Below are positions 1 through 64,000 of a stretch of DNA of 64,000 bases, piece by piece. The stretch covers positions 186,001 through 250,000 of IMG/VR virus record IMGVR_UViG_3300047157_000197; one strand, given 5' to 3'. The DNA comes from a virus. The notes below the pieces were generated by a model. The model was given only the letters and a program-made list of their open reading frames with translations. It did not search any database and was not told the origin of the DNA. Both the position numbers and the translations under genes were made by a program. Within the stretch, counting starts at the first letter, position 1. Every line of letters starts with the position of its first letter.

Positions 1-1
1 A

Positions 2-46
2 TCAGAATTGGCTTATATAAATGCTTTAAATGAAAATTTATCATAA
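2..46 (+). CDS. C-terminal end of an upstream gene (partial)
   Basis: An open frame enters from the left edge and stops with TAA at 44-46, giving a 14-residue tail ending in NENLS. It sits just before a promoter, as expected for the end of the preceding gene. The fragment is too short to identify, and it could be a chance open frame. Confidence 0.3.
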   Translation, partial: SELAYINALNENLS

Positions 47-50
47 ATAA

Positions 51-82
51 TTTGGAAATACCAAATAAATTTCGTATATTTG
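51..82 (+). promoter_or_regulatory. Bacteroidetes-like promoter P1
   Basis: TTTG at 51-54 is followed by 20 bases and TATATTTG at 75-82. This fits the -33/-7 pattern of Bacteroidetes housekeeping promoters. The dyad TTTGT-ATA-ACAAA (79-91) overlaps the -7 box. The site drives the gene at 104. Confidence 0.75.
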
Positions 83-95
83 TATAACAAATAAA
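54..95 (+). repeat. 42-bp direct repeat, copy 1 (promoter repeat)
   Basis: This stretch is identical over 42 bases to 13358-13399. It covers the spacer, the -7 box and the A-rich leader of promoter P1. After both copies a gene starts with ATGGCAAAC. Confidence 0.85.
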
Positions 96-103
96 TAAAC
101 TAT

Positions 104-346
104 ATGGCAAACATTAAATTTGTACATCAAGAAGAAAAACAAATTAAAATAAAGGGAACTCCTAAAGTTCCATTTACTAAGAGCAAAAAATTAACTAGTA
201 TGACTGGTGGTAACCCGTTATATTATATTGATATTGAAGAAGCATTTAAATTAAAATTAGATTCTGTCTGTAATTTCACTCAAAAACATCCTCAAGACGA
301 GAATTATGCTCTTATCACTATTCCAATAAATCGAGAAGAAAATTAA
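104..346 (+). CDS. Small protein of unknown function (80 aa)
   Basis: I do not recognise this protein. It is lysine-rich at the N-terminus (residues 11-30) and more acidic later, with no membrane segment, signal peptide or metal motif. It is the first gene after promoter P1, with an A-rich leader and no Shine-Dalgarno sequence. It probably begins an operon with the HTH peptide and the thymidylate synthase-like gene that follow within 12-14 bases of each other. Its early-type promoter suggests early expression. Confidence 0.7.
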   Translation: MANIKFVHQEEKQIKIKGTPKVPFTKSKKLTSMTGGNPLYYIDIEEAFKLKLDSVCNFTQKHPQDENYALITIPINREEN

Positions 347-357
347 AATATAAATTT

Positions 358-558
358 ATGTCAAAAACCGCATGGTTTTTTAGTAATAGGTTACGAGGGG
401 AATCTCATCCCAGGTCAAAATTAACATCTGAACAAGTAATCCAAATAAGAGAACTTTATTCTAAAGGATTTTCTACTAATGTAATTGCCCGAAACTTCAA
501 AGTATCGGCTTGGAATGTAGAAGAAATTTGTAAAAGAAGAACCTGGACTCATTTATAA
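358..558 (+). CDS. HTH DNA-binding peptide (homing-endonuclease-tail type)
   Basis: The 66-residue product contains a helix-turn-helix at about residues 21-60: KLTSEQVIQIRELY, then GFSTNVIARNFKVS, then a terminal CKRRTWTHL. This layout is typical of the DNA-binding tail of phage HNH or GIY-YIG homing endonucleases (family knowledge). No nuclease domain is attached, so it is either a remnant of a homing endonuclease or a stand-alone DNA-binding protein. It lies 11 bases after the previous gene. Confidence 0.6.
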   Translation: MSKTAWFFSNRLRGESHPRSKLTSEQVIQIRELYSKGFSTNVIARNFKVSAWNVEEICKRRTWTHL

Positions 559-571
559 ACAAAATTAAAAT

Positions 572-1270
572 ATGACAGTTATAGAAGCAACTTCACCTGG
601 TGATGCTTGGGTAAAAGTATCAAAACATTTATTAGAACATGGTGTAAGAGTAGGTAATCTTACAGAAGAACTTAATGTGATTACCGAAATCACAGAATTT
701 AAATCAGATGATTGGTTTGATGGACACTTCAGAGAAATTATGGGAGATGATAGAATTGATTTCGCTAAAACAGTAACCTTTCTTAAACCAGAACAAAAGA
801 AATCAGATAACCCATTCTTTGATGAGGGAGAGGGATTAGATTATAAATTTATTAAAGACCATTACCATCAATCCTATTGGGGTAGAATGGTATCTTGGAG
901 AGGTGAATTTAATCAAATAGAAAATGTAATCAAAATTCTATCAACTGGTAAAGCAGTAAAACGATGTGAACTTATTATTTTTGACCCTAAGAAAGATGCA
1001 AGGAATCCATATTCACAACCTTGTATGGTTATGATTGATTTAAAACCAAGAAATGGTAAATTATATCTAACATCAGTACTTCGTTCAAATAGAGTATCTA
1101 AAAGTGGTTATGCAGATTACACAGCATTAACCGAAATGGGACATTTCCTTGCTGAACAAAGTGGATTAGAATTAGGAAAAGTAACTACCCTCGCTTGTTC
1201 GTGTCATATTGGTGATATGGATAATGAAAAAAAGAAAACAAACAAGTTATTAGAAGTATTAAATAGATAG
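572..1270 (+). CDS. Thymidylate synthase / dCMP hydroxymethylase-like protein
   Basis: The C-terminal half follows the thymidylate synthase layout: RNPYSQPC around residues 143-151 aligns with the catalytic Cys loop (PPCH in E. coli ThyA), then VLRSNRVSKSGYADY matches the RSxDxxLGxPFN segment, and CHIGD resembles the late AHIY motif. Where ThyA has Asn177 (PFN), this protein appears to have Asp (YAD). That swap is known in dCMP and CMP hydroxymethylases and favours cytosine. It has 232 residues, against about 264 for ThyA. The alignment is by eye, so whether it makes dTMP or hydroxymethyl-dCMP is open. Its neighbours are asparagine synthase, a PLP enzyme and a methyltransferase-like gene, consistent with nucleotide or DNA modification. 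Confidence 0.55.
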   Translation: MTVIEATSPGDAWVKVSKHLLEHGVRVGNLTEELNVITEITEFKSDDWFDGHFREIMGDDRIDFAKTVTFLKPEQKKSDNPFFDEGEGLDYKFIKDHYHQSYWGRMVSWRGEFNQIENVIKILSTGKAVKRCELIIFDPKKDARNPYSQPCMVMIDLKPRNGKLYLTSVLRSNRVSKSGYADYTALTEMGHFLAEQSGLELGKVTTLACSCHIGDMDNEKKKTNKLLEVLNR

Positions 1271-1271
1271 T

Positions 1272-2777
1272 ATGTGTGGAATCGTGGCAACAATTGGATA
1301 TTCTCGTAATGAGGTAGACGATATGTTAGAAGTTATTTCTCATCGAGGTAAAGATAATAGAGGAATAGAAGAATTTGATTATAATGGTAAAAAAGTATGC
1401 TTAGGACATAATCGTTTATCTATTAATGATATATCTCCTTTAGGCAACCAACCAATGAGTTTTGAAAATACTCACTTAATTGTAAATGGTGAGATTTGGA
1501 ACTACCCACAACTTAGAAAAGAATATGAAGAACGAGGATATATTTTTAAATCATCATCAGATTCGGAAATTATATTATACCTTTATAAAGAAAATGAATT
1601 ACAGAGATTAGATGGAATGTTTTCCTTTGTTATATATGATGATAACAAATTAATATTATCTCGTGATTGGGTTGGTAAAATACCTCTTTACATCTATAAT
1701 ACAAACAAATATATTGTTGCTAGTGAATTAAAATCTATACTTGGATATAATGAAACATCAGATATTAGATTCGTTCCAAAAAACTCATTAGTAGAGATTG
1801 ATTTAGATACTGATGAATTTAAAGTAACTAGCGATTTTTATTTTAAATGGTCATCGGATGTAACAAAACCAAAATCAAGTAAAGAAGTTGGTGAAACCAC
1901 ATTTAAATTATTAGAAAGAGCAGTAGATAAACGATTATTATCAGATGTTCCAATTGCAACATCATTAAGTGGAGGTATTGATTCTGCTATTATAACTTAC
2001 TTACTTAAACAAAGAATACCAAGTATCAAAGCATATACAATTGCATTTGACCAAGATTCAAAAGATTTACAAAAAGCAAGAGTTTGTGCAAAAAGTATTG
2101 ATGTAGAACTTGTTGAGGTATTTGTACCAAAAGATGAAAAAATTATTAAACAGAGATTTTTTGATTCAATTAATGTTATTGAATACCCATCAACTGTACA
2201 AATGGAAGTTGGTATATTACAATCATTTATTGCAGAGGAAATGGTTAAAGATGGAATCAAAGTTGCTTTTAGTGGAGAGGGTTCTGATGAATCATACGGT
2301 TCATATGGAACGTTTAGAATGTTCAGTAAGAAACCAGATTGGAGTGATGTTAGAAAAAACTTATTTGAAAAACAACACTATGGTAATTTATTAAGAGGTA
2401 ATACAATCTTTATGAATTATGGAACAATTGAATTAAGGTGTCCATTCTTTGATACAGAGTTTCTACAATATACAACAAATCTACAAGATGAATTTTTATC
2501 AGATAAAGTACAATGGAAAAAACCACTTGCTGATGCATTTAGAGGAAAGTTACCAGATGAAATATTAGACCAAGAGAAAAGGGCTTTTCAAAAAGGTACA
2601 AACTTTAAAGAATATATCGAAGATATTATTTTGAATGATTCTGAAATAAATTTTAAAAATAGAAAAAAAATGTTTCACGTCATTTGTGATAACTTTGAAA
2701 AAATAAATGGGTTTTCTCACAAAAAACTTAGACAACCAATTACAAATAATAATATAGGAATCTACAAATGGGTATAA
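1272..2777 (+). CDS. asnB: Asparagine synthase (glutamine-hydrolysing), AsnB-like
   Basis: The protein starts MCGIVATIG, so Cys2 would be the N-terminal nucleophile of a class II glutamine amidotransferase. HNRLSI and the NGEIWNY segment (about residues 73-77) belong to the same domain. The C-terminal synthase domain has the ATP pyrophosphatase loop SLSGGIDSA near residue 234. The family uses glutamine and ATP to amidate a carboxylate, normally aspartate. At 501 residues it is shorter than E. coli AsnB (554). It begins one base after the previous stop and overlaps the next gene by 10 bases. In this context it may supply asparagine or amidate an unusual substrate; the latter is inference. Confidence 0.85.
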   Translation: MCGIVATIGYSRNEVDDMLEVISHRGKDNRGIEEFDYNGKKVCLGHNRLSINDISPLGNQPMSFENTHLIVNGEIWNYPQLRKEYEERGYIFKSSSDSEIILYLYKENELQRLDGMFSFVIYDDNKLILSRDWVGKIPLYIYNTNKYIVASELKSILGYNETSDIRFVPKNSLVEIDLDTDEFKVTSDFYFKWSSDVTKPKSSKEVGETTFKLLERAVDKRLLSDVPIATSLSGGIDSAIITYLLKQRIPSIKAYTIAFDQDSKDLQKARVCAKSIDVELVEVFVPKDEKIIKQRFFDSINVIEYPSTVQMEVGILQSFIAEEMVKDGIKVAFSGEGSDESYGSYGTFRMFSKKPDWSDVRKNLFEKQHYGNLLRGNTIFMNYGTIELRCPFFDTEFLQYTTNLQDEFLSDKVQWKKPLADAFRGKLPDEILDQEKRAFQKGTNFKEYIEDIILNDSEINFKNRKKMFHVICDNFEKINGFSHKKLRQPITNNNIGIYKWV

Positions 2778-3613
2778 TACAAACACCAATAGAAGAATAT
2801 CAACTTAAAGGTAAAACTGTTTATGTCAAACGAGATGATTTGGTTGGTGATGGTGTAAACTATCCACGATGGGCAAAGGTTGAAGGTATAAGAAAGATTA
2901 TAGAATCAGATTATATTGATAAATCAAAACCACTCACACACCTTTCAGTATATGGAAGTTGGACAGGTTGGACATTATCTAAAATGTGTAAAGAATATGG
3001 TATTGAGTTTATTTCATCATACCCAGATTCTAAAACATATCCACCAGAACTATTAGAAATTATTAAAAGTAATGGGGCAACATTGAATCCAATGAAACCA
3101 AATATGATGAAACTGCTTGAGAATAAATTAGGTGGTATCGCAAAAAAGAATGGTTGGCAACAACTACCATATGCTTTTAATCATCCTACTTACATAAATT
3201 ATATGCAAAATAGAATGAAAGATGTATTAGCAGAACAAGATTTTGACCACCTTGTTGTATCAATTGGTAGTGGTGTAACTGCATCTGGTTTAATTCGAGA
3301 ATTTTTACAATATAAAGATTGGAAAGATATTCTTAATAACAAAAGAAAAGTTCATACAATTACAATGTCTGCAATACATTCTACTCAAAAGATTCTCAAT
3401 GAAAATAAAGCAGGAGATTTAAACAATATTAATATTTACAAATCCCCATTTGAGTTTAATGATTTAATGGAAGATTATTCTGTTCCATTTGATTGTAATG
3501 AATTTTGGGATAAGAAAATGTGGTTTTGGTTAGAAGAAAATATTGAATCACTAGATGGTAAAATACTATTTTGGAACATTGGTGGTTCTTATCAAACATC
3601 ATTAGGATTATGA
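2768..3613 (+). CDS. PLP-dependent enzyme, fold type II (ACC deaminase-like)
   Basis: The N-terminus VYVKRDDLVG followed by WAKVEGIRKI matches the start of D-cysteine desulfhydrase/ACC deaminase family enzymes (KRDDL, then the Lys that binds pyridoxal phosphate). SIGSGVTASGLI near residues 163-174 looks like the glycine-rich phosphate-binding loop. At 281 residues it is a little short for the family (about 330). The substrate cannot be told. It overlaps the asparagine synthase gene by 10 bases and the methyltransferase-like gene by ATGA, so the three are translationally coupled. Confidence 0.65.
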   Translation: MGIIQTPIEEYQLKGKTVYVKRDDLVGDGVNYPRWAKVEGIRKIIESDYIDKSKPLTHLSVYGSWTGWTLSKMCKEYGIEFISSYPDSKTYPPELLEIIKSNGATLNPMKPNMMKLLENKLGGIAKKNGWQQLPYAFNHPTYINYMQNRMKDVLAEQDFDHLVVSIGSGVTASGLIREFLQYKDWKDILNNKRKVHTITMSAIHSTQKILNENKAGDLNNINIYKSPFEFNDLMEDYSVPFDCNEFWDKKMWFWLEENIESLDGKILFWNIGGSYQTSLGL

Positions 3614-4842
3614 CAAACGGCGAAGATATATTAGCAAAATATAGGAAGGATATATTTGAAGGAGATTTTCCAACAATTTCAGAAAATGATTGGGAAACTT
3701 TAAAAGAATCATATCCAAAAGACCAAGTAAAAGAAATGTTGGCTGAACTTTTTATGGAATATCCAATACCCTATGCAGAAATTAGTGAAGAAAATGCTTA
3801 CAATGATTACCTTAAACTAAAAGCTTTTCGCTGGATAGAATATCTAAAGGAAGGTGAGTGGTTCCCAAGAAAAGCAGCTGAATCAAAATATCCATTAACA
3901 TATAATGGAAAACAACAATTCTTTTCTCGTATTAATACAGGTAATAGGGCATCTAATTACTTTCAACAGCACAACAGATGGTCAGTAGATGGTTCAGTTT
4001 CTCCAGGTCCAAAAAGGACATGGGAAACCAAAGCATTTATGAAATCACTAATGGGTTCAGCTTATTCTTTAAAATTACCACAAGTTGGTAAAAAAGAATT
4101 AAGAACAATGATTGGGTTACGCAAGTACATATGTGCTCAGTTCAAGCCAAATGTAGCCAAGATGTTTTATGATATGAATAATGCCAAGACCGTACTTGAT
4201 TTTTCAATGGGCTGGGGAGATAGGTTAGCAGGGGCTTTCTCAAGCGAAACTGTTGAACATTATGTAGGACTAGACCCTCGTAAAGAGAATCACCCTATCT
4301 ATGAACAACAAAGAGATTTCTATACCAAACATACATCTTTCTTCGAGAACCCAACTAAAACAACGTTCTATGAATCACCAGCAGAAGATTTTGATTACTC
4401 TGAATATAATGAGTACTTTGATATAGTATTTACATCACCTCCATATTTCTCAGTAGAAAGATATTCACATGATGATACTCAAAGTTGGGTAAGATATAAA
4501 AACATTGATGTGTGGAATGAACATTTCTTACATAAGGCACTTGGAAAGATTATACCAACGGTAAAAAAAGGTGGGATAATTGCAGTAAACATAGCTGATG
4601 TATATGCAAGTTCTAAAGGAGGAAAAGATTGGTTAGAAATATGTAATCCAATGATTGATTTCCTAACATCACAAGGATTAACTTACAAAGGTTGTATTGG
4701 TATGGAAATGGCAAAGAGACCTAATAGTGGTGGAGCAGGAACTGCTAAAGATGATGGACAGTATTCAGAGGAAAGTTTAAAATTAGCAGAAGAAACACAA
4801 AATCAAACTTTTTGTGAACCAATTTGGATAATTCAGAAATAA
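3610..4842 (+). CDS. DNA methyltransferase-like protein (TSPPY motif), paralogue 1
   Basis: A SAM-binding motif I variant, VLDFSMGWGDRLAGA, lies near residues 196-210, and FTSPPYF, a motif IV of the (D/S)PP(Y/F) kind found in N4-cytosine and N6-adenine methyltransferases, near residue 275. I place the start at the ATG in ATGA at 3610, which overlaps the previous stop; this gives 410 residues. A second protein with the same two motifs is encoded at 8191-9828. The Thr-Ser before PPY resembles N4-cytosine enzymes, but the long N-terminal region (about 190 residues) is unrecognised, so activity and substrate are uncertain. Confidence 0.6.
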   Translation: MTNGEDILAKYRKDIFEGDFPTISENDWETLKESYPKDQVKEMLAELFMEYPIPYAEISEENAYNDYLKLKAFRWIEYLKEGEWFPRKAAESKYPLTYNGKQQFFSRINTGNRASNYFQQHNRWSVDGSVSPGPKRTWETKAFMKSLMGSAYSLKLPQVGKKELRTMIGLRKYICAQFKPNVAKMFYDMNNAKTVLDFSMGWGDRLAGAFSSETVEHYVGLDPRKENHPIYEQQRDFYTKHTSFFENPTKTTFYESPAEDFDYSEYNEYFDIVFTSPPYFSVERYSHDDTQSWVRYKNIDVWNEHFLHKALGKIIPTVKKGGIIAVNIADVYASSKGGKDWLEICNPMIDFLTSQGLTYKGCIGMEMAKRPNSGGAGTAKDDGQYSEESLKLAEETQNQTFCEPIWIIQK

Positions 4843-4854
4843 TTCGTATATTTG
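4823..4854 (+). promoter_or_regulatory. Bacteroidetes-like promoter P2 (DNA polymerase)
   Basis: TTTG at 4823-4826, a 20-base spacer and TATATTTG at 4847-4854. The -33 box lies inside the end of the upstream gene. The polymerase start codon follows after a short A-rich leader. Confidence 0.75.
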
Positions 4855-4878
4855 TATAAATAAATAAAACAGAACAGA

Positions 4879-7395
4879 TTGTATCAAAACATTTATTACC
4901 AGAGAGAAAGAAATTTAATCCATTTATGGGATGACCAGAGAGGATATTCTGCATTTCCATATACAAGATATGCGTATGAGAAATCTTTAAGAGGTGAGTA
5001 TAAATCTATTTATGGAGATACACTAACCAAAATTTATAAATTCAAAGGAGATAATCCTGATTTATTTGAATCTGATGTACCCGAAACTACAAGGGCTTTA
5101 GTAGATTTATATTCTGAATCTGATGAACCATCAGAAGGTCATGTTATTCTTACTTATGATATTGAGTGTGAAATGTTAAGTGGATTGCCAGACCCACAAG
5201 AAGCTAAAAACGAATTAACTTCAATTGCACTTCATGATTCAGCAACAAACCAATATTGGGTATTAGTTGTTGATAAGGAAGGTGGTATGAAAGAAAAAAC
5301 TACCGATAAATGTATCGTATTTCCATTTCAAGATGAACGAGATATGTTAATGAAGTATTTGGAATTATATGAAATGATTAATCCATCAATCGTTACAGGT
5401 TGGAATATTGATTATTTCGATACACCAATGTTATACAACAGAATCAAAAGATTATTAGGAGAAAAACATGCTAATAGATTATCACCAATCGGTAAATGTT
5501 TCTGGTCACCATATCGTAAGAGATATTTTATGGCAGGTGTATCTTATTTAGATTATATTGAACTTTATAAGAAATACAACTATGGTGAACTTCCAAACTA
5601 TCGATTAGATACAGTTGCACAAATAGAATTAGGTAGAGGTAAGATTGAATATCAAGGAAACTTAGACCAATTATTCAGAGATGATATTGAAAAGTTCATT
5701 GAGTATAACTTAGTGGATGTTGAATTGGTTGTAGGATTTGAAGAAAAACTTGAATTTATAGATTTATGTAGAGGTATTGCACATGCAGGTCATGTACCTT
5801 ATGAAGATTTTGTATATTCATCAAAGTATCTTGAAGGAGCAATGTTAACATATCTACGAAGAAAAGGATTAGTTGCACCAAACAAACCAGCAGATAGACG
5901 TGAAAGAATGGAAGCTCTTAAAGAATCTGGTTCTGAAAAGTTTATAGGAGCTTATGTAAAAGCACCAATCGTTGGTAAGTATGATTGGATATATGATTTA
6001 GATTTAACATCTCTATATCCATCTATTATTATGACTCTAAATATATCACCAGAAGCAAAAGTTGGAAAAGTTCAAGATTGGGATGCAAATAAGTTTGTTA
6101 AAGGTGAAGTTGATACTTATCGTATTGGTGAAGATACTATCACAAAAGAAAATTTAAAGAAATATTTAGAACAATCTAAATTTTCAATAGCATCAAATGG
6201 TGTACTTTACCGAACAGATAAAGTAGGTTGTATTCCAGGTATTCTAAACTTATGGTTTGATAAAAGGGTAGAATATAAAAACGAAATGAAAAAATATGGA
6301 AAAGCAGGAAACAAAGCAAAATATGCCTTCTTTCACAAACGTCAGTTGGTTCAGAAAATTTTACTTAACTCTTTATATGGTGTGCTTGGGCTTCCTGCCT
6401 TTAGGTTCTATGATGTTGATAATGCTACCGCTGTTACCACGACAGGACAGACAGTTATTAAATCAACTGCGGATATGGCTAATATCAAGTACAACAAGGA
6501 GCTTAATACTCCTGATGCTGACTCTAATATATACATTGATACTGATTCAGTATTTTTCTCAGCAGTTCCTTTAATGGATAAAAGATTTCCTAATTGGAAA
6601 GATGAAGAACAAGATACAATTGCTGGTTATGTAAATGATATTGCAGAAGAAATGCAAGATTATTTAAATGATTTCTATGATATACTTTCAAAAAAAGTTT
6701 TAAATGTAGATAAAGATAAACATAGATTAGAGATTAAAAAAGAATATGTTGCAAAAGCAGGATTGTGGATTGCAAAGAAAAGATATGCACAATGGATTAT
6801 ATCAGATAATGGTGTACCAGTTGATAAGTTAGATGTAAAAGGTTTAGATGTTAAACGAAGTTCGTTTCCAAAAGCATTCCAAGAATGTATGGGTACAGTT
6901 TTGATTGATATTCTAAAAGGTAAATCAGAAGAAGAAATTTCAGATTATGTTTTAGATTTTAAAAAGAAAATGGTAAACAGACCTACATCTGAGATTGCAA
7001 AGAACTCAGCGGTAAAGAATCTTAAAAAATATATGCCGAAAGGTAAGAGAGAACCGTTTACAATGATGAAAGGAACACCTGCCCATGTTAAAGCAGCAAT
7101 CTTATATAATGATTGTTTGAAACATTTCAATGCACCTTTCAAATATGAACCAATGAAAAATGGTGATAAGGTAAAATGGGTATATCTTAAAGATAATCCA
7201 CTAGGAATCGATGGATTAGCATTTAGTGGATATAACGACCCAAAAGAGATAGAAGAATTTATTGCAACATATATTGACTATAATAAAATCTTTGAAAGAG
7301 AATTAAAAGGTAAACTACAAGATTTCTTCGATGCTATTGGTTGGGGAGATGTTGTAAGTGAACAACGAACTGCAGAAAAGTTCTTCAGTTTTTAA
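4879..7395 (+). CDS. 43: Family B DNA polymerase (T4 gp43-like)
   Basis: All main motifs are visible. The 3'-5' exonuclease has TYDIECE (Exo I, about residue 92), GWNIDYFDTP (Exo II, about 174) and YNLVDVELV (Exo III, about 276). The polymerase has DLTSLYPSII (motif A, about 375), NSLYGVLG (motif B, about 497) and YIDTDS (motif C, about 552). The 838-residue length is close to T4 gp43 (898). The start is a TTG at 4879: no ATG is in frame until well inside the exonuclease domain, and the TTG falls about 24 bases after the -7 box of P2. Its clamp is encoded next. Confidence 0.95.
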   Translation: MYQNIYYQRERNLIHLWDDQRGYSAFPYTRYAYEKSLRGEYKSIYGDTLTKIYKFKGDNPDLFESDVPETTRALVDLYSESDEPSEGHVILTYDIECEMLSGLPDPQEAKNELTSIALHDSATNQYWVLVVDKEGGMKEKTTDKCIVFPFQDERDMLMKYLELYEMINPSIVTGWNIDYFDTPMLYNRIKRLLGEKHANRLSPIGKCFWSPYRKRYFMAGVSYLDYIELYKKYNYGELPNYRLDTVAQIELGRGKIEYQGNLDQLFRDDIEKFIEYNLVDVELVVGFEEKLEFIDLCRGIAHAGHVPYEDFVYSSKYLEGAMLTYLRRKGLVAPNKPADRRERMEALKESGSEKFIGAYVKAPIVGKYDWIYDLDLTSLYPSIIMTLNISPEAKVGKVQDWDANKFVKGEVDTYRIGEDTITKENLKKYLEQSKFSIASNGVLYRTDKVGCIPGILNLWFDKRVEYKNEMKKYGKAGNKAKYAFFHKRQLVQKILLNSLYGVLGLPAFRFYDVDNATAVTTTGQTVIKSTADMANIKYNKELNTPDADSNIYIDTDSVFFSAVPLMDKRFPNWKDEEQDTIAGYVNDIAEEMQDYLNDFYDILSKKVLNVDKDKHRLEIKKEYVAKAGLWIAKKRYAQWIISDNGVPVDKLDVKGLDVKRSSFPKAFQECMGTVLIDILKGKSEEEISDYVLDFKKKMVNRPTSEIAKNSAVKNLKKYMPKGKREPFTMMKGTPAHVKAAILYNDCLKHFNAPFKYEPMKNGDKVKWVYLKDNPLGIDGLAFSGYNDPKEIEEFIATYIDYNKIFERELKGKLQDFFDAIGWGDVVSEQRTAEKFFSF

Positions 7396-7400
7396 AAATA

Positions 7401-7440
7401 TATACGAAAAAATTTGTTAATCACAAATAATTTTCGTATA
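7401..7440 (+). promoter_or_regulatory. Inverted repeat over the sliding-clamp promoter
   Basis: TATACGAAAA (7401-7410) and TTTTCGTATA (7431-7440) are perfect 10-base inverted repeats separated by 20 bases. Inside them TTTGT (7413-7417) and ACAAA (7423-7427) also pair. The arms contain the -33 and part of the -7 element of promoter P3. This could be a repressor site, or a hairpin ending polymerase transcription, although no U-tract follows directly. Confidence 0.55.
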
Positions 7441-7444
7441 TTTG
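7413..7444 (+). promoter_or_regulatory. Bacteroidetes-like promoter P3 (sliding clamp)
   Basis: TTTG at 7413-7416, a 20-base spacer and TATATTTG at 7437-7444. The -7 box runs into the palindrome TTTGTACAAA (7441-7450). Confidence 0.75.
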
Positions 7445-7477
7445 TACAAATATAAATTATAATTAAGTAAATAAACA

Positions 7478-8191
7478 ATGGAAAAACAATCATTAAACAG
7501 GTTTGTATCAAAATACAACCTCGCAGGTTTAGTAGAATCTGTAAAGTGGGAATCAAAAGATGGTTCTCTAACTACTTCTTTTATTTCTGATGATAAATCA
7601 GTATTAGGAAGTGTAAGTATGAAAGAGTTTGATACTTCAGATGCATCTTTTGGTGTATATGATACTTCAAAACTTACAAAAATGTTATCAGTTCTTGGTA
7701 ACGATGTAGATTTCTCAATCAATGATATTGATGGGAAACCAGTTTCTTTGAAATTCAAAGATGGTTCAACAAATGTAAATTATATGTTAGCTGATTTATC
7801 AGTTATCCCTAATGTACCAGATTTGAAACAATTACCACCATTCAATGTGGAAATTAAATTAGATGCAAACTTTATCTCAAAGTTTATTAAAGCAAAAGGT
7901 GCTTTAGCTGATGAGAATAACTTTACATTTACTTGTAAAGATGGTGCTGGTCAAATTATTTTAGGTTATTCAAATATTAACACAAACAGAATTAACATAG
8001 ATGTTGACTGTACTTGTGAAAAAGATGTTGACCCAATTTCTTTTTCGGCAACATACTTAAAAGAGATACTAGTTGCAAACAAAGAGGCTACTGATGCAAT
8101 TTTAAAGATTTCATCTCAAGGATTATCACATATCTCTTTTTCAATCGATAACTACGAATCAAATTATTATTTAGTAGAAATACAAGCTTAA
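7478..8191 (+). CDS. 45: DNA polymerase sliding clamp (T4 gp45-like)
   Basis: The 237-residue protein follows the PCNA/gp45 layout of two related halves, with MLADLSVIPNVPDL (about residues 103-116) as a likely interdomain connector and repeated short beta-strand patterns. The length is close to T4 gp45 (228). In T4 the clamp tethers the polymerase and also activates late promoters together with gp55 and gp33. It has its own promoter, lies just after the polymerase gene, and its stop overlaps the next start (TAATG). The call rests on size, layout and position more than on a signature motif. Confidence 0.8.
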   Translation: MEKQSLNRFVSKYNLAGLVESVKWESKDGSLTTSFISDDKSVLGSVSMKEFDTSDASFGVYDTSKLTKMLSVLGNDVDFSINDIDGKPVSLKFKDGSTNVNYMLADLSVIPNVPDLKQLPPFNVEIKLDANFISKFIKAKGALADENNFTFTCKDGAGQIILGYSNINTNRINIDVDCTCEKDVDPISFSATYLKEILVANKEATDAILKISSQGLSHISFSIDNYESNYYLVEIQA

Positions 8192-9828
8192 TGAGTGATA
8201 AACACTTTTACGAAAGAAGTAAGTTTTCCGAGTTTAAATCCAATACTACTTATCATCAGTTGTTAGAAATGACTGATGATGAGTTTGTGGTATGGGCTCG
8301 TTTACTCCGTAAAGAGGTTACTACACAATGGGATGAAAGAGGAACTCCACCAGTAATTGGTAGAGATGAAGATGGTATTATTGAAAAGTTTAAGAAACTT
8401 AAATCTAATCCATCTAATTATTGGATTAAAGATGTAACTGATGATACAGAATCATTGGGTATCATTAAAAACTTTAATAAAGATGCATCAGTTGTAAATC
8501 AGTTTTTTCCTACAATGTTAAAAACTAAGATATCAACAGGTAAATCTGCAGATGGTGGTTTATCTATTTATGACCATTTTTCAGACCCTACGTTAGAAGA
8601 TAAGTTTGTTAAAATAATGAAACGAGCAGTTAAAAGAGATTCAATGTACTCTTGGTCTCGTTCAATTGTTGATAAGAAAGATGAAAATCCTTTTTGGACT
8701 GGACAAAATATAGTTCAATTTGTAAAAGATGTTCATAATGATAAAGTTTTTAAAGGAAAATATAAAAATTTAAGTATTGTTCTTGCAAAGGCTAAATCAT
8801 CTACATTAGAAAATTATGGTACATTCAATGAAGAGTTTGTTGGATATGGTAATTTGTATATGTCTGCAGATGAAGTGAATAAATTAGTTGATGAGGGGTA
8901 TTTAAATACAACTCAAACTTCTAATTTAGGTGAGATAGTTGATTCAACAACATCTGATGCAGGAACTGTTACTACTTATAAATATTTAATTCGTTGGTAT
9001 GATAAAACAGATGGTATCTTTCCAAAAATATTACAAGTATTTAGATTAAGTTGTGGACAACCAGCAGTAAACTTCCCAGCATTAACTGCTAAATGGATTT
9101 ATGAAAACTATACTAAACATATAGATGATGATGAACCATTACATATTTATGATTCATCAAGTGGTTGGGGTGGTAGAATCTTAGGAGCAATGAGTTCTCG
9201 TAAGAAAATTCACTATGTTGGTACAGACCCTAATCCTGATAACTTCTTAAATGAAGAAGGTATTTCTCGTTATGAGTACATGGCTAAGTTTTATAATGAT
9301 AATTGTGTAGATGATTATTCAGATAAACTTACATCATTCTTTGATGTAACACCACAAGGTAACACCTATGAGTTATTTCAAAATGGTTCAGAATTAATCT
9401 CAAACAATCCTAAGTTTCAAAAGTATAAAGGTAAATTAGATATTTCATTTACTTCACCTCCTTACTTTAATAGAGAACAATATTCACAAGATGAGAATCA
9501 ATCGTTCAAAGCTTATGGTGAATATGAAGATTGGAGAGATAACTTTTTAAGACCTACTCTAACAACAATCTATGAATATCTTAAAAACGATAGATATATA
9601 CTATGGAATATTGCAGATATTAAAATCGGTAAATCAATTTACTATCCATTAGAACAAGATTCAATTGATATCTTAAATGAATTAGGTTGTGAATATAAAG
9701 GTAAACTTAAAATGTTAATGACACGAATGGTTGGATTAGACCCATCTAAGAGTGGAATAAAAAATTCAGTTCAATACGAAGGAAAGGCATATAAATTTGA
9801 ACCAATCTTCGTTTTTTATAAACCTTAA
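8191..9828 (+). CDS. DNA methyltransferase-like protein (TSPPY motif), paralogue 2
   Basis: Around residues 325-340 the protein has YDSSSGWGGRILGAMSS, a SAM-binding motif I variant, and around residue 415 SFTSPPYFNREQYS, the catalytic motif IV type. Both match the protein at 3610-4842, so the two are paralogues. This copy is larger (545 residues), with a roughly 300-residue N-terminal region that I do not recognise. The start is coupled to the clamp stop (TAATG). It may modify DNA during replication, given its position beside polymerase and clamp. Base specificity cannot be read by eye. Confidence 0.6.
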   Translation: MSDKHFYERSKFSEFKSNTTYHQLLEMTDDEFVVWARLLRKEVTTQWDERGTPPVIGRDEDGIIEKFKKLKSNPSNYWIKDVTDDTESLGIIKNFNKDASVVNQFFPTMLKTKISTGKSADGGLSIYDHFSDPTLEDKFVKIMKRAVKRDSMYSWSRSIVDKKDENPFWTGQNIVQFVKDVHNDKVFKGKYKNLSIVLAKAKSSTLENYGTFNEEFVGYGNLYMSADEVNKLVDEGYLNTTQTSNLGEIVDSTTSDAGTVTTYKYLIRWYDKTDGIFPKILQVFRLSCGQPAVNFPALTAKWIYENYTKHIDDDEPLHIYDSSSGWGGRILGAMSSRKKIHYVGTDPNPDNFLNEEGISRYEYMAKFYNDNCVDDYSDKLTSFFDVTPQGNTYELFQNGSELISNNPKFQKYKGKLDISFTSPPYFNREQYSQDENQSFKAYGEYEDWRDNFLRPTLTTIYEYLKNDRYILWNIADIKIGKSIYYPLEQDSIDILNELGCEYKGKLKMLMTRMVGLDPSKSGIKNSVQYEGKAYKFEPIFVFYKP

Positions 9829-9842
9829 ATACTTATACAAAG

Positions 9843-9980
9843 ATGAGTGAAACTTATATTATAAATTTTACAAATTACAAAGATAACAACTATTTTACAA
9901 ACTCTACAGCAACCGCTGATAGAGTAACTTTCTATAAAACAGATACTATTAATTTTAATAAAAACGAATGTCCTTCTTAG
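9843..9980 (+). CDS. Small protein of unknown function (45 aa)
   Basis: An ATG-initiated 45-codon frame begins 14 bases after the methyltransferase-like gene. The product is rich in Asn, Thr and Tyr and has no membrane segment. Its TAG stop lies inside the left arm of the structured element before the TonB-dependent receptor. I do not recognise it, and it could be a leader peptide or a chance frame. Confidence 0.4.
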   Translation: MSETYIINFTNYKDNNYFTNSTATADRVTFYKTDTINFNKNECPS

Positions 9981-10019
9981 TAACAGGACATAAAATACCT
10001 AATAGGTATAGGTTACTAA
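9977..10019 (+). promoter_or_regulatory. Structured leader upstream of the TonB-dependent receptor
   Basis: TTAGTAAC (9977-9984) pairs perfectly with GTTACTAA (10012-10019). Within it ATACCT (9995-10000) pairs with AGGTAT (10004-10009) around an AAT loop. No T-run follows, so it does not look like an intrinsic terminator. It ends 31 bases before the receptor start and may control its expression. Confidence 0.5.
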
Positions 10020-10050
10020 AATTTAACTTAATTAATTAAAAACAATTATT

Positions 10051-12759
10051 ATGAGAAAACTATTATTAGTTGGATTGATGCTCTTAATGAGTATCACTAC
10101 TTTTGCACAAATTAGTGGAAAAGTAATTGACAGCGAAACTAATGACCCTCTACCAGGAGCAACCATTATCGTTCAAGGAACGGCGGATGGAACTGTAACT
10201 GGTTTTGATGGAACATTTAGTATCGATGTTGAAGAAGGAACAATTCTTATTGTTTCTTACTTGGGTTATGAAACTGCTGAAATTTCAGCTGGTATTGATT
10301 CGGATATTATAGGATTATATCCTGATTTGAATCAACTAGGTGAAGTAGTAGTAACTTCTGGTGTAATTGATATTGCAAAGGTAAGAACAACTCCGGTTGC
10401 TGTATCTACAATTTCACCTGCAGAAATTGCTTTAAAAGTAGGTAACCAAGAGTTTCCTGAAATCATGAACAAAACTCCAGGAGTTTACGCTACCAAACAA
10501 GGTGGTGGTTATGGTGATTCAAGAATCTCTTTAAGAGGATTCGACCAAAGAAACACATCATTCCTTATCAATGGGCAACCAGTAAATGATATGGAAAATG
10601 GATGGGTATATTGGTCTAACTGGCAAGGTTTAACAGATGTTGCGAGTGGAATCCAATTACAAAGAGGCCTTGGTGCTTCAAGATTAGCAGTACCATCAGT
10701 AGGTGGTACTGTTTCTATTTTTACAAAGGCTGCAGAAGCTAAAAAGGGCTCATCTATACAACAATCAGTTGGTAACGATGGATACTTTAAAACTACTGCA
10801 GCAGTATCAACAGGATTAAATGATAATGGGTGGGCTACATCTGTGTTACTTTCTAAGTGGCAAGGTGATGGTTATATCTATAACACAAAAGGAGAGGGTT
10901 ACACTTACTTCTTTGCGTTAGGATATGCACCTGAAGATTCAGACCATTCTGTTAACTTTTCTTTCTTAGGTGCTGGACAATGGCATCATCAAAGAGATGT
11001 ATGGGTTTCTATTAGAGATTACCAAAACTTTGGTAGTGAAGGAATCGATAGAAGATGGAATTCCAATGGTGGTGTTTTAAATGGTGAAGAATTCTCAATG
11101 AGAAGAAACTTCTATAACAAACCATTAGCAACATTAAATTGGGATTGGGAAATCAACGATAACCTTAAACTAGCTACATCATTATATGGTTCAGCTGGTA
11201 GAGGTGGTGGAACAGGACCAAGAGGTAGAAATTACTACAACTCGGAAACTGATATCTTACCTTTCAGAAAAGACCTTACAGAACACTACTTAGAAAATGG
11301 TAGAGGTTCAAGAACTCCTGAAGGATTTATTGATTTTGATGCAGTTGTTGCATTTAACCAATCAAACACAGACCCATATAGTGGTGATTTACCATTTGCT
11401 GGTCAGTTAATTGGTTCTAATGGATTCCAAGATGATGGTGTTAATAGAAGTGCACTTGTAAGAAGAGCATCTATGAACTCTCATGACTGGGTTGGAGCAA
11501 TTTCTAACTTAGAATATGAAAGTGGTGATTGGAAATACTCAATAGGAGTAGATTTAAGAAACTACACAGGTTATCATTATAGAACTATAAATAACCTAAT
11601 GGGATTAGATGGATATTACTCAACGGGTAATAAGAATTCTGCTGGTCAGATTATCAACACTACAATCGAAGCTTCTCCGTTCAATGATACAGGTATCAGA
11701 GGACCGAAGATAGATTATTATAATGTTGGTAAAGTTGGATGGCAAGGATTAAATGGTTTAGTTGAATATAACAACGAAACTATTTCAGCTGTATTACAAG
11801 TAGGTGGTTCTAATCAATCTTTCCAAAGAATTGATTACTTTGACCAACCAGGTAATCCAGAATCAGATACTAAGAATGTAGATGGTGGATACATCAAAGG
11901 TGGTGCAAACTACAATATTGATGAGAAACAAAACGTATTCTTTAATGCTGGTGTGATTTCAAGACAACCACAATTCGGTGCTGTATTCCCTAACTATGGA
12001 AATGCAATCAACGAAGATTTACAAAACGAAGAAATTAAATCATTCGAATTAGGATATGGTTTCATTGGTAGTAACTTTAAAGTTAATGTTAATGCATATT
12101 CAACAGTATGGGGTAATAGATTCGTTCAAAGAAGTTTATCTAACCAACAAGGTGTAGATGGTTCAGCTCAATTTAAAGATATCGATGTATCACACAAAGG
12201 TATTGAAATTGAAACTTCTTATAACCCAACAGATAAGTTGAGATTAAAAGGTATGTTATCAATCGGTGATTGGAAATATACTAAAGATTTCGATGCAGAA
12301 TTATTTGATGATAATCAACAATCAATCGGTACAGGTACATTATACCTAAAAGATGCTAAGGTAGGAGATGCTGCTCAGTTCACATCTTACTTCGAGGCGG
12401 ATTACCAAGTATTCGATAAACTAAGAGTTGATTTAGGATATAGATTTGTTGATGGATTATATGCTGATTATTCAATTACAGATTCAGAATTTACTCAACC
12501 TGGTAACAAGGGAGCTTTAAAATTACCATCTTATGGATTGGCTGATTTAGGAGCAACTTACAGATTTGATTTATTCGGAAATAGTAGTTCGTTTAGAGTT
12601 AATGTAAATAACTTGTTTGATACTTACTACATAGCAGAATCTAATACTAATATTCATGCTGGAGATGCTTCAGAAACATGGAATGGTGTAGATACAAGAA
12701 ACTCAGTATGGTTCGGATTCGGACGTACTTTCAATGCTTCTCTAAAAGTAAGATTCTAA
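10051..12759 (+). CDS. TonB-dependent outer-membrane receptor
   Basis: The protein has a signal peptide (residues 1-20, cleavage after TTFA), then a carboxypeptidase-regulatory-like beta domain (about 21-105; ISGKVIDSETNDPLPGA, DGTFSID), a plug domain (about 110-230; INGQPVNDM, LQRGLGASRLAVPSVGGTVSI) and a long beta-barrel to the terminal Phe902. These are hallmarks of Bacteroidetes TonB-dependent receptors, which import siderophores, vitamins or glycans with energy from TonB-ExbBD. It appears intact and full length. Its position between replication genes, with a structured leader before it and a strong terminator after it, suggests a self-contained inserted unit. The substrate is unknown. 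Confidence 0.93.
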   Translation: MRKLLLVGLMLLMSITTFAQISGKVIDSETNDPLPGATIIVQGTADGTVTGFDGTFSIDVEEGTILIVSYLGYETAEISAGIDSDIIGLYPDLNQLGEVVVTSGVIDIAKVRTTPVAVSTISPAEIALKVGNQEFPEIMNKTPGVYATKQGGGYGDSRISLRGFDQRNTSFLINGQPVNDMENGWVYWSNWQGLTDVASGIQLQRGLGASRLAVPSVGGTVSIFTKAAEAKKGSSIQQSVGNDGYFKTTAAVSTGLNDNGWATSVLLSKWQGDGYIYNTKGEGYTYFFALGYAPEDSDHSVNFSFLGAGQWHHQRDVWVSIRDYQNFGSEGIDRRWNSNGGVLNGEEFSMRRNFYNKPLATLNWDWEINDNLKLATSLYGSAGRGGGTGPRGRNYYNSETDILPFRKDLTEHYLENGRGSRTPEGFIDFDAVVAFNQSNTDPYSGDLPFAGQLIGSNGFQDDGVNRSALVRRASMNSHDWVGAISNLEYESGDWKYSIGVDLRNYTGYHYRTINNLMGLDGYYSTGNKNSAGQIINTTIEASPFNDTGIRGPKIDYYNVGKVGWQGLNGLVEYNNETISAVLQVGGSNQSFQRIDYFDQPGNPESDTKNVDGGYIKGGANYNIDEKQNVFFNAGVISRQPQFGAVFPNYGNAINEDLQNEEIKSFELGYGFIGSNFKVNVNAYSTVWGNRFVQRSLSNQQGVDGSAQFKDIDVSHKGIEIETSYNPTDKLRLKGMLSIGDWKYTKDFDAELFDDNQQSIGTGTLYLKDAKVGDAAQFTSYFEADYQVFDKLRVDLGYRFVDGLYADYSITDSEFTQPGNKGALKLPSYGLADLGATYRFDLFGNSSSFRVNVNNLFDTYYIAESNTNIHAGDASETWNGVDTRNSVWFGFGRTFNASLKVRF

Positions 12760-12771
12760 AACTTATAAAAT

Positions 12772-12797
12772 AAGGGGGATTAATTTCCCCCTTTTTT
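12772..12797 (+). terminator. Rho-independent terminator after the TonB-dependent receptor
   Basis: AAGGGGGA (12772-12779) pairs with TCCCCCTT (12786-12793) around a six-base loop, followed by a T-run to 12797. It is the clearest intrinsic terminator in the window. Confidence 0.92.
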
Positions 12798-12826
12798 ATT
12801 ATCACAAGTTTCATAAAAATTAAAAA

Positions 12827-13372
12827 ATGAGTAAATTAATAAACCTCTTCGGTGGACCTGGTATTGGGAAATCCTCAATAGCAAATGGTATCACTTACAA
12901 ACTCAAAAAGAAACATATAAGTTGTAACAATCCTTATGAATTCCCAAAGAAATTAGCTTGGGACCAAAACATACCAGCAATATCAGACCAACTTTATGTA
13001 TTTGCAAACCAACATAGAGGAATAGCAGAATGTTATGGTAAAGTAGATTATATAGTGATTGATTCACCAATTATGTTTTCTACAATTTATCATAGATATT
13101 ATACAAAAGGATATCCTGCTGAATTTTATGGAGAACCTTTCCATAATTTAGTTATTGATTTACATAGAAAATATGATAGTATCAATATCTTATTAGAACG
13201 AGGTGAAACAATACACAATGATGATGAACGATTCCAAGATTATCAGCAATCACTAGAAATTGATAAATTGTGTAAAAAAATATTAGAAGAAAACAAAATT
13301 CCTTACCATACAATTAAGGTTGATGGTAAAACAGTAAAAAAAGTTATGAAATTATTAGGAAATACCAAATAA
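12827..13372 (+). CDS. P-loop nucleotide kinase-like protein
   Basis: Residues 8-17 form a Walker A loop, FGGPGIGKSS, and YIVIDSP (about residues 74-80) looks like Walker B. The size (181 residues) and the pattern resemble AAA_28-type or nucleoside-monophosphate kinases carried by T4-like phages. It may phosphorylate dNMPs, possibly a modified dCMP if the 572-1270 protein makes one; this is inference. It is the first gene after the receptor terminator, with an A-rich leader and no obvious -33/-7 promoter. Its end overlaps the second copy of the 42-bp promoter repeat. Confidence 0.65.
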   Translation: MSKLINLFGGPGIGKSSIANGITYKLKKKHISCNNPYEFPKKLAWDQNIPAISDQLYVFANQHRGIAECYGKVDYIVIDSPIMFSTIYHRYYTKGYPAEFYGEPFHNLVIDLHRKYDSINILLERGETIHNDDERFQDYQQSLEIDKLCKKILEENKIPYHTIKVDGKTVKKVMKLLGNTK

Positions 13373-13386
13373 ATTTCGTATATTTG
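13355..13386 (+). promoter_or_regulatory. Bacteroidetes-like promoter P4
   Basis: TATATTTG at 13379-13386 lies 20 bases after a weak -33 match (TTAG, 13355-13358). The dyad TTTGT-ATA-ACAAA (13383-13395) follows as in P1. It precedes the gene at 13410. Confidence 0.65.
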
Positions 13387-13399
13387 TATAACAAATAAA
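13358..13399 (+). repeat. 42-bp direct repeat, copy 2 (promoter repeat)
   Basis: Identical to 54-95. Here the repeat also encodes the last codons and the stop (TAA at 13370-13372) of the kinase gene, so sequence around a promoter has been copied or converted between two loci. Confidence 0.85.
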
Positions 13400-13409
13400 A
13401 ATAGATAAA

Positions 13410-13625
13410 ATGGCAAACTTACAAGAAATCGCAAAAAAGTTTAGAATCTCAGATAATTTTCTAAATTCAAAAGAAGATGGGTTACTAATAGTAGCATCAT
13501 CATTACAAGACATTATAGGAGAAATGAACTCTGGTCAAATAGACAGAAACAAGAAAGAATCTCTAATAGAAAAATTAGAAAGATTAACATCATTTTGTAA
13601 AGAAGTAAAAAACTCTACATTCTAA
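13410..13625 (+). CDS. Small helical protein of unknown function (71 aa)
   Basis: I do not recognise it. The sequence looks almost wholly helical and charged (LIEKLERLTSFCKEVK near the end), with no signal peptide or membrane segment. It opens the clamp-loader operon behind promoter P4 and ends one base before the gp44-like gene, so a replication-related role is possible. Confidence 0.65.
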   Translation: MANLQEIAKKFRISDNFLNSKEDGLLIVASSLQDIIGEMNSGQIDRNKKESLIEKLERLTSFCKEVKNSTF

Positions 13626-13626
13626 A

Positions 13627-14577
13627 ATGGCATTTTTCGAGGATAATAACACAACTAAGAAGGTAAACAACTCTCTATGGGTAGAGAAGTATAGACCGTC
13701 TAAACTAACAGAATACGTTGGTAATGAACATTTAAAGGATAAGGTAAAGGATTATCTTGAAAGTGGAGAAATCCCTCATCTTTTATTCTTCGGTAAAGCT
13801 GGAACAGGTAAAACAACTCTAGCTAAGTTAATTGTAAATTCAATTGATTGTGACCATATCATTATAAATGCATCTGATGAAAACAATGTAGATACAGTTC
13901 GTAATAAAGTAAAGGGATTTGCTTCAACTGTTGGTTTCAAAGATATGAAAATAATCATACTTGATGAGTTTGATTATATGACACCAAACGCACAGGCAAT
14001 CCTAAGAAACTTAATGGAAACGTTTTCAAGACATTGTAGATTTATCCTAACTTGTAATTATGTTGAGAAAGTAATCTCACCAATTAGAAGTAGAACACAA
14101 GAGTTTCAGATTGTACCTCCAACTAAAAAAGATGTTGCAATCCAAATCTCACAGATTTTAGGTAAAGAAGTTGTAAGTTTTCAACCAAAAGACCTTGTAC
14201 CTATCATTGATAGTTCATATCCTGATATTAGAAAGATTATTAATACTTGTCAGTTAAATTCATCTAAAGGACAGCTAAAACTTGATACAACCTCTGTAAT
14301 TGATTCTGATTTAAAATCAAAGGTAGTTGAGATTATTAAGGGAAATGATTCCAAACCTAACAAGTGGAAAAATATTAGACAAGCAGTTGCTGATTCTCGT
14401 ACACAAGATTTCACAGAACTTTATACATTCTTATATGAAAAGGTAGATGAGTATGGTGGTTCAAATACATCTAATATAATATTAATCTTATCAGAATCAC
14501 AACACAAAGATGCATTAGTAGTAGATAAAGAAATTACTTTTATGTCTTGTATAATTCAAATAATAGGAATACTGTAA
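13627..14577 (+). CDS. 44: Clamp loader large subunit (T4 gp44-like AAA+ ATPase)
   Basis: The N-terminus VEKYRPSKLTEYVGNEH is the standard opening of RFC/gp44 ATPases. Walker A is FGKAGTGKTTLAK (about residues 55-67), Walker B is IILDEFD (about 110-116) and the arginine-finger region PIRSRTQEF lies near 152-160. The 316-residue length matches T4 gp44 (319). It opens the sliding clamp and loads it on DNA together with the gp62-like subunit encoded downstream. It lies one base after the previous gene. Confidence 0.95.
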   Translation: MAFFEDNNTTKKVNNSLWVEKYRPSKLTEYVGNEHLKDKVKDYLESGEIPHLLFFGKAGTGKTTLAKLIVNSIDCDHIIINASDENNVDTVRNKVKGFASTVGFKDMKIIILDEFDYMTPNAQAILRNLMETFSRHCRFILTCNYVEKVISPIRSRTQEFQIVPPTKKDVAIQISQILGKEVVSFQPKDLVPIIDSSYPDIRKIINTCQLNSSKGQLKLDTTSVIDSDLKSKVVEIIKGNDSKPNKWKNIRQAVADSRTQDFTELYTFLYEKVDEYGGSNTSNIILILSESQHKDALVVDKEITFMSCIIQIIGIL

Positions 14578-14588
14578 CTATATAAATT

Positions 14589-14807
14589 ATGAAGTACGAC
14601 CATGATAATCCACTTACTGAAGAAGCATTAGAAATATTAGGAAAAGAAGATTTCGATTCTTTTCTTGAATATCTTGATGGAATGTCAGAGTATAAGAAAA
14701 GAAAAAAAAATCCAAGAGTACAAGAACATAAAGAAAAAAAACGAGAAGTTCTTAGAAAAACTGGTATAACAAAAATTAAAACAAATCGTGACCAATGGTT
14801 CGATTAA
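14589..14807 (+). CDS. Small charged protein of unknown function (72 aa)
   Basis: The product is strongly charged, with an acidic first half (LTEEALEILGKEDFDSFLEYL) that is probably helical and a lysine/arginine-rich second half. No known motif is seen. It lies between the two clamp-loader genes with short spacers, so it may act with replication proteins. Confidence 0.65.
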   Translation: MKYDHDNPLTEEALEILGKEDFDSFLEYLDGMSEYKKRKKNPRVQEHKEKKREVLRKTGITKIKTNRDQWFD

Positions 14808-14818
14808 ATAAATAAATT

Positions 14819-15085
14819 ATGGCAAAAATAGTAGGAATGAATGGTGGTAATCAACCACATCAACAACCAAAAGTAGACTTAAAACAAGCTAAAGAAATGG
14901 TTTGTACAAGTGGTGAATGTGATGGAAGTGTATTCATACAAGGAACTAAATTTCTGAAGTTATCAAAGATAGCAACAGGACAACCTAAAGATGCAATCAT
15001 ACCAGTAGAATTATATCTATGTGGGGATTGTGGTGAAATAAACTCAGATTTATTACCTGATGAGTTAAAACCAATTATATCATAA
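14819..15085 (+). CDS. Small zinc-ribbon-like protein (88 aa)
   Basis: Two cysteine pairs are visible: CTSGEC near residues 29-34 and CGDCGE near 68-73, a spacing suited to a small zinc ribbon. Small Cys-rich proteins beside clamp-loader genes occur in marine T4-like phages, but I know of no assigned function. It lies one base before the gp62-like gene and after an A-rich leader. Confidence 0.65.
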   Translation: MAKIVGMNGGNQPHQQPKVDLKQAKEMVCTSGECDGSVFIQGTKFLKLSKIATGQPKDAIIPVELYLCGDCGEINSDLLPDELKPIIS

Positions 15086-15086
15086 A

Positions 15087-15536
15087 ATGGCTAAATCTTT
15101 ATTTGACCACATAAAGGCAGTAACACAATTTCAAGACCCAAAGTATTGGGATAAACTTGAAGATAGTGATAAGAAAACTTGGAGTAACTATATGGTACAT
15201 CGTTTTCTTTCTATGAATTCCGATTGGATACAAGTTCTTTCTGAGATACAACCATATACTCAAACATTAGAACCTAAGCAGTTATATCTTGCCTTAATTG
15301 GATTAATTCCAAAAGGTAGGTATTATTTAAAATATACTAAAGGAAAGCGAGAAACTAAATATGAAAGTTTTTTATTAGAACTGATTATTCAAGATTTTCA
15401 ATGTTCTTCATTAGAAGCGTTTGATTATTGTGAAATCCTTTATTCAACAAAAGAAGGTAGAGAAAATATCAAATATATGTGTGAGAAATATGGTATTGAT
15501 AAAAAACAAATTACAAAATTAAAATTAAAGGTATGA
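15087..15536 (+). CDS. 62: Clamp loader small subunit (T4 gp62-like)
   Basis: The middle of the protein, LIGLIPKGRYYLKYTKG followed by LLELIIQDFQCSSLEAFDYCEIL, matches the arrangement around AVPRGKRYGKW and the following helices of T4 gp62. At 149 residues it is shorter than T4 gp62 (187). Gp62 is the non-ATPase partner of gp44 in the clamp loader. Position in the same operon as the gp44-like gene supports the call. The stop overlaps the next start (ATGA). Confidence 0.75.
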   Translation: MAKSLFDHIKAVTQFQDPKYWDKLEDSDKKTWSNYMVHRFLSMNSDWIQVLSEIQPYTQTLEPKQLYLALIGLIPKGRYYLKYTKGKRETKYESFLLELIIQDFQCSSLEAFDYCEILYSTKEGRENIKYMCEKYGIDKKQITKLKLKV

Positions 15537-16780
15537 GTTCAACCTATTGTAAGTTACCTTTTTTACATTTATACTCTCAACCAGATGGTGAATTAAAACC
15601 TTGTTGTATTGCAGGAGGTTTTGAAGAATCAGTTAATCTGAAAAAAATGAGTATAGAATCTGCTTTTAACTCATCTCAAATGAAAGAGTTAAGAAAAGAT
15701 ATGATAAATGGTAAACGAAACAAAGTTTGTGATGTATGTTATAAAAGAGAAGATAGTACAGGTCATTCCCCAAGAATAGATTTTAATAATAATCCACTTT
15801 GGATACAACCAAAATTAGAAGAAGATTATTCAGTTCCTTCCGATTTTCAACACATTGATATTAGATTTTCTAATTTATGTAATTTTAAATGTAGAATGTG
15901 TAATCATGATTTTTCATCTAATTGGTATGATGATTTTAAAAAATTAAAACCAAATGATGGTATTGAAAAAAAATCAAGAGTACTAAAAGTTACCGAAACC
16001 ATTGTTGAAGATTTAATCCCTCATTTAAGTAACATTAAAAGTTTCTACTTTGCAGGTGGAGAACCTCTAATAATGCCAGAACATTATAAGATTTTAAGAC
16101 ATCTATATGATACAATGAAACCGTATCAGATGTTAATTAATGGGAAACAAAAGAAAGTAAGAAATTTATCAATACATTATAATACTAATTTATCAGTAAT
16201 AAAATACGATGAACAAAGTTTAATTGATTTGTGGCAAGGATTTAGTAGAGTTTATTTATCTATATCATGTGATGGTGTTAATGAGGTAGGAGAATATCAG
16301 AGAACGGGTTTTAATACTAAAAGGTTTGATGATAATTTAGAAATAATAAAAAAGTATGCAGAACCAAAAGCTGTTTACAAAGGTGGAGTGGGTTTAATGT
16401 ATGGGTTTCAATATACAACTACTATAATGAATGTATATCATATATTTGATTTTATAGATTATATGTTAGAAAAAAACCACATAACTTCACCAGAACAAAT
16501 TGATTTCTATTACGCATGGTCTCCACTAGAATTTTCATTATCTCAAATATCAGATGAGGAAAAAGAAAAAATCACAACTTTTATAAATAAAAATAAAGAA
16601 AAATATACTGAAAAAACTCAAAATGAACTAAATGGAATCATAGAATTTATGAGTTCAAATATGGTAGTAAATGATGCAGAGGTATCTGAGTTAATGAGGT
16701 ATGATTATATAAAAGGAATTGAAGAATTACAAGGTGGTAACTTTGAAGATATATCTCCTGTAAAAATAACCTCACAATAA
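15533..16780 (+). CDS. Radical SAM protein with twitch-like N-terminus
   Basis: The radical SAM cluster motif CNFKCRMC (CxxxCxxC) lies near residues 117-124. AGGEPL near 182-187 is the GGEP motif that helps bind SAM. The N-terminus has YCKLPF and later KPCC (about residues 21-24), and CDVCYKR near 67-73, a Cys arrangement seen in twitch/SPASM-type proteins of phages. Such enzymes cleave SAM to a 5'-deoxyadenosyl radical; the substrate is unknown. The start is coupled to the gp62-like stop (ATGA). A second radical SAM protein with a similar N-terminus lies at 52460. Confidence 0.8.
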   Translation: MSSTYCKLPFLHLYSQPDGELKPCCIAGGFEESVNLKKMSIESAFNSSQMKELRKDMINGKRNKVCDVCYKREDSTGHSPRIDFNNNPLWIQPKLEEDYSVPSDFQHIDIRFSNLCNFKCRMCNHDFSSNWYDDFKKLKPNDGIEKKSRVLKVTETIVEDLIPHLSNIKSFYFAGGEPLIMPEHYKILRHLYDTMKPYQMLINGKQKKVRNLSIHYNTNLSVIKYDEQSLIDLWQGFSRVYLSISCDGVNEVGEYQRTGFNTKRFDDNLEIIKKYAEPKAVYKGGVGLMYGFQYTTTIMNVYHIFDFIDYMLEKNHITSPEQIDFYYAWSPLEFSLSQISDEEKEKITTFINKNKEKYTEKTQNELNGIIEFMSSNMVVNDAEVSELMRYDYIKGIEELQGGNFEDISPVKITSQ

Positions 16781-16812
16781 TTAGGATTTCTCATTTATTT
16801 TTCGTATATTTA
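16781..16812 (+). promoter_or_regulatory. Bacteroidetes-like promoter P5
   Basis: TTAG at 16781-16784, a 20-base spacer and TATATTTA at 16805-16812. The dyad TTTAC-ATA-GTAAA (16809-16821) follows. The site precedes the nuclease gene at 16836. Confidence 0.72.
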
Positions 16813-16835
16813 CATAGTAAATAAAACATAAAAGT

Positions 16836-17693
16836 ATGGCAAGAGTAAGTTATTCACAGTATGGTATGTATAGTTCATGCCAACAACAATACAAATTAAA
16901 TTATATAGATAAGTTGGGTATTAGTAATGCTAATATTCATCTTATTTTTGGTTCTGCAATGCACGAAGTAGTACAACATTTCTTAGATGTAATGTATAAT
17001 GTTACTAAAAAACAGGCATTACAACTAAACCTAGAAGAGATGTTACATTCTAAACTTGTAGAACATTTCATGAAGTACAAAGATAAGATGGGTGAAGATG
17101 ACCCATGTACCCAAGCAGAACTTGGTGAGTTCTTTGAAGATGGTAAGAAAATCTTAAAATACTTCACAAGTAAATTAGATAAGTTATACACTAAAAGTGG
17201 ATTTGAACTCATAGCAATAGAACAGAGATTGAATGCTGAGATTAAACCTGGTGTTAACTTCATTGGTTTTATTGATGTACTTTTAAAAGATAAAGTTAAA
17301 GATGAATACATTATCATTGATTTAAAAACTGCTACAAGAGGTTGGAGTAAGTATCAAAAGAATGATAAGGTTAAAACATCACAGATGTTACTATATAAGA
17401 AGTTCTATTCTGAAAAGTATAACATACCTTTAAACAAAATTAAAGTAGAATATCAGATACTTAAACGAAAGATTGCAGAAGGATTGGATTATCCAATACC
17501 AAGAATATCTAAGTTCGTTCCTGCAAATGGTACTCCATCTATGAATATGGCTTGGAAAAACTTTATGGGATTTGTTGATTCTGTATTTGGTGAGAATGGT
17601 GAGATAATACAAACCGAGTTTCCTACTAATAAAGGTAAACCTTGTGATTGGTGTGAGTTCAAACAACGAGGATTGTGTTCTGCATGGACTTAA
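16836..17693 (+). CDS. PD-(D/E)XK nuclease, Cas4/RecB-like with iron-sulfur cysteines
   Basis: GFIDVLL near residues 143-149 and IIIDLKTA near 159-166 form the D-(D/E)xK catalytic pair, and FGSAMHEVVQHFL near 35-47 is the usual N-terminal His motif. Cysteines at residue 15 and in CDWCEFKQRGLC near the C-terminus match the four-cysteine 4Fe-4S arrangement of Cas4/AddB-like nucleases. In phages such proteins act in replication or recombination. No CRISPR locus is nearby, so a Cas role is not suggested. It has its own promoter, P5. Confidence 0.85.
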   Translation: MARVSYSQYGMYSSCQQQYKLNYIDKLGISNANIHLIFGSAMHEVVQHFLDVMYNVTKKQALQLNLEEMLHSKLVEHFMKYKDKMGEDDPCTQAELGEFFEDGKKILKYFTSKLDKLYTKSGFELIAIEQRLNAEIKPGVNFIGFIDVLLKDKVKDEYIIIDLKTATRGWSKYQKNDKVKTSQMLLYKKFYSEKYNIPLNKIKVEYQILKRKIAEGLDYPIPRISKFVPANGTPSMNMAWKNFMGFVDSVFGENGEIIQTEFPTNKGKPCDWCEFKQRGLCSAWT

Positions 17694-17703
17694 AATAAAA
17701 TAG

Positions 17704-18267
17704 ATGTTACATCAAAAGGTTTTATTTACTAAAGAAGAGATTCACAAAATTCGTGGATATGTTACTAAACTAGAAGATAGAGTTATTGGTACATATCATC
17801 CTGATATAAATGATGGAAAACATAATCCAAATGGAGGTCATAATTTAGCAGAACATCTATCTTGGAATTCTTCAAACAACTATGATTGGATAAATAAAAG
17901 AATATTAAATTGGGTTACTGAGTTAAATTTACCGATTGTAAATTTAGGTTGGGAGTTTATTGTTCAAAAATATCCAAAAGGATTTGAATTTAAACCACAT
18001 ATAGATGATGTTACAAAAGGAGATGGTACTGAATTTGCTAGAAAGCGATATTATACAATTTTAATACAATTTGGCTCACTTGATGAATATAGTGGTGGTG
18101 AATTATGGGTTAATGATGAAAAGGATATATTTATTAATCAAGAAATTGGTAATGTATCTATTTTCGGAAATGCTCAAGTACATTGGGTTACTCCAATAGA
18201 ATCAGGTGAAAGGTGGAGTTGTACTATATTTTTAGAAAAAGATGCATTGAAAAAAAGTATCATCTAA
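17704..18267 (+). CDS. 2-oxoglutarate/Fe(II) oxygenase (prolyl-4-hydroxylase-like)
   Basis: The double-stranded beta-helix signature is present: PHIDD near residues 98-102 gives the HxD iron ligands, VHWVTP near 160-165 gives the distal His, and the Arg in GERWS near 168 would bind 2-oxoglutarate. YSGGELWV between them is typical of the family. The 187-residue length is normal for phage prolyl-4-hydroxylase-like enzymes. Its target (protein, nucleic acid or glycan) cannot be inferred. It follows the nuclease gene after 10 bases. Confidence 0.8.
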   Translation: MLHQKVLFTKEEIHKIRGYVTKLEDRVIGTYHPDINDGKHNPNGGHNLAEHLSWNSSNNYDWINKRILNWVTELNLPIVNLGWEFIVQKYPKGFEFKPHIDDVTKGDGTEFARKRYYTILIQFGSLDEYSGGELWVNDEKDIFINQEIGNVSIFGNAQVHWVTPIESGERWSCTIFLEKDALKKSII

Positions 18268-18288
18268 CTCCTGTTTTATATATATTCA

Positions 18289-18298
18289 TATATTTATA
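18289..18298 (+). promoter_or_regulatory. TATATTTATA motif (candidate late promoter L1)
   Basis: An exact copy of the ten-base motif repeated before genes of the 43-59 kb block. It has no -33 box at the usual distance. It lies 26 bases before a gene with a clear AGGAG. Confidence 0.5.
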
Positions 18299-18324
18299 TG
18301 TAATAACAATTAAAAAGGAGAGTT

Positions 18325-18519
18325 ATGGCAAATACAAAATTAACAACAGTAAAAATTATTAAAGATATTTATTCAAAGTTTAAAAGAATTTCATTCGATT
18401 CGAACATTACATTACAAAAATTAGTAAATCGTTCAGTAGATAAATACATTGAAGATGATTCATTTAGAGCAGAGATTAATGATTATCAAAATTTAAAAGA
18501 AAGCGGTTCCGCTTTCTAA
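18325..18519 (+). CDS. Ribbon-helix-helix-like regulator (64 aa)
   Basis: The pattern LTTVKIIKDIYSKFKRIS (a short strand, then helix 1) followed by ITLQKLVNRSVDKYIED (helix 2) fits the ribbon-helix-helix fold of Arc/MetJ-type DNA-binding proteins. It has a clear AGGAG at 18316-18320, unlike its neighbours, and a TATATTTATA motif upstream, so it seems to be expressed with the 34-59 kb class. It could regulate a switch between the two promoter classes (inference). The last codons form a perfect GC-rich hairpin. Confidence 0.6.
   Translation: MANTKLTTVKIIKDIYSKFKRISFDSNITLQKLVNRSVDKYIEDDSFRAEINDYQNLKESGSAF
18499..18516 (+). terminator. GC-rich hairpin at the end of the RHH-like gene
   Basis: GAAAGCGG (18499-18506) and CCGCTTTC (18509-18516) pair perfectly around TT. 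It encodes the last residues before the stop. An A-run rather than a T-run follows on this strand, so terminator activity is doubtful; it could protect the mRNA end. Confidence 0.4.
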
Positions 18520-18536
18520 AAAAAGAAAAAAACAAA

Positions 18537-18671
18537 ATGAGTTCAAATGCAAGTGGTCCACAATTAAATTCACTGAGAAACAATTTCAATGAGTTAGTTT
18601 CTAAAAAGAAAATGGTGGGTAGTACAAAAAGAGTTATCTGGCAATCTAAGAGAAGATTCGGAAACATCTAA
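18537..18671 (+). CDS. Small basic protein of unknown function (44 aa)
   Basis: An ATG frame of 44 residues lies between the RHH-like gene and the first glycosyltransferase. The product is basic (SKKKMVGSTKRV, WQSKRRFGNI) and could bind nucleic acid. No family is recognised. It fills an otherwise empty gap and starts after an A-rich leader typical of the window. Confidence 0.5.
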   Translation: MSSNASGPQLNSLRNNFNELVSKKKMVGSTKRVIWQSKRRFGNI

Positions 18672-18691
18672 AATTTTTAAAATAAAGGTTA

Positions 18692-20074
18692 ATGACAAAA
18701 AAGAAAACAATTCTACTATTATCTGATGATTTAAGAATGTCATCAGGTATTGCAACAGTTTCTAAAGAAATAGTATTAGGAACATTAGATAAGTTTCATT
18801 GGGTTCAATTAGGAGCCGCAGTAAACCACCCTGAAAAAGGTAAAGAAATAGATTTAGGAAACGATGTTCGTAAAACAACAGGCATCAAAGATGCTTCTCT
18901 TAAAATCATTCCTTGGACTGGGTATGGAGATGCTAATATTCTAAGAGAGTTGATAATGAGACACCAACCTGATGCAATATTACACTTCACAGACCCAAGA
19001 TATTGGAGATGGTTGTATGATATGGAGGCAGAAGTTAGACAAAATATTCCAATCTTATTTTATCATATATGGGATGATTTACCAGACCCTGATTACAACA
19101 GAAATTACTACGAAAGTTGTGATTGGTTAGGTTGTATCTCAAGACAAACTTATGGTATCGTAAGTAGAGTTGGTAATATAGAATCAGAAACAATAAAAAC
19201 TCTTGAAGATTGGCAAGTTGATTATGTACCACATGGAATCAATTCTAATACATACAAACCAACAGAAGTTCCAAGTGATTTTAGAAAACAAGTTACAGGT
19301 GGTAAAGATTATAAGTTTGTTCTATTTTGGATGAATAGAAATATCAAACGAAAACAACCATCAGATGTTATTTGGGCATTCAAGAAATTTGTTGATGGAT
19401 TACCAGAAGAAGATAAAAATGAAGTTTGTTTAATAATGCATACTGCACCTAAAGATAAAAATGGAACAGATTTGTTTGCAGTAGCTGATAAAATAGCACC
19501 TGGTTTAGATATTAAATTTTCAACAGAAAGAATAAATCAAAAAGAACTTAATTACATTTATAATATTGCAGATTGTACAATAAATATTGCAGGTAACGAA
19601 GGATTTGGATTAGTAACTGCTGAATCAGTAATGGCAGGAACCCCAAGTATCGTAAACGTTACAGGTGGATTACAAGACCAATGTGGATTCAAGGTAGATG
19701 GTAAATATCTAACTGCAGAAGATTATAAGGAAATTGGTTCACTTCACAATTATAGAGATTGGGAAGATAAAGTAACTCATGGTGAGTGGGTAAAACCAGT
19801 TTGGCCAAGAGTTCAAACTATGGTTGGTTCTATTCCAACTCCATATATCATAGATGATAAAGTAGATGTGTATGATGTTGCAGATGCAATTAAATATTGG
19901 TATGATAAAACACCTAAAGAAAGAACTAAAGCTGGATTAAAAGGTAGAAAAGAATTTTTAGGTGAAATGGGATTAAATGCTAAAAACCAAAATAAACAAA
20001 TGGCAGATGGTATTTTAAAAACAATCAAAAATTTCAAACCAAAGAAAAAGTTTAACGTTTATAAACTTAGGTAA
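18692..20074 (+). CDS. GT-B glycosyltransferase (GT4-like)
   Basis: The 460-residue protein has the two-domain GT-B layout. The N-terminal half begins with KKTILLLSDDLRMSSGIA, and YVPHGINSNTYKP (about residues 182-194) marks the domain junction. The C-terminal half has NEGFGLVTAESVMAGTPSIV (about residues 305-325), the E-x7-E motif that binds the nucleotide-sugar. It opens the glycan cluster. The sugar donor and acceptor cannot be read. The next gene starts at its stop (TAATG). Confidence 0.88.
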   Translation: MTKKKTILLLSDDLRMSSGIATVSKEIVLGTLDKFHWVQLGAAVNHPEKGKEIDLGNDVRKTTGIKDASLKIIPWTGYGDANILRELIMRHQPDAILHFTDPRYWRWLYDMEAEVRQNIPILFYHIWDDLPDPDYNRNYYESCDWLGCISRQTYGIVSRVGNIESETIKTLEDWQVDYVPHGINSNTYKPTEVPSDFRKQVTGGKDYKFVLFWMNRNIKRKQPSDVIWAFKKFVDGLPEEDKNEVCLIMHTAPKDKNGTDLFAVADKIAPGLDIKFSTERINQKELNYIYNIADCTINIAGNEGFGLVTAESVMAGTPSIVNVTGGLQDQCGFKVDGKYLTAEDYKEIGSLHNYRDWEDKVTHGEWVKPVWPRVQTMVGSIPTPYIIDDKVDVYDVADAIKYWYDKTPKERTKAGLKGRKEFLGEMGLNAKNQNKQMADGILKTIKNFKPKKKFNVYKLR

Positions 20075-20352
20075 TGAGTAAACCAATCTTTATAGTTAGA
20101 TTACCAGGTTATTGGAATCCTAAACAATTTGATATATCAAGAAAAGCAATTTACGATAGAAAAGAACTATCAACGGATTATCATGTATTGGTATTATCTG
20201 ATAACGAAATTGAAACTATAAGATTTGAATGCTATAACTCACCCCATGAATCAGAAAAGTTAGAAGAAATAACAAAACTAACTCAAATATCAATCGAAAG
20301 ATGTTTGAGAAACGAAGAAGAAAACCGATTAAGAGAATTAGACAATGAATAA
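20074..20352 (+). CDS. Small protein of unknown function (92 aa) in the glycan cluster
   Basis: The product starts with a strand-like segment (SKPIFIVRLPGYWNP) and ends in a charged helix (RCLRNEEENRLRELDNE). No motif is recognised. It is coupled to both flanking glycosyltransferase genes (TAATG at the start, an 8-base overlap at the end), so it may work with them. Confidence 0.65.
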   Translation: MSKPIFIVRLPGYWNPKQFDISRKAIYDRKELSTDYHVLVLSDNEIETIRFECYNSPHESEKLEEITKLTQISIERCLRNEEENRLRELDNE

Positions 20353-21616
20353 ACCAATATTAGTATTTCAGGCACCAATAGCAACTAGAAGTGGTTATGG
20401 TGACCATTCAAGAGATATCTTGAAATCATTATTTGAATTAGATAAGTACGATGTTAAAGTTGTACCAACACGATGGGGAAATACCCCACAAGACCAAATC
20501 AATCCACAAACTGAGTTTGGACAAAAGATATTACAAAATATCGTAACTCAATTAAATACACAACCAGATATTTTTATACAAGTATCAGTTGCTAATGAAT
20601 TTAAAAAAGTTGGTAAATATAATATTGGAATTACTGCAGGAGTAGAAACAACATTAGCTCCTCAAGAATTTTTACAAGGTTCAAATCAAATGGATTTGAT
20701 AATTACTCCATCTGAATTTACAAAAGAGGTATTGATTAGAACTTCTTATACACAAATGGATAAAAATACTAACCAAAAAGTAGGAGAATTAAAAGTACAA
20801 AAGCCAGTTGAAGTTTTATTCGAAGGAGTAAATATCGAAATTTTTAATAGTGATACTAAAGGTACGGATATTCTTGAATCTGTTGATACAGATTTTAATT
20901 TCTTATATGTTGGTCATTGGTTACAAGGAGATTTAGGTCATGATAGAAAAGATACAGGTATGATGATTAAAACATTTTGTACAGTTTTTAAATCATTACC
21001 AAAAAATCAACAACCTGGTCTTATACTAAAAACCTCATCAGCAGGATTTTCCGTAATGGATAGAGAAGAAATTTCTAAAAAGATTAAAGATATAACAAAA
21101 GAGTTTGGTGATAAATGCCCTCCTATTCATTTAGTATTTGGAGATTTATCCGAATCAGAACTAAACTCACTATACCATAGTAAAAAAGTAAATGCAATGA
21201 TAATGTTTACCAAGGGAGAAGGATATGGTAGACCACTTGCAGAATTTGCTACAACAGGTAAACCAATAGTAGTTTCTAATTGGAGTGGATTTAAGGATTT
21301 CTTACCTAAAGAACATACAGTTTACTTAGAGGGTGAACTAAAAGAGGTTCATCAATCAGCACAAAATAAATTTTTACTAAAAGATTCGAAATGGTTTTAT
21401 GTAGATTATTCAAAAGCTGCAAGTAAGATTTTTGATGTATATAAAAATTATAAAAAATATCTAAAACAATCAGAAGGATTGAAAACAAATATTAATAAGA
21501 ATTTCACATTAAATAAAATGACAAGTAAATTAGGTGAAATACTTGATAAATATGTTAAGATTCAACCACAACCAAAGCATGTTGAATTAAAATTACCAAC
21601 TATTAAAAAACTATAA
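20345..21616 (+). CDS. GT-B glycosyltransferase (GT4-like)
   Basis: The protein of 423 residues begins KPILVFQAPIATRSGYGDH, with the glycine-rich loop of GT4 enzymes. The donor-binding region has FTKGEGYGRPLAEFATTGKP near residues 286-305, again the E-x7-E type pattern, followed by IVVSNWSGFKDF. It is a distant relative of the enzyme at 18692. It overlaps the previous gene by 8 bases and the next by 1. Confidence 0.87.
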   Translation: MNKPILVFQAPIATRSGYGDHSRDILKSLFELDKYDVKVVPTRWGNTPQDQINPQTEFGQKILQNIVTQLNTQPDIFIQVSVANEFKKVGKYNIGITAGVETTLAPQEFLQGSNQMDLIITPSEFTKEVLIRTSYTQMDKNTNQKVGELKVQKPVEVLFEGVNIEIFNSDTKGTDILESVDTDFNFLYVGHWLQGDLGHDRKDTGMMIKTFCTVFKSLPKNQQPGLILKTSSAGFSVMDREEISKKIKDITKEFGDKCPPIHLVFGDLSESELNSLYHSKKVNAMIMFTKGEGYGRPLAEFATTGKPIVVSNWSGFKDFLPKEHTVYLEGELKEVHQSAQNKFLLKDSKWFYVDYSKAASKIFDVYKNYKKYLKQSEGLKTNINKNFTLNKMTSKLGEILDKYVKIQPQPKHVELKLPTIKKL

Positions 21617-22149
21617 TGGCAAATTTTACAAGACAATATACTAAATTTTTAAAACCTGAGAGAAGAATACCTCGTAGTGAGATTAGACCAAGGAATATCT
21701 ATCGTATAACTACATATAAAGGTGGTAATCCTCCAACTAAATCAGCTGAGGAATCACGATATGTTTTTGTAATAGGAATTCTTGATAAAAAAATACATTG
21801 TATAAAAATAAATCCAATCAATCCACTACACTTTACACAATTGATTGGTAAATTAAGAGATAAAAGATTACCACTAAGTTCAGATTTACGATTAGAATTA
21901 ATGTTAAAGAAATTTGATAGAACTGGTAATTCACTTTTTGATGGATATATTAAAAATAATAAGAATGTGTATCGTAAAGACTTTAATAATTACAGAACTT
22001 ATTTTTTAGATAAAATACAGAATGTATATGAAATTAGATTTGAACAAGATATATTAGAAAATCTTTTTGGAGAAAAAACAACTACATCTGAAAAAAGAGA
22101 AATATTAAAAGAAGAACAATCAGAAATAGATTCACCGAATGACAATTAG
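21616..22149 (+). CDS. Conserved-looking protein of unknown function (177 aa)
   Basis: I do not recognise a domain. The protein is basic in its first 30 residues (LKPERRIPRSEIRPRNIYRI), mixed later, and ends in an acidic tail. It has no membrane segment or glycosyltransferase motif. It is coupled to the genes on both sides (TAATG start, 11-base overlap at the end) and so is transcribed with the glycan cluster, though its role may be unrelated. Confidence 0.7.
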   Translation: MANFTRQYTKFLKPERRIPRSEIRPRNIYRITTYKGGNPPTKSAEESRYVFVIGILDKKIHCIKINPINPLHFTQLIGKLRDKRLPLSSDLRLELMLKKFDRTGNSLFDGYIKNNKNVYRKDFNNYRTYFLDKIQNVYEIRFEQDILENLFGEKTTTSEKREILKEEQSEIDSPNDN

Positions 22150-22762
22150 TTACGCAATTACAGTTTGTAATGAATTAGAAGAAATAACAAAGTTATTAAA
22201 CTTTTTACAAACTAATATTAGAAAGGAAGATGAGATAGTAATTCAATATGATGAATCATCTGTTACAGATGGAGTTATGGATTACTTAAAGTTAATGAAT
22301 TCAATGCATGAAAATCATAAAGTAATTGGATTCCCACTTAATAAAGATTTTGCAACATTTAAAAATAATCTTAAATCTCATTGTAGTAAAGATTATATCT
22401 TTCAAATAGATGCCGATGAAATTCCACATGAATTTTTAGTAGAATATGTAGGACAAGTACTTGATGAAAACCCAGTCGATATTGTATTCGTACCAAGAGT
22501 AAATACGGTAAAAGGGTTAACACAACCACATATTGATAAATGGAAATGGAATGTAAATGAAAAGGGTTGGGTAAATTTTCCTGATTATCAAACAAGAATT
22601 TACAAAAACACACCAGATGTAACTTGGATGAACAAAGTACATGAAACAATTACAGGATATAATACATTTTCTAATTTTCCTGCAGAGGAACAATGGAGTT
22701 TGTATCATCACAAACAAATAAATAAACAAGAAAAACAAAACGAATTTTATGAAACAATTTAA
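22139..22762 (+). CDS. GT-A glycosyltransferase (GT2-like)
   Basis: The N-terminus ISYAITVCNELEEITKLL is a GT2-type opening, and QIDADEIPHEFL near residues 85-96 holds the DxD-type motif that binds the metal and nucleotide-sugar. PDYQTRIYKN and VHETITGY near residues 146-178 recall the end of the waaE/KDTX-like subset of GT2 enzymes. At 207 residues it is short but has the whole catalytic core. It overlaps the GroES gene by 14 bases. Confidence 0.8.
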   Translation: MTISYAITVCNELEEITKLLNFLQTNIRKEDEIVIQYDESSVTDGVMDYLKLMNSMHENHKVIGFPLNKDFATFKNNLKSHCSKDYIFQIDADEIPHEFLVEYVGQVLDENPVDIVFVPRVNTVKGLTQPHIDKWKWNVNEKGWVNFPDYQTRIYKNTPDVTWMNKVHETITGYNTFSNFPAEEQWSLYHHKQINKQEKQNEFYETI

Positions 22763-23048
22763 ACCATTAGGGGATAGAGTTTTAATTAAACCTATCAAAC
22801 AAGAAGAAACTAAAACAAAAAGTGGTATCATTATTTCCGAATCAATGACACAATCACAAAAAGTGAATGGTGAAGTTATAGAAATTGGTACAGGTATATT
22901 TTCTCAAAGTGGAGAGCGAATCCCTATGACAGTAAAAAAAGGTGATATTGTATTGTATGAAAAAGGACAAGGTACAAATGAAATTAAAATAGATGATGAA
23001 AAATATCTTCTATTTAATGAACATCAACTAATAGGAATAGTAAAATGA
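22749..23048 (+). CDS. groES: Co-chaperonin GroES
   Basis: The 99-residue protein begins FKPLGDRVLIKPI, the canonical GroES opening, and has SGIIISES in the mobile-loop region (residues 25-32), GEVIEIG, and KKGDIVLYEKGQG near 61-73. GroES caps the GroEL ring. T4 instead uses gp31, which replaces host GroES so the major capsid protein can fold. The gene is embedded in the glycan operon, overlapping its neighbours. It probably helps the host GroEL fold phage capsid proteins (inference). Confidence 0.95.
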   Translation: MKQFKPLGDRVLIKPIKQEETKTKSGIIISESMTQSQKVNGEVIEIGTGIFSQSGERIPMTVKKGDIVLYEKGQGTNEIKIDDEKYLLFNEHQLIGIVK

Positions 23049-23899
23049 AAAAGATATTAGTAACTGGAGGAGCTGGTTTTATAGGAACCAACCTTATAAA
23101 AAGATTATTATCAGAGGGACATCGTGTTGTCTCTTTAGATAATTATGAAACAGGTACAAAAGATAATCATGTTGAAGGGTTTGTTAAATATATAAATGCA
23201 GATATTGAAACTATTGAATACATTTCAGGAGATTTTGATTTAGTGTATCATTTAGCTGCATTAAGTAGAATACAACCTTCATTTGAAAATCCAACAGAAA
23301 CATTCAGAGTTAATGCAAAGGGAACTGAGGCAGTATGTGAATGGGCAAGAGCAAAAGGAATTAAAGTAGTATATGCGGGTTCATCTTCAAAATGGCATGA
23401 CCCATCTATCTCACCTTATGCTATGTACAAATATTTAGGTGAAGAAGTTTGTAAATTATATAGAAAAACTTATAAGTTAGATGTAGAGATATGTAGATTT
23501 TATAATGTATATGGACCAAATGAAGTAATAGAAGGAGATTGGGCTGCAGTAATTGGTATATGGAGAAGACAAGTAAGAGATAGTGAAAAGATTACAATTG
23601 TAGGTGATGGTGAACAGAGAAGAGATTTTACTCATGTTACGGATATTGTTGATGGATTATATAAGGTAGGTTTTGGAAATGAAAAACATGAAGATGCATG
23701 GGAACTTGGTTGTGGTGTAAACTATTCAATCAATGAAATGTTCGAGATGTTCCAAACAAAATTTACAGAAATAGAATCAACTTATTTACCAGACCAATTG
23801 GGTAATTATCGAAAAACTCTTAGAGAAAATAATGATACATTGTCAAGATTAAATTGGAAACCAGAAGATAGATTAAATGATTATATTCAATCTTTATGA
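23045..23899 (+). CDS. NAD-dependent epimerase/dehydratase (extended SDR)
   Basis: The Rossmann motif VTGGAGFIGTNLIKRLL lies at residues 6-22, DNYETG at 32-37, HLAALS near 75-80 and the catalytic YAMYK near 126-130. NVYGPNEV near 154-161 is typical of UDP-glucose 4-epimerase and related sugar-nucleotide enzymes. At 284 residues it is a little short for the family. It probably converts a UDP- or GDP-sugar for the neighbouring transferases. It overlaps its neighbours by ATGA at both ends. Confidence 0.88.
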   Translation: MKKILVTGGAGFIGTNLIKRLLSEGHRVVSLDNYETGTKDNHVEGFVKYINADIETIEYISGDFDLVYHLAALSRIQPSFENPTETFRVNAKGTEAVCEWARAKGIKVVYAGSSSKWHDPSISPYAMYKYLGEEVCKLYRKTYKLDVEICRFYNVYGPNEVIEGDWAAVIGIWRRQVRDSEKITIVGDGEQRRDFTHVTDIVDGLYKVGFGNEKHEDAWELGCGVNYSINEMFEMFQTKFTEIESTYLPDQLGNYRKTLRENNDTLSRLNWKPEDRLNDYIQSL

Positions 23900-24729
23900 T
23901 AGGAATAATAGGACAGGGTTTTGTTGGTAATGCAGTTTATCAAAAGTTTAAAAAGTATTATGATGTTGTAACAAATGATTTAGATGAAACTAAATCTACT
24001 GCAACCTTAAGTAATTTGGTAATGATTTGTGATACTATATTTTTATGTTTACCAACTCCTATGAAAAAGAGTGGTGAGTGTGATTTATCTATATGTGAAA
24101 ATGTATTGAGTGAAATAGATTTACTTGTAGATAATTTAGAACAATTAAGAACGATAGTAATCAAATCAACGATTCCACCAGGTACAACTGATAATTGGAA
24201 TCAAAAATACGATTCACTTAATATTGTATTTAATCCAGAGTTCTTAACTGAGAGAAATGCAGTAGAAGATTTTGAAAATCAAGATAGAATTATTTTAGGT
24301 GGTCCAAGACCAACAACAACTGAATTAAAACAATTATTTTCAAAAGTATTCCCATCGGCACATATAATCAAAACAGATTCAACTCATGCAGAGATGGTAA
24401 AGTATTTAACTAACGCATTTTTATCTACCAAAGTATCGTTTGCTAATGAAATTTATCAGATATGTAAAGTAGTAGGTGCTGATTACGATAAAGTAATTGA
24501 ATATGCAACTCAAGATGAAAGATTGGGAACATCTCATTGGAATGTACCAGGTCATGATGGAGATTTTGGATTTGGTGGACATTGTTTTCCAAAAGATTTA
24601 TCTGCACTTTTACATTTATCTGAAAAGTTTGGAACAACTAATAATGTATTATGTGCAACACAAGAAACTAACAACAATGTTAGAAAAAATAGAGATTGGG
24701 AACAAATGAAAGGAAGAGCAGTATCATGA
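23896..24729 (+). CDS. UDP-glucose/GDP-mannose dehydrogenase family protein, short form
   Basis: The NAD-binding motif GIIGQGFVGNAVYQ is at residues 3-16, KSTIPPGTTDNW near 91-102 and FNPEFLTERNAVEDF near 112-126. FGGHCFPKDL near 228-237 has the catalytic Cys of the family, which oxidises UDP-sugars to UDP-uronic acids. The usual enzyme is 400-450 residues; this one ends at 277, without the C-terminal UDP-binding domain. It may be a phage-specific minimal form or depend on a partner. The start and stop are both ATGA junctions. Confidence 0.82.
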   Translation: MIGIIGQGFVGNAVYQKFKKYYDVVTNDLDETKSTATLSNLVMICDTIFLCLPTPMKKSGECDLSICENVLSEIDLLVDNLEQLRTIVIKSTIPPGTTDNWNQKYDSLNIVFNPEFLTERNAVEDFENQDRIILGGPRPTTTELKQLFSKVFPSAHIIKTDSTHAEMVKYLTNAFLSTKVSFANEIYQICKVVGADYDKVIEYATQDERLGTSHWNVPGHDGDFGFGGHCFPKDLSALLHLSEKFGTTNNVLCATQETNNNVRKNRDWEQMKGRAVS

Positions 24730-25616
24730 AAGTAACATTTATATATGCATACGAAAACGAAGAATGGTCAACACCACTTGCACTTGCAACTGAATTTGGT
24801 TCATTGGGTTGGGAAGTAGAAATAGTTTCCATTGGTTCTAATAGATTAAGAAATTGGAATGATACTCAAATAAAGAAATGGTTATCAGAACAACCTGATA
24901 CTGATATAGTTTTATTTATGGATTGGGGAAGATTTGATTCACCTCTATTAGATAAGGTGCATCTACCAAATACATTTTGGGTACAAGAAAGTGGAGATGA
25001 CCCACAAAACTTTGATAGAAACTTTCCTAAATCAGAAAGATTTCATATAACTCTTTCACCTGATTTTGAATCAACAACAGAATATAGAAAAAGAAATCAA
25101 GATGCAGATTGGTGGACACATTTTGCAGATACACGAGTTCAATTTCCTATGGATATACCAGCTGAATATGTTGCAGTAACCACACGAGGAATGGGTAGTT
25201 CGGAATTTTTAGATACATTAACGAATCATAGTGATGGTCAAGTTGGAAATCAAAATGGATTTGATTCCAAACAACATACTGAGTTTCTTAACAAAGGATT
25301 GATGGTTATTCAGAATTCAAGATGGGGTGAAGTAACTCGTAGAATTTTTGAATCAATGGCTTGTGGTAAAATGGTTCTATGTGATAGATTACATGAAAAC
25401 AAAAAACTACACGAATTATTTATTGAGGGAGAAGATATAGTTTATTATGATGATATAGTAGATTGTATTAACAAAATGAATAAGTACCATGAAGATGGAG
25501 TTGAAAGAGAACGTATTGCAAAAAATGGATATAATAAGGTTTTAGAAAATCACACTCAAAAACAAAGAGTAGAATTTTTAATAGAAAAATATAACGAATG
25601 GAAAAACTCCCATTAA
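24726..25616 (+). CDS. Glycosyltransferase (CgeB/GT1-like)
   Basis: I start at the ATGA junction (24726), which gives 296 residues opening with KVTFIYAYENEEW. The C-terminal third has VTRRIFESMACGKMVLCDR (about residues 203-222), the donor-binding pattern of CgeB-type GT-B proteins, followed by LFIEGEDIVYYDD. The N-terminal domain is divergent and short, so the whole may be a reduced GT-B enzyme. It overlaps the next gene by 19 bases. Confidence 0.78.
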   Translation: MKVTFIYAYENEEWSTPLALATEFGSLGWEVEIVSIGSNRLRNWNDTQIKKWLSEQPDTDIVLFMDWGRFDSPLLDKVHLPNTFWVQESGDDPQNFDRNFPKSERFHITLSPDFESTTEYRKRNQDADWWTHFADTRVQFPMDIPAEYVAVTTRGMGSSEFLDTLTNHSDGQVGNQNGFDSKQHTEFLNKGLMVIQNSRWGEVTRRIFESMACGKMVLCDRLHENKKLHELFIEGEDIVYYDDIVDCINKMNKYHEDGVERERIAKNGYNKVLENHTQKQRVEFLIEKYNEWKNSH

Positions 25617-26338
25617 GTATTGGTATATTATCTTGGAAAAGTGGACAAACTTTAGTTAACACTTTACAAACTTACTTTGATAGAAAATTTCTTCATCAAG
25701 TAAATGATGTATGTATTTTATTTCAAGAAGTTTCAGAACAAGATAAACAAATAGCAGAACATTTTAATATTCCTTACATTGGATTAAATGATAATATAGG
25801 AATAGGACAGGGATTTATACAATTAACTGAACAAGCTAAAACTGATAATGTAATGGTTTTAGAACACGATTGGAAATTAATTGAAGATGCTCAAATAACA
25901 ATAGATAGAATAAAGAGTGGAATTGAGTTATTGGATAATGGATATTCTTGTATCAGATATAGACACAGAGCTAATCCTGGTCATCCACATTTTTCATTTC
26001 AATATCAAGGTAGAGAGTTAGATTATTACGATAGAGAAATAGAATGTACATCACCACATCTTTTAGATTCAGTTCATTGGTGTGATTCATTTGAAAAGTT
26101 TCCCCAACATATTGGAAAAGAAGGTGAGTACTTTACTACAACATCTCGTTATGGTAATTGGACAAACAATCCTTGTTTATATAAAAAAGATTTTTATTTA
26201 GAAACAGTAAAACAATTCGCAGGTGAGGGGATTGCATTAGAAGGTAACATCTCAAAGTGGTGGGCTAAACAAACTTACAAAGTTGCACATGGTGAGGGAT
26301 TATTCAAACATATAGATGAGGGTAAACATGGCAGATAA
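25598..26338 (+). CDS. GT-A glycosyltransferase (GT2-like)
   Basis: The N-terminus LPLSIGILSWKSGQTLVNTL is of GT2 type. VLEHDWKL near residues 85-92 sits where the DxD motif is expected, with EHD as a variant, and NDNIGIGQGF near 65-74 is the NxGxGxG loop common in these enzymes. The acceptor is unknown. It overlaps the genes on both sides. Confidence 0.7.
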   Translation: MEKLPLSIGILSWKSGQTLVNTLQTYFDRKFLHQVNDVCILFQEVSEQDKQIAEHFNIPYIGLNDNIGIGQGFIQLTEQAKTDNVMVLEHDWKLIEDAQITIDRIKSGIELLDNGYSCIRYRHRANPGHPHFSFQYQGRELDYYDREIECTSPHLLDSVHWCDSFEKFPQHIGKEGEYFTTTSRYGNWTNNPCLYKKDFYLETVKQFAGEGIALEGNISKWWAKQTYKVAHGEGLFKHIDEGKHGR

Positions 26339-27698
26339 AATTAAATTAGTTATATTCGATTTAGATGGGGTTCTTGTAGAAGCAAAGAACATTCATTATG
26401 ATGCACTTAATGATGCATTGGGTAAGGAATATGCAATTAGTTGGAACGAACACTTATCTACTTACGATGGATTAAAAACCAATCAGAAGTTAGATATGTT
26501 AACCGAAAGAAAAGGATTACCTACATCATCTCATACAGATATTTGGATTCATAAACAAAAACTAACTTTAGAAAAACTAAAACAATTAGAACCAAGTGAT
26601 GTTCTTATTGAATTAATGGATAGTTTAGTTGAACGAGGATATAAAATAGCAGTATGTTCAAACTCAATTAGAAAAACAGTTCTAACTGTACTTTCAAAGT
26701 TGGGTATTATGGAATTTATGGATTACATTATTTCAAACGAAGATGTTGAAAATAGTAAACCACATCCTGAAATGTATTGGAATGCAATATCAAAGATGAA
26801 ATGTTTACCAGAGGAAACTTTGATAGTAGAAGATTCACCTTATGGATTACTTGCAGCAGCTCGTTCTAAATCACACATACTTAGAGTTAAGAATACAAAA
26901 CAAACTAATTTAAAAAACATAAATAACAAATTAAAACAAATAGAAATGGGAGAACAACAATCAACACCAGCATGGAGAGATGAAACTTTAAATGTTTTAA
27001 TTCCAATGGCAGGAGCAGGAAGTAGATTCCAACAAGCAGGATATACTTTTCCAAAACCACTTATTGAAGTAAAAGGAAAACCTATGATTCAAGTAGTGGT
27101 AGAAAATCTAAATATCAAAGCAAACTTTATCTATGTAGTACAGAAAGAACATAGAGAAAAATATAACTTAGATACTTTGTTAAATTTAATCACACCAAAT
27201 TGTAAAATTGTTGAAGTAGATGGTATTACAGAGGGTGCAGCTTGTACTGCATTACTTGCTAAAGAATATATAGATTCGGAAAATCCTTTATTCTTCGCTA
27301 ACTCAGACCAGTTCGTAGAATGGGATTCAAATGAGTTCTTATATAAAATGAACGAAACAAATGCAGATGGTGGGATTGTATCATTTAGAGCAACACACCC
27401 AAAGTGGAGTTTTGCTAAGATAGATGAACAAGGATTAGTAACTGAAGTTGCTGAAAAGAATCCTATATCAGATATTGCAACAGTTGGATATTACTATTGG
27501 AAGAATGGTTCTGATTTTGTAAAGTATGCAGAAGAAATGATTGAAAAGATGTTCAGAGTAAATGGAGAATTCTATGTTTGTCCTGTTTTCAATCAAGCAA
27601 TTGAAGATGGAAAAGAGATTCGTACATTTGATATTCCTAAGATGTGGGGATTGGGAACACCAGAAGATTTGAAAGAATATTTGGAAAATTATAAATAA
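26328..27698 (+). CDS. HAD phosphatase - sugar nucleotidyltransferase fusion
   Basis: Two domains are fused. Residues about 5-200 are a HAD hydrolase of the beta-phosphoglucomutase type (FDLDGVLVEA near 10-19, VCSNSIRKT near 109-117, VEDSPYGLLAA near 166-176). Residues about 222-456 are a sugar-phosphate nucleotidyltransferase (LIPMAGAGSRF near 225-235, FPKPLIEVKGKPMIQ near 241-255, NSDQFVEW near 325-332). The fusion suggests consecutive steps, a sugar-phosphate mutase or phosphatase feeding NDP-sugar synthesis. I use the second ATG (26328), which gives an 11-base overlap; an upstream ATG at 26316 is possible. Confidence 0.85.
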   Translation: MADKIKLVIFDLDGVLVEAKNIHYDALNDALGKEYAISWNEHLSTYDGLKTNQKLDMLTERKGLPTSSHTDIWIHKQKLTLEKLKQLEPSDVLIELMDSLVERGYKIAVCSNSIRKTVLTVLSKLGIMEFMDYIISNEDVENSKPHPEMYWNAISKMKCLPEETLIVEDSPYGLLAAARSKSHILRVKNTKQTNLKNINNKLKQIEMGEQQSTPAWRDETLNVLIPMAGAGSRFQQAGYTFPKPLIEVKGKPMIQVVVENLNIKANFIYVVQKEHREKYNLDTLLNLITPNCKIVEVDGITEGAACTALLAKEYIDSENPLFFANSDQFVEWDSNEFLYKMNETNADGGIVSFRATHPKWSFAKIDEQGLVTEVAEKNPISDIATVGYYYWKNGSDFVKYAEEMIEKMFRVNGEFYVCPVFNQAIEDGKEIRTFDIPKMWGLGTPEDLKEYLENYK

Positions 27699-27711
27699 TT
27701 TCGTATATTTG
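27680..27711 (+). promoter_or_regulatory. Bacteroidetes-like promoter P6 (inside glycan cluster)
   Basis: TTTG at 27680-27683, a 20-base spacer and TATATTTG at 27704-27711, just before the gene at 27721. The start codon is only ten bases after the -7 box, so the transcript leader would be very short. No dyad is seen. Confidence 0.7.
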
Positions 27712-27720
27712 TAAGTAGAT

Positions 27721-28173
27721 ATGATATTAATAGCACATAGAGGAAATATAAATGGTAAGGTTGAGAAGTTTGAAAACACTCCAAGTTACATAGATTCTGC
27801 TATTGAACAAGGTTACGATGTTGAAGTAGATTTACGATATCATCAACATGAATTTTGGTTAGGACATGATTATGCAAAATATGAAATTAATTTAAAATGG
27901 TTAACTGATAGAAAAGATTCTTTATGGATACATTGTAAAGATTTAATAACAATTGATATGTTAAGAGAATTACAGATTCATAACAAAGTTGATTTACATT
28001 ATTTTTTCCATAATGATGATGATTGTACGATAACTTCAAAAGGAGATTTGTGGGTTTATCCAGGAAAACAACCAGTAAAAAATAGTATAGCAGTAATTCC
28101 AGAATGGCATCGAGATGATGTTAGTTTATGTAAAGGAATCTGTTCAGATAATATAATAAATTTTAAAGAATGA
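27721..28173 (+). CDS. Glycerophosphodiester phosphodiesterase-like protein
   Basis: IAHRGN at residues 4-9, ENTPSYIDSAI near 19-29 and EVDLRY near 37-42 match the start of the GDPD TIM-barrel active site (HRG, ExxP and ExD residues). At 150 residues it is much shorter than classic GDPD enzymes (about 250), so it may be a minimal form or have another hydrolytic role. It starts a second transcription unit in the glycan cluster and is coupled to the next gene (ATGA). Confidence 0.6.
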   Translation: MILIAHRGNINGKVEKFENTPSYIDSAIEQGYDVEVDLRYHQHEFWLGHDYAKYEINLKWLTDRKDSLWIHCKDLITIDMLRELQIHNKVDLHYFFHNDDDCTITSKGDLWVYPGKQPVKNSIAVIPEWHRDDVSLCKGICSDNIINFKE

Positions 28174-28604
28174 GTAAAATAGGATTTACAGCAGGTAACT
28201 TTGATTTACTACATCCTGGTTACATTTATACTTTTGAAGAAGCAAAGAAACATTGTGATAAGTTTTTTGTATTTCTACACGCAGACCCATCTGAATATAG
28301 AAATAATAAATACAAACCAGTAGTTCCTTTATATGAAAGGTATAAAACTCTAATGGCTATTAAATACATTGATGCAGTTTATACTTACAAAACAGAGGAA
28401 GAATTATTAGATTTAATTATACATTGGAAACCTGATATAAGAATATTAGGTGAAGATTATATTGGGAAATCATTTACAGGAGATGAATTACCTATTGAAG
28501 TTATTTACACTACTCGTTCACACGAATGGTCAACAACTAAAATTAAAAATCTAATTACAAAACAAACAATTAAACAAAATCCTGATATACTAAAAGATGA
28601 ATAA
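28170..28604 (+). CDS. Cytidylyltransferase-like nucleotidyltransferase
   Basis: FTAGNFDLLHPGYIYTFEEAK at the N-terminus matches the HxGH nucleotide-binding motif of glycerol-3-phosphate and related cytidylyltransferases, although here it reads HPGY, with Tyr for the second His. TRSHEWSTTKIK near residues 115-126 corresponds to the C-terminal RTEGISTT-like motif. The length (144) fits the family. It probably activates an alcohol or sugar phosphate with CTP for the glycan pathway. The changed His makes activity less certain. It overlaps the next gene by 8 bases. Confidence 0.75.
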   Translation: MSKIGFTAGNFDLLHPGYIYTFEEAKKHCDKFFVFLHADPSEYRNNKYKPVVPLYERYKTLMAIKYIDAVYTYKTEEELLDLIIHWKPDIRILGEDYIGKSFTGDELPIEVIYTTRSHEWSTTKIKNLITKQTIKQNPDILKDE

Positions 28605-29799
28605 ACCAGAACAATCAATTCCATTATTTAAAGTTTACATGAACCCATCAGCAAAAGATGCGGCATGTGAAGTATTAGATAGTGGATATATAGGACAAGG
28701 ACCAAAAGTAGATGAATTTGAAAAACAAATTGGAAATTACTTTGGTAATAAAAAAGTAGTAACTACAAATGCAGGAACATCAGCATTACATTTAGCATTA
28801 CATCTTTTGAAGAAACCTAAAGAAGATTGGAATGAAGATGTATTTCAAGGAATTGCATTTGTATCTCACAACTGGCCAGGTATTCAAGATGGTGATGAAG
28901 TTTTAGCAACTGCTCTAACTTGTACTGCTTCAAATTGGCCAATCGTAGCGAATAACCTTAAAATCAAATGGGTAGATATAGACCCAAAAACTCTTAATAT
29001 GGATTTGGAAGATTTAGAAAGAAAATTAACTCCAAAAACAAAAGTTATTATGGGAGTTCATTGGGGTGGGTATCCATTAGATTTGGAAAAAATAAGAGAC
29101 ATCAGAGTTAGATTTAGAAAAGAACATGGGTGGGCTCCTGCTTTGATAGAAGATGGTGCACATTCAATTGGTACAAAATACAAAGGAGAGTATTTAGGTA
29201 ATCATGGAAACTTCGTAATGAACTCATTACAAGCAATTAAACACATCACATCAGTAGATGGTGGTATATTATATTGTCCACATGAAGAATTATACGAAAG
29301 AGCTAAATTACTTAGATGGTATGGTATTGATAGAAGTCCAAAAGGAAGAACTGATTTCAGATGTGAGGCAGATATAGAAGAATGGGGATTCAAGTTCCAC
29401 ATGAATGATTTGTGTGCAGCAATTGGTATGGAAAACTTTAAATCAGTAGATACCATAATTTCTAAACACAAAGATAATGCACAATATTATGATGATAATC
29501 TAAAAGATGTAAATGGAGTTACCTTATTGGAAAGAGAAGAAGGATTTGAATCTGCATTTTGGATTTATACAATGTTGGTAGATGATAGACCATCTTTCTA
29601 TGAGTATATGAAAGAGTGTAACATTACAGTATCTCAAGTACACGAAAGAAATGATAAACATAGTTGTATGGCTGAATTTAAATCAGAACTACCTAACTTG
29701 GATAAAACAATTGGTAAGATAGTATCTATACCTGTTGGTTGGTGGGTTACCAATGAAGAAAGAGAATATATTGTAGATTGTATTAAAAAATGGAAGTAA
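28597..29799 (+). CDS. DegT/DnrJ/EryC1/StrS aminotransferase
   Basis: The 400-residue protein has TTNAGTSALHLALHLL near residues 55-70, IEDGAHSIG near 184-192 and SLQAIKHITSVDGGIL near 208-223, whose Lys would hold pyridoxal phosphate. These are the standard motifs of sugar aminotransferases, which convert keto-sugar nucleotides to amino sugars using Glu or Gln. With the acetyltransferase encoded next it suggests an N-acylated amino sugar. It is coupled to both neighbours. Confidence 0.92.
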   Translation: MNKPEQSIPLFKVYMNPSAKDAACEVLDSGYIGQGPKVDEFEKQIGNYFGNKKVVTTNAGTSALHLALHLLKKPKEDWNEDVFQGIAFVSHNWPGIQDGDEVLATALTCTASNWPIVANNLKIKWVDIDPKTLNMDLEDLERKLTPKTKVIMGVHWGGYPLDLEKIRDIRVRFRKEHGWAPALIEDGAHSIGTKYKGEYLGNHGNFVMNSLQAIKHITSVDGGILYCPHEELYERAKLLRWYGIDRSPKGRTDFRCEADIEEWGFKFHMNDLCAAIGMENFKSVDTIISKHKDNAQYYDDNLKDVNGVTLLEREEGFESAFWIYTMLVDDRPSFYEYMKECNITVSQVHERNDKHSCMAEFKSELPNLDKTIGKIVSIPVGWWVTNEEREYIVDCIKKWK

Positions 29800-30212
29800 C
29801 CTTATTATCATTATTGGAAAGTGATTTGCCATTTTTAATTGAAGTTAGAAATGATGAATCAACTCGTTCTCAATTAGGAAATGATTCTTTATTTACATTA
29901 GAAGATTCTACACAATGGTTTAAAAAAGAACAACCAGAGTGGTTACTTATTATAAACCATAATTTAACTAGAATCGGATACATGAGAATAGATGGTGATA
30001 CAATTGGTATTGATATTCATCCTAATTTTCGTAGAAAAGGATATGCAAGATTGGCATATCAAAAATATTTAGAAGATACTGATTATGCAGACCTTTGGGT
30101 TTTTGAAGATAATCATGCTAAGAAACTATATGAAGAATTAGGATTTGTAGAAACAGGTGAATACGAAACGTTAAGAGATAGAAAGTATTTGAAAATGATA
30201 TACGAAAAATGA
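29790..30212 (+). CDS. GNAT-family N-acetyltransferase
   Basis: The 140-residue protein shows the GNAT acetyl-CoA motif A region: IGIDIHPNFRRKGYARLAYQ near residues 70-89 (RRKGYA corresponds to the Q/RxxGxG/A loop), and KKLYEELGFVETGEY near 111-125 at the end of the fold. It probably acetylates the amino sugar made by the DegT-like aminotransferase upstream, which it overlaps by 10 bases; this is inference from order. Confidence 0.88.
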   Translation: MEVTLLSLLESDLPFLIEVRNDESTRSQLGNDSLFTLEDSTQWFKKEQPEWLLIINHNLTRIGYMRIDGDTIGIDIHPNFRRKGYARLAYQKYLEDTDYADLWVFEDNHAKKLYEELGFVETGEYETLRDRKYLKMIYEK

Positions 30213-30919
30213 AAGTAGCATTAATGTTGACAGGACTTGCTAGAAAAGTTCAAGAAGGATATGATGGTTTTTGGAAATATATTATTGATAATAATGATGT
30301 GGATTTATATCTTCATGCTTGGGAATCTAAACCAGATGAAGTAACTAATAATGAAGATAGTGATATTGTACATCAAGTTTATCCAAATGCAACTTATGTT
30401 AATATTGAGAAACCTTTTAAGTTCACAAAATACAGAGAAGGTATAAAAACACCAAGAGATGATAAATCAAGACCTCTTACAGATTTTGATGTATTCAGTA
30501 ATTTTAGAAGTTTTCCTATGTATTATTCTTGGCAATCTACTTATGAAAATATCAAATCTTCAAACATTGATTATGATTGTATTATAAGAAGTAGATACGA
30601 TATTGGTGGAGATAATTTAAATATATCTGAGTTTGATTTAAATAAAATATTCACATCAAATCATCATTGGAAAAACAGTCATGTTCACGATGATAATTTT
30701 TACATATCAAATCAAAGTAATTCTGATAAAGTATTTCCTACTATATTTGAAAACATAGTTGAATTTAATAGAAGTAAAGGTATGATGGATAGTGCAGAAG
30801 AAAATCTAACTAAGTACTTAGAAAGAATAGGATTAATAAATATCTCAGAAAAATCAGATAAAATAAAATTTGATTTATTAAGAGATAATAAAGTTTGGTG
30901 GCCAAAAGATATAAAATGA
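30209..30919 (+). CDS. Glycosyltransferase-like protein (RSRYD family), copy 1
   Basis: It opens with KVALMLTGLARKVQEGY, and IIRSRYDIGG near residues 128-137 has the R-x-R-Y-D signature that occurs in phage and giant-virus glycosyltransferase-like proteins in place of DxD. The next protein has the related STRYDI and probably shares ancestry. I cannot assign a GT family. Both ends are ATGA junctions. Confidence 0.6.
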   Translation: MKVALMLTGLARKVQEGYDGFWKYIIDNNDVDLYLHAWESKPDEVTNNEDSDIVHQVYPNATYVNIEKPFKFTKYREGIKTPRDDKSRPLTDFDVFSNFRSFPMYYSWQSTYENIKSSNIDYDCIIRSRYDIGGDNLNISEFDLNKIFTSNHHWKNSHVHDDNFYISNQSNSDKVFPTIFENIVEFNRSKGMMDSAEENLTKYLERIGLINISEKSDKIKFDLLRDNKVWWPKDIK

Positions 30920-31590
30920 AAATAGGAATTAACTTAGTAGGAGTATCTTATAACAATGCAATAACTGGTGGACGTTTACGAAACTATGAAGATGCAATAG
31001 AAAACTTTCATACTTACATTGTAGAACCATTTAGAGAAAAGGGATATAATGTCCAATTTTATTTATATAGTTACGAAAATGAAAAACAAGATAAGATAAT
31101 AAACGATTACAGACCTTGTATGAAATCGCAATTCGTAAAACCAGATTATAATAAATTAGGTGGTGGGACAAAAGTTTCTGAAGGATACAAAGTTATGTCA
31201 GTTAGTTATCTAAATAGTTTAGAACAATTAAAGAATCAAGATTTAGATTTAATTATATCAACTAGATACGATATTAAGTTTCTTAAAAATCCATTTGAAG
31301 AATATAATTTTGATTTTGATAAAATGAATTTCTTATGGAGAGAACCAGAACTTAAAGATTTACCATTAGTTAATGATACTTTTTTGGTATTTCCATATAA
31401 AATGTTAGATAATGTTGTTGATTCTATAATTGAAATGGAAGAAAATCCACCACAAGGTAAAAATATAGCAATGCATAATTGGTATTTACCCATGGTAAAT
31501 CAAGTTGGAGAAGATAAAGTACAATGGGTTGACGATGAATTCAGAACCGCAATACAGAATGAGTTATACATATTAACAAGAAAGACATAA
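30916..31590 (+). CDS. Glycosyltransferase-like protein (RSRYD family), copy 2
   Basis: Starting at the ATGA junction (30916) gives 224 residues, opening KIGINLVGVSYNNA. LIISTRYDIKFLKNP near residues 112-126 is the same core as in the previous protein. DKMNFLWREPEL and MHNWYLPMVNQVG follow. The two genes in a row suggest a tandem duplication that has diverged. The acceptor is unknown. Confidence 0.58.
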   Translation: MKIGINLVGVSYNNAITGGRLRNYEDAIENFHTYIVEPFREKGYNVQFYLYSYENEKQDKIINDYRPCMKSQFVKPDYNKLGGGTKVSEGYKVMSVSYLNSLEQLKNQDLDLIISTRYDIKFLKNPFEEYNFDFDKMNFLWREPELKDLPLVNDTFLVFPYKMLDNVVDSIIEMEENPPQGKNIAMHNWYLPMVNQVGEDKVQWVDDEFRTAIQNELYILTRKT

Positions 31591-31593
31591 TAT

Positions 31594-32352
31594 ATGAATA
31601 AATTAATAAGTGGATATTGGTGGGCATGGAAAGAGATAGAAGCAGGAAAGAAATCTATGCAAACTCTAAGAAAGTATTATCCTGATGCTGATTTGTTTAT
31701 TAATGTAGATTATGAAGGTGATGTAGATGGTTATACCAAAGTAGGTAAAGAACTAAATGCAACAGTTACTCGTAATAATTTTCAGTTAGGATATTGTGGA
31801 AACTTTGGTGATAGAGATATAGGATATGATTATTGGTCAAAAGAAAAAGCAGTAGAATGGTTAAGAGGAGTATATGATGCTTGTACTAAAACTGATTCAA
31901 AGTATATGATGTTGTTTGAAGAAGATGATTTTGTATTAAAGAACATCTCAATCTTAGATACAGATTTTTCAATAGCAATTCATCCAACTGCACCATCACC
32001 AGTTAGAATGAGACCAAATCTAATACCAAAACAGTTTTTAGATTATTCTAAAGAGATTGGTGGTATTGGAGATTGTCCTGGTTATGCAAGTGGTGGGGGA
32101 ACTATTTTTAATAGAGAACATTATATGGATAGTTACGAAAGAATATTAGATAAGTTTACAGATGTATATGATGATTTCTGTAAAATAAATAAAATATTTG
32201 GTTGGGAAGATTTTTTATTCCAATACATTTTTATGTTAGGTGGATATGAAGTTACACAAAATCATGATTTATGTGAACTATGGGAAGTACCAAACTTTGA
32301 GGGATTTGAAATATTAACTGGTTGTAAAGACCCAAACTTAATTACACTATAA
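31594..32352 (+). CDS. Glycosyltransferase-like protein (252 aa)
   Basis: MMLFEEDDFVLKN near residues 106-118 is a likely metal/donor-binding acidic motif (EEDD) of GT-A enzymes, and IFGWEDFLFQYIFML near 202-216 recalls the C-terminal GWED segment of GT2-like galactosyltransferases. ASGGGTIFNREHY lies between them. The family assignment is by pattern only. It is coupled to the next gene (TAATG). Confidence 0.6.
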   Translation: MNKLISGYWWAWKEIEAGKKSMQTLRKYYPDADLFINVDYEGDVDGYTKVGKELNATVTRNNFQLGYCGNFGDRDIGYDYWSKEKAVEWLRGVYDACTKTDSKYMMLFEEDDFVLKNISILDTDFSIAIHPTAPSPVRMRPNLIPKQFLDYSKEIGGIGDCPGYASGGGTIFNREHYMDSYERILDKFTDVYDDFCKINKIFGWEDFLFQYIFMLGGYEVTQNHDLCELWEVPNFEGFEILTGCKDPNLITL

Positions 32353-33161
32353 TGGATGATGATACTTACACAATACTAGGTTGTATTACAAAATATAAGG
32401 CAGATGATATAAGACCTTATGTAGAATCAATTGAACAGACAGGTTTTAAAGGTAGAAAAGTAATGTTGGTATATGATGTACCACAAGAAACTATTGATTA
32501 TCTTAAATCAAAAGGATGGGATTTGTTTGGAGGAGAACTTCAACAACATATAATCTTACAGAGGTTTAGAGATTTATATAAACTATTAGGTTCAGAAATA
32601 AAAGGTACAGTTATTTGGACTGATGTTAAGGATGTGATATTTCAAAAAGACCCAACTGATTGGATTGAGCATAATATGGAAGATGATATATTATCATTCT
32701 CAGAATGTATCACATTTAAAAATGACCCTTGGGCGTGTGTAAATGCAGGAACTTCTTTTCCTATGGAGTGGGAATGGTTACAAAATAAAACATCTTATTG
32801 TGCAGGAACTATCGTTGGTGATGCTTGTTATCTTAGAGATTTATTCATCGATATTTACAGATGGAGTATGACAAGTTCAAACCCAGGCCAGTTATCAGAC
32901 CAAGCAGCTTATAATGTGTTAATTAACTTACATCATATTAGTGATTGTGTTCAAACAGTAAAACAGGAAGAGGGATTTGTTACCCAATTAGGAACTGTGT
33001 TGGTAAAGAAAGATGAGTTTAAAGATGTTCTATTAGAACCAACACCAATCGTAGATGAAAACTATATAGTAAAGAATCAAAATGGAGAACCTTTCTGTTT
33101 AGTACATCAGTACGATAGAATACCAGCATTTAAAGAATTTATTTATAACAAATACAAATAA
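32352..33161 (+). CDS. Glycosyltransferase-like protein (269 aa)
   Basis: VIWTDVKDVIFQKDP near residues 92-106 carries a TDxKDV motif like the DxD of GT-A enzymes acting on surface glycans. NAGTSF and YCAGTIVGD follow near 129-157, and SDQAAYNVLI near 180-189 is typical of this fold, in which the Asp contacts the substrate. The gene overlaps its neighbours by one base on each side. Confidence 0.65.
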   Translation: MDDDTYTILGCITKYKADDIRPYVESIEQTGFKGRKVMLVYDVPQETIDYLKSKGWDLFGGELQQHIILQRFRDLYKLLGSEIKGTVIWTDVKDVIFQKDPTDWIEHNMEDDILSFSECITFKNDPWACVNAGTSFPMEWEWLQNKTSYCAGTIVGDACYLRDLFIDIYRWSMTSSNPGQLSDQAAYNVLINLHHISDCVQTVKQEEGFVTQLGTVLVKKDEFKDVLLEPTPIVDENYIVKNQNGEPFCLVHQYDRIPAFKEFIYNKYK

Positions 33162-34054
33162 TGAAAGTAGTAATATCAATTTTCTGTTTACCATATGAGA
33201 TAGATGATTTGGAAAATACACTAAATCAACTAAAGAAGGCATCTTATTATATAGATAAAAAAATAGATTGGTGTTTAGATGTAACGATGTGTTTGGCAGA
33301 TGATATGGTAAATTGGAATAAATCATCTTTACCAAAGAAGTTTTTTGAAGATAAATTATTAAAATTATTATCAATAACAGATTGGTGTACGAAGAATATT
33401 CAAACTTCAACAGAAATAAAAGGATGTGTATCTCAGAGAAGATATTCTTTAGAAAAACATAGAGAAGCAGATTACTTTATTTGGTTAGATACAGATATTA
33501 TATTTGATGAAAGAACGTTGTTCTATATCGAACAAAGTATAAAAGGTACAAATAAAGATTATTTACAAACAATCATTACACCAGAAATTGTTAGAGTTTG
33601 GGATAATACTTGGGATTGTATTGTAAATGAACAATTCTTAGATAAACCACTTGAATATCAAAAAACAAATGACCCTTATAAAGATAGTGGTATCAAAGGA
33701 GATATTAGTATTGTACCTGTAAATAATTCAAACTCCCCTCAATCAAGATTTAAATTTGCAGGAGGATGGTTCACTTGTATAAGTGGAAAACTTCTAAATA
33801 GAATTGGAATACCAGATTCATTTGCTCACTATGGTTATGAAGATACCTTTTTAATGGTGGGTAGTGAAAAACTCGTTAGAGAACAAAATGAAGAAATTCA
33901 TCAATTCAAAATAAAAAACCTAGTAGTTTGTGAAAACTACAAATATAGAGGACATTATCATTACCTAAATTCTCTCTCAGTTTACGATAGAAGAGAGGAA
34001 TTTAAAAAAATATCCCATGATAATTTCATATCAGAAGTAAAAATAATACAATAA
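33161..34054 (+). CDS. GT-A glycosyltransferase-like protein (297 aa)
   Basis: YFIWLDTDIIFDERTLFYI near residues 105-123 is a clear DxD-containing segment of GT2-like enzymes, and FKFAGGWFTCISGKLLNRIG near 199-218 with HYGYEDTFLMVGSEK near 224-238 gives the GGxF and (Y/W)ED motifs. It is the last gene of the glycan cluster; about 200 bases of non-coding DNA follow. Confidence 0.75.
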   Translation: MKVVISIFCLPYEIDDLENTLNQLKKASYYIDKKIDWCLDVTMCLADDMVNWNKSSLPKKFFEDKLLKLLSITDWCTKNIQTSTEIKGCVSQRRYSLEKHREADYFIWLDTDIIFDERTLFYIEQSIKGTNKDYLQTIITPEIVRVWDNTWDCIVNEQFLDKPLEYQKTNDPYKDSGIKGDISIVPVNNSNSPQSRFKFAGGWFTCISGKLLNRIGIPDSFAHYGYEDTFLMVGSEKLVREQNEEIHQFKIKNLVVCENYKYRGHYHYLNSLSVYDRREEFKKISHDNFISEVKIIQ

Positions 34055-34078
34055 ACCTACCCTTTAGAATCTAATACC

Positions 34079-34088
34079 TATATTTATT
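34079..34088 (+). promoter_or_regulatory. TATATTTATT motif (candidate late promoter L2, variant)
   Basis: One base different from the TATATTTATA motif. It lies in the gap between the glycan cluster and the curli-like locus, about 166 bases before the first gene, so the leader would include the tandem repeat at 34126-34182. Confidence 0.35.
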
Positions 34089-34125
34089 GTTGTAAGAAAT
34101 TACTTACATAAAACAAGTTATACCC

Positions 34126-34182
34126 AACATTCCCCCAAAAAGGGCAGTTCTACTTAACAATCCCCATAGAGGGCAGTTCTAC
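34126..34182 (+). repeat. Two tandem C/G-block repeats in the leader of the curli-like locus
   Basis: Two copies of about 27-28 bases (34126-34153 and 34156-34182) share AACA, a run of C, a short A-rich stretch, then GGGCAGTTCTAC. In each, CCC can pair with GGG to form a small stem-loop. They lie in the 200-base gap without genes (34055-34254). A binding site or RNA element is possible. Confidence 0.6.
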
Positions 34183-34243
34183 AAATAAGAGTAGTTTTAG
34201 TAAATCGTTTTTTAAATTAGTTACAGTAATCTATTAATAATAT

Positions 34244-34248
34244 AGGAG
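34244..34248 (+). promoter_or_regulatory. Shine-Dalgarno AGGAG before a TTG start
   Basis: AGGAG lies 6 bases before TTG at 34255. No in-frame ATG precedes the mature protein, so this site decides the start. Confidence 0.7.
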
Positions 34249-34254
34249 ATTACT

Positions 34255-34764
34255 TTGAAGTACGCTACATTAAATGTATTTAAAATATTCATTTTATGTA
34301 TCTTTGTTTTATTACCGACAGGTTCTAATGAGATACATACAAGTGATGACAACCTCATTAAAGTCGGTGAAGTGACCAACGAAATCCGAATGGGACAGTT
34401 TGCAGGTAACCGAAACCTAGCAGTTGGTGTCAAGAATATCCTCGAAGAATTATTAATGGATTTAGATTATGATTTATCAGACCAAGCATCTACGCAAATA
34501 AATGTAAGATTGGTCTTTTTTGATATAAAAAATATTGGAACATCGGTTGCGGTGTTTCATAAAGATGTTTCATTAACGCAAATTATTGCGATTGGTGAAT
34601 TAGAAGTCAAGGGAAAAGTTAAAAAACGTACTACTCAAAAAGGAACGAGTAAAACAATTTCTACTAGTACTCTTGTAGTTGCACAAGACGGAACATTTAA
34701 CCAACAAACAGCCTCAATTGCTTTAAAGAAAGTATGTGAGGCAATTATTAAGGATTTATTATGA
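34255..34764 (+). CDS. Secreted protein of the curli-like locus (169 aa)
   Basis: The start is TTG at 34255, supported by AGGAG. The first 20 or so residues form a signal peptide (FKIFILCIFVLLPTGS). The mature part is a strand-rich domain with IRMGQFAGNRNLAVGVKNIL and later a repeated Thr/Lys stretch (KGKVKKRTTQKGTSK). I do not recognise the family. It begins the operon that contains the CsgG-like pore gene and may be a periplasmic partner. It overlaps the next gene by ATGA. Confidence 0.65.
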   Translation: MKYATLNVFKIFILCIFVLLPTGSNEIHTSDDNLIKVGEVTNEIRMGQFAGNRNLAVGVKNILEELLMDLDYDLSDQASTQINVRLVFFDIKNIGTSVAVFHKDVSLTQIIAIGELEVKGKVKKRTTQKGTSKTISTSTLVVAQDGTFNQQTASIALKKVCEAIIKDLL

Positions 34765-36410
34765 AAAAAATTTTATTATTATTAATTAGTGTATTTTTTA
34801 CACTATCTGTATCTGGTCAGAATGACCCCGCTGAGATAAATTATAGTCCAGTAAATACAGTAACAAAAGTAGGGGATACTTTAGTTATGAAGTTCCAATA
34901 CAACAAACAAGATGGAGGAGATTTGACATTAGCTCAATTCGATTTCGAATATAACAACAAATTGTTATCTTACATCTCAAGTACCTCACAAGCACCAACA
35001 GGTGCATCATTTGCTAGAAACAATTGGACAGGGTATAAGTTTGTACCTAAAGCAAATACATCAGAAGATGATATGGATGTACAATACACTTGGTGGAAAG
35101 ATGAAGCAGGAAATGCTTCCTATTCTACTTCTGCTGATTGGAGTGTAGAGAGAACTACAATCCAAACCTCAGCTGCATACGAAGATGGTGGAGAATTTGT
35201 AAAGTATAGCTTCAAAATAAAGGATAAGTTTGGTAGTGGGTATGATAACTACAACAATATCATTAAAGTGAATTGGGCAAACTACCAAAAAGCAGATGGA
35301 ACAAAAATTCAAACTATTAAATCACCATCTACACAATCACTAAGTGGTATCGAGGGTGGTAATGCTGGTGCATTTACTATTAACCTTAAAACTGCAAATT
35401 CAACTAAAACAGATTATTCTTATACTATTAAGAATGGTGCAGGTGAATCAGTTGCAACTGGTACTTTTGATGAAAGTGGACAAGCATCTGTAAGTGGTTT
35501 AGAAAACAACGTAACTTATACTGCTGAAGCAAACTTAGCCGAAGATGCAACTTACTTAGATGAAGTAGTTACTGTATCTGATTTGGCATTAGTATTCGCT
35601 GAAGCAATTGGAGCAGGTTCTGGTCCAAGTGGTGGTTCAACTACATTTGATTATTTCATACAAGATATAATGGGTGATGTTGTTGGTAGTGATAATGGAG
35701 TAGATTTCCAAGATTCATATGAGATACTTGCTTACCTACAAGGTGTAACAAGTGGTAATACAAACTTAATCACACAAGATGGACAAACGGAAGATTATAG
35801 TGGTATTGAATCTACATATGGTGCAGTTACTAATAATACAGTAACCTTCGCTAAATCATTCACACCAATTGATTCAGATGCTACTTCTAAAACAATTGAT
35901 TTAGCTCATGGTTTAAGAGGTGATGTAAATTTCTCTCACTCATGGGAGCCGAGTGTATCAAGTGGTGAAAAAGCAACATCAGCTCAAACATCATCATTTA
36001 GAATATCATCGGCAGCTGGTTCTAAATATAGTCAAACAGAAACAGCAAATATCGATTTAATATCTGAAATAAATGATGATGGAAGAGTAGTATTTTCAAT
36101 TAATTCTGAGATTGAAGATATGGTTGGTTCTCAGTTTAATATCGTATATGACCCTAACATATTATCTTTAGAAAATGTAATATTTGATACTGGTAATGAA
36201 ATGACTAACTTTTCAAACGTAATCGAAGCAGGGTATGTAAGAGTTGGTTCATTTGACCAAAATGTTAGTTCAACAGTTAAAGCAGGAACACCATATCAAT
36301 TAATATTTGTTCCAGTTGAAGATATATCAAATGCATCAGGTTTAATTTCGTTTAGAGTTAAAGAAGGTGTAAAAGCAGATGGAACACAAATTAATTTTAT
36401 AATACAATAA
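34761..36410 (+). CDS. Secreted cohesin/dockerin-like protein, copy 1 (549 aa)
   Basis: A signal peptide (residues 1-19, ending SVSG) leads into a beta-sandwich resembling cohesin (about 20-190; VGDTLVMKFQYNK, LAQFDFEYNN). A dockerin-like segment is seen near 313-327 (GVDFQDSYEILAYLQG), and a second cohesin-like domain at the C-terminus (about 430-549; VGSQFNIVYDPNILSLENV). The latter part resembles the protein at 40863. In cellulosomes, cohesins bind Ca-loaded dockerins; here they may join secreted proteins to each other or to the cell surface (inference). A lipoprotein gene follows after 18 bases. Confidence 0.65.
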   Translation: MKKILLLLISVFFTLSVSGQNDPAEINYSPVNTVTKVGDTLVMKFQYNKQDGGDLTLAQFDFEYNNKLLSYISSTSQAPTGASFARNNWTGYKFVPKANTSEDDMDVQYTWWKDEAGNASYSTSADWSVERTTIQTSAAYEDGGEFVKYSFKIKDKFGSGYDNYNNIIKVNWANYQKADGTKIQTIKSPSTQSLSGIEGGNAGAFTINLKTANSTKTDYSYTIKNGAGESVATGTFDESGQASVSGLENNVTYTAEANLAEDATYLDEVVTVSDLALVFAEAIGAGSGPSGGSTTFDYFIQDIMGDVVGSDNGVDFQDSYEILAYLQGVTSGNTNLITQDGQTEDYSGIESTYGAVTNNTVTFAKSFTPIDSDATSKTIDLAHGLRGDVNFSHSWEPSVSSGEKATSAQTSSFRISSAAGSKYSQTETANIDLISEINDDGRVVFSINSEIEDMVGSQFNIVYDPNILSLENVIFDTGNEMTNFSNVIEAGYVRVGSFDQNVSSTVKAGTPYQLIFVPVEDISNASGLISFRVKEGVKADGTQINFIIQ

Positions 36411-36428
36411 TAAAAAGGAAACAGAAAA

Positions 36429-36806
36429 ATGAAAAAAATATTAACATTACTTAGTTTGGTTTTAATAATGGGTTGTTACCAAGATGATGATTTAGTAACA
36501 CTTTATCCAGACCAAGAAGTACCACAATCTTTACAGATTAAAGATTTGATTGGTATTAAATTAGAAAACACTATCGTAACTGATAGAGTTGCGATGAATG
36601 TAAAATTACCACTTGATGGTAAATATAGAATAAAGATTAGACATGGTATGACCAATGAACTAATCTCACAAGAGATGATAACTGCTGGTGAGGGTGATAA
36701 CCTTCTTAAAGTGTATGTTGCATCTTTAGAGAAAAGTGGTTATGTGATTCAATTAACAGATGAATTTCATAATATATTAGGAAATCAGTCTTTCGTAGTA
36801 AATTAA
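36429..36806 (+). CDS. Lipoprotein of the curli-like locus, copy 1 (125 aa)
   Basis: LVLIMGCYQDDD at residues 10-21 is a lipobox with Cys16 as the lipidation site; the acidic residues after the Cys are compatible with outer-membrane or surface sorting in Bacteroidetes. The rest is strand-rich (YRIKIRHGMTNELISQEMI). It pairs with the upstream cohesin/dockerin-like gene, as a similar lipoprotein gene does at 42953. It may anchor that protein (inference). AGGAA precedes the start. Confidence 0.72.
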   Translation: MKKILTLLSLVLIMGCYQDDDLVTLYPDQEVPQSLQIKDLIGIKLENTIVTDRVAMNVKLPLDGKYRIKIRHGMTNELISQEMITAGEGDNLLKVYVASLEKSGYVIQLTDEFHNILGNQSFVVN

Positions 36807-36807
36807 A

Positions 36808-36945
36808 ATGTTAAATAGTATATTTTTAGTGTCAGTTGGATTTATTACAATGTGGTTAGTATGTAAGTACGAAATAACAAAATGTAAAATTGGTAAATCA
36901 TGTGATTGTAAAGAATGTAGAGAAAAAAGGAGAGCAAAATTATGA
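36808..36945 (+). CDS. Small cysteine-rich membrane protein (45 aa)
   Basis: The N-terminal half is one membrane segment (SIFLVSVGFITMWLVC) and the C-terminal half has four further Cys residues in KCKIGKSCDCKEC, a possible metal site or disulfide cluster. It starts one base after the lipoprotein gene and is coupled to the next by ATGA. No family is recognised. Confidence 0.6.
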   Translation: MLNSIFLVSVGFITMWLVCKYEITKCKIGKSCDCKECREKRRAKL

Positions 36946-37244
36946 GTGAAAAAAAAGAAGGATTCTTTGCACAAATAAAGAATCAAGTAATAGCTGGGGT
37001 TGGTATAGTACTAACTACATTGGGTGGTGTTTTTATAGATGAGGTTAAATCATTTGTAGGAATAGAAGATGATTCAGAACCACAAACTGAGGTTGTACAA
37101 GAAAACAATCAATCAGTAAATGTAGAAGGACCTACTATCGTAGTAAACATACCAGAACAACAGGTAAAAGAAAAAGTAATTATCAAGGAAGTTAAAGTTC
37201 CTGTTAAGAAGAAAAAAGAAAAAGAACAAGAAATTGATTGGTAA
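36942..37244 (+). CDS. Membrane-anchored protein with basic tail (100 aa)
   Basis: One membrane segment (VIAGVGIVLTTLGGVFI, residues 16-32) is followed by an acidic stretch, a strand-like part (EGPTIVVNIPEQQV) and a Lys-rich tail (KVPVKKKKEKEQE). AGGAG stands nine bases before the start. It is one of several small membrane proteins preceding the CsgG-like gene, and its function is unknown. Confidence 0.65.
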   Translation: MSEKKEGFFAQIKNQVIAGVGIVLTTLGGVFIDEVKSFVGIEDDSEPQTEVVQENNQSVNVEGPTIVVNIPEQQVKEKVIIKEVKVPVKKKKEKEQEIDW

Positions 37245-37262
37245 TTTAAATAAAGGAGAAAA

Positions 37263-37490
37263 ATGAGTAGTTTCAAAAAATGGTGGAAAGTAAATGGACA
37301 AGGTATCGGATTTATAGCTGGTATAGTGTTTCTAAATGCTTACTTTTTAATATTAGGTGATTTAATGAACAAACACGAATGGTTAGCTGGTGTTTGGTTA
37401 TTATGTTTCTTTGGATTTGCAGGATGGTATTCTTGGCAAATGAAGATTCATGGTTGGAGATTGCCTAAGGATATAAAAGATACCCACTAA
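37263..37490 (+). CDS. Small two-helix membrane protein (75 aa)
   Basis: Two membrane segments are visible: GIGFIAGIVFLNAYFLILG (about 14-32) and WLAGVWLLCFFGFAGWYSW (about 40-58), joined by a short charged loop. The ends are basic. AGGAG lies four bases before the ATG. The shape fits a holin-like protein or a small export accessory; there is no direct evidence for either. Confidence 0.65.
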   Translation: MSSFKKWWKVNGQGIGFIAGIVFLNAYFLILGDLMNKHEWLAGVWLLCFFGFAGWYSWQMKIHGWRLPKDIKDTH

Positions 37491-37550
37491 CGTTTAATAT
37501 TAATACATGGAGAACAATGATAAACAATGGAAGTAATAAAACAAATTTTC

Positions 37551-37554
37551 GGAG
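37551..37554 (+). promoter_or_regulatory. Shine-Dalgarno GGAG deciding the start at 37560
   Basis: GGAG lies 5 bases before the ATG at 37560, while the in-frame ATG at 37527 has no such site. This favours the shorter product. Confidence 0.55.
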
Positions 37555-37559
37555 ATAAA

Positions 37560-37721
37560 ATGTCAGACTATAAAATAGTTGATATTATGTTGAAAATATG
37601 GGTTGCTGGTTTATTATCTATGGTTGTACTTGGTTTAGTTGCTGTGATTAGTCACATCATCATGAACCCATCATCAGTAGATAACGCAACATTTGGTGTA
37701 TTTGATACACTAGGGAGTTAA
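37560..37721 (+). CDS. Small membrane protein (53 aa)
   Basis: One long membrane segment, MLKIWVAGLLSMVVLGLVAVI (first 20 residues: MLKIWVAGLLSMVVLGLVAV), lies near residues 9-29, followed by a short polar tail. I choose the ATG at 37560 because GGAG precedes it; starting at the ATG 37527 would add 11 residues. It lies in the run of small membrane proteins upstream of csgG. Function unknown. Confidence 0.55.
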   Translation: MSDYKIVDIMLKIWVAGLLSMVVLGLVAVISHIIMNPSSVDNATFGVFDTLGS

Positions 37722-37723
37722 AT

Positions 37724-37828
37724 ATGAAAAGAATTATAGAATTAATAATCAAGATAGATGATTGGGTAATGAAATCATTATATGATATATATCCAGAATT
37801 AACCAAACATCAGAAAGATAAAAAATGA
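37724..37828 (+). CDS. Small protein of unknown function (34 aa)
   Basis: A short ATG frame between the membrane protein and csgG, with product KRIIELIIKIDDWVMKSLYD followed by a basic end. It is coupled to csgG by ATGA, which supports translation. It may form an amphipathic helix. No family is recognised. Confidence 0.5.
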   Translation: MKRIIELIIKIDDWVMKSLYDIYPELTKHQKDKK

Positions 37829-38544
37829 GAAATATATTTATTTTAATTTTATGTGTATTATTCACACAAAATACTATTGCACAAACTGTTGGTAAAATCA
37901 AGGCAGAAACATATCAAGCTGAATTTGAAAAAAAGAAATCAATTGATGATGTATCTGATTACGATGGTCCATATATTCCTATAGCTTTACTTAATATATC
38001 TGCTAGTGATGGGGTTTACGAAATGTGGCCTGAGTTAAAGGATGCTAGAGTAGGTTTAGGTGTAACAAACATGGTAATAGAGTACTTGGATTGGACAAAC
38101 AGATTCGAGTTCGTAGAGGAGAAGTCAGAGATTAAGGATAGAATGAAAAATCAATGGGTTGCATCAAGAAAGGGTGTTTCTCAAAATGAAGTTTATGGAA
38201 TGGGTAAAGTAATGTTGGCGAATTATTTCGTTACAATAGAGATTTACGATTTCTCAGTTTCAGAAGATGAGGTTTTATCTTTAAAAGATGGTTCTAAACA
38301 AACACAAACAACTCGTTTAGGGTTGCAAGTTCGTTTTACTAATGCCGAGAATGGTACTTACTTTGTAGGTTCTGGTCTAGGTGAAGCAAATACAGTTAAG
38401 ACTCAAGAGGGTTTGCTGGGATTAGATTTGGAGGAAATAAACTTCAGACAATCAGCAATTGGGGTAACTACCAGAAAAGCATTAGAAACGGCTTCAGCAA
38501 GAATAGTAGCAAGAATGATTAGAAAAAAAATATTTCCAAACTAA
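37825..38544 (+). CDS. csgG: CsgG-like outer-membrane export channel
   Basis: The protein (239 residues) has a signal peptide with a likely signal peptidase I site after residue 19 (NTIA/Q). The mature part follows the CsgG layout: an ALLNISASDG strand, WTNRFEFVEEKSEIKDRMKNQ (the position of E. coli DSRWFIPLERQGLQNLLNE), the YFVTIEIYDFSVSED strand, a membrane-hairpin region, and a C-terminal helix (TRKALETASARIVARMI). CsgG forms a nonameric secretion pore for curli subunits. E. coli CsgG is a lipoprotein; here no lipobox Cys is seen. CsgG homologues are known in some marine phages. Neighbouring secreted proteins are likely cargo or partners. Confidence 0.8.
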   Translation: MRNIFILILCVLFTQNTIAQTVGKIKAETYQAEFEKKKSIDDVSDYDGPYIPIALLNISASDGVYEMWPELKDARVGLGVTNMVIEYLDWTNRFEFVEEKSEIKDRMKNQWVASRKGVSQNEVYGMGKVMLANYFVTIEIYDFSVSEDEVLSLKDGSKQTQTTRLGLQVRFTNAENGTYFVGSGLGEANTVKTQEGLLGLDLEEINFRQSAIGVTTRKALETASARIVARMIRKKIFPN

Positions 38545-38547
38545 TGA

Positions 38548-40323
38548 ATGAGAAAACTACTATCGATACTTGCATTTTGGTTCATAACTAATCTTAGTTA
38601 TGGACAAACATTCACACAGACATTTGTAGATAGATGTACTGGTGAAGTACAAGTTGTTACCGCTAATTTTACAAGTGGTTCTGCTATCGTATCCTTTTAC
38701 AACGAAGCTAAATTATTCACATACACACAATATACTAATGGTGAACTCCAACAATGGTTAGTTCAGAAATATGCATGGTGGGCTGCACTATCCCCATGTT
38801 CATCTGCGAGTAACGCAACCAACAACGCTAATAATACTGCAAACAACGCAACCAATAATACCAATTCAGGTTCAAGTGGTTCTAGTGGTGGTGGAGATAG
38901 TGGTTCAAGTGGTTCATCAGGTGGTAGTGGAGATAGTGGTGGTGGAAGTGGAGATTCAGGCGGTGGAGGTTCTGATGGTGGAAGTGGAGATTCTGGTGGC
39001 GGTGGTTCTGATGGCTCTGATGGTGGTGGTGGAGATTCTGATGGAGGAGGAGGCGATTCCGATGGCGGGGGTGGTGATTCCGATGGTGGCGGTGATTCCG
39101 ATGGTGGAGATAGTGATGGTGGGTCTGGTGATTCCGATTCTGATGGTGGAGATAGTGATGGTGGAGATAGTGATTCTGATTCTGATGGTGGAGATAGTGA
39201 TTCCGATTCCGATAGTGATTCTGATTCCGATAGTGATTCTGATTCCGATAGTGATTCTGATTCTGACTCTGATGGCGATAGTGATGATGATTCTGATTCT
39301 GACTCTGATGGCGATAGTGATGATGATTCTGATGGGGATTCTGATGATGATTCCGATGGAGATAGTGATGATGAATCTGATGATGATTCCGATAGTGATG
39401 AAGATTCTGATGAATCTGATGAAGATAGTGAAGAAAGTGATGAGGAAGATAGTGAAGAAGAATCCGATGAAGAAGAAAAGGAAGAGGAAGAAGAAAGTGA
39501 TGAAGAAGAGGAAGAAGAAGAAAAAGAGGAAGAAGAGGAAGAAGACGATGAAGAAGAAGATGAGGAAGAAGAAGATGAGGAAGATGAGGAAGATGAGGAA
39601 GACGAAAAAGATGAAGAAGATGAGGAAGAAGAAGAAGAAAAGAAAAAGAAATTTATGCCAATAGTATTGAAGGCAGATGTAATGTCAATGCAAGCTCTAA
39701 CAAGAGAATACAACCAAGTTCTTGCAATTGGAGCATCACAAGCATCAATCTATGGTGATATAACAAATACAGCAACTTTACAAGTATATGATAACTTAAA
39801 ACAAGTTGGGTTATCATTGGGTAGAAGTAAAGTAAGTTTGAATGAAAATTATCAAGTAACTTGGGTAGATGGAGCAAACGTATCTTATATGAGAAATTAT
39901 CAGATGAACTCAACTACATTATCTCTCAGTAGAATGAAACCAATGGGTAAGTATGGAACTGTTGGATTGGGTGTTAGTTATTCATTTATGTTTGGTAAAG
40001 ATGCTCTTGGAAATACAATGCCAAAAATGGGTACTATGGGATATAATGTTCTTTATACAAATATGGTAAAAATAAATGATAGAATAATGTACACACCAGC
40101 ATTGATTGGTGCACAAAACCCATTATCTTATACAGAAAAAGTTGAGGGGTTCGATGCCTTTTCATCAACATCAAAAGATTTTATAGGAATCCTTGCAAAT
40201 TCCTTTACAATACAATTAACAAAAAGTTTTTCGTTTAATGCAGGTTGGACGATAATTTATAGTAGTAATGAGTTTGTTCCAATTATGAATTCGTTTATGA
40301 TAGGAGCAAAGTTACCCTTTTAA
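38548..40323 (+). CDS. Ser-Asp/Glu-repeat surface protein with barrel-like C-terminus
   Basis: The parts in order are: a signal peptide (residues 1-20, NLSYGQ); a small domain (about 21-90); an Asn/Thr-rich linker; Gly/Ser/Asp repeats (about 107-215); Ser-Asp repeats (to about 290); a Glu/Asp block (to about 365) and a few Lys; and a 220-residue C-terminal region of alternating strands ending in Phe (FMIGAKLPF), like an outer-membrane barrel. Ser-Asp stalks are known in staphylococcal Sdr adhesins, and such acidic regions bind Ca2+. It follows csgG after three bases, so it may be exported by, or work with, that channel (inference). Confidence 0.75.
   Translation: MRKLLSILAFWFITNLSYGQTFTQTFVDRCTGEVQVVTANFTSGSAIVSFYNEAKLFTYTQYTNGELQQWLVQKYAWWAALSPCSSASNATNNANNTANNATNNTNSGSSGSSGGGDSGSSGSSGGSGDSGGGSGDSGGGGSDGGSGDSGGGGSDGSDGGGGDSDGGGGDSDGGGGDSDGGGDSDGGDSDGGSGDSDSDGGDSDGGDSDSDSDGGDSDSDSDSDSDSDSDSDSDSDSDSDSDGDSDDDSDSDSDGDSDDDSDGDSDDDSDGDSDDESDDDSDSDEDSDESDEDSEESDEEDSEEESDEEEKEEEEESDEEEEEEEKEEEEEEDDEEEDEEEEDEEDEEDEEDEKDEEDEEEEEEKKKKFMPIVLKADVMSMQALTREYNQVLAIGASQASIYGDITNTATLQVYDNLKQVGLSLGRSKVSLNENYQVTWVDGANVSYMRNYQMNSTTLSLSRMKPMGKYGTVGLGVSYSFMFGKDALGNTMPKMGTMGYNVLYTNMVKINDRIMYTPALIGAQNPLSYTEKVEGFDAFSSTSKDFIGILANSFTIQLTKSFSFNAGWTIIYSSNEFVPIMNSFMIGAKLPF
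38866..39650 (+). repeat. Low-complexity Gly/Ser/Asp/Glu coding repeats
   Basis: The DNA encodes degenerate tandem repeats. GATAGTGATTCTGATTCC occurs in tandem at 39211-39228 and 39229-39246 and, with one change, at 39247-39264. A 36-base unit is repeated exactly at 39253-39288 and 39289-39324. From 39420 the repeats become GAA/GAT-rich. The array is likely to vary in length between relatives. Confidence 0.9.
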
Positions 40324-40332
40324 GGAGATAAT

Positions 40333-40863
40333 ATGAGAAAAATAGATTTTAAATTAGTAGTAATAGGTATATTGATAGGAGTATCAGTATGGCAATTTTT
40401 AAACCCAACAATACAAGAAGTAGAAAAGATTAAAGAAATCGAAGTACTTCAGACTGTAATTGATAGTATCTATGTTGAAAAACTGATAGAGAAGAAAGTT
40501 TTTGTACCAAAGTATATTACAAAAATAAAAAGAGATACTATAATCAAAGAAGTAATTGTAGAAAAAATTAAAACTAAAATCAAAAAGGTTTATATAGATA
40601 AACCATATGAAGTAATCGTACCGAAGTATGAATTACCAGAATCAAAGTGGTATGCTGGATTTGCATATCAATGGGATATGGAAAATTACTTTAGTGGAGC
40701 AAATGTACAAGTTTTACATAAATTCAAAAATGATAAAATGTTTAGTATAGATGTTGGATTTAGAAACGATTTAATAGATTTAGAAAATAATCTTGGAAAA
40801 TTAAGACCTTATGTTGGAGGAACAATATATTTCAGATTAGATAAACCAAAAGATAATTTTTAA
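40333..40863 (+). CDS. Membrane-anchored coiled protein of the curli-like locus (176 aa)
   Basis: An N-terminal membrane segment (FKLVVIGILIGVSVWQFL, residues 5-22) is followed by a Lys/Ile/Glu-rich stretch (about 30-95) and a strand-rich end (WYAGFAYQWDMENYFSGANV onward) that could be part of a barrel. AGGAG is five bases before the ATG. It is coupled to the large PA14 protein gene (TAATG). No family is recognised. Confidence 0.62.
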   Translation: MRKIDFKLVVIGILIGVSVWQFLNPTIQEVEKIKEIEVLQTVIDSIYVEKLIEKKVFVPKYITKIKRDTIIKEVIVEKIKTKIKKVYIDKPYEVIVPKYELPESKWYAGFAYQWDMENYFSGANVQVLHKFKNDKMFSIDVGFRNDLIDLENNLGKLRPYVGGTIYFRLDKPKDNF

Positions 40864-42956
40864 TGAAGAAACTTCTTTTCATATTATTACTGTTACCAAC
40901 TTTAGTATTTGGTCAGACCGGTGCTGGTTATACTCCAAGTGGTGAAGGAAAAATAAATTATAAATCCTACAAAACTCACTCTGGTAATGGTGCAGCATCA
41001 TCTTATAATAGTGTATCATATAGTGGTGGAGCAGGTTCAACTGCTGAGTTTGATGCAATGGTTGATACAAACCAACCAGGTACAACATTAACTCATGTTG
41101 GTGAAGCAACACCATGGAGTTCAGGTGGTTTAAATGGAGGACACCCACCGAGATGGGGTAATTCGTATTTTGCAATAGTTTATTCAGGTTGGTTCAAACC
41201 AAATAAAAATGGAACTTATAATTTCAAAACTTATGCAGATGATTCATCAGAAACTAGATATAGAGAAGTAGGAACTACTACTTGGCAAACAATTACATTT
41301 CAATGGGGTTGTTGTTCTAATCGATATGGTACTGCAAATTTAGATAATACTAAATGGTATGAATTTGAATTTAGATACCAAGAATATGGTGGAGGGGATT
41401 ATTACTATTTTGGTTATTCAATACCAGCAAATTCAAGTTCACCAAATTACAATTGGATAAGTTCCAATCATCAATTTGGAACTTGGACAAATGTAGACCC
41501 AAGTGGTGGAACAACTACTACAACAGAACCCGAAGTTGATTTAGATTTAGAATTCCATTCTCAATTAGCACCAGAACAATATAGATTTGGTGTGTATTAT
41601 GATGCATCAAATGAACAAGATGGTTCAACATATTTCAATACTTCTACAATGAATTCAAAATATTATTTAGATGATGATGGAAGTAAAGATATAACTGATT
41701 ATCTAAATTTGGTTAAGATGACTGATGGTTTGAAAGCAACCACAGAAAGTGGAAGTGTAGAGTGGGTAGTTTTATATCCATATGATTCTACAAACGATAG
41801 ACATCGAATACTGATTGATGGTAGAGAATTTACTGCTACTAATCCTGATACAGACCCAAATGATTTAAAATCATTACAATTACTTGATTTATATGATGGA
41901 ACAATTACTGTTCATAGTGTAAGTGAGGGTTCGGGTGGTTGGCAACAATATTACATACCAGGTAATCTAACAACTGCTATATCTAATAGTTCATATGGAA
42001 GTGGTGTGATTAGAAATGCTGGTAGTTATTTTGGTATTAGAGCAGAGTTCTCATTTGAAGATGTTGAAATATATAAAGGACATAAAATAGTTGTTAATAA
42101 TCCATCTGATAATATAGAAGGGTGGACAGCTGAAGAATTTATGGATGATTACATTACAGTTGCAGATGTAGTTGCAGGATTTAATGAATTAGCAGGTGGT
42201 GGAATATTCGGTGGATATAAAGGAGATTTGAATGGAGTTCAATTACAAAACTCAGATGTTAATCAAGATGGTGAGTTTGATTTTCAAGATAGTCAAATAG
42301 GATTGGCTTTCTTAAATGGTGATGATACTCCTTTTAATGGTTACCTACAAGAGATAATGAGAATAGTTCCTAAATCAGAATACGATAATACTACAACTAC
42401 TAATTGGAAAACACAAACAAATAAATCACCATCAACAAATTTTACCTTTAGTATTATAGATACGATACAAACCTTAGAATATAAAGTTTCATTTATAGGT
42501 GATGTAAATCTTTCACATTCTGCACCACAATCAACAAGTTCACCTGGTACTCAATCAACATCAGTCAGAAATTCATCTTCTCAAAAATCAAGTGAATTAG
42601 AAGTGTTGTTAGATATTGGTATGGAAGAAGATAAACTTGTGGTAACATTAGATGTACCACAAAACAATCATAACATTGTAGGTTCTGAATTTAGAATAGG
42701 ATATGATAACACTAGAGTGGAGTTTGATAGAATAGAAACTACTTCTAACTTACAATCATTTTCAGCTGAAAGAACAAACTACATAAAGTTAGGTTCTATA
42801 TCTACTGATGGTTCTCAAAATTTAAATGGTGGTGTACAATATAAGATTTACTTTTCACCACAACAAACTTTTGAATCTATATTAGGATTACTATCAGTTA
42901 CAAAATCAGAATTAGTAAAACAAAATGGGGGTGGAATAGACCATAAAATAAAATGA
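40863..42956 (+). CDS. Secreted PA14/dockerin/cohesin-like protein, copy 2 (697 aa)
   Basis: A signal peptide (residues 1-18, LVFGQ) precedes a PA14-type carbohydrate-binding domain (about 60-200; GWFKPNKNGTYNFKTYADD, WYEFEFRYQEYGGGDYY). A dockerin-like calcium loop, DVNQDGEFDFQDSQIGLAFL, lies near 466-485, and a cohesin-like beta domain at about 580-697 (VGSEFRIGYDNTRVEFDRIE). The C-terminal half resembles the protein at 34761. PA14 domains bind glycans, so surface adhesion is plausible. A lipoprotein gene follows by ATGA. This set, unusual for a phage, may build a surface layer on the infected cell or on the particle (inference). Confidence 0.75.
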   Translation: MKKLLFILLLLPTLVFGQTGAGYTPSGEGKINYKSYKTHSGNGAASSYNSVSYSGGAGSTAEFDAMVDTNQPGTTLTHVGEATPWSSGGLNGGHPPRWGNSYFAIVYSGWFKPNKNGTYNFKTYADDSSETRYREVGTTTWQTITFQWGCCSNRYGTANLDNTKWYEFEFRYQEYGGGDYYYFGYSIPANSSSPNYNWISSNHQFGTWTNVDPSGGTTTTTEPEVDLDLEFHSQLAPEQYRFGVYYDASNEQDGSTYFNTSTMNSKYYLDDDGSKDITDYLNLVKMTDGLKATTESGSVEWVVLYPYDSTNDRHRILIDGREFTATNPDTDPNDLKSLQLLDLYDGTITVHSVSEGSGGWQQYYIPGNLTTAISNSSYGSGVIRNAGSYFGIRAEFSFEDVEIYKGHKIVVNNPSDNIEGWTAEEFMDDYITVADVVAGFNELAGGGIFGGYKGDLNGVQLQNSDVNQDGEFDFQDSQIGLAFLNGDDTPFNGYLQEIMRIVPKSEYDNTTTTNWKTQTNKSPSTNFTFSIIDTIQTLEYKVSFIGDVNLSHSAPQSTSSPGTQSTSVRNSSSQKSSELEVLLDIGMEEDKLVVTLDVPQNNHNIVGSEFRIGYDNTRVEFDRIETTSNLQSFSAERTNYIKLGSISTDGSQNLNGGVQYKIYFSPQQTFESILGLLSVTKSELVKQNGGGIDHKIK

Positions 42957-43291
42957 GAAAGTATATAGTATTAATATTGTTCGTTATACTATCTTGTCAA
43001 CCAGAAGAGTTGATGATTGTAGAACCACTACCACAATACGAAATGATATTTGAAGAATCTGAATCATCAGTAACAGATGGACAAGAATTTTCTTTTGAAA
43101 TAATATCAGAAGAAGAACATCATTTAGTTATATCAAAAGATGGTTCTGTTATTACAAAAGAATCATTTTTACCTACACTTGAATTGAATACAAGAAAGAT
43201 TTATACTAAATCACTTCCTACTGATTTGTTACAATTGGAACTAATTAACTCTAATGGTGTTATAAAATCAACTTTTATACAAATATATTAA
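42953..43291 (+). CDS. Lipoprotein of the curli-like locus, copy 2 (112 aa)
   Basis: FVILSCQPEE at residues 10-19 is a lipobox with Cys15. The mature part is acidic and strand-rich. It is placed right after the PA14/dockerin-like gene, just as the lipoprotein at 36429 follows its cohesin/dockerin-like gene, and the two lipoproteins have similar size and ending patterns. An anchoring role is possible. Coupled start (ATGA). Confidence 0.72.
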   Translation: MRKYIVLILFVILSCQPEELMIVEPLPQYEMIFEESESSVTDGQEFSFEIISEEEHHLVISKDGSVITKESFLPTLELNTRKIYTKSLPTDLLQLELINSNGVIKSTFIQIY

Positions 43292-43299
43292 TATTTATA
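43289..43299 (+). promoter_or_regulatory. TAATATTTATA motif (weak candidate late promoter L3)
   Basis: A close variant of TATATTTATA at the end of the lipoprotein gene, five bases before a small membrane peptide gene. It may be by chance. Confidence 0.3.
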
Positions 43300-43303
43300 C
43301 AAA

Positions 43304-43396
43304 ATGACTAACCTCATAACTCTACTTAAAATAATTGGAATATTGGTTATATTCTACATTATGGCAAATCGGTTTTTCAATTGGTTAGATAAGTAA
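43304..43396 (+). CDS. Small membrane peptide (30 aa)
   Basis: The product is a single membrane helix (LITLLKIIGILVIFYIMANR) with a short polar tail. It sits in a 134-base gap between genes. Small hydrophobic peptides of this kind are common in phages, but the frame is short and may be non-coding. Confidence 0.42.
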   Translation: MTNLITLLKIIGILVIFYIMANRFFNWLDK

Positions 43397-43425
43397 CATA
43401 AATTAAAGGAATATTATATAATACA

Positions 43426-43638
43426 ATGTCAACAAAATTAAAACCAAGTTCTAAAGAATATCTTAGAGTTAACAACAAACTAACAAACAAATTTGTAATT
43501 AAACATTATACACCATCAGGTACATCAACTGAAGAATTGAAAAAACTTTACAATTCAGATTCATATAAAAGAAAAAAAGAATTAATTAGAAAAGAATTAG
43601 TGAAACGAGGAGCATGGGAAAACTTAAAGAAAAAATAA
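43426..43638 (+). CDS. Small basic protein of unknown function (70 aa)
   Basis: The sequence is Lys/Arg-rich and helical at the end (SDSYKRKKELIRKELVKRGAWENLKKK). It has no membrane segment. A similar type of small basic protein is common in marine T4-like phages, without known function. Its 3' end overlaps the next gene by 25 bases. Confidence 0.6.
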   Translation: MSTKLKPSSKEYLRVNNKLTNKFVIKHYTPSGTSTEELKKLYNSDSYKRKKELIRKELVKRGAWENLKKK

Positions 43639-43799
43639 TTGAAAAAGGAAGTGGTTTAGTTGCTAAATCAAAAACTAAAAAACAATTAGAAAAAGTATTA
43701 CCAAAACCTTTGGCCAAACAAATATCAAAAAAAGTTGGTAAAGGGGTAGAATCAATTACATCTAAGGCAATTGATTTGTGGAATAAATTTAGTAAATAA
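43614..43799 (+). CDS. Small basic helical protein (61 aa)
   Basis: The product is very basic, with 18 or so Lys residues in 61, and seems to be a string of amphipathic helices (GKLKEKIIEKGSGLVAKSK, PLAKQISKKVGKGVE). GAGGAG precedes the ATG. It could bind nucleic acid inside the head or disturb membranes; neither is shown. Confidence 0.55.
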   Translation: MGKLKEKIIEKGSGLVAKSKTKKQLEKVLPKPLAKQISKKVGKGVESITSKAIDLWNKFSK

Positions 43800-43808
43800 A
43801 CATAACTA

Positions 43809-43818
43809 TATATTTATA
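43809..43818 (+). promoter_or_regulatory. TATATTTATA motif (candidate late promoter L4)
   Basis: An exact match five bases before the PAP2 gene start, so the transcript would be nearly leaderless. The 15 bases TATATTTATAGTAGT are identical to those at 58376-58390. No -33 box is present. Confidence 0.55.
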
Positions 43819-43823
43819 GTAGT

Positions 43824-44471
43824 ATGTTCATATTCACAGAAGAAAATATAAAAGATATTAAGAATGCCGTTTACACAACAGATGGTATAAAGGATAAGCA
43901 TGTGAAAAAGATTGAAGGAATCAAAGATGGTTTGTTCAAAGATTTTAATTACTCTAAATACAAAGTAAAAAATCCCCCTAAAAATAATTCAATGGTAGTT
44001 TATAATGAACTACAATTCTTAAAAGATTTACCAGAAGATGATGCATATGTTGAAGAACATGATGATATTGAAAAAGTATTTGAGCAAGTTTGTAAAGAAA
44101 ACAACGTAGAATATCCAAAGGAACTCGTAGAGAGTTTAATCAAATCAGCCGCTGGTATTATATTAGATTTAAAATATCACTATAATAGACCAAGACCATT
44201 TCAACTTTCTAGCCATTATAATATTAAATTAGGTGAAAAAGTATTGGAATCAATGAAAACACCATCATACCCATCAGGACATTCAGCACAAGGTATTTTA
44301 GTAGGGAAGGTACTACAAACTAAATTACCAATCAATACAGATGCCTTTTTGGAAGCAGGAAAACGAATATCATATAGTAGAAATATAGGAAGAGCACACT
44401 ATCCATCTGATTCAAGAATGGGTGAGATTATTGGTGATGTTATGTTTAACCATATAAAGCACAAGATTTAA
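43824..44471 (+). CDS. PAP2-family phosphatase
   Basis: All three PAP2 motifs are present in order: KYHYNRPRP (about residues 117-125; KxxxxxxRP), YPSGHS (about 149-154; PSGH) and SRNIGRAHYPSD (about 185-196; SRxxxxxHxxxD). The family removes phosphate from lipids such as phosphatidate or undecaprenyl pyrophosphate, or from small phosphate esters. No signal peptide or membrane segment is seen, so it appears soluble. It lies between small basic proteins and possible head-packaged proteins. Confidence 0.85.
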   Translation: MFIFTEENIKDIKNAVYTTDGIKDKHVKKIEGIKDGLFKDFNYSKYKVKNPPKNNSMVVYNELQFLKDLPEDDAYVEEHDDIEKVFEQVCKENNVEYPKELVESLIKSAAGIILDLKYHYNRPRPFQLSSHYNIKLGEKVLESMKTPSYPSGHSAQGILVGKVLQTKLPINTDAFLEAGKRISYSRNIGRAHYPSDSRMGEIIGDVMFNHIKHKI

Positions 44472-44492
44472 ATAATTATTTACAAATACTTT

Positions 44493-44503
44493 TATACTTA
44501 TAT
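44493..44503 (+). promoter_or_regulatory. TATACTTATAT motif (possible late promoter variant L5)
   Basis: A related A+T motif 24 bases before the gene at 44528, which also has AAGGAA before its start. The same eleven bases occur at 56729-56739 before another gene. Confidence 0.4.
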
Positions 44504-44527
44504 AGTATAGAACATTAAGGAATTAAT

Positions 44528-45133
44528 ATGAAATTATCAGAATTTAAAGAAGCAGTTAAAAATGTACTTAGAGAAAGAAGTATAAATGCTATCTCAAAAC
44601 TACAACAAAGAAATATTGAGAATATTGCATCTGCATTAGAGTTCTACAAAAAGAACAAACATACCGATAAAAAAGAACCATTTATCAAATTACTTAAAAA
44701 ACTAGGTAAAGAGAAAGCAGCTCTAGCAAAAGAACTTGATATGAAAGTTAGTGGTATGTACAAAAACGCAGAGTATAAAGGAGAATCAGTAAACGAAGGA
44801 AGTGATATATACATTAACAACAGAATTCAAATTACTAAATTTTCTGGTGGTAAAGACGGTAAACTGATTCAAATTAACGCACCAAAAATACAAGGTTCTG
44901 GTGACCATATTATTATGAAGATAGATGATTTTAAAAAAATGTTAAAAAAATCATCTAACTTATTAAAACAAGTACAAGAATCAGTAAACGAAGGACCATC
45001 TTCTGAAGAAAAAAGAATTGCAATGTTAGCAGTTAAGAAACAAGCTAAATACAGAAATGTAAGTTTATCTCAAGCAATTCAAGACCAAATAAATGCATTA
45101 GAAGAATTAAAAAGACAATATAAAGGAAAGTAG
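44528..45133 (+). CDS. Putative head-associated protein with ESVNE repeats (201 aa)
   Basis: The N-terminus MKLSEFKEAVKNVLRE resembles capsid-targeting leaders of T4-like phage internal proteins, which are cut after (I/L)xE by the prohead protease. ESVNEG occurs twice, near residues 87 and 151, and splits the protein into three parts; these may be further cleavage sites. The rest is Lys-rich and helical. I do not recognise a domain. A role as a scaffold or internal head protein is inferred. Confidence 0.5.
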   Translation: MKLSEFKEAVKNVLRERSINAISKLQQRNIENIASALEFYKKNKHTDKKEPFIKLLKKLGKEKAALAKELDMKVSGMYKNAEYKGESVNEGSDIYINNRIQITKFSGGKDGKLIQINAPKIQGSGDHIIMKIDDFKKMLKKSSNLLKQVQESVNEGPSSEEKRIAMLAVKKQAKYRNVSLSQAIQDQINALEELKRQYKGK

Positions 45134-45465
45134 TGATTAAACTAAAAAACATATTATCTGAAAGTAAAGTAGAATTAGGTAAAGTTTATTCTAATCCTTA
45201 TGCAACTGCATTCAAACCACAAAATACGATTAAAGAAGAAGAGATAAAAGAAGATGACCATGAAGTAGGTATGGGATTATCATCCTTAAAATCATCTGTT
45301 CGTTCCGCTAAAATCATATATACTAATATCAAAAAACGTAACATTGAAGATTTAGATGGTTGGGTTCAAGAGAAAATGACCTTAGCATCCGATTATCTTA
45401 AGAGTGTTGCTGATTACATGGAAGATTTAGACGAATACGATAAAGATGGAACAAATACTAACTAA
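45133..45465 (+). CDS. Putative head-associated protein with leader (110 aa)
   Basis: The start is GTG, overlapping the previous stop by one base. The leader MIKLKNILSESK resembles those of the proteins at 46604, 46930, 49980 and 58764, and contains L-S-E, a T4 gp21-type cleavage pattern. The rest is acidic and helical (YLKSVADYMEDLDEYDKDG). No domain is recognised. Confidence 0.55.
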   Translation: MIKLKNILSESKVELGKVYSNPYATAFKPQNTIKEEEIKEDDHEVGMGLSSLKSSVRSAKIIYTNIKKRNIEDLDGWVQEKMTLASDYLKSVADYMEDLDEYDKDGTNTN

Positions 45466-45478
45466 TCATAATCACATA

Positions 45479-46083
45479 ATGGAATTATTAGGAGCATTTT
45501 TAACCGGTGTAGTGGGACCAGTATTATATTTACTAATTAGTAGATATTTACAGAAACAAAAAGAAAAGACTAGAGATATCGTAAAAGAAAATATTCAAGT
45601 GTTTCCTTAATTTCAAATGAACTTGAAGAAATCAGAGAAGAATTCAAAGGAGATAGAGTTTGGATTGCTCAGTTTCATAATGGTGGTAACTTCTACCCCA
45701 CAGGTAAATCAATCCAAAAATTCTCAATATTCTATGAAGTAACCAAAATTGGTATATCTTCGGTATCTCATACCTTTAATAATATACCTTGTTCACTTTA
45801 CCCTAAAACATTTGAACATACAATGGATGGAAATAATATTTATATTCCAGATTTCAAAGACCCTAAAATTGCAACCTATGGATTAAAAGGAGCAGCAGAA
45901 TCTGTTGGTACAAAATCTACATACTTAGTACCACTATTTACCTTAGATGATAAGTACATCGGAAACATAGGAATTGATTATGTTAGTAAGAAAAAGAAAA
46001 TGACCAAAGATGATTGGGAACATTTCCAAATCAAAGCTGGTAGAATAGCAGGATATATTTCAAACCACTTATCTGCTAACTAA
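45479..46083 (+). CDS. Membrane-anchored GAF-like protein, apparent frameshift
   Basis: The first frame (45479-45610) encodes a membrane segment (LLGAFLTGVVGPVLYLLISR) and stops at TAA 45608-45610. A second frame continues with VSLISNELEEIREEFKG and a GAF-like domain to 46083 (WIAQFHNGGNFYPTG, AESVGTKSTYLVPLF, YIGNIGIDYV). The join lies near 45590-45604. Together they make a roughly 200-residue membrane-anchored sensor-like protein, similar in type to proteins of marine T4-like phages. A one-base sequencing error is likely; a true mutation is possible. Confidence 0.6.
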
Positions 46084-46133
46084 AATACCCTTATTTATAC
46101 TCATTATAAACTACAAAAATAATCCACTTTTTA

Positions 46134-46165
46134 TTAGGTTTTCTCGTTTATTTTCACTATATTTA
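46134..46165 (+). promoter_or_regulatory. Bacteroidetes-like promoter P7
   Basis: TTAG at 46134-46137, a 20-base spacer and TATATTTA at 46158-46165. The dyad TTTAC-TAT-GTAAA (46162-46174) follows. The stretch TTTTCACTATATTTACTATG is identical to the one at the promoter of the gene at 61614. Confidence 0.72.
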
Positions 46166-46185
46166 CTATGTAAATAATCTAAAGT

Positions 46186-46575
46186 ATGACTGAGAAAGAA
46201 GTCCAAAAAATAATCAACGAAGTTTATCCAAAGATAGAGAAACATTATGGTTACTCTAAATTTATATCAGAGTGTACTCCTTATGTAGAAACTCATTATA
46301 ATATCTATGCTAGATATAGTGGTGAACCTGAAGCTAGAGGTGAACAAGATGATTGTCATGCTGAATTTGATAGAACTGATAATAGTATTGTTATCTATTG
46401 GCCTAATATGAAAAATAGAAAACATATAATTCAAACTTTAGTTCACGAATACCAACATTACCTACAATCACCATCTTGGTTCAAAAGATATTATGATATG
46501 GGATATGATTATGGTAATCATCCTTACGAAGTTCAAGCGTATGGTGAAGAAAAGAATTGGGTTCTTTTTAAATAA
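46186..46575 (+). CDS. Zinc metallopeptidase-like protein (129 aa)
   Basis: LVHEYQHYLQSPSW near residues 85-98 is an HExxH zinc motif, and YEVQAYGEE near 114-122 gives a third ligand (Glu), as in SprT-like or small phage peptidases. The protein is cytoplasmic by sequence. It stands behind promoter P7 in a region otherwise marked by TATATTTATA motifs, so it may be expressed earlier. Target unknown. Confidence 0.75.
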   Translation: MTEKEVQKIINEVYPKIEKHYGYSKFISECTPYVETHYNIYARYSGEPEARGEQDDCHAEFDRTDNSIVIYWPNMKNRKHIIQTLVHEYQHYLQSPSWFKRYYDMGYDYGNHPYEVQAYGEEKNWVLFK

Positions 46576-46585
46576 TATATTTATA
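46576..46585 (+). promoter_or_regulatory. TATATTTATA motif (candidate late promoter L6)
   Basis: An exact match 18 bases before the gene at 46604, with AGGAG (46593-46597) in between. No -33 box at the usual distance. Confidence 0.55.
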
Positions 46586-46603
46586 CACAAATAGGAGAAC
46601 ATT

Positions 46604-46930
46604 ATGATAACATTAAAATCAATATTAGAAGATGCTAAAATCAATACAAAGATTGATGAAGCAAACGATACATACTTTAAATCTTTTACAGATGCAGTAG
46701 AATTCGCTAGAAAAGCTACTGAAAAAAGAGGATTCACAATCGATGAAGATGATTGGCAATCTCAAATTGCTTTTGGTGGTAAGTATTCTCGTTCAAGGCC
46801 TTCTAAAGGTAAAACGAATTCATTTACAGTAGGGTTACTTAAAAAAGGTAAACCACAAAGAAAATCATTACAAATCTCTGTATTTGGTATGGATAGTGGT
46901 TCTTATGAATTAACCCACTACATTAACTAA
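46604..46930 (+). CDS. Putative head-associated protein with leader (108 aa)
   Basis: The leader MITLKSILEDAK is of the same type as in the neighbours, with I-L-E as a possible prohead protease site. The rest (TYFKSFTDAVEFARKATEKR, DDWQSQIAFGG) is a small alpha/beta protein without recognised family. AGGAG is 6 bases before the start. It overlaps the HAD gene by one base. Confidence 0.6.
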   Translation: MITLKSILEDAKINTKIDEANDTYFKSFTDAVEFARKATEKRGFTIDEDDWQSQIAFGGKYSRSRPSKGKTNSFTVGLLKKGKPQRKSLQISVFGMDSGSYELTHYIN

Positions 46931-47476
46931 TGATTAAATTAAAAGATATGATAAGTAGAAGTTTATTTGTTGAATCAAAGAAACTCAGAGTTTTTGACTT
47001 TGATGATACTTTGGTTAAAACAACTTCGTTTATTTATATTACTAATGGTGATAAGAAAAAGAAACTTACACCAGGTCAATATGCAGTTTACAATGAGAAG
47101 CCTGGTGATGAATTTGATTTCTCAGATTTCCAAAAAGTACAAGACCCAAAAGAAATTAAAAAGATAACTAAACGTTTTTCGTAGAATCGTAAAAAGTAGT
47201 GGTGGTGATGGAGTTCACATCCTAACTGCCAGAGCAGCATACAAACCGATAAGACAATATCTAAAAGATATCGGTATTAACATGAGTAAAATATATGTAA
47301 CCGCATTAGCATCTAACAATCCAAAAGATAAAGCAGATTGGATTGAAGATAAGATTGATAATGAAGGATATGATGATGTATATTTTGCTGATGATTCCAA
47401 AAAGAACGTTGAAGCAACTAAAAAAATGTTAAGAAAAAAAAATATTAAGTTTAGAGTTCAACTGATAAAACATTAA
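46930..47476 (+). CDS. HAD-like phosphatase with N-terminal leader, apparent frameshift
   Basis: The leader MIKLKDMISRSLFVESKK precedes a HAD motif I, LRVFDFDDTLVKT (residues about 18-30). The frame stops at TAG 47182-47184 after a run of five T. Dropping one T continues with RRIVKSSGGDGVHILTARA (motif II), then KIYVTALASNNPKDKADWI and VYFADDSKKNVEAT (motif IV) to 47476. The whole is a complete HAD protein of about 180 residues, like polynucleotide phosphatase-type domains. The five-T run suggests a homopolymer error. The leader suggests packaging in the head (inference). Confidence 0.65.
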
Positions 47477-47513
47477 GTTCGGTATGATTATTGAACTATA
47501 TACTAAATAAATC

Positions 47514-47523
47514 TATATTTATA
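47514..47523 (+). promoter_or_regulatory. TATATTTATA motif (candidate late promoter L7)
   Basis: An exact match three bases before the ATG at 47527. This position favours 47527 as the start and suggests a leaderless or very short-leader mRNA. Confidence 0.5.
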
Positions 47524-47526
47524 AAT

Positions 47527-48465
47527 ATGAGACACCTAATATACATACTGTGGGTGTTGTTACTTACATCTTGTGGTACAACATACCAACTATCAACAAT
47601 CAATCACGACCCAATCTATACATCTGATGGAACAGAAATCCAATTTGATGTAGTAGATAACGAATTTCAATTAGCAAGAAAGTTCAGAACAGATGATAAA
47701 TTCCGATGGGATTTTGCACAATTTGCAATGAAACAAGACCTAAGATGGAACTATGATTTCTATTTCAATAATAGAATGTACAGAAGTCCATATGCATCAC
47801 CATTTGATTTCTATTGGAACTCACATAACTATTGGTGGAATTGGGCAACTAATTCACATTTCAATATGGGATTCAATCATTGGGATAGATTTGGATTCTA
47901 TGGATATGGTAGTTCTTTTGGATATTATGGATTCAATAGATATGGTTGGAACAATGGTTACTATGGTAATGGTTGGGGATACAGACAGAGAATGAATGAT
48001 TATGCATGGAGAAATAGAAATAGAACAAATACAGCTTATGTAGTTGGTAGAAGAAGTTCAAACAATGTTGTAGTTGGTAATAGAACTAACGTAATAAAAG
48101 ATAGAGTTATTATTAATAGAAACAAACCTAGACTGGTTGTTGATAAGGATGTAGTTATTGATAGAGCAATTATCAAACTTAAACGAAATAACAACAACAT
48201 CAGAGTTTACGAAAACCCTAATAACGTTCCTAATAAAATTATAATAAGAAATAATAACAACAGTAAACCTGTTAGAAATTATAATAGACCAGAGAACAAT
48301 AGAAATAACTTTAACAGAAATAATAATACAAGACCAAGTAGAACTTACACACCTCCATCAAGAAGTTCTTCACCACCTGTGATTAGTAGACCTCCAACAA
48401 GAAGTTCTAATCCACCTGTGATTAGTAGAGGTAGTGGTGGTAGTAGAGGTTCTGTAAAGAATTAG
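47527..48465 (+). CDS. Tyr/Asn-rich lipoprotein (312 aa)
   Basis: The start at 47527 gives a classical lipoprotein signal, RHLIYILWVLLLTSCGT, with Cys16. The central part is rich in Trp, Tyr, Asn and Gly (residues 75-160), followed by an Asn/Arg-rich stretch and a Pro/Ser-rich tail with the repeated PPVISR (near residues 284 and 297). An ATG at 47491 would add 12 residues but would put the promoter motif inside the gene. Proteins of this style are usual in Bacteroidetes genomes. It is probably exposed on the host surface; its function is unknown. Confidence 0.7.
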   Translation: MRHLIYILWVLLLTSCGTTYQLSTINHDPIYTSDGTEIQFDVVDNEFQLARKFRTDDKFRWDFAQFAMKQDLRWNYDFYFNNRMYRSPYASPFDFYWNSHNYWWNWATNSHFNMGFNHWDRFGFYGYGSSFGYYGFNRYGWNNGYYGNGWGYRQRMNDYAWRNRNRTNTAYVVGRRSSNNVVVGNRTNVIKDRVIINRNKPRLVVDKDVVIDRAIIKLKRNNNNIRVYENPNNVPNKIIIRNNNNSKPVRNYNRPENNRNNFNRNNNTRPSRTYTPPSRSSSPPVISRPPTRSSNPPVISRGSGGSRGSVKN

Positions 48466-48481
48466 TTAATATTAATTTCTT

Positions 48482-48491
48482 TATATTTATA
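48482..48491 (+). promoter_or_regulatory. TATATTTATA motif (candidate late promoter L8)
   Basis: An exact match 19 bases before the gene at 48511, with AAAGGAAA between. No -33 box at the usual distance. Confidence 0.55.
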
Positions 48492-48510
48492 TAGGTAAAG
48501 GAAATACCAT

Positions 48511-49977
48511 ATGTCAAGATTAAAAAAAGAAATCCTAAATAAACTTAAAGAGTATGCCGGTAAGATGGGTAAAGACCATCTAGGTGGTGATGATATTGAA
48601 TCCCCAAAAAAAGGTGGGTTAAGAGATTTTGATGGATACGATAACGTAGACTACAATCAAGATATGCCAATGGATGAAATGCAGGTTGTAAACAAAGCAA
48701 CAGGTAAAGATATTACCAAGCACGTTTTAGCTTTATTATCGGGTAAAATTGATAAGAAAAAGTTTGAAAAACTTACTGGTCTAAAAAAAGAATCAGTAAA
48801 CGAAGTTGGAGTAAATGTTTGGTATTTTTACAAAAAAGCTAACAAAAATAAGAATAAGTTTTTTAAGATGTTATCTGATTTTCGTAAAAAACATAGTGAT
48901 ACTGCATGGATAAAGATGTTAAATTATGCTCTTGAGGATTTTAATGAAAATCCAAAGAAGTATAAAACAATTGATGATAAACAAAATATATTATTTAAAA
49001 ACCTTCAAAACAATAAAAAAGTATATGAGGGTATGATGTCTACAATAGACCAAATCAGACAAGATTCAAAAGATGTTAGAGATTTCGTAAAGAACGTATT
49101 TAAGGATAGAGAATTTAAAAAGATGAGTAATGATAAAGATTTCATTAAGTATCTTAAATCTATCTATGAAGGTACTACAAATGAAGATGGTCATCCACAA
49201 AATTGGATGAGTGGTAGAACTTCTGATTACCATACTGCACTAAGAGGTAAGAATAAAGATTATAGTGGTGGTACTAACTTTAAAAAAAAGAATCATGGTC
49301 AACCAGATGTTGAAGAAGATGATGAGGACCAAGAAACTAACCATCTGAGTAATAAACAAACTCATATAAAATCTCCATTAAAAATGGCAGAGAGTGGAAA
49401 AAAAAAATCCGATAAGAACTACAAAGATTGGAAAAGTAGTAGATTAAGAAAAGAAATATCTAAAAAACTTAAAGAATACGGTCAAAGATTAGATTTATCA
49501 TTTATAGAAGATGAAGAAGCTAAGTTAGATGGAACATATCCATCAACTGATGCAATTGATAGAGATATTGATGAAACTGCTAAAAGAGATTACAAAGATG
49601 AGTACAAGAAATTTCAATCATCAAAGAAATCAAAGAAATACAGAGCGGAATTAAATAAGTACAATAGACAAAAGGGTACTTATGGTAATGGTGATGGTAA
49701 AGATGCTTCACATAAAGGTGGGAAGATAGTAGGTTTTGAATCTGCATCTAAAAATCGTGGCAGAAAAGAAAAGAGTAGGTTAAAGAAAGAATCAATTACA
49801 CTAGATGAAATCGGTATATTTCCTGTAAACAATTACCTTAAAGGTATGATTCCACGAAACATGATGGATACTACAACAAGACAGAAAAAAGAAAGATTAA
49901 AATCAACTATAAATGATTTGAAAAGTACGTTAAATCATTTTTGGAAATCACATGATATACCATATAGGATAAAATAA
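48511..49977 (+). CDS. Lys-rich protein with three SRLKKE repeats (488 aa)
   Basis: The N-terminus SRLKKEILNKLKEYAGKMG returns near residue 310 (SRLRKEISKKLKEYGQRL) and in part near 427 (SRLKKESITLDE). ESVNE occurs near residue 95. The sequence is highly charged and mostly helical, with no enzyme motif. The three modules with cleavage-like motifs recall a scaffold or internal head polyprotein cut by the prohead protease (inference). AAAGGAAA precedes the start. Confidence 0.55.
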   Translation: MSRLKKEILNKLKEYAGKMGKDHLGGDDIESPKKGGLRDFDGYDNVDYNQDMPMDEMQVVNKATGKDITKHVLALLSGKIDKKKFEKLTGLKKESVNEVGVNVWYFYKKANKNKNKFFKMLSDFRKKHSDTAWIKMLNYALEDFNENPKKYKTIDDKQNILFKNLQNNKKVYEGMMSTIDQIRQDSKDVRDFVKNVFKDREFKKMSNDKDFIKYLKSIYEGTTNEDGHPQNWMSGRTSDYHTALRGKNKDYSGGTNFKKKNHGQPDVEEDDEDQETNHLSNKQTHIKSPLKMAESGKKKSDKNYKDWKSSRLRKEISKKLKEYGQRLDLSFIEDEEAKLDGTYPSTDAIDRDIDETAKRDYKDEYKKFQSSKKSKKYRAELNKYNRQKGTYGNGDGKDASHKGGKIVGFESASKNRGRKEKSRLKKESITLDEIGIFPVNNYLKGMIPRNMMDTTTRQKKERLKSTINDLKSTLNHFWKSHDIPYRIK

Positions 49978-49979
49978 TA

Positions 49980-50300
49980 ATGATAAAACTTACATCTATA
50001 CTTAACGAAGGAAAGATATTATTACAATCTAAAGATAAGAATGCTGAATTACCATCAGTATTTCCTGATTTTTTAGTACACGCTAAAGAACATAATGTAA
50101 TACAATTTATTCCAAGAAAATCAGTTGATTTAGATAAAATAGACCAATTGGGTAATATATCAAAAGATGATATCACTAAACAATTAGCTAGTTGGGCTGA
50201 AAAGAAAACAAAAATCAAATATAAACCATTTAACGATTTCCAAGGAGCAGGATATGGAATTCGTATAGATATGGATTACATTGGAAAAAAACTTAAATAA
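49980..50300 (+). CDS. Putative head-associated protein with leader (106 aa)
   Basis: The leader MIKLTSILNEGK matches those of nearby proteins and contains L-N-E, a gp21-type cleavage pattern. The remainder has no recognised domain; it contains LPSVFPDFLVHAKEHNVIQF and a Gly-containing end (FQGAGYGIRIDMDYIG). It starts two bases after the previous stop. The next gene begins ten bases further on, with AGGAG at the end of this one. Confidence 0.55.
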   Translation: MIKLTSILNEGKILLQSKDKNAELPSVFPDFLVHAKEHNVIQFIPRKSVDLDKIDQLGNISKDDITKQLASWAEKKTKIKYKPFNDFQGAGYGIRIDMDYIGKKLK

Positions 50301-50304
50301 GGAG
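50300..50304 (+). promoter_or_regulatory. Shine-Dalgarno AGGAG deciding the amidase start
   Basis: AGGAG is 6 bases before the ATG at 50311. The longer in-frame ATG at 50281 lies inside the previous gene without such a site. Confidence 0.65.
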
Positions 50305-50310
50305 AATCAA

Positions 50311-50799
50311 ATGGCAATAGTACCAAAAGGAATCGTAGTACATAGTATGGGTGAGTATCTTCAATGGGAAGGTGAATGGATAACAGCTCATGAATTTTTA
50401 AAAGAATTGAAACTCTCAGTTCATGGATTTATACATCCTGATGGTAAATATGAAAAGATGATTTCATCACCTGGTAAAGCATCTCATGCTGGTAAATCAG
50501 AATGGAATGGATTACAACATTTAAACTCACATTATTTAGGATTTGAATTGTTAGTACCTGGTAAACAAACGTATGGTTCGTTTTTAAAGGCAATAGAACA
50601 AGAAGGTACTTATACTGAAGAACAATTTAAATCATCAGTAGATACAGTAAAATGGTGGATGAAAGAATATAATATCCCTGCAGAAAATGTAGTAAGACAT
50701 TCTGATTGTAGTGGAGACCATGTAAGAGGAAGTGGAAAAGGAAAAGTAGACCCTGGCTCTGCATTTGATTGGGAACGATTTAAGAAAGAAATTTCATAA
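50311..50799 (+). CDS. N-acetylmuramoyl-L-alanine amidase-like protein (Amidase_2)
   Basis: VVHSMGEYL at residues 9-17 gives the first zinc His. HGFIHPDGKYEKM near 38-50, HYLGFELLV near 74-82 and VVRHSDCSGD near 132-141 give the other motifs of the Amidase_2 fold, in which the Zn ligands are two His and a Cys or Asp. The family cleaves the bond between MurNAc and L-Ala in peptidoglycan. It is the best endolysin candidate in the window. No signal peptide is present, so it would need a holin, or could act from the virion. 162 residues. Confidence 0.75.
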   Translation: MAIVPKGIVVHSMGEYLQWEGEWITAHEFLKELKLSVHGFIHPDGKYEKMISSPGKASHAGKSEWNGLQHLNSHYLGFELLVPGKQTYGSFLKAIEQEGTYTEEQFKSSVDTVKWWMKEYNIPAENVVRHSDCSGDHVRGSGKGKVDPGSAFDWERFKKEIS

Positions 50800-50841
50800 A
50801 TTTTTATATATATAAGTAATAAAGGTTACAACTCACATTTA

Positions 50842-50849
50842 AGGAGGAG
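50842..50849 (+). promoter_or_regulatory. Strong Shine-Dalgarno AGGAGGAG
   Basis: AGGAGGAG stands seven bases before the ATG at 50857. It is the closest match to the full anti-Shine-Dalgarno complement in the window and unusual for a Bacteroidetes host. Confidence 0.65.
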
Positions 50850-50856
50850 TAATACA

Positions 50857-51187
50857 ATGATTGATAAAGAATTAGAGAAAGCAAATACCAGTCATCCAGC
50901 AGATACAAACGGTGATGGTAAAGTATCTAAAGAAGAACACGATATGTATCTTGAATTCAAGAGAAAAGAACTTGAAGATAAAGATGCTATGAGAGATGCA
51001 CAACGTAGAATGGCATGGTTTGCCTTAATTGGTATGTTACTATATCCATTCGCAGTTGTAATCGCTTCAGTAAGTGGTGTGGAACAAGCATCAACTATAC
51101 TTGGTGATATGGCAAGCTACATATTTTGTTTCAGTTGCAGCAATAGTTGCAGCATTCTTTGGTACACAAGCGTACTCAAGTAAATAA
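50857..51187 (+). CDS. EF-hand membrane protein, apparent frameshift (about 110 aa)
   Basis: Residues 15-27 (PADTNGDGKVSKE) form an EF-hand-like calcium loop, followed by a charged helix and two membrane segments. The first is MAWFALIGMLLYPFAVVIAS. After GDMAS the given frame degenerates and ends at 51183; removing one base near 51119 continues YFVSVAAIVAAFFGTQAYSS, the expected second segment, to a stop at 51187. This type of protein is common in marine T4-like phages and its function is not known to me. AGGAGG precedes the start. Confidence 0.7.
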
Positions 51188-51206
51188 AGTTATAAAATTA
51201 TAAAAA

Positions 51207-51977
51207 TTGGATAGATTTAAAAAAATACCACCTCTTGATATGAGTGAGTGGTTTGTTACAGAAAAAGAAAAGGACACCTTTCATCCTAATGATTGGAATA
51301 TGCCAGTGCCTTGGATATCCTCATTTATTTTTACACATATAAAATCTGAATTTTGGGGTTATGGAAACGACCAAGAATGGGATTATAAGCATAGACCAAA
51401 AGTTTTACAAATTGGTTGTGCTCAAGGATGGGATGCCATTGAAAATGCCAAAATACTTAAATTGCCTTCAATAAATGGAGAGCTTCATATTATTGACTGG
51501 TTCAAAGGTAATTTAACTGTTGATACAGAAGAAGAATGGTATTATAATGAAAATAACCCACCAGAATGGAAATCCCACTTATGGAGTGAGGCAAAAAAAT
51601 TCAAAGTAGATGATATTATAACAGTATTTGAAGGCGATTCAAGAAAAATGATTCATAATGTTATGGATAATTGGTATGATATTATTTTTATTGACGGTGG
51701 TCATGAATATGATATCGTAAAATCAGATGTTGAAAATGGTTATAGAAAATTAAAAAAAGGTGGTATTATGGTTTTTGATGATTTTTCAGGAGATGAAACT
51801 ACCTATGATGAATTAAATATCAAAGATGCATCTGAAGAAATGTTAGAAAAAGATACTTGGGAATTTGAATCACATGGTTTGGTTCATGTTGGTGTTATAA
51901 AAGCAGTACATGAATTTTTAAAAGGAGATTATATTTCTGTTCCATGTCATCATAAATGCTATCACATTAAAAAATAA
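51207..51977 (+). CDS. SAM-dependent methyltransferase (Methyltransf_24-like)
   Basis: VLQIGCAQGWDAIENAKIL near residues 65-83 is a class I SAM-binding motif. FEGDSRKM, IIFIDGGHEYDIVKSDVENG near 163-182 and LKKGGIMVFDDFSGDET near 186-202 are the IDGxH and GGxxxxDD signatures of Methyltransf_24/FkbM-type enzymes, often sugar or small-molecule O-methyltransferases. I use the TTG at 51207; the first ATG (51240) would remove 11 residues without touching the domain. It precedes the APS kinase gene by 9 bases. Confidence 0.8.
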   Translation: MDRFKKIPPLDMSEWFVTEKEKDTFHPNDWNMPVPWISSFIFTHIKSEFWGYGNDQEWDYKHRPKVLQIGCAQGWDAIENAKILKLPSINGELHIIDWFKGNLTVDTEEEWYYNENNPPEWKSHLWSEAKKFKVDDIITVFEGDSRKMIHNVMDNWYDIIFIDGGHEYDIVKSDVENGYRKLKKGGIMVFDDFSGDETTYDELNIKDASEEMLEKDTWEFESHGLVHVGVIKAVHEFLKGDYISVPCHHKCYHIKK

Positions 51978-51986
51978 AATAAAGTT

Positions 51987-52460
51987 ATGATATATTGGTT
52001 CACAGGACAACCTGCAGCAGGAAAAACTATTTTAGGTAAAAAATTAATTGAGTTTCTTAAAACAGAAAAGAGAAATTGGAGAAGAACAGTCTTTCATTTA
52101 GATGGAGATGATTTAAGAGAACTAACTGTTAATAAAGATTATACCCCAAAGGGTAGAGAAATCAATATAAGAAATGCTCAGATGATTACAGAATTTCTTC
52201 ATAAGAATGGGTGTGATGTAGTTGTTTCACTTGTAGCACCTCCAAGATGGTTACGAGAAGAATTCAAAGAAAGAATAGGTTTAGAAAACTTTCAAGAATT
52301 TTATGTACATTGTTCAGACCCTCGTGAAAGAGACCACTTTCATAGTAAGAATTACGAAGCACCTCAAGATAACTTCATCGATGTTGATACAACAAAACAT
52401 TCACCCGAAAAATCATTTTCAAAGATTATAAATACGCTGAAAAAGTTAAATAGATTATAA
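51987..52460 (+). CDS. cysC: Adenylylsulfate (APS) kinase
   Basis: The P-loop FTGQPAAGKTILGKK is at residues 5-19, FHLDGDDLRELT near 36-47 matches the LDGDxxR motif of CysC, and YTPKGREINIRN near 52-63 is the region contacting APS. CysC makes PAPS from APS and ATP, the donor for sulfotransfer. At 157 residues it is a little short (about 200 for E. coli). APS kinase genes occur in several marine phages. It is coupled to the next gene (TAATG). Confidence 0.85.
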   Translation: MIYWFTGQPAAGKTILGKKLIEFLKTEKRNWRRTVFHLDGDDLRELTVNKDYTPKGREINIRNAQMITEFLHKNGCDVVVSLVAPPRWLREEFKERIGLENFQEFYVHCSDPRERDHFHSKNYEAPQDNFIDVDTTKHSPEKSFSKIINTLKKLNRL

Positions 52461-53503
52461 TGATTGATAAAAAAGAATATATCTGTTCAATGCCGTTTCA
52501 ATATACAGAGGTATTTGATGACAGACAATATCTTTGTTGTCCCTCTTGGTTAGATGTGGATGTGTGGGATGGAAAATCAATAAAATCTAGTTTTAATAGT
52601 GATAAGTCAAAAGAAGTTAGAGAATCTATTTTAGATGGTTCTTACAAATATTGCAATGAAACACAATGTCCATATTTATCAGGTCTAAAAAATAATAACT
52701 TATCAAAGAAATTTATAAAAAAAGATAAAAAAATTATAAACAACCTAAGAAGTAACGTTGAAATAAAAACAGTTAATTTTTGTTTTGATAGAAGTTGTAA
52801 TTTTCAATGTCCATCTTGTAGAAATGAATTAATAAACTACTATGGAAAAGATAGAGAACAAGTTGAAGTAAAACTTAAAGAAATTACAGATGAGATATCA
52901 TCAACTGTAAAAATATTATATCTCACAGGAACTGCAGACCCATTTTACTCTAAATCATTTAGAGAGTTTTTAGAAAAATTAGATTCTACCAAATTTAAAA
53001 AATTAGAATCAATTCATTTACATACTAATGGAAGTTTATGGAATGAAAAAATGTGGAATAGATTAAGTGCAATACATCCTTATGTAAAAACTTGTGAAAT
53101 ATCAATAGATGCTGGAACAAAAAAAACCTATGAAACTAAAACAAGAATCGGTGGTAAGTGGGATGTGTTGTTAGAAAATTTAAAGTTTATCACCACAATA
53201 GATACTATACAATTCTTTAGTTTTTCATTTGTAGTACAAGACAGTAATTTTAGAGAAATGAAACTATTCTATGATATAATAACTAATTGTATGAAAGGAA
53301 GTAAATCTAAATTTGATGTATTTTATAATTCAATAACAAATTGGGGTACTTATAGTGAAGAAGAATATAATGAAAAAAATGTTACAAATTCAAATCATAA
53401 AGACCATAGCGAGTTTTTGGAAGTATTAAAAACAATGAAAGATTTACCTTTCTTTACAAATAATTTTAATCACTTATATGAAAAAACAATAAGTTTAATA
53501 TAA
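52460..53503 (+). CDS. Radical SAM protein with twitch-like N-terminus
   Basis: CNFQCPSC near residues 112-119 is the CxxxCxxC cluster motif. The N-terminus has ICSMPF (8-13) and YLCCPSW (24-30), like the CKLPF...CC arrangement in the protein at 15533, followed by CNETQCPYL near 65-73. LYLTGTADP near 153-161 takes the place of the usual GGEP segment. The two radical SAM proteins share an architecture but are not close copies. The substrate is unknown. Coupled at both ends (TAATG). Confidence 0.78.
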   Translation: MIDKKEYICSMPFQYTEVFDDRQYLCCPSWLDVDVWDGKSIKSSFNSDKSKEVRESILDGSYKYCNETQCPYLSGLKNNNLSKKFIKKDKKIINNLRSNVEIKTVNFCFDRSCNFQCPSCRNELINYYGKDREQVEVKLKEITDEISSTVKILYLTGTADPFYSKSFREFLEKLDSTKFKKLESIHLHTNGSLWNEKMWNRLSAIHPYVKTCEISIDAGTKKTYETKTRIGGKWDVLLENLKFITTIDTIQFFSFSFVVQDSNFREMKLFYDIITNCMKGSKSKFDVFYNSITNWGTYSEEEYNEKNVTNSNHKDHSEFLEVLKTMKDLPFFTNNFNHLYEKTISLI

Positions 53504-53904
53504 TGGCAAATATAAAAACAAAAGCAGATAAAGAATCTTCCTCATCAGAAGTAAAGTATTCATTCTTTGCAGGTAGATGGCAACCACTTCACAAGGGGCA
53601 TCTATGGTTAATTAATGAAAGATTAAAAGAAGGATATAAAGTATGGTTAGGTATCAGAGATGTAGAACCAGATGAAAAGAATCCTTGGACTGCAGAAGAA
53701 ATTCTAAAAATGGTTCATGAAGGTGAGTTAAAAGAACTCATCTTAGAGGGTAAGGTAATTGCAACCATTATACCTGATATCGAATCTATCAACTATGGTA
53801 GAGGAGTAGGATATGATATCATAGAGCACGTACCACCAAAAGAGATTGGGGATATTTCAGCAACATCTATTCGTAATCAAATGAAAAAAGATGGTAAGCT
53901 ATGA
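53503..53904 (+). CDS. Nucleotidyltransferase (NMNAT/cytidylyltransferase-like)
   Basis: FFAGRWQPLHKGHLWLINE near residues 22-40 contains the HxGH motif and the GRWQPxHxGH context typical of NMN adenylyltransferases and phage relatives. ISATSIRNQMKK near 118-129 is the ISxTxIR motif. The 133-residue length is short compared with about 170-200 for NMNAT, so it may lack a subdomain. It could act in NAD salvage or in activation of a small molecule made by the neighbours. Coupled to both neighbouring genes. Confidence 0.78.
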   Translation: MANIKTKADKESSSSEVKYSFFAGRWQPLHKGHLWLINERLKEGYKVWLGIRDVEPDEKNPWTAEEILKMVHEGELKELILEGKVIATIIPDIESINYGRGVGYDIIEHVPPKEIGDISATSIRNQMKKDGKL

Positions 53905-54389
53905 TTTTGTTTCAAGAAAAACTTATAGATGATATAGAAATAAAATACCTTCTTAATCTTTGGGATACTAATTTAGTTCAAGATAATACTAAATTTTTAG
54001 ATGAATATAAAGCACTAGCAATGGAATGGGTTGATGTAATTAAAAATAAGTTAGATATAAGTAGCTTGCACAACGGAGGGTTTCATAATAAAAATTTTGA
54101 AAAAATAAGAATACAACATTATCACGAATCCATTGGTAATATAGAAACATACCATGGTCATGTCAATATTCATAATTATATTATATTTTTGAATGATGAT
54201 TTTAAAGGTGGCGAATTAGAATTTGAAAATGGAATAATCATTAAACCATCAAAGGGAAGTTTAGTATATTTCAATAATAATGAAAGACATAGAGTTCTAC
54301 CTTGTATCGGAAGTAGATATGTATTTACTGCATTAGGAAATACAGAAGCAAATATAGAATTTAAATCTAAAGAAAAAAGTATTATATAA
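53901..54389 (+). CDS. 2OG-Fe(II) oxygenase-like protein with altered metal motif
   Basis: The core YHGHVNIHNYIIFLNDDF near residues 74-91, then FKGGELEFENGIIIKPSKGS and ERHRVLP near 130-136, follows the double-stranded beta-helix of prolyl-4-hydroxylases. The HxD motif appears as HVN or HGH, so the Asp ligand is not obvious. It may be a variant like halogenase-type sites, use another carboxylate, or be inactive. Coupled start (ATGA). Confidence 0.62.
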   Translation: MILFQEKLIDDIEIKYLLNLWDTNLVQDNTKFLDEYKALAMEWVDVIKNKLDISSLHNGGFHNKNFEKIRIQHYHESIGNIETYHGHVNIHNYIIFLNDDFKGGELEFENGIIIKPSKGSLVYFNNNERHRVLPCIGSRYVFTALGNTEANIEFKSKEKSII

Positions 54390-54390
54390 T

Positions 54391-54585
54391 ATGGCATCAA
54401 TAAAAGAAACTTTTATCAAAACTATTATTTGGAGAGTAATTGCTACTTCAATAACATTTTTAGTTAGTTGGGTTATAAGCGGTAACTTAGAGTTTGGATT
54501 AATGATAGGTGGTATAGATACAATAATAAAAACAATCGGGTATTTTACATATGAAAGATTATGGAATACTAAAAAAACAAAATAA
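54391..54585 (+). CDS. DUF2061 membrane protein (64 aa)
   Basis: The sequence KETFIKTIIWRVIATSITFL at 5-24, then GLMIGGIDTIIKTIGYFTYE near 36-55 and RLWN, matches the DUF2061 pattern of small two-helix membrane proteins. In marine bacteria and phages DUF2061 genes often lie near cysC or other sulfate-activation genes, as here. Its role is not known; sulfate uptake has been suggested on the basis of context. Confidence 0.8.
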   Translation: MASIKETFIKTIIWRVIATSITFLVSWVISGNLEFGLMIGGIDTIIKTIGYFTYERLWNTKKTK

Positions 54586-54586
54586 A

Positions 54587-55615
54587 ATGATAAAACCAAA
54601 TGTAAAAAATGAATGGGGTGATTTAAAAGAAATCATTGTAGGAAGTGCAATAAATGCACAAGTACCAACTGTTGGGGATAAATGTTTACATAATATTGAT
54701 TATGCACACCTATCTGATGAAGAATTTAAAAACAGACCAAGTGGATTATATCCTCAAAAACTGATAGATGAAACTGAAGAAGATTTAGATGGAATTTCAG
54801 ACCAACTTAGAGAACTTGGAGTAAAGGTTCACAGACCATTAGAAAGAGATTTTTCACAACCTATAAAAACAGATAATTGGGAAGTTGATGGTTATTATAA
54901 CTATTGCCCAAGAGATTCTATGTTAGTTATCAACGATAAAGTTATTGCAACACCAATGACTCTTAGACATAGAAGTAATGAAGCAGAAACTTGTAAACCA
55001 TTATTTGACCCAACACATTGGGTAGATGCTCCAAAACCAAAATTATTAGATTCAATCTATCAAAGAGAAGATTTATCTATTCCAACGTTACTTGATGGTG
55101 AACCTGTTTTTGATGCAGCAAATGTTATTAAACATAATAATGATTTACTATATTTAGTTTCTAATACAGGTAATAAGACTGGTGCAGAGTGGTTAGAAAG
55201 ATATTGTAAAGAAAACTTTGGTGAAGAATATAATGTACATTTAGCACAAGGTGTTTATGCATACATTCATATTGATACAACTTTTGTATTTGTAGGAGAA
55301 GGTAAGGTACTTTTAAATCCAACAAGAGTTAATGAATTCAATATACCAGAATTTTTAAAACCTTTTGATAAGATATGGGCACCCGAACCATTTCCTACTC
55401 AAGTACTTGATAATTGGTGTCCTGCTTCACCATGGTTGGGAATGAATATTTTACCAATCAATGATAAGTTAATAATGGTTGAAGAACACCAAACTCTACT
55501 AATGAAAGAATTAAAAAGATTTGGAATAGATACAATACCTGTAAGAATGAGACATGCTAGAACTTTTAGTGGTGGACCTCATTGTGTAACCTTAGATGTA
55601 GTTAGAGGTGAGTAA
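54587..55615 (+). CDS. Amidinotransferase (glycine/inosamine amidinotransferase-like)
   Basis: I start at 54587, which follows the DUF2061 stop by one base and gives 342 residues opening with KNEWGDLKEIIVG. PRDSMLVINDKVI near 107-119, EPVFDAANVI near 173-182 and GGPHCVTLDVV near 330-340 are the Arg-binding, Asp and catalytic Cys motifs of L-arginine:glycine amidinotransferase. The family moves the amidino group from arginine to an amine. Which amine is used here is unknown. GTG of the next gene overlaps its end. Confidence 0.85.
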   Translation: MIKPNVKNEWGDLKEIIVGSAINAQVPTVGDKCLHNIDYAHLSDEEFKNRPSGLYPQKLIDETEEDLDGISDQLRELGVKVHRPLERDFSQPIKTDNWEVDGYYNYCPRDSMLVINDKVIATPMTLRHRSNEAETCKPLFDPTHWVDAPKPKLLDSIYQREDLSIPTLLDGEPVFDAANVIKHNNDLLYLVSNTGNKTGAEWLERYCKENFGEEYNVHLAQGVYAYIHIDTTFVFVGEGKVLLNPTRVNEFNIPEFLKPFDKIWAPEPFPTQVLDNWCPASPWLGMNILPINDKLIMVEEHQTLLMKELKRFGIDTIPVRMRHARTFSGGPHCVTLDVVRGE

Positions 55616-56693
55616 GCGTATATTAGATTTTCATCACCAAGCTAATAGATTATTTGGAAGATTTCTTGATATCAACGATTATAGAGATTCAGCCAATGGT
55701 GTTTATGATGCTATAATTGCACATAGACAAATTGAAGAAGATGGTGAAATTGAAGAACTTATTAAATATTGTAAAAAAACTACAAGAGTAATAGTAGATA
55801 TAACAACCGAATCTGGTCAAATAGAACTTTTTATTGATAGATTTAATAAAATTATAAATAAACATCCATATAAATTCATTTTAATTTCAGATGTACCTAT
55901 TAATAAAGTAGTAAATTGTAAAGTGATAGATGATTATTCACTTGCATTTACATCTCATTTAAATGATTCAATGGTTGGTAGAGTATATCATCATCCAACA
56001 GGTGCAAAATTGCAACATGGACTTGATAGTTATAATGGTTCTTTAAGAATACAAAGATTATGGTTAAATTACTTTTTTATTACAAAATTCAGAAGAGATG
56101 TATTACCATTGAACGTTGAGTTTAATCATTATGTAAATTTAGGCGAAGGTCCACAATTTTATCAAGAACAATTTGAAAATTTACTTAAAGAATTACCCAC
56201 AACTGAAAGAAATGAAATACTTCATAATAAACAATATATAAACCCACCTGGAAAAGATATTGATATTGCACATTTCAATGATTTAAAACACCATTGTAAC
56301 ACCGTAAACGTTGTAAGTGAAAACACAATAGGTAATGATATGAATAAAAACGATGATTCCTTTCATATAACTTTCACAGAAAAAACAATTAAACCATTTG
56401 TAAGAGGACAGATACCGTTAATACATAGTTATGTAGGATTGCAATCTAAATTAAGAGAATTAGGATTTGATTTATACGATGAATTTGTAAACCATTCATA
56501 TGAAAATGAATCAGATTCAGTAAAAAGACTTGAAATGATTGTAGATGAGGGTAAACGATTAATGTACTTAGATACTGAAAATTATTTAAGAGAAAATCAA
56601 AGTAGAGTTTACAAGAATAAAAAATTATGTGAGTATTTGGTATGGCAAGGTAAAACCATGGTACATGATATAATAGATAATATTAATATTTAA
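55608..56693 (+). CDS. Putative surface-glycan-related protein (361 aa)
   Basis: The start is GTG at 55608 (8-base overlap). HITFTEKTIKPFVRGQIPLI near residues 246-265 and LGFDLYDEFVNHSYENESD near 276-294 resemble the C-terminal portion of phage and bacterial proteins annotated as glycosyltransferase-like (TEKTxKP...LGFxxFxxxxDESYD). The N-terminal half is not recognised. It ends the metabolic cassette and may act on the product of the enzymes before it (inference). Confidence 0.5.
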   Translation: MSKRILDFHHQANRLFGRFLDINDYRDSANGVYDAIIAHRQIEEDGEIEELIKYCKKTTRVIVDITTESGQIELFIDRFNKIINKHPYKFILISDVPINKVVNCKVIDDYSLAFTSHLNDSMVGRVYHHPTGAKLQHGLDSYNGSLRIQRLWLNYFFITKFRRDVLPLNVEFNHYVNLGEGPQFYQEQFENLLKELPTTERNEILHNKQYINPPGKDIDIAHFNDLKHHCNTVNVVSENTIGNDMNKNDDSFHITFTEKTIKPFVRGQIPLIHSYVGLQSKLRELGFDLYDEFVNHSYENESDSVKRLEMIVDEGKRLMYLDTENYLRENQSRVYKNKKLCEYLVWQGKTMVHDIIDNINI

Positions 56694-56728
56694 AAATTAG
56701 AAAAGCCTATCAAAAAATTTTAATATAC

Positions 56729-56739
56729 TATACTTATAT
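56729..56739 (+). promoter_or_regulatory. TATACTTATAT motif (possible late promoter variant L9)
   Basis: The same eleven bases as at 44493-44503. They lie 14 bases before the HNH gene, with GAGG in between. Confidence 0.4.
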
Positions 56740-56753
56740 TAAAGAGGATTACT

Positions 56754-57317
56754 ATGGAAAATAAAAAAGAAAAAATATTCCCTAATTATGACCCAACTCA
56801 AGATTTATCTTTAGCTGGTAAAAATCGAAGAATGAAACGAGGATTAGGTGCAAAACCACTTCTCGAATCAGAGATAAAGGAAGTTCAAAAGAAAGCTCGT
56901 TCAGCAATGGAAGCAGCTAGATTATTGGGAGTATCTTACAACACTTATAAAAAATACGCAAGAAAATATGGTATCTTTGAAGATTTAAAGAACCCTGATG
57001 GAACTGGTATTCGTAAAGGATATAATATCAAACGAGGAAAATACTCTTTAGATGATATTTTAAAAGGGAAATATCCTGATTACCCTGTTTGGAAACTTAA
57101 ACAAAGATTACTCAATAATGGTTATATGTTAGAAAAATGTAACAAATGTGGATTTGAAGAAAGAAGAATCACAGACCATAAAGTTCCACTTGTTTTAGAT
57201 TTTCTTGATGGAGATAGAAAGAATCATAATTATGAAAATTTAAGAATGTTATGTTTTAATTGTTCCTTTCTAATTAATGGAAATTTATCAGGCCCTAAAA
57301 AAGAATACGAATATTAG
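56754..57317 (+). CDS. HNH-like zinc-finger protein (187 aa)
   Basis: CNKCGFEERRITDHKVPLVL near residues 127-146 and DGDRKNHNYENLRMLCFNCS near 149-168 form an HNH-type zinc finger: two CxxC pairs, a central H with P-L-V-L-D, and N-x-x-x-N-L. An HTH-like segment (AMEAARLLGVSYNTYKKYAR) lies near 52-71. Combined DNA-binding and HNH parts fit a phage endonuclease, either homing or DNA-processing; some relatives are non-catalytic. A short leader with GAGG precedes it. Confidence 0.7.
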   Translation: MENKKEKIFPNYDPTQDLSLAGKNRRMKRGLGAKPLLESEIKEVQKKARSAMEAARLLGVSYNTYKKYARKYGIFEDLKNPDGTGIRKGYNIKRGKYSLDDILKGKYPDYPVWKLKQRLLNNGYMLEKCNKCGFEERRITDHKVPLVLDFLDGDRKNHNYENLRMLCFNCSFLINGNLSGPKKEYEY

Positions 57318-57345
57318 GATAATTAAATAATTTTTTGTATATTTG
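57314..57345 (+). promoter_or_regulatory. Bacteroidetes-like promoter P8 (ferredoxin)
   Basis: TTAG at 57314-57317 (overlapping the previous stop), a 20-base spacer and TATATTTG at 57338-57345. The ferredoxin gene begins 15 bases later. Confidence 0.75.
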
Positions 57346-57360
57346 TAGAAATAAATAAAT

Positions 57361-57684
57361 ATGAGTTACATAATCGGTGATAAGTGTGTAAGTGTATGTG
57401 ATACTGCATGTGTTAAAGTATGTCCTGTTAATTGCATACATGGTCCTATTGATATTGAGGGAGCAGGAAATGAAGTTGATAATATGTCACCTGAGGAATT
57501 AAAAGGAAAACAACTATATATTAATCCAGAAGAATGTATTTTATGTGGTGCATGCGTACCTGAATGTCCTCCAGATGCTATTTACTATGATGAAGATGAT
57601 ACAATTAAAGCAGAAGGTAATGCTGAATCTGTGAAAAAAAACTATGAATTTTTTGGATTCGAATTTGGAAAAGATAAATTTTAA
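57361..57684 (+). CDS. Ferredoxin with two iron-sulfur clusters (FdxA-like)
   Basis: The Cys residues at 9, 13, 17, 21 and 25 (KCVSVCDTACVKVCPVNC) and the second group ECILCGACVPECPPDAI near 58-72 match the 7Fe/8Fe bacterial ferredoxins of the FdxA type. The first group has the D-x-x-x-C-x-x-x-CPV pattern of that family. At 107 residues the length is as expected. It has its own early-type promoter. It could supply electrons to the phage radical SAM enzymes or to oxygenases (inference). Confidence 0.92.
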   Translation: MSYIIGDKCVSVCDTACVKVCPVNCIHGPIDIEGAGNEVDNMSPEELKGKQLYINPEECILCGACVPECPPDAIYYDEDDTIKAEGNAESVKKNYEFFGFEFGKDKF

Positions 57685-57690
57685 AAAAAA

Positions 57691-57722
57691 TTAGGAAATT
57701 AAACAAATTTTTCGTATCTTTA
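57691..57722 (+). promoter_or_regulatory. Bacteroidetes-like promoter P9
   Basis: TTAG at 57691-57694, a 20-base spacer and TATCTTTA at 57715-57722. The dyad TTTAT-ACG-ATAAA (57719-57731) overlaps the -7 box. Confidence 0.68.
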
Positions 57723-57760
57723 TACGATAAATACATATATATAAATATAAAACAGAAATT

Positions 57761-57973
57761 ATGAGTAAATTTTTCGAAGTTACAGTAGAAGTGGTTGTTG
57801 CCACACTTAAAAATGGTAAAGACAAAAAAGTAAAAGAAATCTACTTAGTAGATGCACAATCAGTAACAGAAGCTGAAGCAAGAACCGTAAAGGATTTTGA
57901 ACAAAGTGGAGTTCAGATTGACTACAAAGTAAGTGGAGCAAAAGAAAGTAGAGTACTAAGAGTAATTGAGTAA
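57761..57973 (+). CDS. DUF4494-like small protein (70 aa)
   Basis: The pattern FEVTVEVV, then KKVKEIYLVDAQSVTEAEAR near residues 22-41, matches the DUF4494 family common in Bacteroidetes and their phages (K-E-x-YLVDAxSxTEAEAR). The function of the family is not known to me. It lies behind promoter P9 and is coupled to the next gene (TAATG). Confidence 0.75.
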   Translation: MSKFFEVTVEVVVATLKNGKDKKVKEIYLVDAQSVTEAEARTVKDFEQSGVQIDYKVSGAKESRVLRVIE

Positions 57974-58239
57974 TGAGTAAAGAACCTCAAATACAAAAAG
58001 AAGAAGTTAAAACAAAAGTTGCAAAGAGAGTACCACCTGGAGATAGGTGGACTCCTCTTTCCAACTCTACCGTAATGTTGGATTCTTTAACTGATGTACT
58101 TGAATTTATTTATCAAGATACAGGTAAAACACAATTTTATATGGATGCTAAAGAAGGATTTGTATATGTTGTTGATACTGAAGAAGTGGTGATAGAACCA
58201 GAACCAACAAAAAGATGGAGTTTATACGGTGAAGAATAG
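57973..58239 (+). CDS. Small protein of unknown function (88 aa)
   Basis: The first 25 residues are charged (KEEVKTKVAKRVPPGDRW) and the rest seems to be a small alpha/beta domain (LDSLTDVLEFIYQDTGKTQF), ending in an acidic and aromatic tail. No family is recognised. It is coupled to the DUF4494-like gene and shares promoter P9. Confidence 0.65.
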   Translation: MSKEPQIQKEEVKTKVAKRVPPGDRWTPLSNSTVMLDSLTDVLEFIYQDTGKTQFYMDAKEGFVYVVDTEEVVIEPEPTKRWSLYGEE

Positions 58240-58369
58240 AACAAAAAAATTTATACTAAAGTTAGTGTTTTTATATGCTACATTATTTCCCTCATCAGGT
58301 CTTATAACAGAACTACATGATTATAGTTCTAAAAAAGCAGAAGATACCGATGAGCATATGTTTATTTAA
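58229..58369 (+). CDS. Possible small secreted or membrane peptide (46 aa, GTG start)
   Basis: A frame from GTG at 58229 overlaps the previous gene by 11 bases and ends at TAA 58367-58369. The N-terminus is basic then hydrophobic (KNRTKKFILKLVFLYATLFP), like a signal peptide or membrane anchor, and the end is acidic. No family is recognised. The gap it fills holds nothing else before the next promoter motif. Confidence 0.4.
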   Translation: MKNRTKKFILKLVFLYATLFPSSGLITELHDYSSKKAEDTDEHMFI

Positions 58370-58375
58370 AAGTAC

Positions 58376-58385
58376 TATATTTATA
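58376..58385 (+). promoter_or_regulatory. TATATTTATA motif (candidate late promoter L10)
   Basis: An exact match; with the next five bases (GTAGT) it is identical to the L4 site at 43809. It lies 54 bases before the gene at 58440. Confidence 0.5.
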
Positions 58386-58439
58386 GTAGTGATGTAATAT
58401 ATCACAAAATCAATTAATTAATTAAAAAATAAAAAAATC

Positions 58440-58751
58440 ATGCAAAACATTTTAATTATTTTAGCTATCCTTGCAATAGGAGCTGCAGTTTATTATTTCG
58501 GATTCTACAAACAAGGTAAAATCAACGATAGAGATGGGGATTTTATTCCTGATGAAATCGAAGATGCAGTAGAAGATGTAAAGAAAGTTGCTAAAACTGT
58601 AAAAAGAAGAGCTAAAAGAGTAAAAGAAGAACTTGGTGATGTTGCAGATGCAATTAAAGAGGTTGGTAAACAATCTAAAGATGTTGTAAAAGCAGCAAAA
58701 GGAAAACCAAGAGCAGGTAGAAAACCTAGAGCTTCTAAGAAAAAGAAATAA
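58440..58751 (+). CDS. Membrane-anchored protein with basic tail (103 aa)
   Basis: An N-terminal membrane segment (ILIILAILAIGAAVYYFGFY) is followed by DRDGDFIPDEIED near residues 31-43, a calcium-loop-like motif of thrombospondin-type-3 kind, a helical Lys-rich stretch, and a very basic tail (KPRAGRKPRASKKKK). The tail may bind nucleic acid or lipid. No family is recognised. It has an A-rich leader without a Shine-Dalgarno site. Confidence 0.62.
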   Translation: MQNILIILAILAIGAAVYYFGFYKQGKINDRDGDFIPDEIEDAVEDVKKVAKTVKRRAKRVKEELGDVADAIKEVGKQSKDVVKAAKGKPRAGRKPRASKKKK

Positions 58752-58763
58752 GGAGTACTATTT

Positions 58764-59582
58764 ATGAGTTTAAAATCATTGATTACCGAAACAGTATTAA
58801 TTGATTCAATGTATGACATCGAATCTGAATTACTGAATATAAAAGAAGCTTTATTAGAACAAATGATTATCGAGGGCGTTGATGACCCTGGAATACTTAA
58901 ATGTGTTTTCATGGCAGGAGGACCTGGTTCAGGTAAATCCTATACTGCCATGGAGATTTTCGGTATTGATAAAAGATTAAAACAATCCTTTGCAATGACT
59001 GGTCTTAAATCAGTTAATTCAGATTCAGCATTTGAAAAAGGATTAAAGGATAATGGTATTGACCCAAAGAACTTAGCAAAAATTGAAAAAGAAGATGCTG
59101 AACTTTGGGATAAAATTTCTAATAATGATGACTCTATTAGAAATAATGCAAAACGATTAACTCAACTTCAAAAGAAATTTTATGAAGCTGGTAGATTGGG
59201 TATGATTATCGATGGTACTGGTCATGTATATAGTAAAATTCAAAAGAATAAGAAATATGCAGAATCACTTGGTTACGATACCTACATGATATTTGTAAAT
59301 ACTTCACTTGAAGTAGCACAAGAACGAAACTTAAATAGAGAAAGAGTTTTAGATGCTGACCGATTAGAAAAATCTTGGAAAGATGTTCAGAACAACTTGG
59401 GTAAGTTCCAAAACTTATTCGGTGGTAACTTTAGGATAGTAGATAATACAGTTTATAAACCTATCGGAAAACAAGTACAGAAAGCAGTAAATGCTTTTGT
59501 AAGAAAGAAAGTGTATAATCCAATCGGAAAGAAATGGATTCAAACTGCAAGAGCACTTAAAAACAAAAACTTCATTAAATAA
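58764..59582 (+). CDS. P-loop kinase (zeta-toxin-like) with N-terminal leader
   Basis: FMAGGPGSGKSYTAM near residues 50-64 is a Walker A loop, NSDSAFEKGL near 84-93 and MIIDGTGHVYSKI near 151-163 fit the zeta-toxin/polynucleotide-kinase-like fold, and NTSLEVAQERNLNRER near 178-193 holds the lid arginines. The first residues, SLKSLITETVLIDSMYDIES, resemble the leaders of the proteins at 45133-49980, with I-T-E as a possible cleavage site. Similar kinases occur in marine T4-like phages; the substrate is unknown. AGGAG lies 8 bases before the start. Confidence 0.75.
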   Translation: MSLKSLITETVLIDSMYDIESELLNIKEALLEQMIIEGVDDPGILKCVFMAGGPGSGKSYTAMEIFGIDKRLKQSFAMTGLKSVNSDSAFEKGLKDNGIDPKNLAKIEKEDAELWDKISNNDDSIRNNAKRLTQLQKKFYEAGRLGMIIDGTGHVYSKIQKNKKYAESLGYDTYMIFVNTSLEVAQERNLNRERVLDADRLEKSWKDVQNNLGKFQNLFGGNFRIVDNTVYKPIGKQVQKAVNAFVRKKVYNPIGKKWIQTARALKNKNFIK

Positions 59583-59587
59583 ATTAA

Positions 59588-59722
59588 ATGGCATTAACAT
59601 TAGGAAATCTCCTATCATCTCAAAAGAAAAAGAGACCAGGAGTACACGCTAAATCTAAAACTTCTAATAGTAAACAAGCAAAGAATTACAAGAAGAAGTA
59701 TAGAGGACAGGGTAAAATATAA
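59588..59722 (+). CDS. Small basic protein of marine T4-like phages (44 aa)
   Basis: The product MALTLGNLLSSQKKKRPGVH, then AKSKTSNSKQAKNYKKKYRG, matches a small basic protein I know from marine T4-like phages (GVHAKSKTSxxKxSKNYxKxYRGQG). Its role has not been established as far as I know. Its basic nature suggests DNA or RNA contact. It begins five bases after the kinase gene. Confidence 0.7.
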   Translation: MALTLGNLLSSQKKKRPGVHAKSKTSNSKQAKNYKKKYRGQGKI

Positions 59723-59735
59723 ATCTAAGCTCGTT

Positions 59736-60737
59736 ATGGAAAATGCAATAATCTTTACAGGGTGTTCTTATACATTCGGAGAAGGGCTTGAATTGTATTC
59801 AGATACACCAAAGTGGATAAATCAAAGAAACTACCAAACCCATGATTTTGAATTAAAACAAATTCATGATTCGGACGGTACTAACTTTAGGTTAAATAAT
59901 AATTTTCCATCTATTGTTAGTAAACATTTTAATACCATACCAATACAATCAAATAAAAATGGTGGTAGTTTCGCATCAAGTCTACGATTTATACGAAAAA
60001 ACCAAGCCACTATTAAAAAAGAAAAGACTAAAAAAATAGTAAGTATTATATTTCAGTTAAGTTCTTTTAGTAGAGAACCTTTTCATTTTGATTATTCTTG
60101 TGAATGTGATTTATGTGAAGGAACTCTTTGGGCATATTGGGGTGAGTTTTATATGCATTTAGAATATCTTAGTGATTTAATTTCAAAAAAAACTAATACA
60201 GAACAAATAATCAGATTTCAAACATCAATAGATGATAAAAATAGAAATGTAATTATTAAATATTTTTCGGGTATAATGAAACTAATTTATAATGATTTTG
60301 ATTATGATTATTTTGTTCAAAAATCATTAGAAAATAAAGAATATTTTTCAACTATAATGGAAACTGTAATGGAAAATATTGATGATATTAAAAATAAACA
60401 AAACAAAGATGTATTAACTTCACTTCAAGCAACAATAGAAAAATTTGAAAGGGAAATTGCACCTGTATATTTTATAGATAGTTGGTGTGAGGATACTTCT
60501 AAATTAATTTTTAATAATGAGTTTTATTATAATAAATTAATACGCTTAAAGGGAGATGATGGTAAGTATTATAAAAAATGGACAGAATGGGAAAAAACTA
60601 TAAAGAATAGATTAGTAAAGGATGATTTTCCAAATACACATAATCATCATCCATCGCTACATTCACATCAACGTATAGGAGAATCTATAATAGATTTTTT
60701 AAATAAAAAACCGTTTTTGGAAATAAAGTATATTTAA
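59736..60737 (+). CDS. SGNH/GDSL hydrolase-like protein (333 aa)
   Basis: FTGCSYTFGEGLELY near residues 7-21 is the block I motif of SGNH hydrolases, with Ser11 in the nucleophile position. HHPSLHSHQRIGESIIDFL near 306-324 gives the C-terminal DxxH-like block, here HPS-x-H-S-H. The long insert between (about residues 100-260) is not recognised. Such enzymes remove acyl groups from glycans or lipids, so it could trim surface polysaccharide. A-rich leader. Confidence 0.65.
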   Translation: MENAIIFTGCSYTFGEGLELYSDTPKWINQRNYQTHDFELKQIHDSDGTNFRLNNNFPSIVSKHFNTIPIQSNKNGGSFASSLRFIRKNQATIKKEKTKKIVSIIFQLSSFSREPFHFDYSCECDLCEGTLWAYWGEFYMHLEYLSDLISKKTNTEQIIRFQTSIDDKNRNVIIKYFSGIMKLIYNDFDYDYFVQKSLENKEYFSTIMETVMENIDDIKNKQNKDVLTSLQATIEKFEREIAPVYFIDSWCEDTSKLIFNNEFYYNKLIRLKGDDGKYYKKWTEWEKTIKNRLVKDDFPNTHNHHPSLHSHQRIGESIIDFLNKKPFLEIKYI

Positions 60738-60771
60738 TCAGGTATGCAAAACTTATATTAGATTATATTAT

Positions 60772-60933
60772 ATGATAAACTTATCTGAAGAAATACAAAG
60801 AATTTTAACAGTTCTTGAAGATGCAAGAGATGAAAAAGATTGGGAAATGGTAAATGATACTATTGCTGATTTAGAAAAGGTCTACGAAGAACTTGATAGA
60901 CAAGAAAATGGATTTACTTATGAATATGAATAA
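60772..60933 (+). CDS. Small acidic helical protein (53 aa)
   Basis: An ATG frame whose product is an acidic helix pair (SEEIQRILTVLEDARDEKDW, then DTIADLEKVYEELDRQE), ending in Tyr/Glu. No family is recognised. It fills the gap between the SGNH-like and cupin genes. Confidence 0.55.
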   Translation: MINLSEEIQRILTVLEDARDEKDWEMVNDTIADLEKVYEELDRQENGFTYEYE

Positions 60934-60988
60934 AGTAAGAAAAATAATTTGGGAATATTGGATTAAACCATGGGGTGTATCCATTTAA
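60908..60988 (+). CDS. Possible very small peptide (26 aa)
   Basis: A frame overlapping the end of the previous small gene by 26 bases encodes MNKVRKIIWEYWIKPWGVSI at its C-terminus, an aromatic basic peptide; starting at ATG 60926 leaves just those 20 residues. Peptides with an EYWIKPWG-like end are familiar from marine phages, but the evidence here is slight. Confidence 0.3.
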   Translation: MDLLMNMNKVRKIIWEYWIKPWGVSI

Positions 60989-60998
60989 ATAATAAGTT

Positions 60999-61385
60999 AT
61001 GATTATACCAATAGATGTAAAACCACCTAAGAGAGTACAAAAGCTTTGGGGATATGAATTGTGGATTCACAATGATGAAGAATATTGTGGAAAATTATTA
61101 GTTTTCGTAAAAAAGATGGCAAACTTTTCAATGCATTATCATCTTAAGAAAAAAGAAACTTGGTATATTCAACAAGGAAGTTTTCAATTCAATTGGATAG
61201 ATGTTGAAAATGGATTACACGATAGTAGGATTCTAAATGAAGGGGATTCTGTTTTGATAGAAAGAGGTCAACCACATCAATTGGTATCGTTAGAAGAGAA
61301 CTCAATCGTTTTTGAGGTATCTACTGAACACTTTGATGAGGATTCATATAGAATATACAGAGGAACACCAAATGATTTATTATAA
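60999..61385 (+). CDS. Cupin-domain protein (mannose-6-phosphate isomerase-like)
   Basis: LWGYELWIHNDEEYCGKLL near residues 16-34 is the WGxE opening of type II mannose-6-phosphate isomerase/cupin proteins. FSMHYHLKKKETWYIQQG near 43-60 has the H-x-H-x4-E metal motif and ERGQPHQL near 88-95 the second His. The length (128) fits the single-domain form found in sugar-nucleotide pathways. It may add to the glycan cluster far upstream, or bind another small molecule. Its stop overlaps the next start (TAATG). Confidence 0.85.
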   Translation: MIIPIDVKPPKRVQKLWGYELWIHNDEEYCGKLLVFVKKMANFSMHYHLKKKETWYIQQGSFQFNWIDVENGLHDSRILNEGDSVLIERGQPHQLVSLEENSIVFEVSTEHFDEDSYRIYRGTPNDLL

Positions 61386-61534
61386 TGTATAACGAAAAAC
61401 ACCCAATTAAAATTACCAAAGAATTTTCTGAAAAGTACAATTCCCCAGCAATGAAGTTAAATCTTCTTGAACAAGGTTGGAAGTATAAAGGAACAAATAA
61501 AGGTAATCCCATCTTTGAATATTATCATTCATAA
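61385..61534 (+). CDS. Small protein of unknown function (49 aa)
   Basis: An ATG frame coupled to the cupin stop. The product is charged and helical, then FEYYHS at the end; KLNLLEQGWKYKGTNKGNPI looks like a small folded unit. Not recognised. Its position right after the cupin gene and the TAATG junction support translation. Confidence 0.55.
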   Translation: MYNEKHPIKITKEFSEKYNSPAMKLNLLEQGWKYKGTNKGNPIFEYYHS

Positions 61535-61562
61535 AATTTTAACATAATTTTAACACTTTTTA

Positions 61563-61594
61563 TTAGGAATTGTGGTTTATTTTCACTATATTTA
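61563..61594 (+). promoter_or_regulatory. Bacteroidetes-like promoter P10
   Basis: TTAG at 61563-61566, a 20-base spacer and TATATTTA at 61587-61594, then the dyad TTTAC-TAT-GTAAA (61591-61603). The stretch TTTTCACTATATTTACTATG is shared with P7. Confidence 0.75.
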
Positions 61595-61613
61595 CTATGT
61601 AAATAAGTGATAT

Positions 61614-61838
61614 ATGATAAAGCAAAAACCACAAACAAACGGAATTGAAATCGATTTAACAGGTCCTCAAGGAAATGCATATTTCCTATTGGGTACTGCT
61701 AAGAAATTTGGTAAACAACTTGGTATGGGTGATTCCTATATTAAAGAAATGTTAGATAAAATGATGAGTGGAGACTATGAAAACTTAGTAAAAGTTTTTG
61801 ATGATGAGTTCGGTTCAGTTGTAACTTTGTACAGATAA
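61614..61838 (+). CDS. Small conserved phage protein of unknown function (74 aa)
   Basis: The pattern IEIDLTGPQGNAYFLLGTAKKFGKQ matches (in part) a small protein that recurs in T4-like and other phages (first 20: IEIDLTGPQGNAYFLLGTAK). The rest is an acidic helix, ending in FGSVVTLYR. No function is known to me. It has its own promoter, P10, and a short leader with no Shine-Dalgarno site. Confidence 0.65.
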   Translation: MIKQKPQTNGIEIDLTGPQGNAYFLLGTAKKFGKQLGMGDSYIKEMLDKMMSGDYENLVKVFDDEFGSVVTLYR

Positions 61839-61856
61839 AAAATAAATCAAAAAAAA

Positions 61857-61888
61857 CTTGTGTATGTCAAATATATTTCGTATATTTA
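61857..61888 (+). promoter_or_regulatory. Bacteroidetes-like promoter P11 (VWA protein)
   Basis: CTTG at 61857-61860 (a weak -33), a 20-base spacer and TATATTTA at 61881-61888, followed by the dyad TTTAC-AAA-GTAAA (61885-61897). Confidence 0.65.
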
Positions 61889-61922
61889 CAAAGTAAATGA
61901 GTGATAATTAAACCTTAAAACT

Positions 61923-64000
61923 ATGAGTAAATACAACAATTCTTCCTTTTGGTATGATGATTTTGAAACAGATGACATCATCGTTAACCAACTTTCCGAT
62001 ACGGAAAGAAAATCCCTAGATTTATATAAGTTGGCTTCTTCTAAAAGAGCAATATCTAACTTTGTTAATATTGTAACCAACGAATCTGTACCTGTTAAGT
62101 TTAAAGAAAGAGGTGATTCTTATACCGATGGTAAATCAGTTGTTATTGGTAGTAGAATTACAGAACCAAAAGATTTTGATGTGGCAGTTGGATTGGCACT
62201 TCACGAGGGTTCTCACATTAAACTTTCTGATTTCAAATTACTTAATGATATATACAATTTAGTTCCAACTCATGTAAAAGATGGGGGCTATTAAAAAAGG
62301 TATTAATAATTCAATTGAGATTATTAAGAATCTTTGGAACTATGTTGAAGATAGAAGAATTGATAACTTCGTATTCAAATCAGCACCTGGTTACAGAGAC
62401 TATTACAGAAAAATGTACGATAAGTACTTCAATGATAAGTTAATCGATAAGGCACTCTTATCTGATGAATATACCGATGAAACGATTGATTCTTATATGT
62501 TCAGAATTATTAACTTACACAACAAAAATACCCAACTTTCTTCTTTGAAGGGATTGAGAGCAATTTATAGATTAGTTGGATTGAATACAATTAGTAGATT
62601 AACCAACTCTAAAGAATCCTTTAATGTTGCACTTGCGATGTTCAATATAATTTTAAAAAACCTTAATCAACCAACTGATATTGATAACCAACAAACCCCA
62701 CAAAATGAAAATGGTGAGGGTTCTTCTTCTGATGAACAAGGTTCTGATGATGGACAAGGTGGTTCTTCTAATGAGGGAATGAGTGATGATGAGTTCAATG
62801 AATTATTAGAATCAATTGGTGAATCTCCAATGGGTGGTGATTCTGATGAATCTCCAACTGGTGGTAATGGAATGGATGTTGGTAACTTACCTGATAACAT
62901 GGAAGGTAAACCAAGTGAAGATAATTCTACTTCAACAAACTCAGTTCAACTTTCAGATAGACAAAAAGATTTACTTAAAAAGAAAATAGAGAAACAAAAG
63001 AAGTTCATGGAAGGTGATATTCAGAAAACTTCACTTAATAAAACAGATTCTAAGAACCTAAACGCTATTGAAGAGAGTGGTTCTGAAATGAAAGAAGTTG
63101 GTAAGGATGTTAAAAAAGGTTACTATGGTAATGAATCTGTTCAATGTATTGTAGTTAAGAAACTTACTAAGGGATTATTTGAATCAACAATGTTTCCAAT
63201 GACATCAACAAACTATTGGAATCAAGATACACCAATGAGAATGGATTATGTAGAAGAGGTTCAGAAAGGAATCAAACTTGGTACAATGTTAGGTAAGAAA
63301 CTTCAAGTGAGAGGTGAAGATAGAACAACAGTTTTCAACAGACAGAAAGTTGGTAGAATTGATAAGAGAATGATTTCATCTTTAGGATTTGGTAATGAAA
63401 ATGTATTCCAATTCTCAGAAATAGATTCTTACAAAAAGGCTAACTTACATATCTCAATAGATGCCAGTTCATCTATGAATGGTGATAAGTGGAGAAATAC
63501 GATGATTAATGTAGTTGCAATGTGTAAGGCAGTTGATATGATTCCTAACTTACAAGTTCAAGTAACTTTCAGATGTACTCAAAATGAGAAACCATATATC
63601 GTTATGGCTTACGATTCTAAAACAGAAAAGTTTTCTAAAGTAAAACAAATGTTCGGTGGTTTAAGACCAAATGGTACAACACCAGAAGGATTATGTTTTG
63701 AAGCAATTATGAAATCTTTTATTCCAATTAATAATGATATGGATTCTTACTTCTTAAATCTTTCAGATGGACAACCTTACTTCGGTGGAAGAGGGTTCTA
63801 CTACGCTGGTGATGCTGCTGAAAGACATACAGGTAAGATGATTAAAATGATTGAGAGTATGGGAATCAAAACCTTATCCTACTTCGTATCAGATTATGGT
63901 GTACAAAGTTACGAAAAAAGAAGTTTCCAAACAATGTATGGAAAAGGAGCTAAGTTTGTAGATGTTACAAATCTTAACCAAATCACGAAAACAATGAACC
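61923..64000 (+). CDS. CobT-like VWA-domain protein (partial, apparent frameshift)
   Basis: The N-terminal part has LALHEGSHIKLSDF near residues 96-109, an HExxH-like HEGSH motif, and stops at TAA 62292-62294. Removing one G from the five-G run at 62283-62287 continues in one frame to the window end: VEDRRIDNF, an acidic Ser/Gly/Asp-rich linker (62700-62940), and a VWA domain with the MIDAS motif DASSSMN (about 63460), GTTPEG and LSDGQP. This layout matches CobT/CoxE-type VWA proteins that work with MoxR/CobS AAA+ ATPases, the latter being common in T4-like marine phages. The gene continues beyond 64000. Confidence 0.7.

Follow-up and report, generated by a model that had tools for sequence, protein, structure and literature searches.

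The window analysed here is a 64,000-nucleotide stretch, bases 186001-250000 of the 275,970-base IMG/VR virus record IMGVR_UViG_3300047157_000197. As the same 276-kb genome encodes a gp23 capsid protein of the T4 type, the label 'T4-like' is fair. A gene for a TonB-dependent receptor (TBDR) of 902 aa, with an ATG start, occupies positions 10051-12759 of the + strand, on which all elements of the unit described below also lie. Upstream are genes for PolB, the clamp and a methyltransferase-like protein, and downstream those for a thymidylate-kinase-like protein and a clamp loader. The receptor gene belongs to an inserted unit (9829-12826) comprising a short ORF, a leader, the gene itself and a terminator, and bounded by the methyltransferase-like gene (stop at 9828) and the thymidylate-kinase-like gene (start at 12827); the insertion is defined by an empty site in the related contig L176. 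The G+C content of the receptor gene is 0.33-0.38 vs about 0.29-0.30 in the flanks, and a single Plug domain was detected in the whole genome. The original prediction of an intact 902-residue TBDR in a T4-like phage, lying between the clamp region and the clamp loader, is borne out by the reading frame, the Pfam domains, gp23 and the neighbouring genes.

Elsewhere in the window, the methyltransferase-like proteins encoded at 8191-9828 and 3571-4842 are distant paralogues (~33% identity) placed on either side of PolB and the clamp. A radical SAM/SPASM protein (15533-16780) is encoded within the replication region, and is present in several relatives, not all. Two glycosyltransferase-like genes, a nucleotide-sugar epimerase and an aminotransferase lie at 18692-29799, and possibly constitute a phage-encoded surface-glycan or DNA-modification pathway.

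The receptor begins with a signal-peptide-like N-terminus (10051-10110; residues 1-20, ...TTFAQ), read from the aligned sequence, followed by a CarboxypepD-regulatory-like domain (10111-10353; residues 21-101), which is found in 67 of 80 phage rows and lacking from the remainder. The TonB box GEVVVTS (10339-10359; residues 97-103), assigned by motif, precedes the plug domain (10381-10725; residues 111-225; PF07715), and a predicted 22-strand barrel (10747-12756; residues 233-902; PF00593, AF2 model and Foldseek) extends to the C-terminus, which reads ...ASLKVRF. The Pfam matches, CarbopepD_reg_2 at 21-101 (9e-19), Plug at 111-190 (3e-12) and the TonB_dep_Rec barrel at 378-855 (3e-11), exceed the curated cut-offs. 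The AF2 model has 22 barrel strands with a pLDDT of 66 and a poorly modelled plug, and is matched in Foldseek by FhuA, PqqU, FecA and OprC. With plug, 22-strand barrel and TonB box all present, the product is a TonB-dependent receptor. Assignment of a ligand from the fold was abandoned, FhuA, FecA, PqqU and OprC scoring alike.

The leader of the receptor gene (9950-10050) folds better than its shuffles (z -2.4). It contains a predicted H-type pseudoknot with an inserted hairpin (9968-10019; ~50 nt) ahead of the gene, in which stem 1 (9968-9974/9985-9991), the pseudoknot stem (9977-9984/10012-10019) and the inserted hairpin (9996-10000/10004-10008) are predicted to pair. In seven distinct leaders these helices are kept in 35/35, 55/56 and 42/42 pairs, the window's hairpin having 5 pairs although entered as 6 in the last count (a 1-nt loop being impossible). 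The inserted hairpin shows strong covariation, with 42/42 pairs within sequences vs 57% when cross-paired; support for the other two stems is weaker because they are largely invariant (cross-paired controls of 90% and 95%). The architecture arises in only 2 of 2100 shuffled leaders and in 1 of 76 leaders of bacterial orthologues, and an exact-pattern scan of IMG/VR returned five places, every one ahead of this receptor. The pseudoknot accompanies one receptor sub-clade, which includes the window. Upstream of it lies a methyltransferase gene with a 45-codon ORF, a GroES-like gene (identified by eye) or a small clamp-loader gene, and this variation indicates that the leader goes with the receptor and not with its location in the genome. 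No meaningful Rfam match was obtained at 9700-10200, and the leader is not a known riboswitch or Rfam leader.

A second leader class (L027-L032, L038, L053, L074 and L077) was considered as a structured RNA and rejected, its frame encoding a conserved short peptide as judged by eye. This short ORF, ending about IKIYLDSxKGESLYAISYV-stop, lies ~190 bases before the TBDR start in L027, L028, L029, L032, L038, L053, L074 and L077. It is also kept where the receptor differs, the receptors of L053 and L074 being without the regulatory domain, and it possibly encodes a small partner protein.

After the receptor stop codon a G-rich hairpin (12772-12797) is predicted to form an intrinsic terminator, the region 12757-12810 folding with a z of -3.3 relative to shuffles. 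It had been described as the strongest terminator in the window; this holds among hairpins outside coding sequence, where it is the only strong terminator-like one, whereas two stronger hairpins lie inside ORFs. A comparable hairpin is located 3' of nearly every phage receptor copy listed. No promoter was identified ahead of the receptor, sigma-70-like sites being fewer than in shuffles, and GGTTAYNNTTAATTTAA, examined as a promoter-like motif, occurs at chance level in the window.

In a scan of IMG/VR, relatives of the receptor were encoded by at least 436 stretches. The 80 best-scoring of these, all metagenomic and not a random sample, were fetched; about 47 have the window's replication neighbourhood in common, most with a receptor ~70-97% identical, and the reading frames of the fetched phage copies are open over the covered length. 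Sampling was made independent of the receptor by fetching contigs through the clamp loader: 27 related contigs span the region, of which 19 carry the receptor and eight do not. As some phages are without the gene, it is not essential. In L176, with a 94% identical clamp loader, the methyltransferase stop and the kinase start are separated by <20 bases, compared with ~3 kb in the window. Nor did the records of L176, L217, L224, L228, L229 and L231, which are fragments, yield a receptor at another place.

In other relatives the gene follows the large clamp-loader gene (L023, L027, L077, L193, L195, L202 and L218) or the small one (L015, L017, L025, L042 and L219). Among other phage contigs it adjoins ribonucleotide reductase genes in L028, L033, L068, L071, L079 and L080, and is near DNA ligase in L061, GTP cyclohydrolase in L078 and ThyX in L056. 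These gene orders indicate that the receptor gene is a relocatable cassette in large phages of marine Bacteroidota. The view of leader, gene and terminator as an independent unit, a putative moron, gains support from the terminator, the empty site and the several positions in relatives, whereas the expectation that such a gene would be unusual in a replication operon was wrong, replication and nucleotide genes being its usual neighbours. The contigs L011 and L020 have gene orders that look as if two related phage genomes had been joined, by recombination or in a chimeric assembly, and, being possibly chimeric, were left out as independent positions.

A few such single contigs with odd gene orders are what could be said for an artefactual join of host and phage DNA in assembly. 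Such a join almost certainly does not account for the locus, since independent metagenomes repeat the neighbourhood with 70-97% identity and even the nearest bacterial copy shares no more than 77% identity with the window's. In two contigs, genes beside a phage TBDR (L064:8849-12793 and L060:2-3267) code for a protein carrying the CHU_C type IX secretion signal domain and for a dockerin-bearing M43 peptidase; both are predicted to be phage-encoded secreted cargo.

To trace the origin of the gene, 84,980 prokaryote genomes were scanned, and 291 bacterial stretches were found to encode a relative, the best 80 being 52-75% identical and from Bacteroidota or Balneolota. Phage and bacterial copies interleave in trees. 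With bacterial loci that could be binned phage contigs taken out, 11 label changes are required on the tree, and grouping of the phage copies in one clade is rejected (p-AU 3e-52), which rules out one acquisition by a single phage ancestor. Several of the exchanges involve clearly chromosomal copies, linked to the glucose-6-phosphate isomerase gene pgi (L085, L146, L155 and L156). The window receptor itself is placed inside a phage-only clade of 27 rows (support 99), and over plug and barrel it shares 77% identity with the closest bacterial copy (median over phage copies, 78%). The interleaved tree and the phage-only clade therefore indicate that the gene moved repeatedly between host and phage, and that some phage lineages kept it long. 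About 11 host-phage exchanges are estimated, the gene having been taken from hosts many times. Synteny, the interleaved tree and the phage-only clade together describe a host-derived gene stably carried by phages, as is expected of an auxiliary metabolic gene; a benefit to the phage from raised host metabolism would be the other mark of that class. The gene is neither absent from every related phage nor nearly identical to one host gene, and the proposed database search, tree and comparison of related contigs all place it in many phages, dozens of them with the window's neighbourhood.

Purifying selection on the phage copies is strong. For the phage pairs tested, dN/dS was 0.07-0.22 overall, 0.02-0.09 in the plug and 0.05-0.25 in the surface loops. 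Loops and strands were assigned from strand positions in the AF2 model (pLDDT 66, with a poorly resolved plug). Phage copies had a mean identity among themselves of 0.757 in extracellular loops, 0.751 in strands and 0.495 in periplasmic turns; when they were compared with bacterial copies, the values were 0.663, 0.678 and 0.412. The plug has a mean identity of 0.92 among phage copies. The TonB box is retained in all syntenic phage copies, and the unusual TonB boxes of other phage copies also occur in bacterial relatives. Neither loop identity nor dN/dS gave any sign of loop changes for escape or masking. The conservation of the loops and the kept TonB box match the expectation for a working transporter with a conserved ligand, and favour that interpretation.

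The bacterial orthologues occur in several contexts. In ~30 loci of Flavobacteriaceae type the gene follows pgi, and in genomes of Schleiferiaceae type it adjoins recA. Its neighbours in L123 are SusC, SusD, GH16 and GH17 genes, an arrangement like that of laminarin loci, and in L136, L138 and L140 it is adjacent to GH16. A laminarin-linked role of the orthologues in these four loci is possible; as a lead to the ligand, a glucan or oligosaccharide is weakly suggested.

We favour the reading, with a probability of roughly 0.55, that the phage receptor is a host-derived working transporter that boosts nutrient import in the infected cell. During infection the gene would be expressed from a transcript of its own, running from leader to terminator within the replication region; the protein would be exported by Sec and then folded into the outer membrane by BAM, where its TonB box would couple it to the host's TonB-ExbBD. 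It would import a specific nutrient while the synthesis of host outer-membrane proteins is shut down or limiting, and the imported nutrient would feed phage DNA and protein synthesis. The intact domain set, carriage by 19 of 27 relatives, the low dN/dS and the kept TonB box favour transport, as does the usual company of clamp, clamp loaders, RNR, ThyX and GTP cyclohydrolase, which act in replication or nucleotide synthesis. The position of some bacterial orthologues beside SusC, SusD, GH16 and GH17 genes or after pgi points the same way. Against it, the bacterial contexts differ (pgi, recA, laminarin-like loci), and conserved loops would also fit loops that resemble those of the host for another reason.

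A rival reading is receptor replacement or superinfection exclusion, in which the phage copy would dilute, replace or compete with the host receptor (also for TonB) and so lower the adsorption or DNA entry of rivals. TBDRs are indeed phage receptors and targets of exclusion (FhuA; PMC11436027), tail spikes of crAss-like phages have been docked to them, in docking only (PMC10569736), and repeated capture from hosts would suit mimicry of a local receptor. However, the surface loops have neither excess phage-bacterial divergence nor raised dN/dS, a near-copy of a host receptor would add receptors, not remove them, and the most conserved parts are the plug and the TonB box, which are not obviously required for blocking. 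The original prediction was drawn to this function; with loops about as conserved as strands and the TonB box kept, we do not favour it and regard it as unlikely, though it deserves to be taken seriously. Loop conservation favours transport, with which an effect on phage adsorption remains compatible. An outer-membrane location would also permit shedding of the receptor in vesicles or debris, where it would act as a decoy against rival phages or toxins or sensitise resistant neighbours, a self-serving supply that is conjectured from location and that we consider very improbable. There is even less reason to believe that a host gene is merely hitch-hiking without benefit: its patchy presence (absent from 8 of 27) and repeated capture would fit, but dN/dS is well below 1, the frames are intact over the covered length, the leader is phage-specific and residence in a phage-only clade has been long.

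A second TBDR family occurs in other large phages. Intact members are encoded by MK250016 (Lak-A1, code 15; L244:3489-5558, 689 aa) and LR745206 (L245:3471-5453, 660 aa), and are 31% identical to each other. All 15 Lak records found have a member of this family, as do four other huge-phage records, LR745206 and LR756501-LR756503; in LR745206 the gene adjoins a weakly matched DNA polymerase processivity factor. The Lak-phage papers found in our literature search make no mention of 'TonB'.

TBDR carriage by large Bacteroidota phages looks convergent, and alteration of the imports of an infected cell, or of what can bind to it, has the look of a viral strategy that is common but little studied. 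We tentatively extend this, with more doubt than conviction, to the proposal that large Bacteroidota phages routinely carry energised outer-membrane receptors from at least two unrelated TBDR families, recaptured many times, and that one marine sub-clade has placed its receptor under a phage-specific, possibly ligand-sensing pseudoknot RNA, re-tooling uptake. The auxiliary genes familiar from marine phages serve mostly photosynthesis and nucleotide, phosphate and sulphur metabolism. If the proposal is true, the choice of organic nutrients that an infected Bacteroidota cell takes in, or of the phages still able to adsorb to it, is also under phage control, in hosts that are main consumers of algal polysaccharide. 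The locus further supplies a naturally occurring series of TBDR variants kept by phages, together with an RNA that is a candidate new cis-regulator.

Among known systems, the closest are the bacterial orthologues of marine Bacteroidota and Balneolota (pgi-linked Flavobacteriaceae, Roseivirga, Gracilimonas and others), which encode the full-length protein, 52-75% identical in the first genome scan. They share the domains and TonB box of the window receptor, and differ in their chromosomal contexts and in the pseudoknot leader of the window's sub-clade, which was not found with them beyond the single matching architecture. The SusC/RagA glycan transporters (PDB 5t3r and 8aa4) match in the regulatory-like domain and plug, whereas the window's barrel is unmatched by sequence: TIGR04056 scores 91 bits vs a cut-off of 368, over residues 20-177 only, and a Pfam scan of the window neighbours gave no match to a SusD-like gene. 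The only report of a phage-encoded TBDR found in our literature search, PMC9723777, describes a SusC-like TBDR of the marine megaphage Mar_Mega_1 and of LR745206 in one sentence, without comparative analysis, and proposes that it raises carbohydrate uptake. The LR745206 protein is shorter than the window's (660 aa), of the other TBDR family and without the regulatory domain; Mar_Mega_1 likewise has a phage-encoded TBDR, a likeness known from the PMC9723777 description only. Phage outer-membrane proteins are otherwise familiar from superinfection exclusion, as with T5 Llp, which acts on FhuA, and the PA-2 Lc porin. The FhuA-Llp structure was among the Foldseek matches, and Cor of phi80 and N15 is an outer-membrane superinfection-exclusion protein acting on the same TBDR (PMC11436027). 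Cor, Llp and the window receptor are all phage genes acting at the outer membrane, the window's site being predicted. However, Cor and Llp are small inhibitors and Lc is a porin, whereas the window phage encodes a whole receptor with its transport features kept.

Follow-up and report, generated by a model that had tools for sequence, protein, structure and literature searches.

The window analysed here is a stretch of 64,000 nucleotides, positions 186001–250000 of a 275,970-base virus record (G000), and it encodes a phage DNA polymerase at 4879 (PHROG 262, 1e-186). Between 34255 and 43291 of the window lies a run of plus-strand genes in the order small CsgG-like protein, scaffold, lipoprotein, three small membrane proteins, CsgG-like protein, linker/barrel-like protein, stalk protein, PA14 protein and lipoprotein. 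The open reading frames (ORFs) that an earlier note on this DNA had described are all present at the positions it gave, on the plus strand and with the signal peptides and lipoboxes it reported. Scans for promoters and terminators gave nothing exceeding shuffles. Pfam and PHROGs scans of the locus proteins taken singly are nearly blank, so related loci were used to build families.

Directly upstream of the locus, at 18692–34054 (+), is a long cluster of genes for glycosyltransferases, a sugar epimerase, a nucleotidyltransferase and a DegT aminotransferase, part of which is retained in this position across the window's lineage, as if the phage were remaking host surface glycans too. At 10051–12759 (+) we find a complete phage-encoded SusC-like TonB-dependent receptor of 902 aa (CarboxypepD_reg_2, Plug, barrel). 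It has 436 candidate matches in IMG/VR, the best 80 of the 436 at 66–100% identity, and some of these relatives share contigs with the cohesin locus; we found no paper on phage-encoded SusC-like TonB-dependent receptors in the open-licence literature. Downstream, small ORFs at 45133, 46604, 46930 and 49980 have similar N-termini (M/V-I-K/T-L-K/T-..-I/M-L/I) that, as a sequence pattern, is reminiscent of a targeting or propeptide tag.

The locus is found in 63 IMG/VR contigs, in the cultured Flavobacterium phage immuto and in 2 MAG contigs, and the phages that carry it range from 160 kb (immuto) to 373 kb. The CsgG-like protein of ORF 37825 has 63 relatives in IMG/VR at 51–92% identity, relatives in the immuto records at 54% identity, and only two among the genome contigs searched, both of which are phage-like contigs inside MAGs. 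When neighbouring ORFs were clustered, a cohesin-type gene was present upstream of the CsgG-like gene in 58 of the 58 loci that have 3.5 kb or more of flanking sequence, the next gene downstream was the linker/barrel-like one in 47/47 loci, and a second secreted gene followed it in 39/47; these counts overstate independence because several contigs are near-copies, yet the family spans 51–92% identity. The typical order in relatives is scaffold, small TM protein, holin-like protein, CsgG-like protein, linker/barrel-like protein, lectin protein, (secreted nuclease), small CsgG-like protein, (secreted HExxH protein). The earlier note had proposed a search for the same gene order in marine phages, and the order that we find kept in dozens of contigs indicates that the locus is more than a chance arrangement.

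In immuto, the operon set is held by gp012–gp019, whose annotation goes no further than nuclease, lectin, cohesin and hypothetical proteins. It is the same operon, with a nuclease, a C-type lectin protein, a split cohesin and T9SS protein, a CsgG-like protein (54% identical to that of the window), a linker/barrel-like protein and a small CsgG-like protein, but it differs from the window in having a split scaffold with a T9SS domain, no lipoproteins and no PA14. Other relatives add further genes to the operon. A secreted DNA/RNA non-specific endonuclease (Endonuclease_NS, 3e-21) is present at L041:9029–9619, at L016:13914–14372 and in relatives of these; this secreted or periplasmic nuclease could degrade the DNA of superinfecting phages, which would fit exclusion. 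A small secreted HExxH protein lies within another operon (L064:8193–8768), and an endolysin (PHROG 181, 3.5e-69 for the L022 member) and an L,D-transpeptidase-like gene adjoin the operon in many relatives (L021:5929–7375 and relatives).

The scaffold gene (34761–36410, +) encodes a signal peptide, an N-terminal cohesin-like domain, an Ig-like domain, a degenerate dockerin-like segment and a C-terminal cohesin-like domain. Searched alone, ORF 34761 gives two weak matches to Pfam cohesin (E 0.0022 and 0.007), and 6 of the 14 members of its family match cohesin, the best at 6.5e-8. Its AlphaFold model has a mean pLDDT of 62, with the N-terminal domain mostly at 75–90, and its first matches in the PDB are cohesins and scaffoldins (best E 3.6e-7), with single cohesins at a TMt of 0.6–0.7. 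Compared with BFVD, the top match of the model (E 4e-18) is a phage entry named 'Secretion system C-terminal sorting domain', and the next are proteins of 363 and 243 aa, lengths equal to those of immuto gp014 and gp015. The cohesin-like part that had been proposed for this protein is borne out by the family matches and by comparison of the predicted structure, which supports a cohesin fold. In addition, ORF 34761 and the T9SS-tailed cohesin proteins of relatives align colinearly across ~450 columns (hhalign P=6.5e-8, 0/30 shuffles), and the colinear stretch stops just before the relatives' sorting domain.

The second secreted protein (40863–42956, +) has a PA14/GLEYA domain, a dockerin-like Ca loop and a C-terminal cohesin-like domain. 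The PA14 assignment of the earlier note is confirmed by the best match in the ORF 40863 family (E 4.8e-18), and the glycan-binding domain of relatives at this position is Lectin_C (15/22), Laminin_G_3 (6/22) or PA14. ORF 40863 contains a single perfect Ca loop, DVNQDGEFDFQD, and a strict DxNxDx6D loop is present in 6/8 of its family (vs ~3% in shuffles) and in 15/22 of the relatives' downstream proteins (vs 0.05% in shuffles). The loop of ORF 34761 is degenerate, with a strict loop in 2/14 of that family. The dockerin-like parts claimed for both proteins therefore hold for the loop of ORF 40863 but less well for ORF 34761, where the model is of low confidence in this region, and the dockerin fold remains putative. 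Matches to Pfam Dockerin_1 are weak (best 1.3e-4 for alignment A3, 0.0013 for A6 and 0.19 for A5), and a single Ca loop is clear where a dockerin would have a duplicated Ca-binding F-hand. ORFs 34761 and 40863 have a dockerin-like plus cohesin module in common (hhalign P=2e-32), in agreement with the duplicated modules noted earlier, and the duplication is in the window's lineage.

What the earlier note missed, and what we regard as the main point, is that the cohesin protein of most relatives carries a T9SS sorting domain. The relatives' upstream protein (~640 aa) combines a Pfam cohesin match of ~1e-9 with a T9SS type A sorting domain (TIGR04183, 1.1e-10 to 1.7e-11); over the relatives including immuto, TIGR04183 ranges from 1.1e-10 to 9e-12 and cohesin from 6e-9 to 8e-10 on the same protein, and of the two genes into which the immuto scaffold is split, the second has both (6e-9 for cohesin, 9e-12 for TIGR04183). 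In the other lineages (IMG/VR, immuto, L068), the sorting domain is at the C-terminus of the cohesin scaffold in 47/47 proteins. Presence and absence were scored with a profile (A9), built from the sorting domains of the phages, that was run over all ORFs. For the window itself such a domain was rejected: ORFs 34761 and 40863 have none, and TIGR04183 has no match anywhere in the 276-kb record (G000). Another phage gene, L027:16042–18234, has a T9SS type B sorting domain (TIGR04131, 1.2e-12).

Small lipoproteins accompany both modules of the window, as had been described: lipoprotein 1 (36429–36806, +), with an LIMGC lipobox, and its paralogue lipoprotein 2 (42953–43291, +), with a VILSC lipobox, belong to one homologous family (alignment A7). 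A lipoprotein directly follows the scaffold in 16/16 loci whose scaffold lacks the C-terminal sorting domain (CTD), namely the window, L001–L005, L007–L015 and L067, while after each of the 47 CTD-bearing scaffolds comes a small membrane protein, in no case a lipoprotein. In this count, the lipoproteins of the window and L001 (MGC box) were scored by family alignment; the lipobox pattern alone missed both. The lipoprotein domain resembles the sorting domain itself (A7 vs A9, hhalign P=1.6e-4, probability 50–72%), and 0/200 column shuffles reach its score (29.2 vs 10.2 ± 2.1), although the similarity is a remote one. In a tree of the CsgG-like proteins, the loci with the lipoprotein come together in a single group (UFBoot 91, SH-aLRT 69); the larger, well supported set around them includes CTD-type loci too, and this nesting indicates that the lipoprotein state is probably derived by one change. 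This gene pattern points to a replacement in the window's lineage, where a small lipoprotein encoded on its own has taken the place of the sorting domain and would anchor the scaffold.

The CsgG-like gene (37825–38544, +) encodes a member of a 65-member family with a signal peptide and short charged hairpins; there is no lipobox on the window protein, and a Cys is found in some relatives only. The best Foldseek match of its model (pLDDT 67) is CsgG (E 4e-9, prob 1.00, TM ~0.47), with FlgT, PelC and LptE ranking lower. The likeness is one of fold only, because profile-profile comparison (hhalign) of the family with 2 and with 22 true CsgG sequences was not significant and not above shuffles. 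Pfam CsgG (PF03783) matches 2/41 family members (best E 0.0012) and none in G000 at E 0.001, and a PDB sequence search with the CsgG-like protein gave chance matches only. When aligned with CsgG of E. coli and HTVC008M, both membrane hairpins are 9–10 residues shorter and the tip of the first is charged, which makes a channel doubtful. Thus, of the CsgG-like channel gene that had been proposed, the fold stands but the channel is not supported. A second, small CsgG-like protein, secreted or periplasmic, is encoded by ORF169 (34255–34764, +; start codon TTG) and belongs to the same fold group as ORF 37825 (A8 vs A2, hhalign P=1.5e-7, 0/100 column shuffles); in relatives' operons it is usually at the 3′ end.

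Of the three small membrane proteins that precede the CsgG-like gene, the first (36942–37244, +; 100 aa) has an N-terminal TM segment and an acidic, charged C-terminal tail ending in DW, and by position, size and sequence pattern it is the probable counterpart of the relatives' cluster 4, which ends in SW or PW. The other two are lineage-specific: a 75-aa protein with two hydrophobic segments (37263–37490, +) and a 64-aa protein with the conserved C-terminus FGVFDTLGS (37527–37721, +). Also lineage-specific is the stalk protein (40333–40863, +), whose 176 aa comprise an N-terminal TM segment, a charged coiled-coil-like stalk and a C-terminal beta-rich domain.

The product of ORF 38548 (38548–40323, +) had been described as a Ser-Asp-rich surface protein. 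The Ser/Asp-rich part is real, but it is a linker within a composite protein delineated by gene order, alignment A11 and composition: a signal peptide, a two-Cys N-terminal domain, a Ser/Asp/Gly/Glu-rich linker of ~275 aa with a net charge, by composition, of about -129, and a C-terminal beta-rich, barrel-like domain. A C-terminal Phe is present in the window, yet in only 12/54 complete relatives, and an outer-membrane barrel therefore stays a suggestion. A PHROG 'head maturation protease' match to this ORF (2e-4) was discarded as low-complexity, being largely in the acidic linker, and CsgF was rejected as an identity for its N-terminal domain (hhalign P 0.069). General Pfam and PHROGs scans, together with the dedicated comparison for CsgF, gave no match to curli families among the operon proteins. 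With short charged hairpins and no CsgF found, the curli-like export of the earlier note is not supported, and the T9SS domain on the relatives' cohesin protein offers a better route for export and anchoring.

To place the operon between phage and host, we used the 201 genomes of the family of the L067 MAG. The scaffold profile matches 172 of the 201, and the listed matches are in the CTD part except for that on the phage-like contig of G001. The CsgG-like profile matches 1/201, on this same phage-like contig. A bacterial origin of the operon was rejected, as the 200 other host-family genomes have no CsgG-like match. The confinement of the listed host matches, other than that on the phage-like contig, to the CTD part, together with a CsgG-like match only on a phage-like contig, argues that the operon is phage-borne and bears a sorting tag of a kind common in hosts.

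Parts of this arrangement have been published. Pelagimyophages such as HTVC008M have csgF and csgG (PMC7029224), and so has the methylophage Melnitz (PMC9004378); here, too, a phage CsgG-fold protein is part of an operon of secreted proteins in marine phages, with glycosyltransferases elsewhere in the genome. However, these phages encode true CsgG (44% identical to that of E. coli in HTVC008M) together with CsgF, they are not reported to have cohesin, dockerin, lectin or T9SS domains, and their hosts are SAR11 and OM43 rather than Bacteroidota. Cryophage has products with a T9SS type A sorting domain, including a PA14 protein, termed a unique occurrence by its authors (PMC7468147), but its cargo is described as variable single genes (endoglucanase, GH39, PA14), whereas here the operon is conserved and in the window's lineage a lipoprotein replaces the sorting domain. 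As in the cellulosome scaffoldins of Clostridia, a cohesin fold and a dockerin-like Ca loop are found on secreted multi-domain proteins, several of them surface-anchored; unlike the cellulosome, the locus is phage-encoded, lacks enzymes and a cellulose-binding scaffold, has one clear Ca loop and not two, and combines cohesin with dockerin-like parts in single proteins. In the open-licence literature on cohesin and dockerin in phage genomes and on T9SS with phage-encoded proteins, we found no description of this operon. The earlier view that the combination is undescribed is consistent with this, but csgGF operons in phages and T9SS cargo in one phage had been published before.

On balance, we favor the interpretation that the locus encodes a glycan-binding complex, scaffolded by cohesins, that would be displayed on the outside of the infected Bacteroidota cell, most likely to serve superinfection exclusion or adhesion. 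The main proteins, in which signal peptides are seen, would all enter the periplasm via the host Sec system, and the scaffold with its two cohesin domains would then be placed on the outer surface. In most relatives, the scaffold may use the host T9SS via the sorting domain at its C-terminus; in the window's lineage, the small lipoprotein with its related domain would stand in for it. The second secreted protein (PA14 here, C-type lectin or laminin-G in relatives) may dock on the cohesins by its dockerin-like loop, and because both window proteins have cohesin and dockerin-like parts, they could form chains. The two CsgG-fold proteins and the linker/barrel-like protein might assist the complex in crossing the outer membrane or in settling on it. 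Finally, the surface glycans of the coated cell would be masked and competing phages excluded, which is the most likely benefit. The last two of these steps are the weakest.

In favor of this surface complex are the conserved gene order, the presence of T9SS and cohesin domains on one protein, the CTD/lipoprotein pattern, the swappable glycan-binding domains, the Ca loops, the upstream sugar-gene cluster and the phage-only CsgG-like family. Against it are the single Ca loops, degenerate in ORF 34761, the lack of a T9SS signal in the window protein and the remote similarity of lipoprotein and CTD. A close alternative, which we consider rather unlikely as the principal role, is adhesion, where a lectin-bearing coat would glue the infected cell to neighboring hosts or particles so that virions find new hosts. 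The variable glycan-binding domains and the potential for chain building fit this, and the same idea was published as 'sibling capture' for the pelagimyophage curli genes (PMC7029224); however, no clumping was seen with csgGF-bearing Melnitz (PMC9004378), though no cohesin proteins are reported there. Also counting against the surface complex, and fitting lysis, are the holin-like small membrane genes inside the operon and the endolysin cluster, which lies within ~7 kb of it in 18/49 relatives' loci. CsgG-fold and barrel-like proteins could open or destabilize the outer membrane late in infection together with these, as in the lysis pore proposed for phage CsgGF (PMC9004378), but we think this improbable: it leaves the cohesins, lectins and T9SS sorting domains unexplained, the hairpins of the CsgG-like protein seem too short, and too charged, for a membrane-spanning role, and no relative of the endolysin or of the L,D-transpeptidase-like neighbor was found in the window. 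A partial curli or type VIII secretion system passing an amyloid-like or other fiber through a CsgG channel, as the earlier note framed it, has the CsgG fold in its favor but is very unlikely given the shortened hairpins, the CsgG and CsgF comparisons and the scans for curli families described above.

Phages usually change the host surface with one small protein or with sugar enzymes. The surface complex that we favor may represent a class of phage systems not recognised before, in which a lectin coat with a cohesin scaffold assembles itself on a still-living Bacteroidota host via the hijacked T9SS of that host (in one lineage with a lipid-anchored copy replacing the sorting domain) and is served by dedicated CsgG-fold assembly factors, a proposal that we make tentatively. 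If it is true, a conserved operon of several genes that brings together cohesin, lectin and T9SS-tailed proteins would take surface remodelling by phages to a new level, and it would link two so far separate lines of published observation, the CsgG operons of phages, whose role is unknown, and phage T9SS cargo. The question is directly testable, because the full operon is present in the cultured phage immuto, which grows on Flavobacterium LMO8. A sorting domain traded for a lipoprotein encoded on its own would in turn be a natural experiment on how T9SS-type domains anchor proteins.
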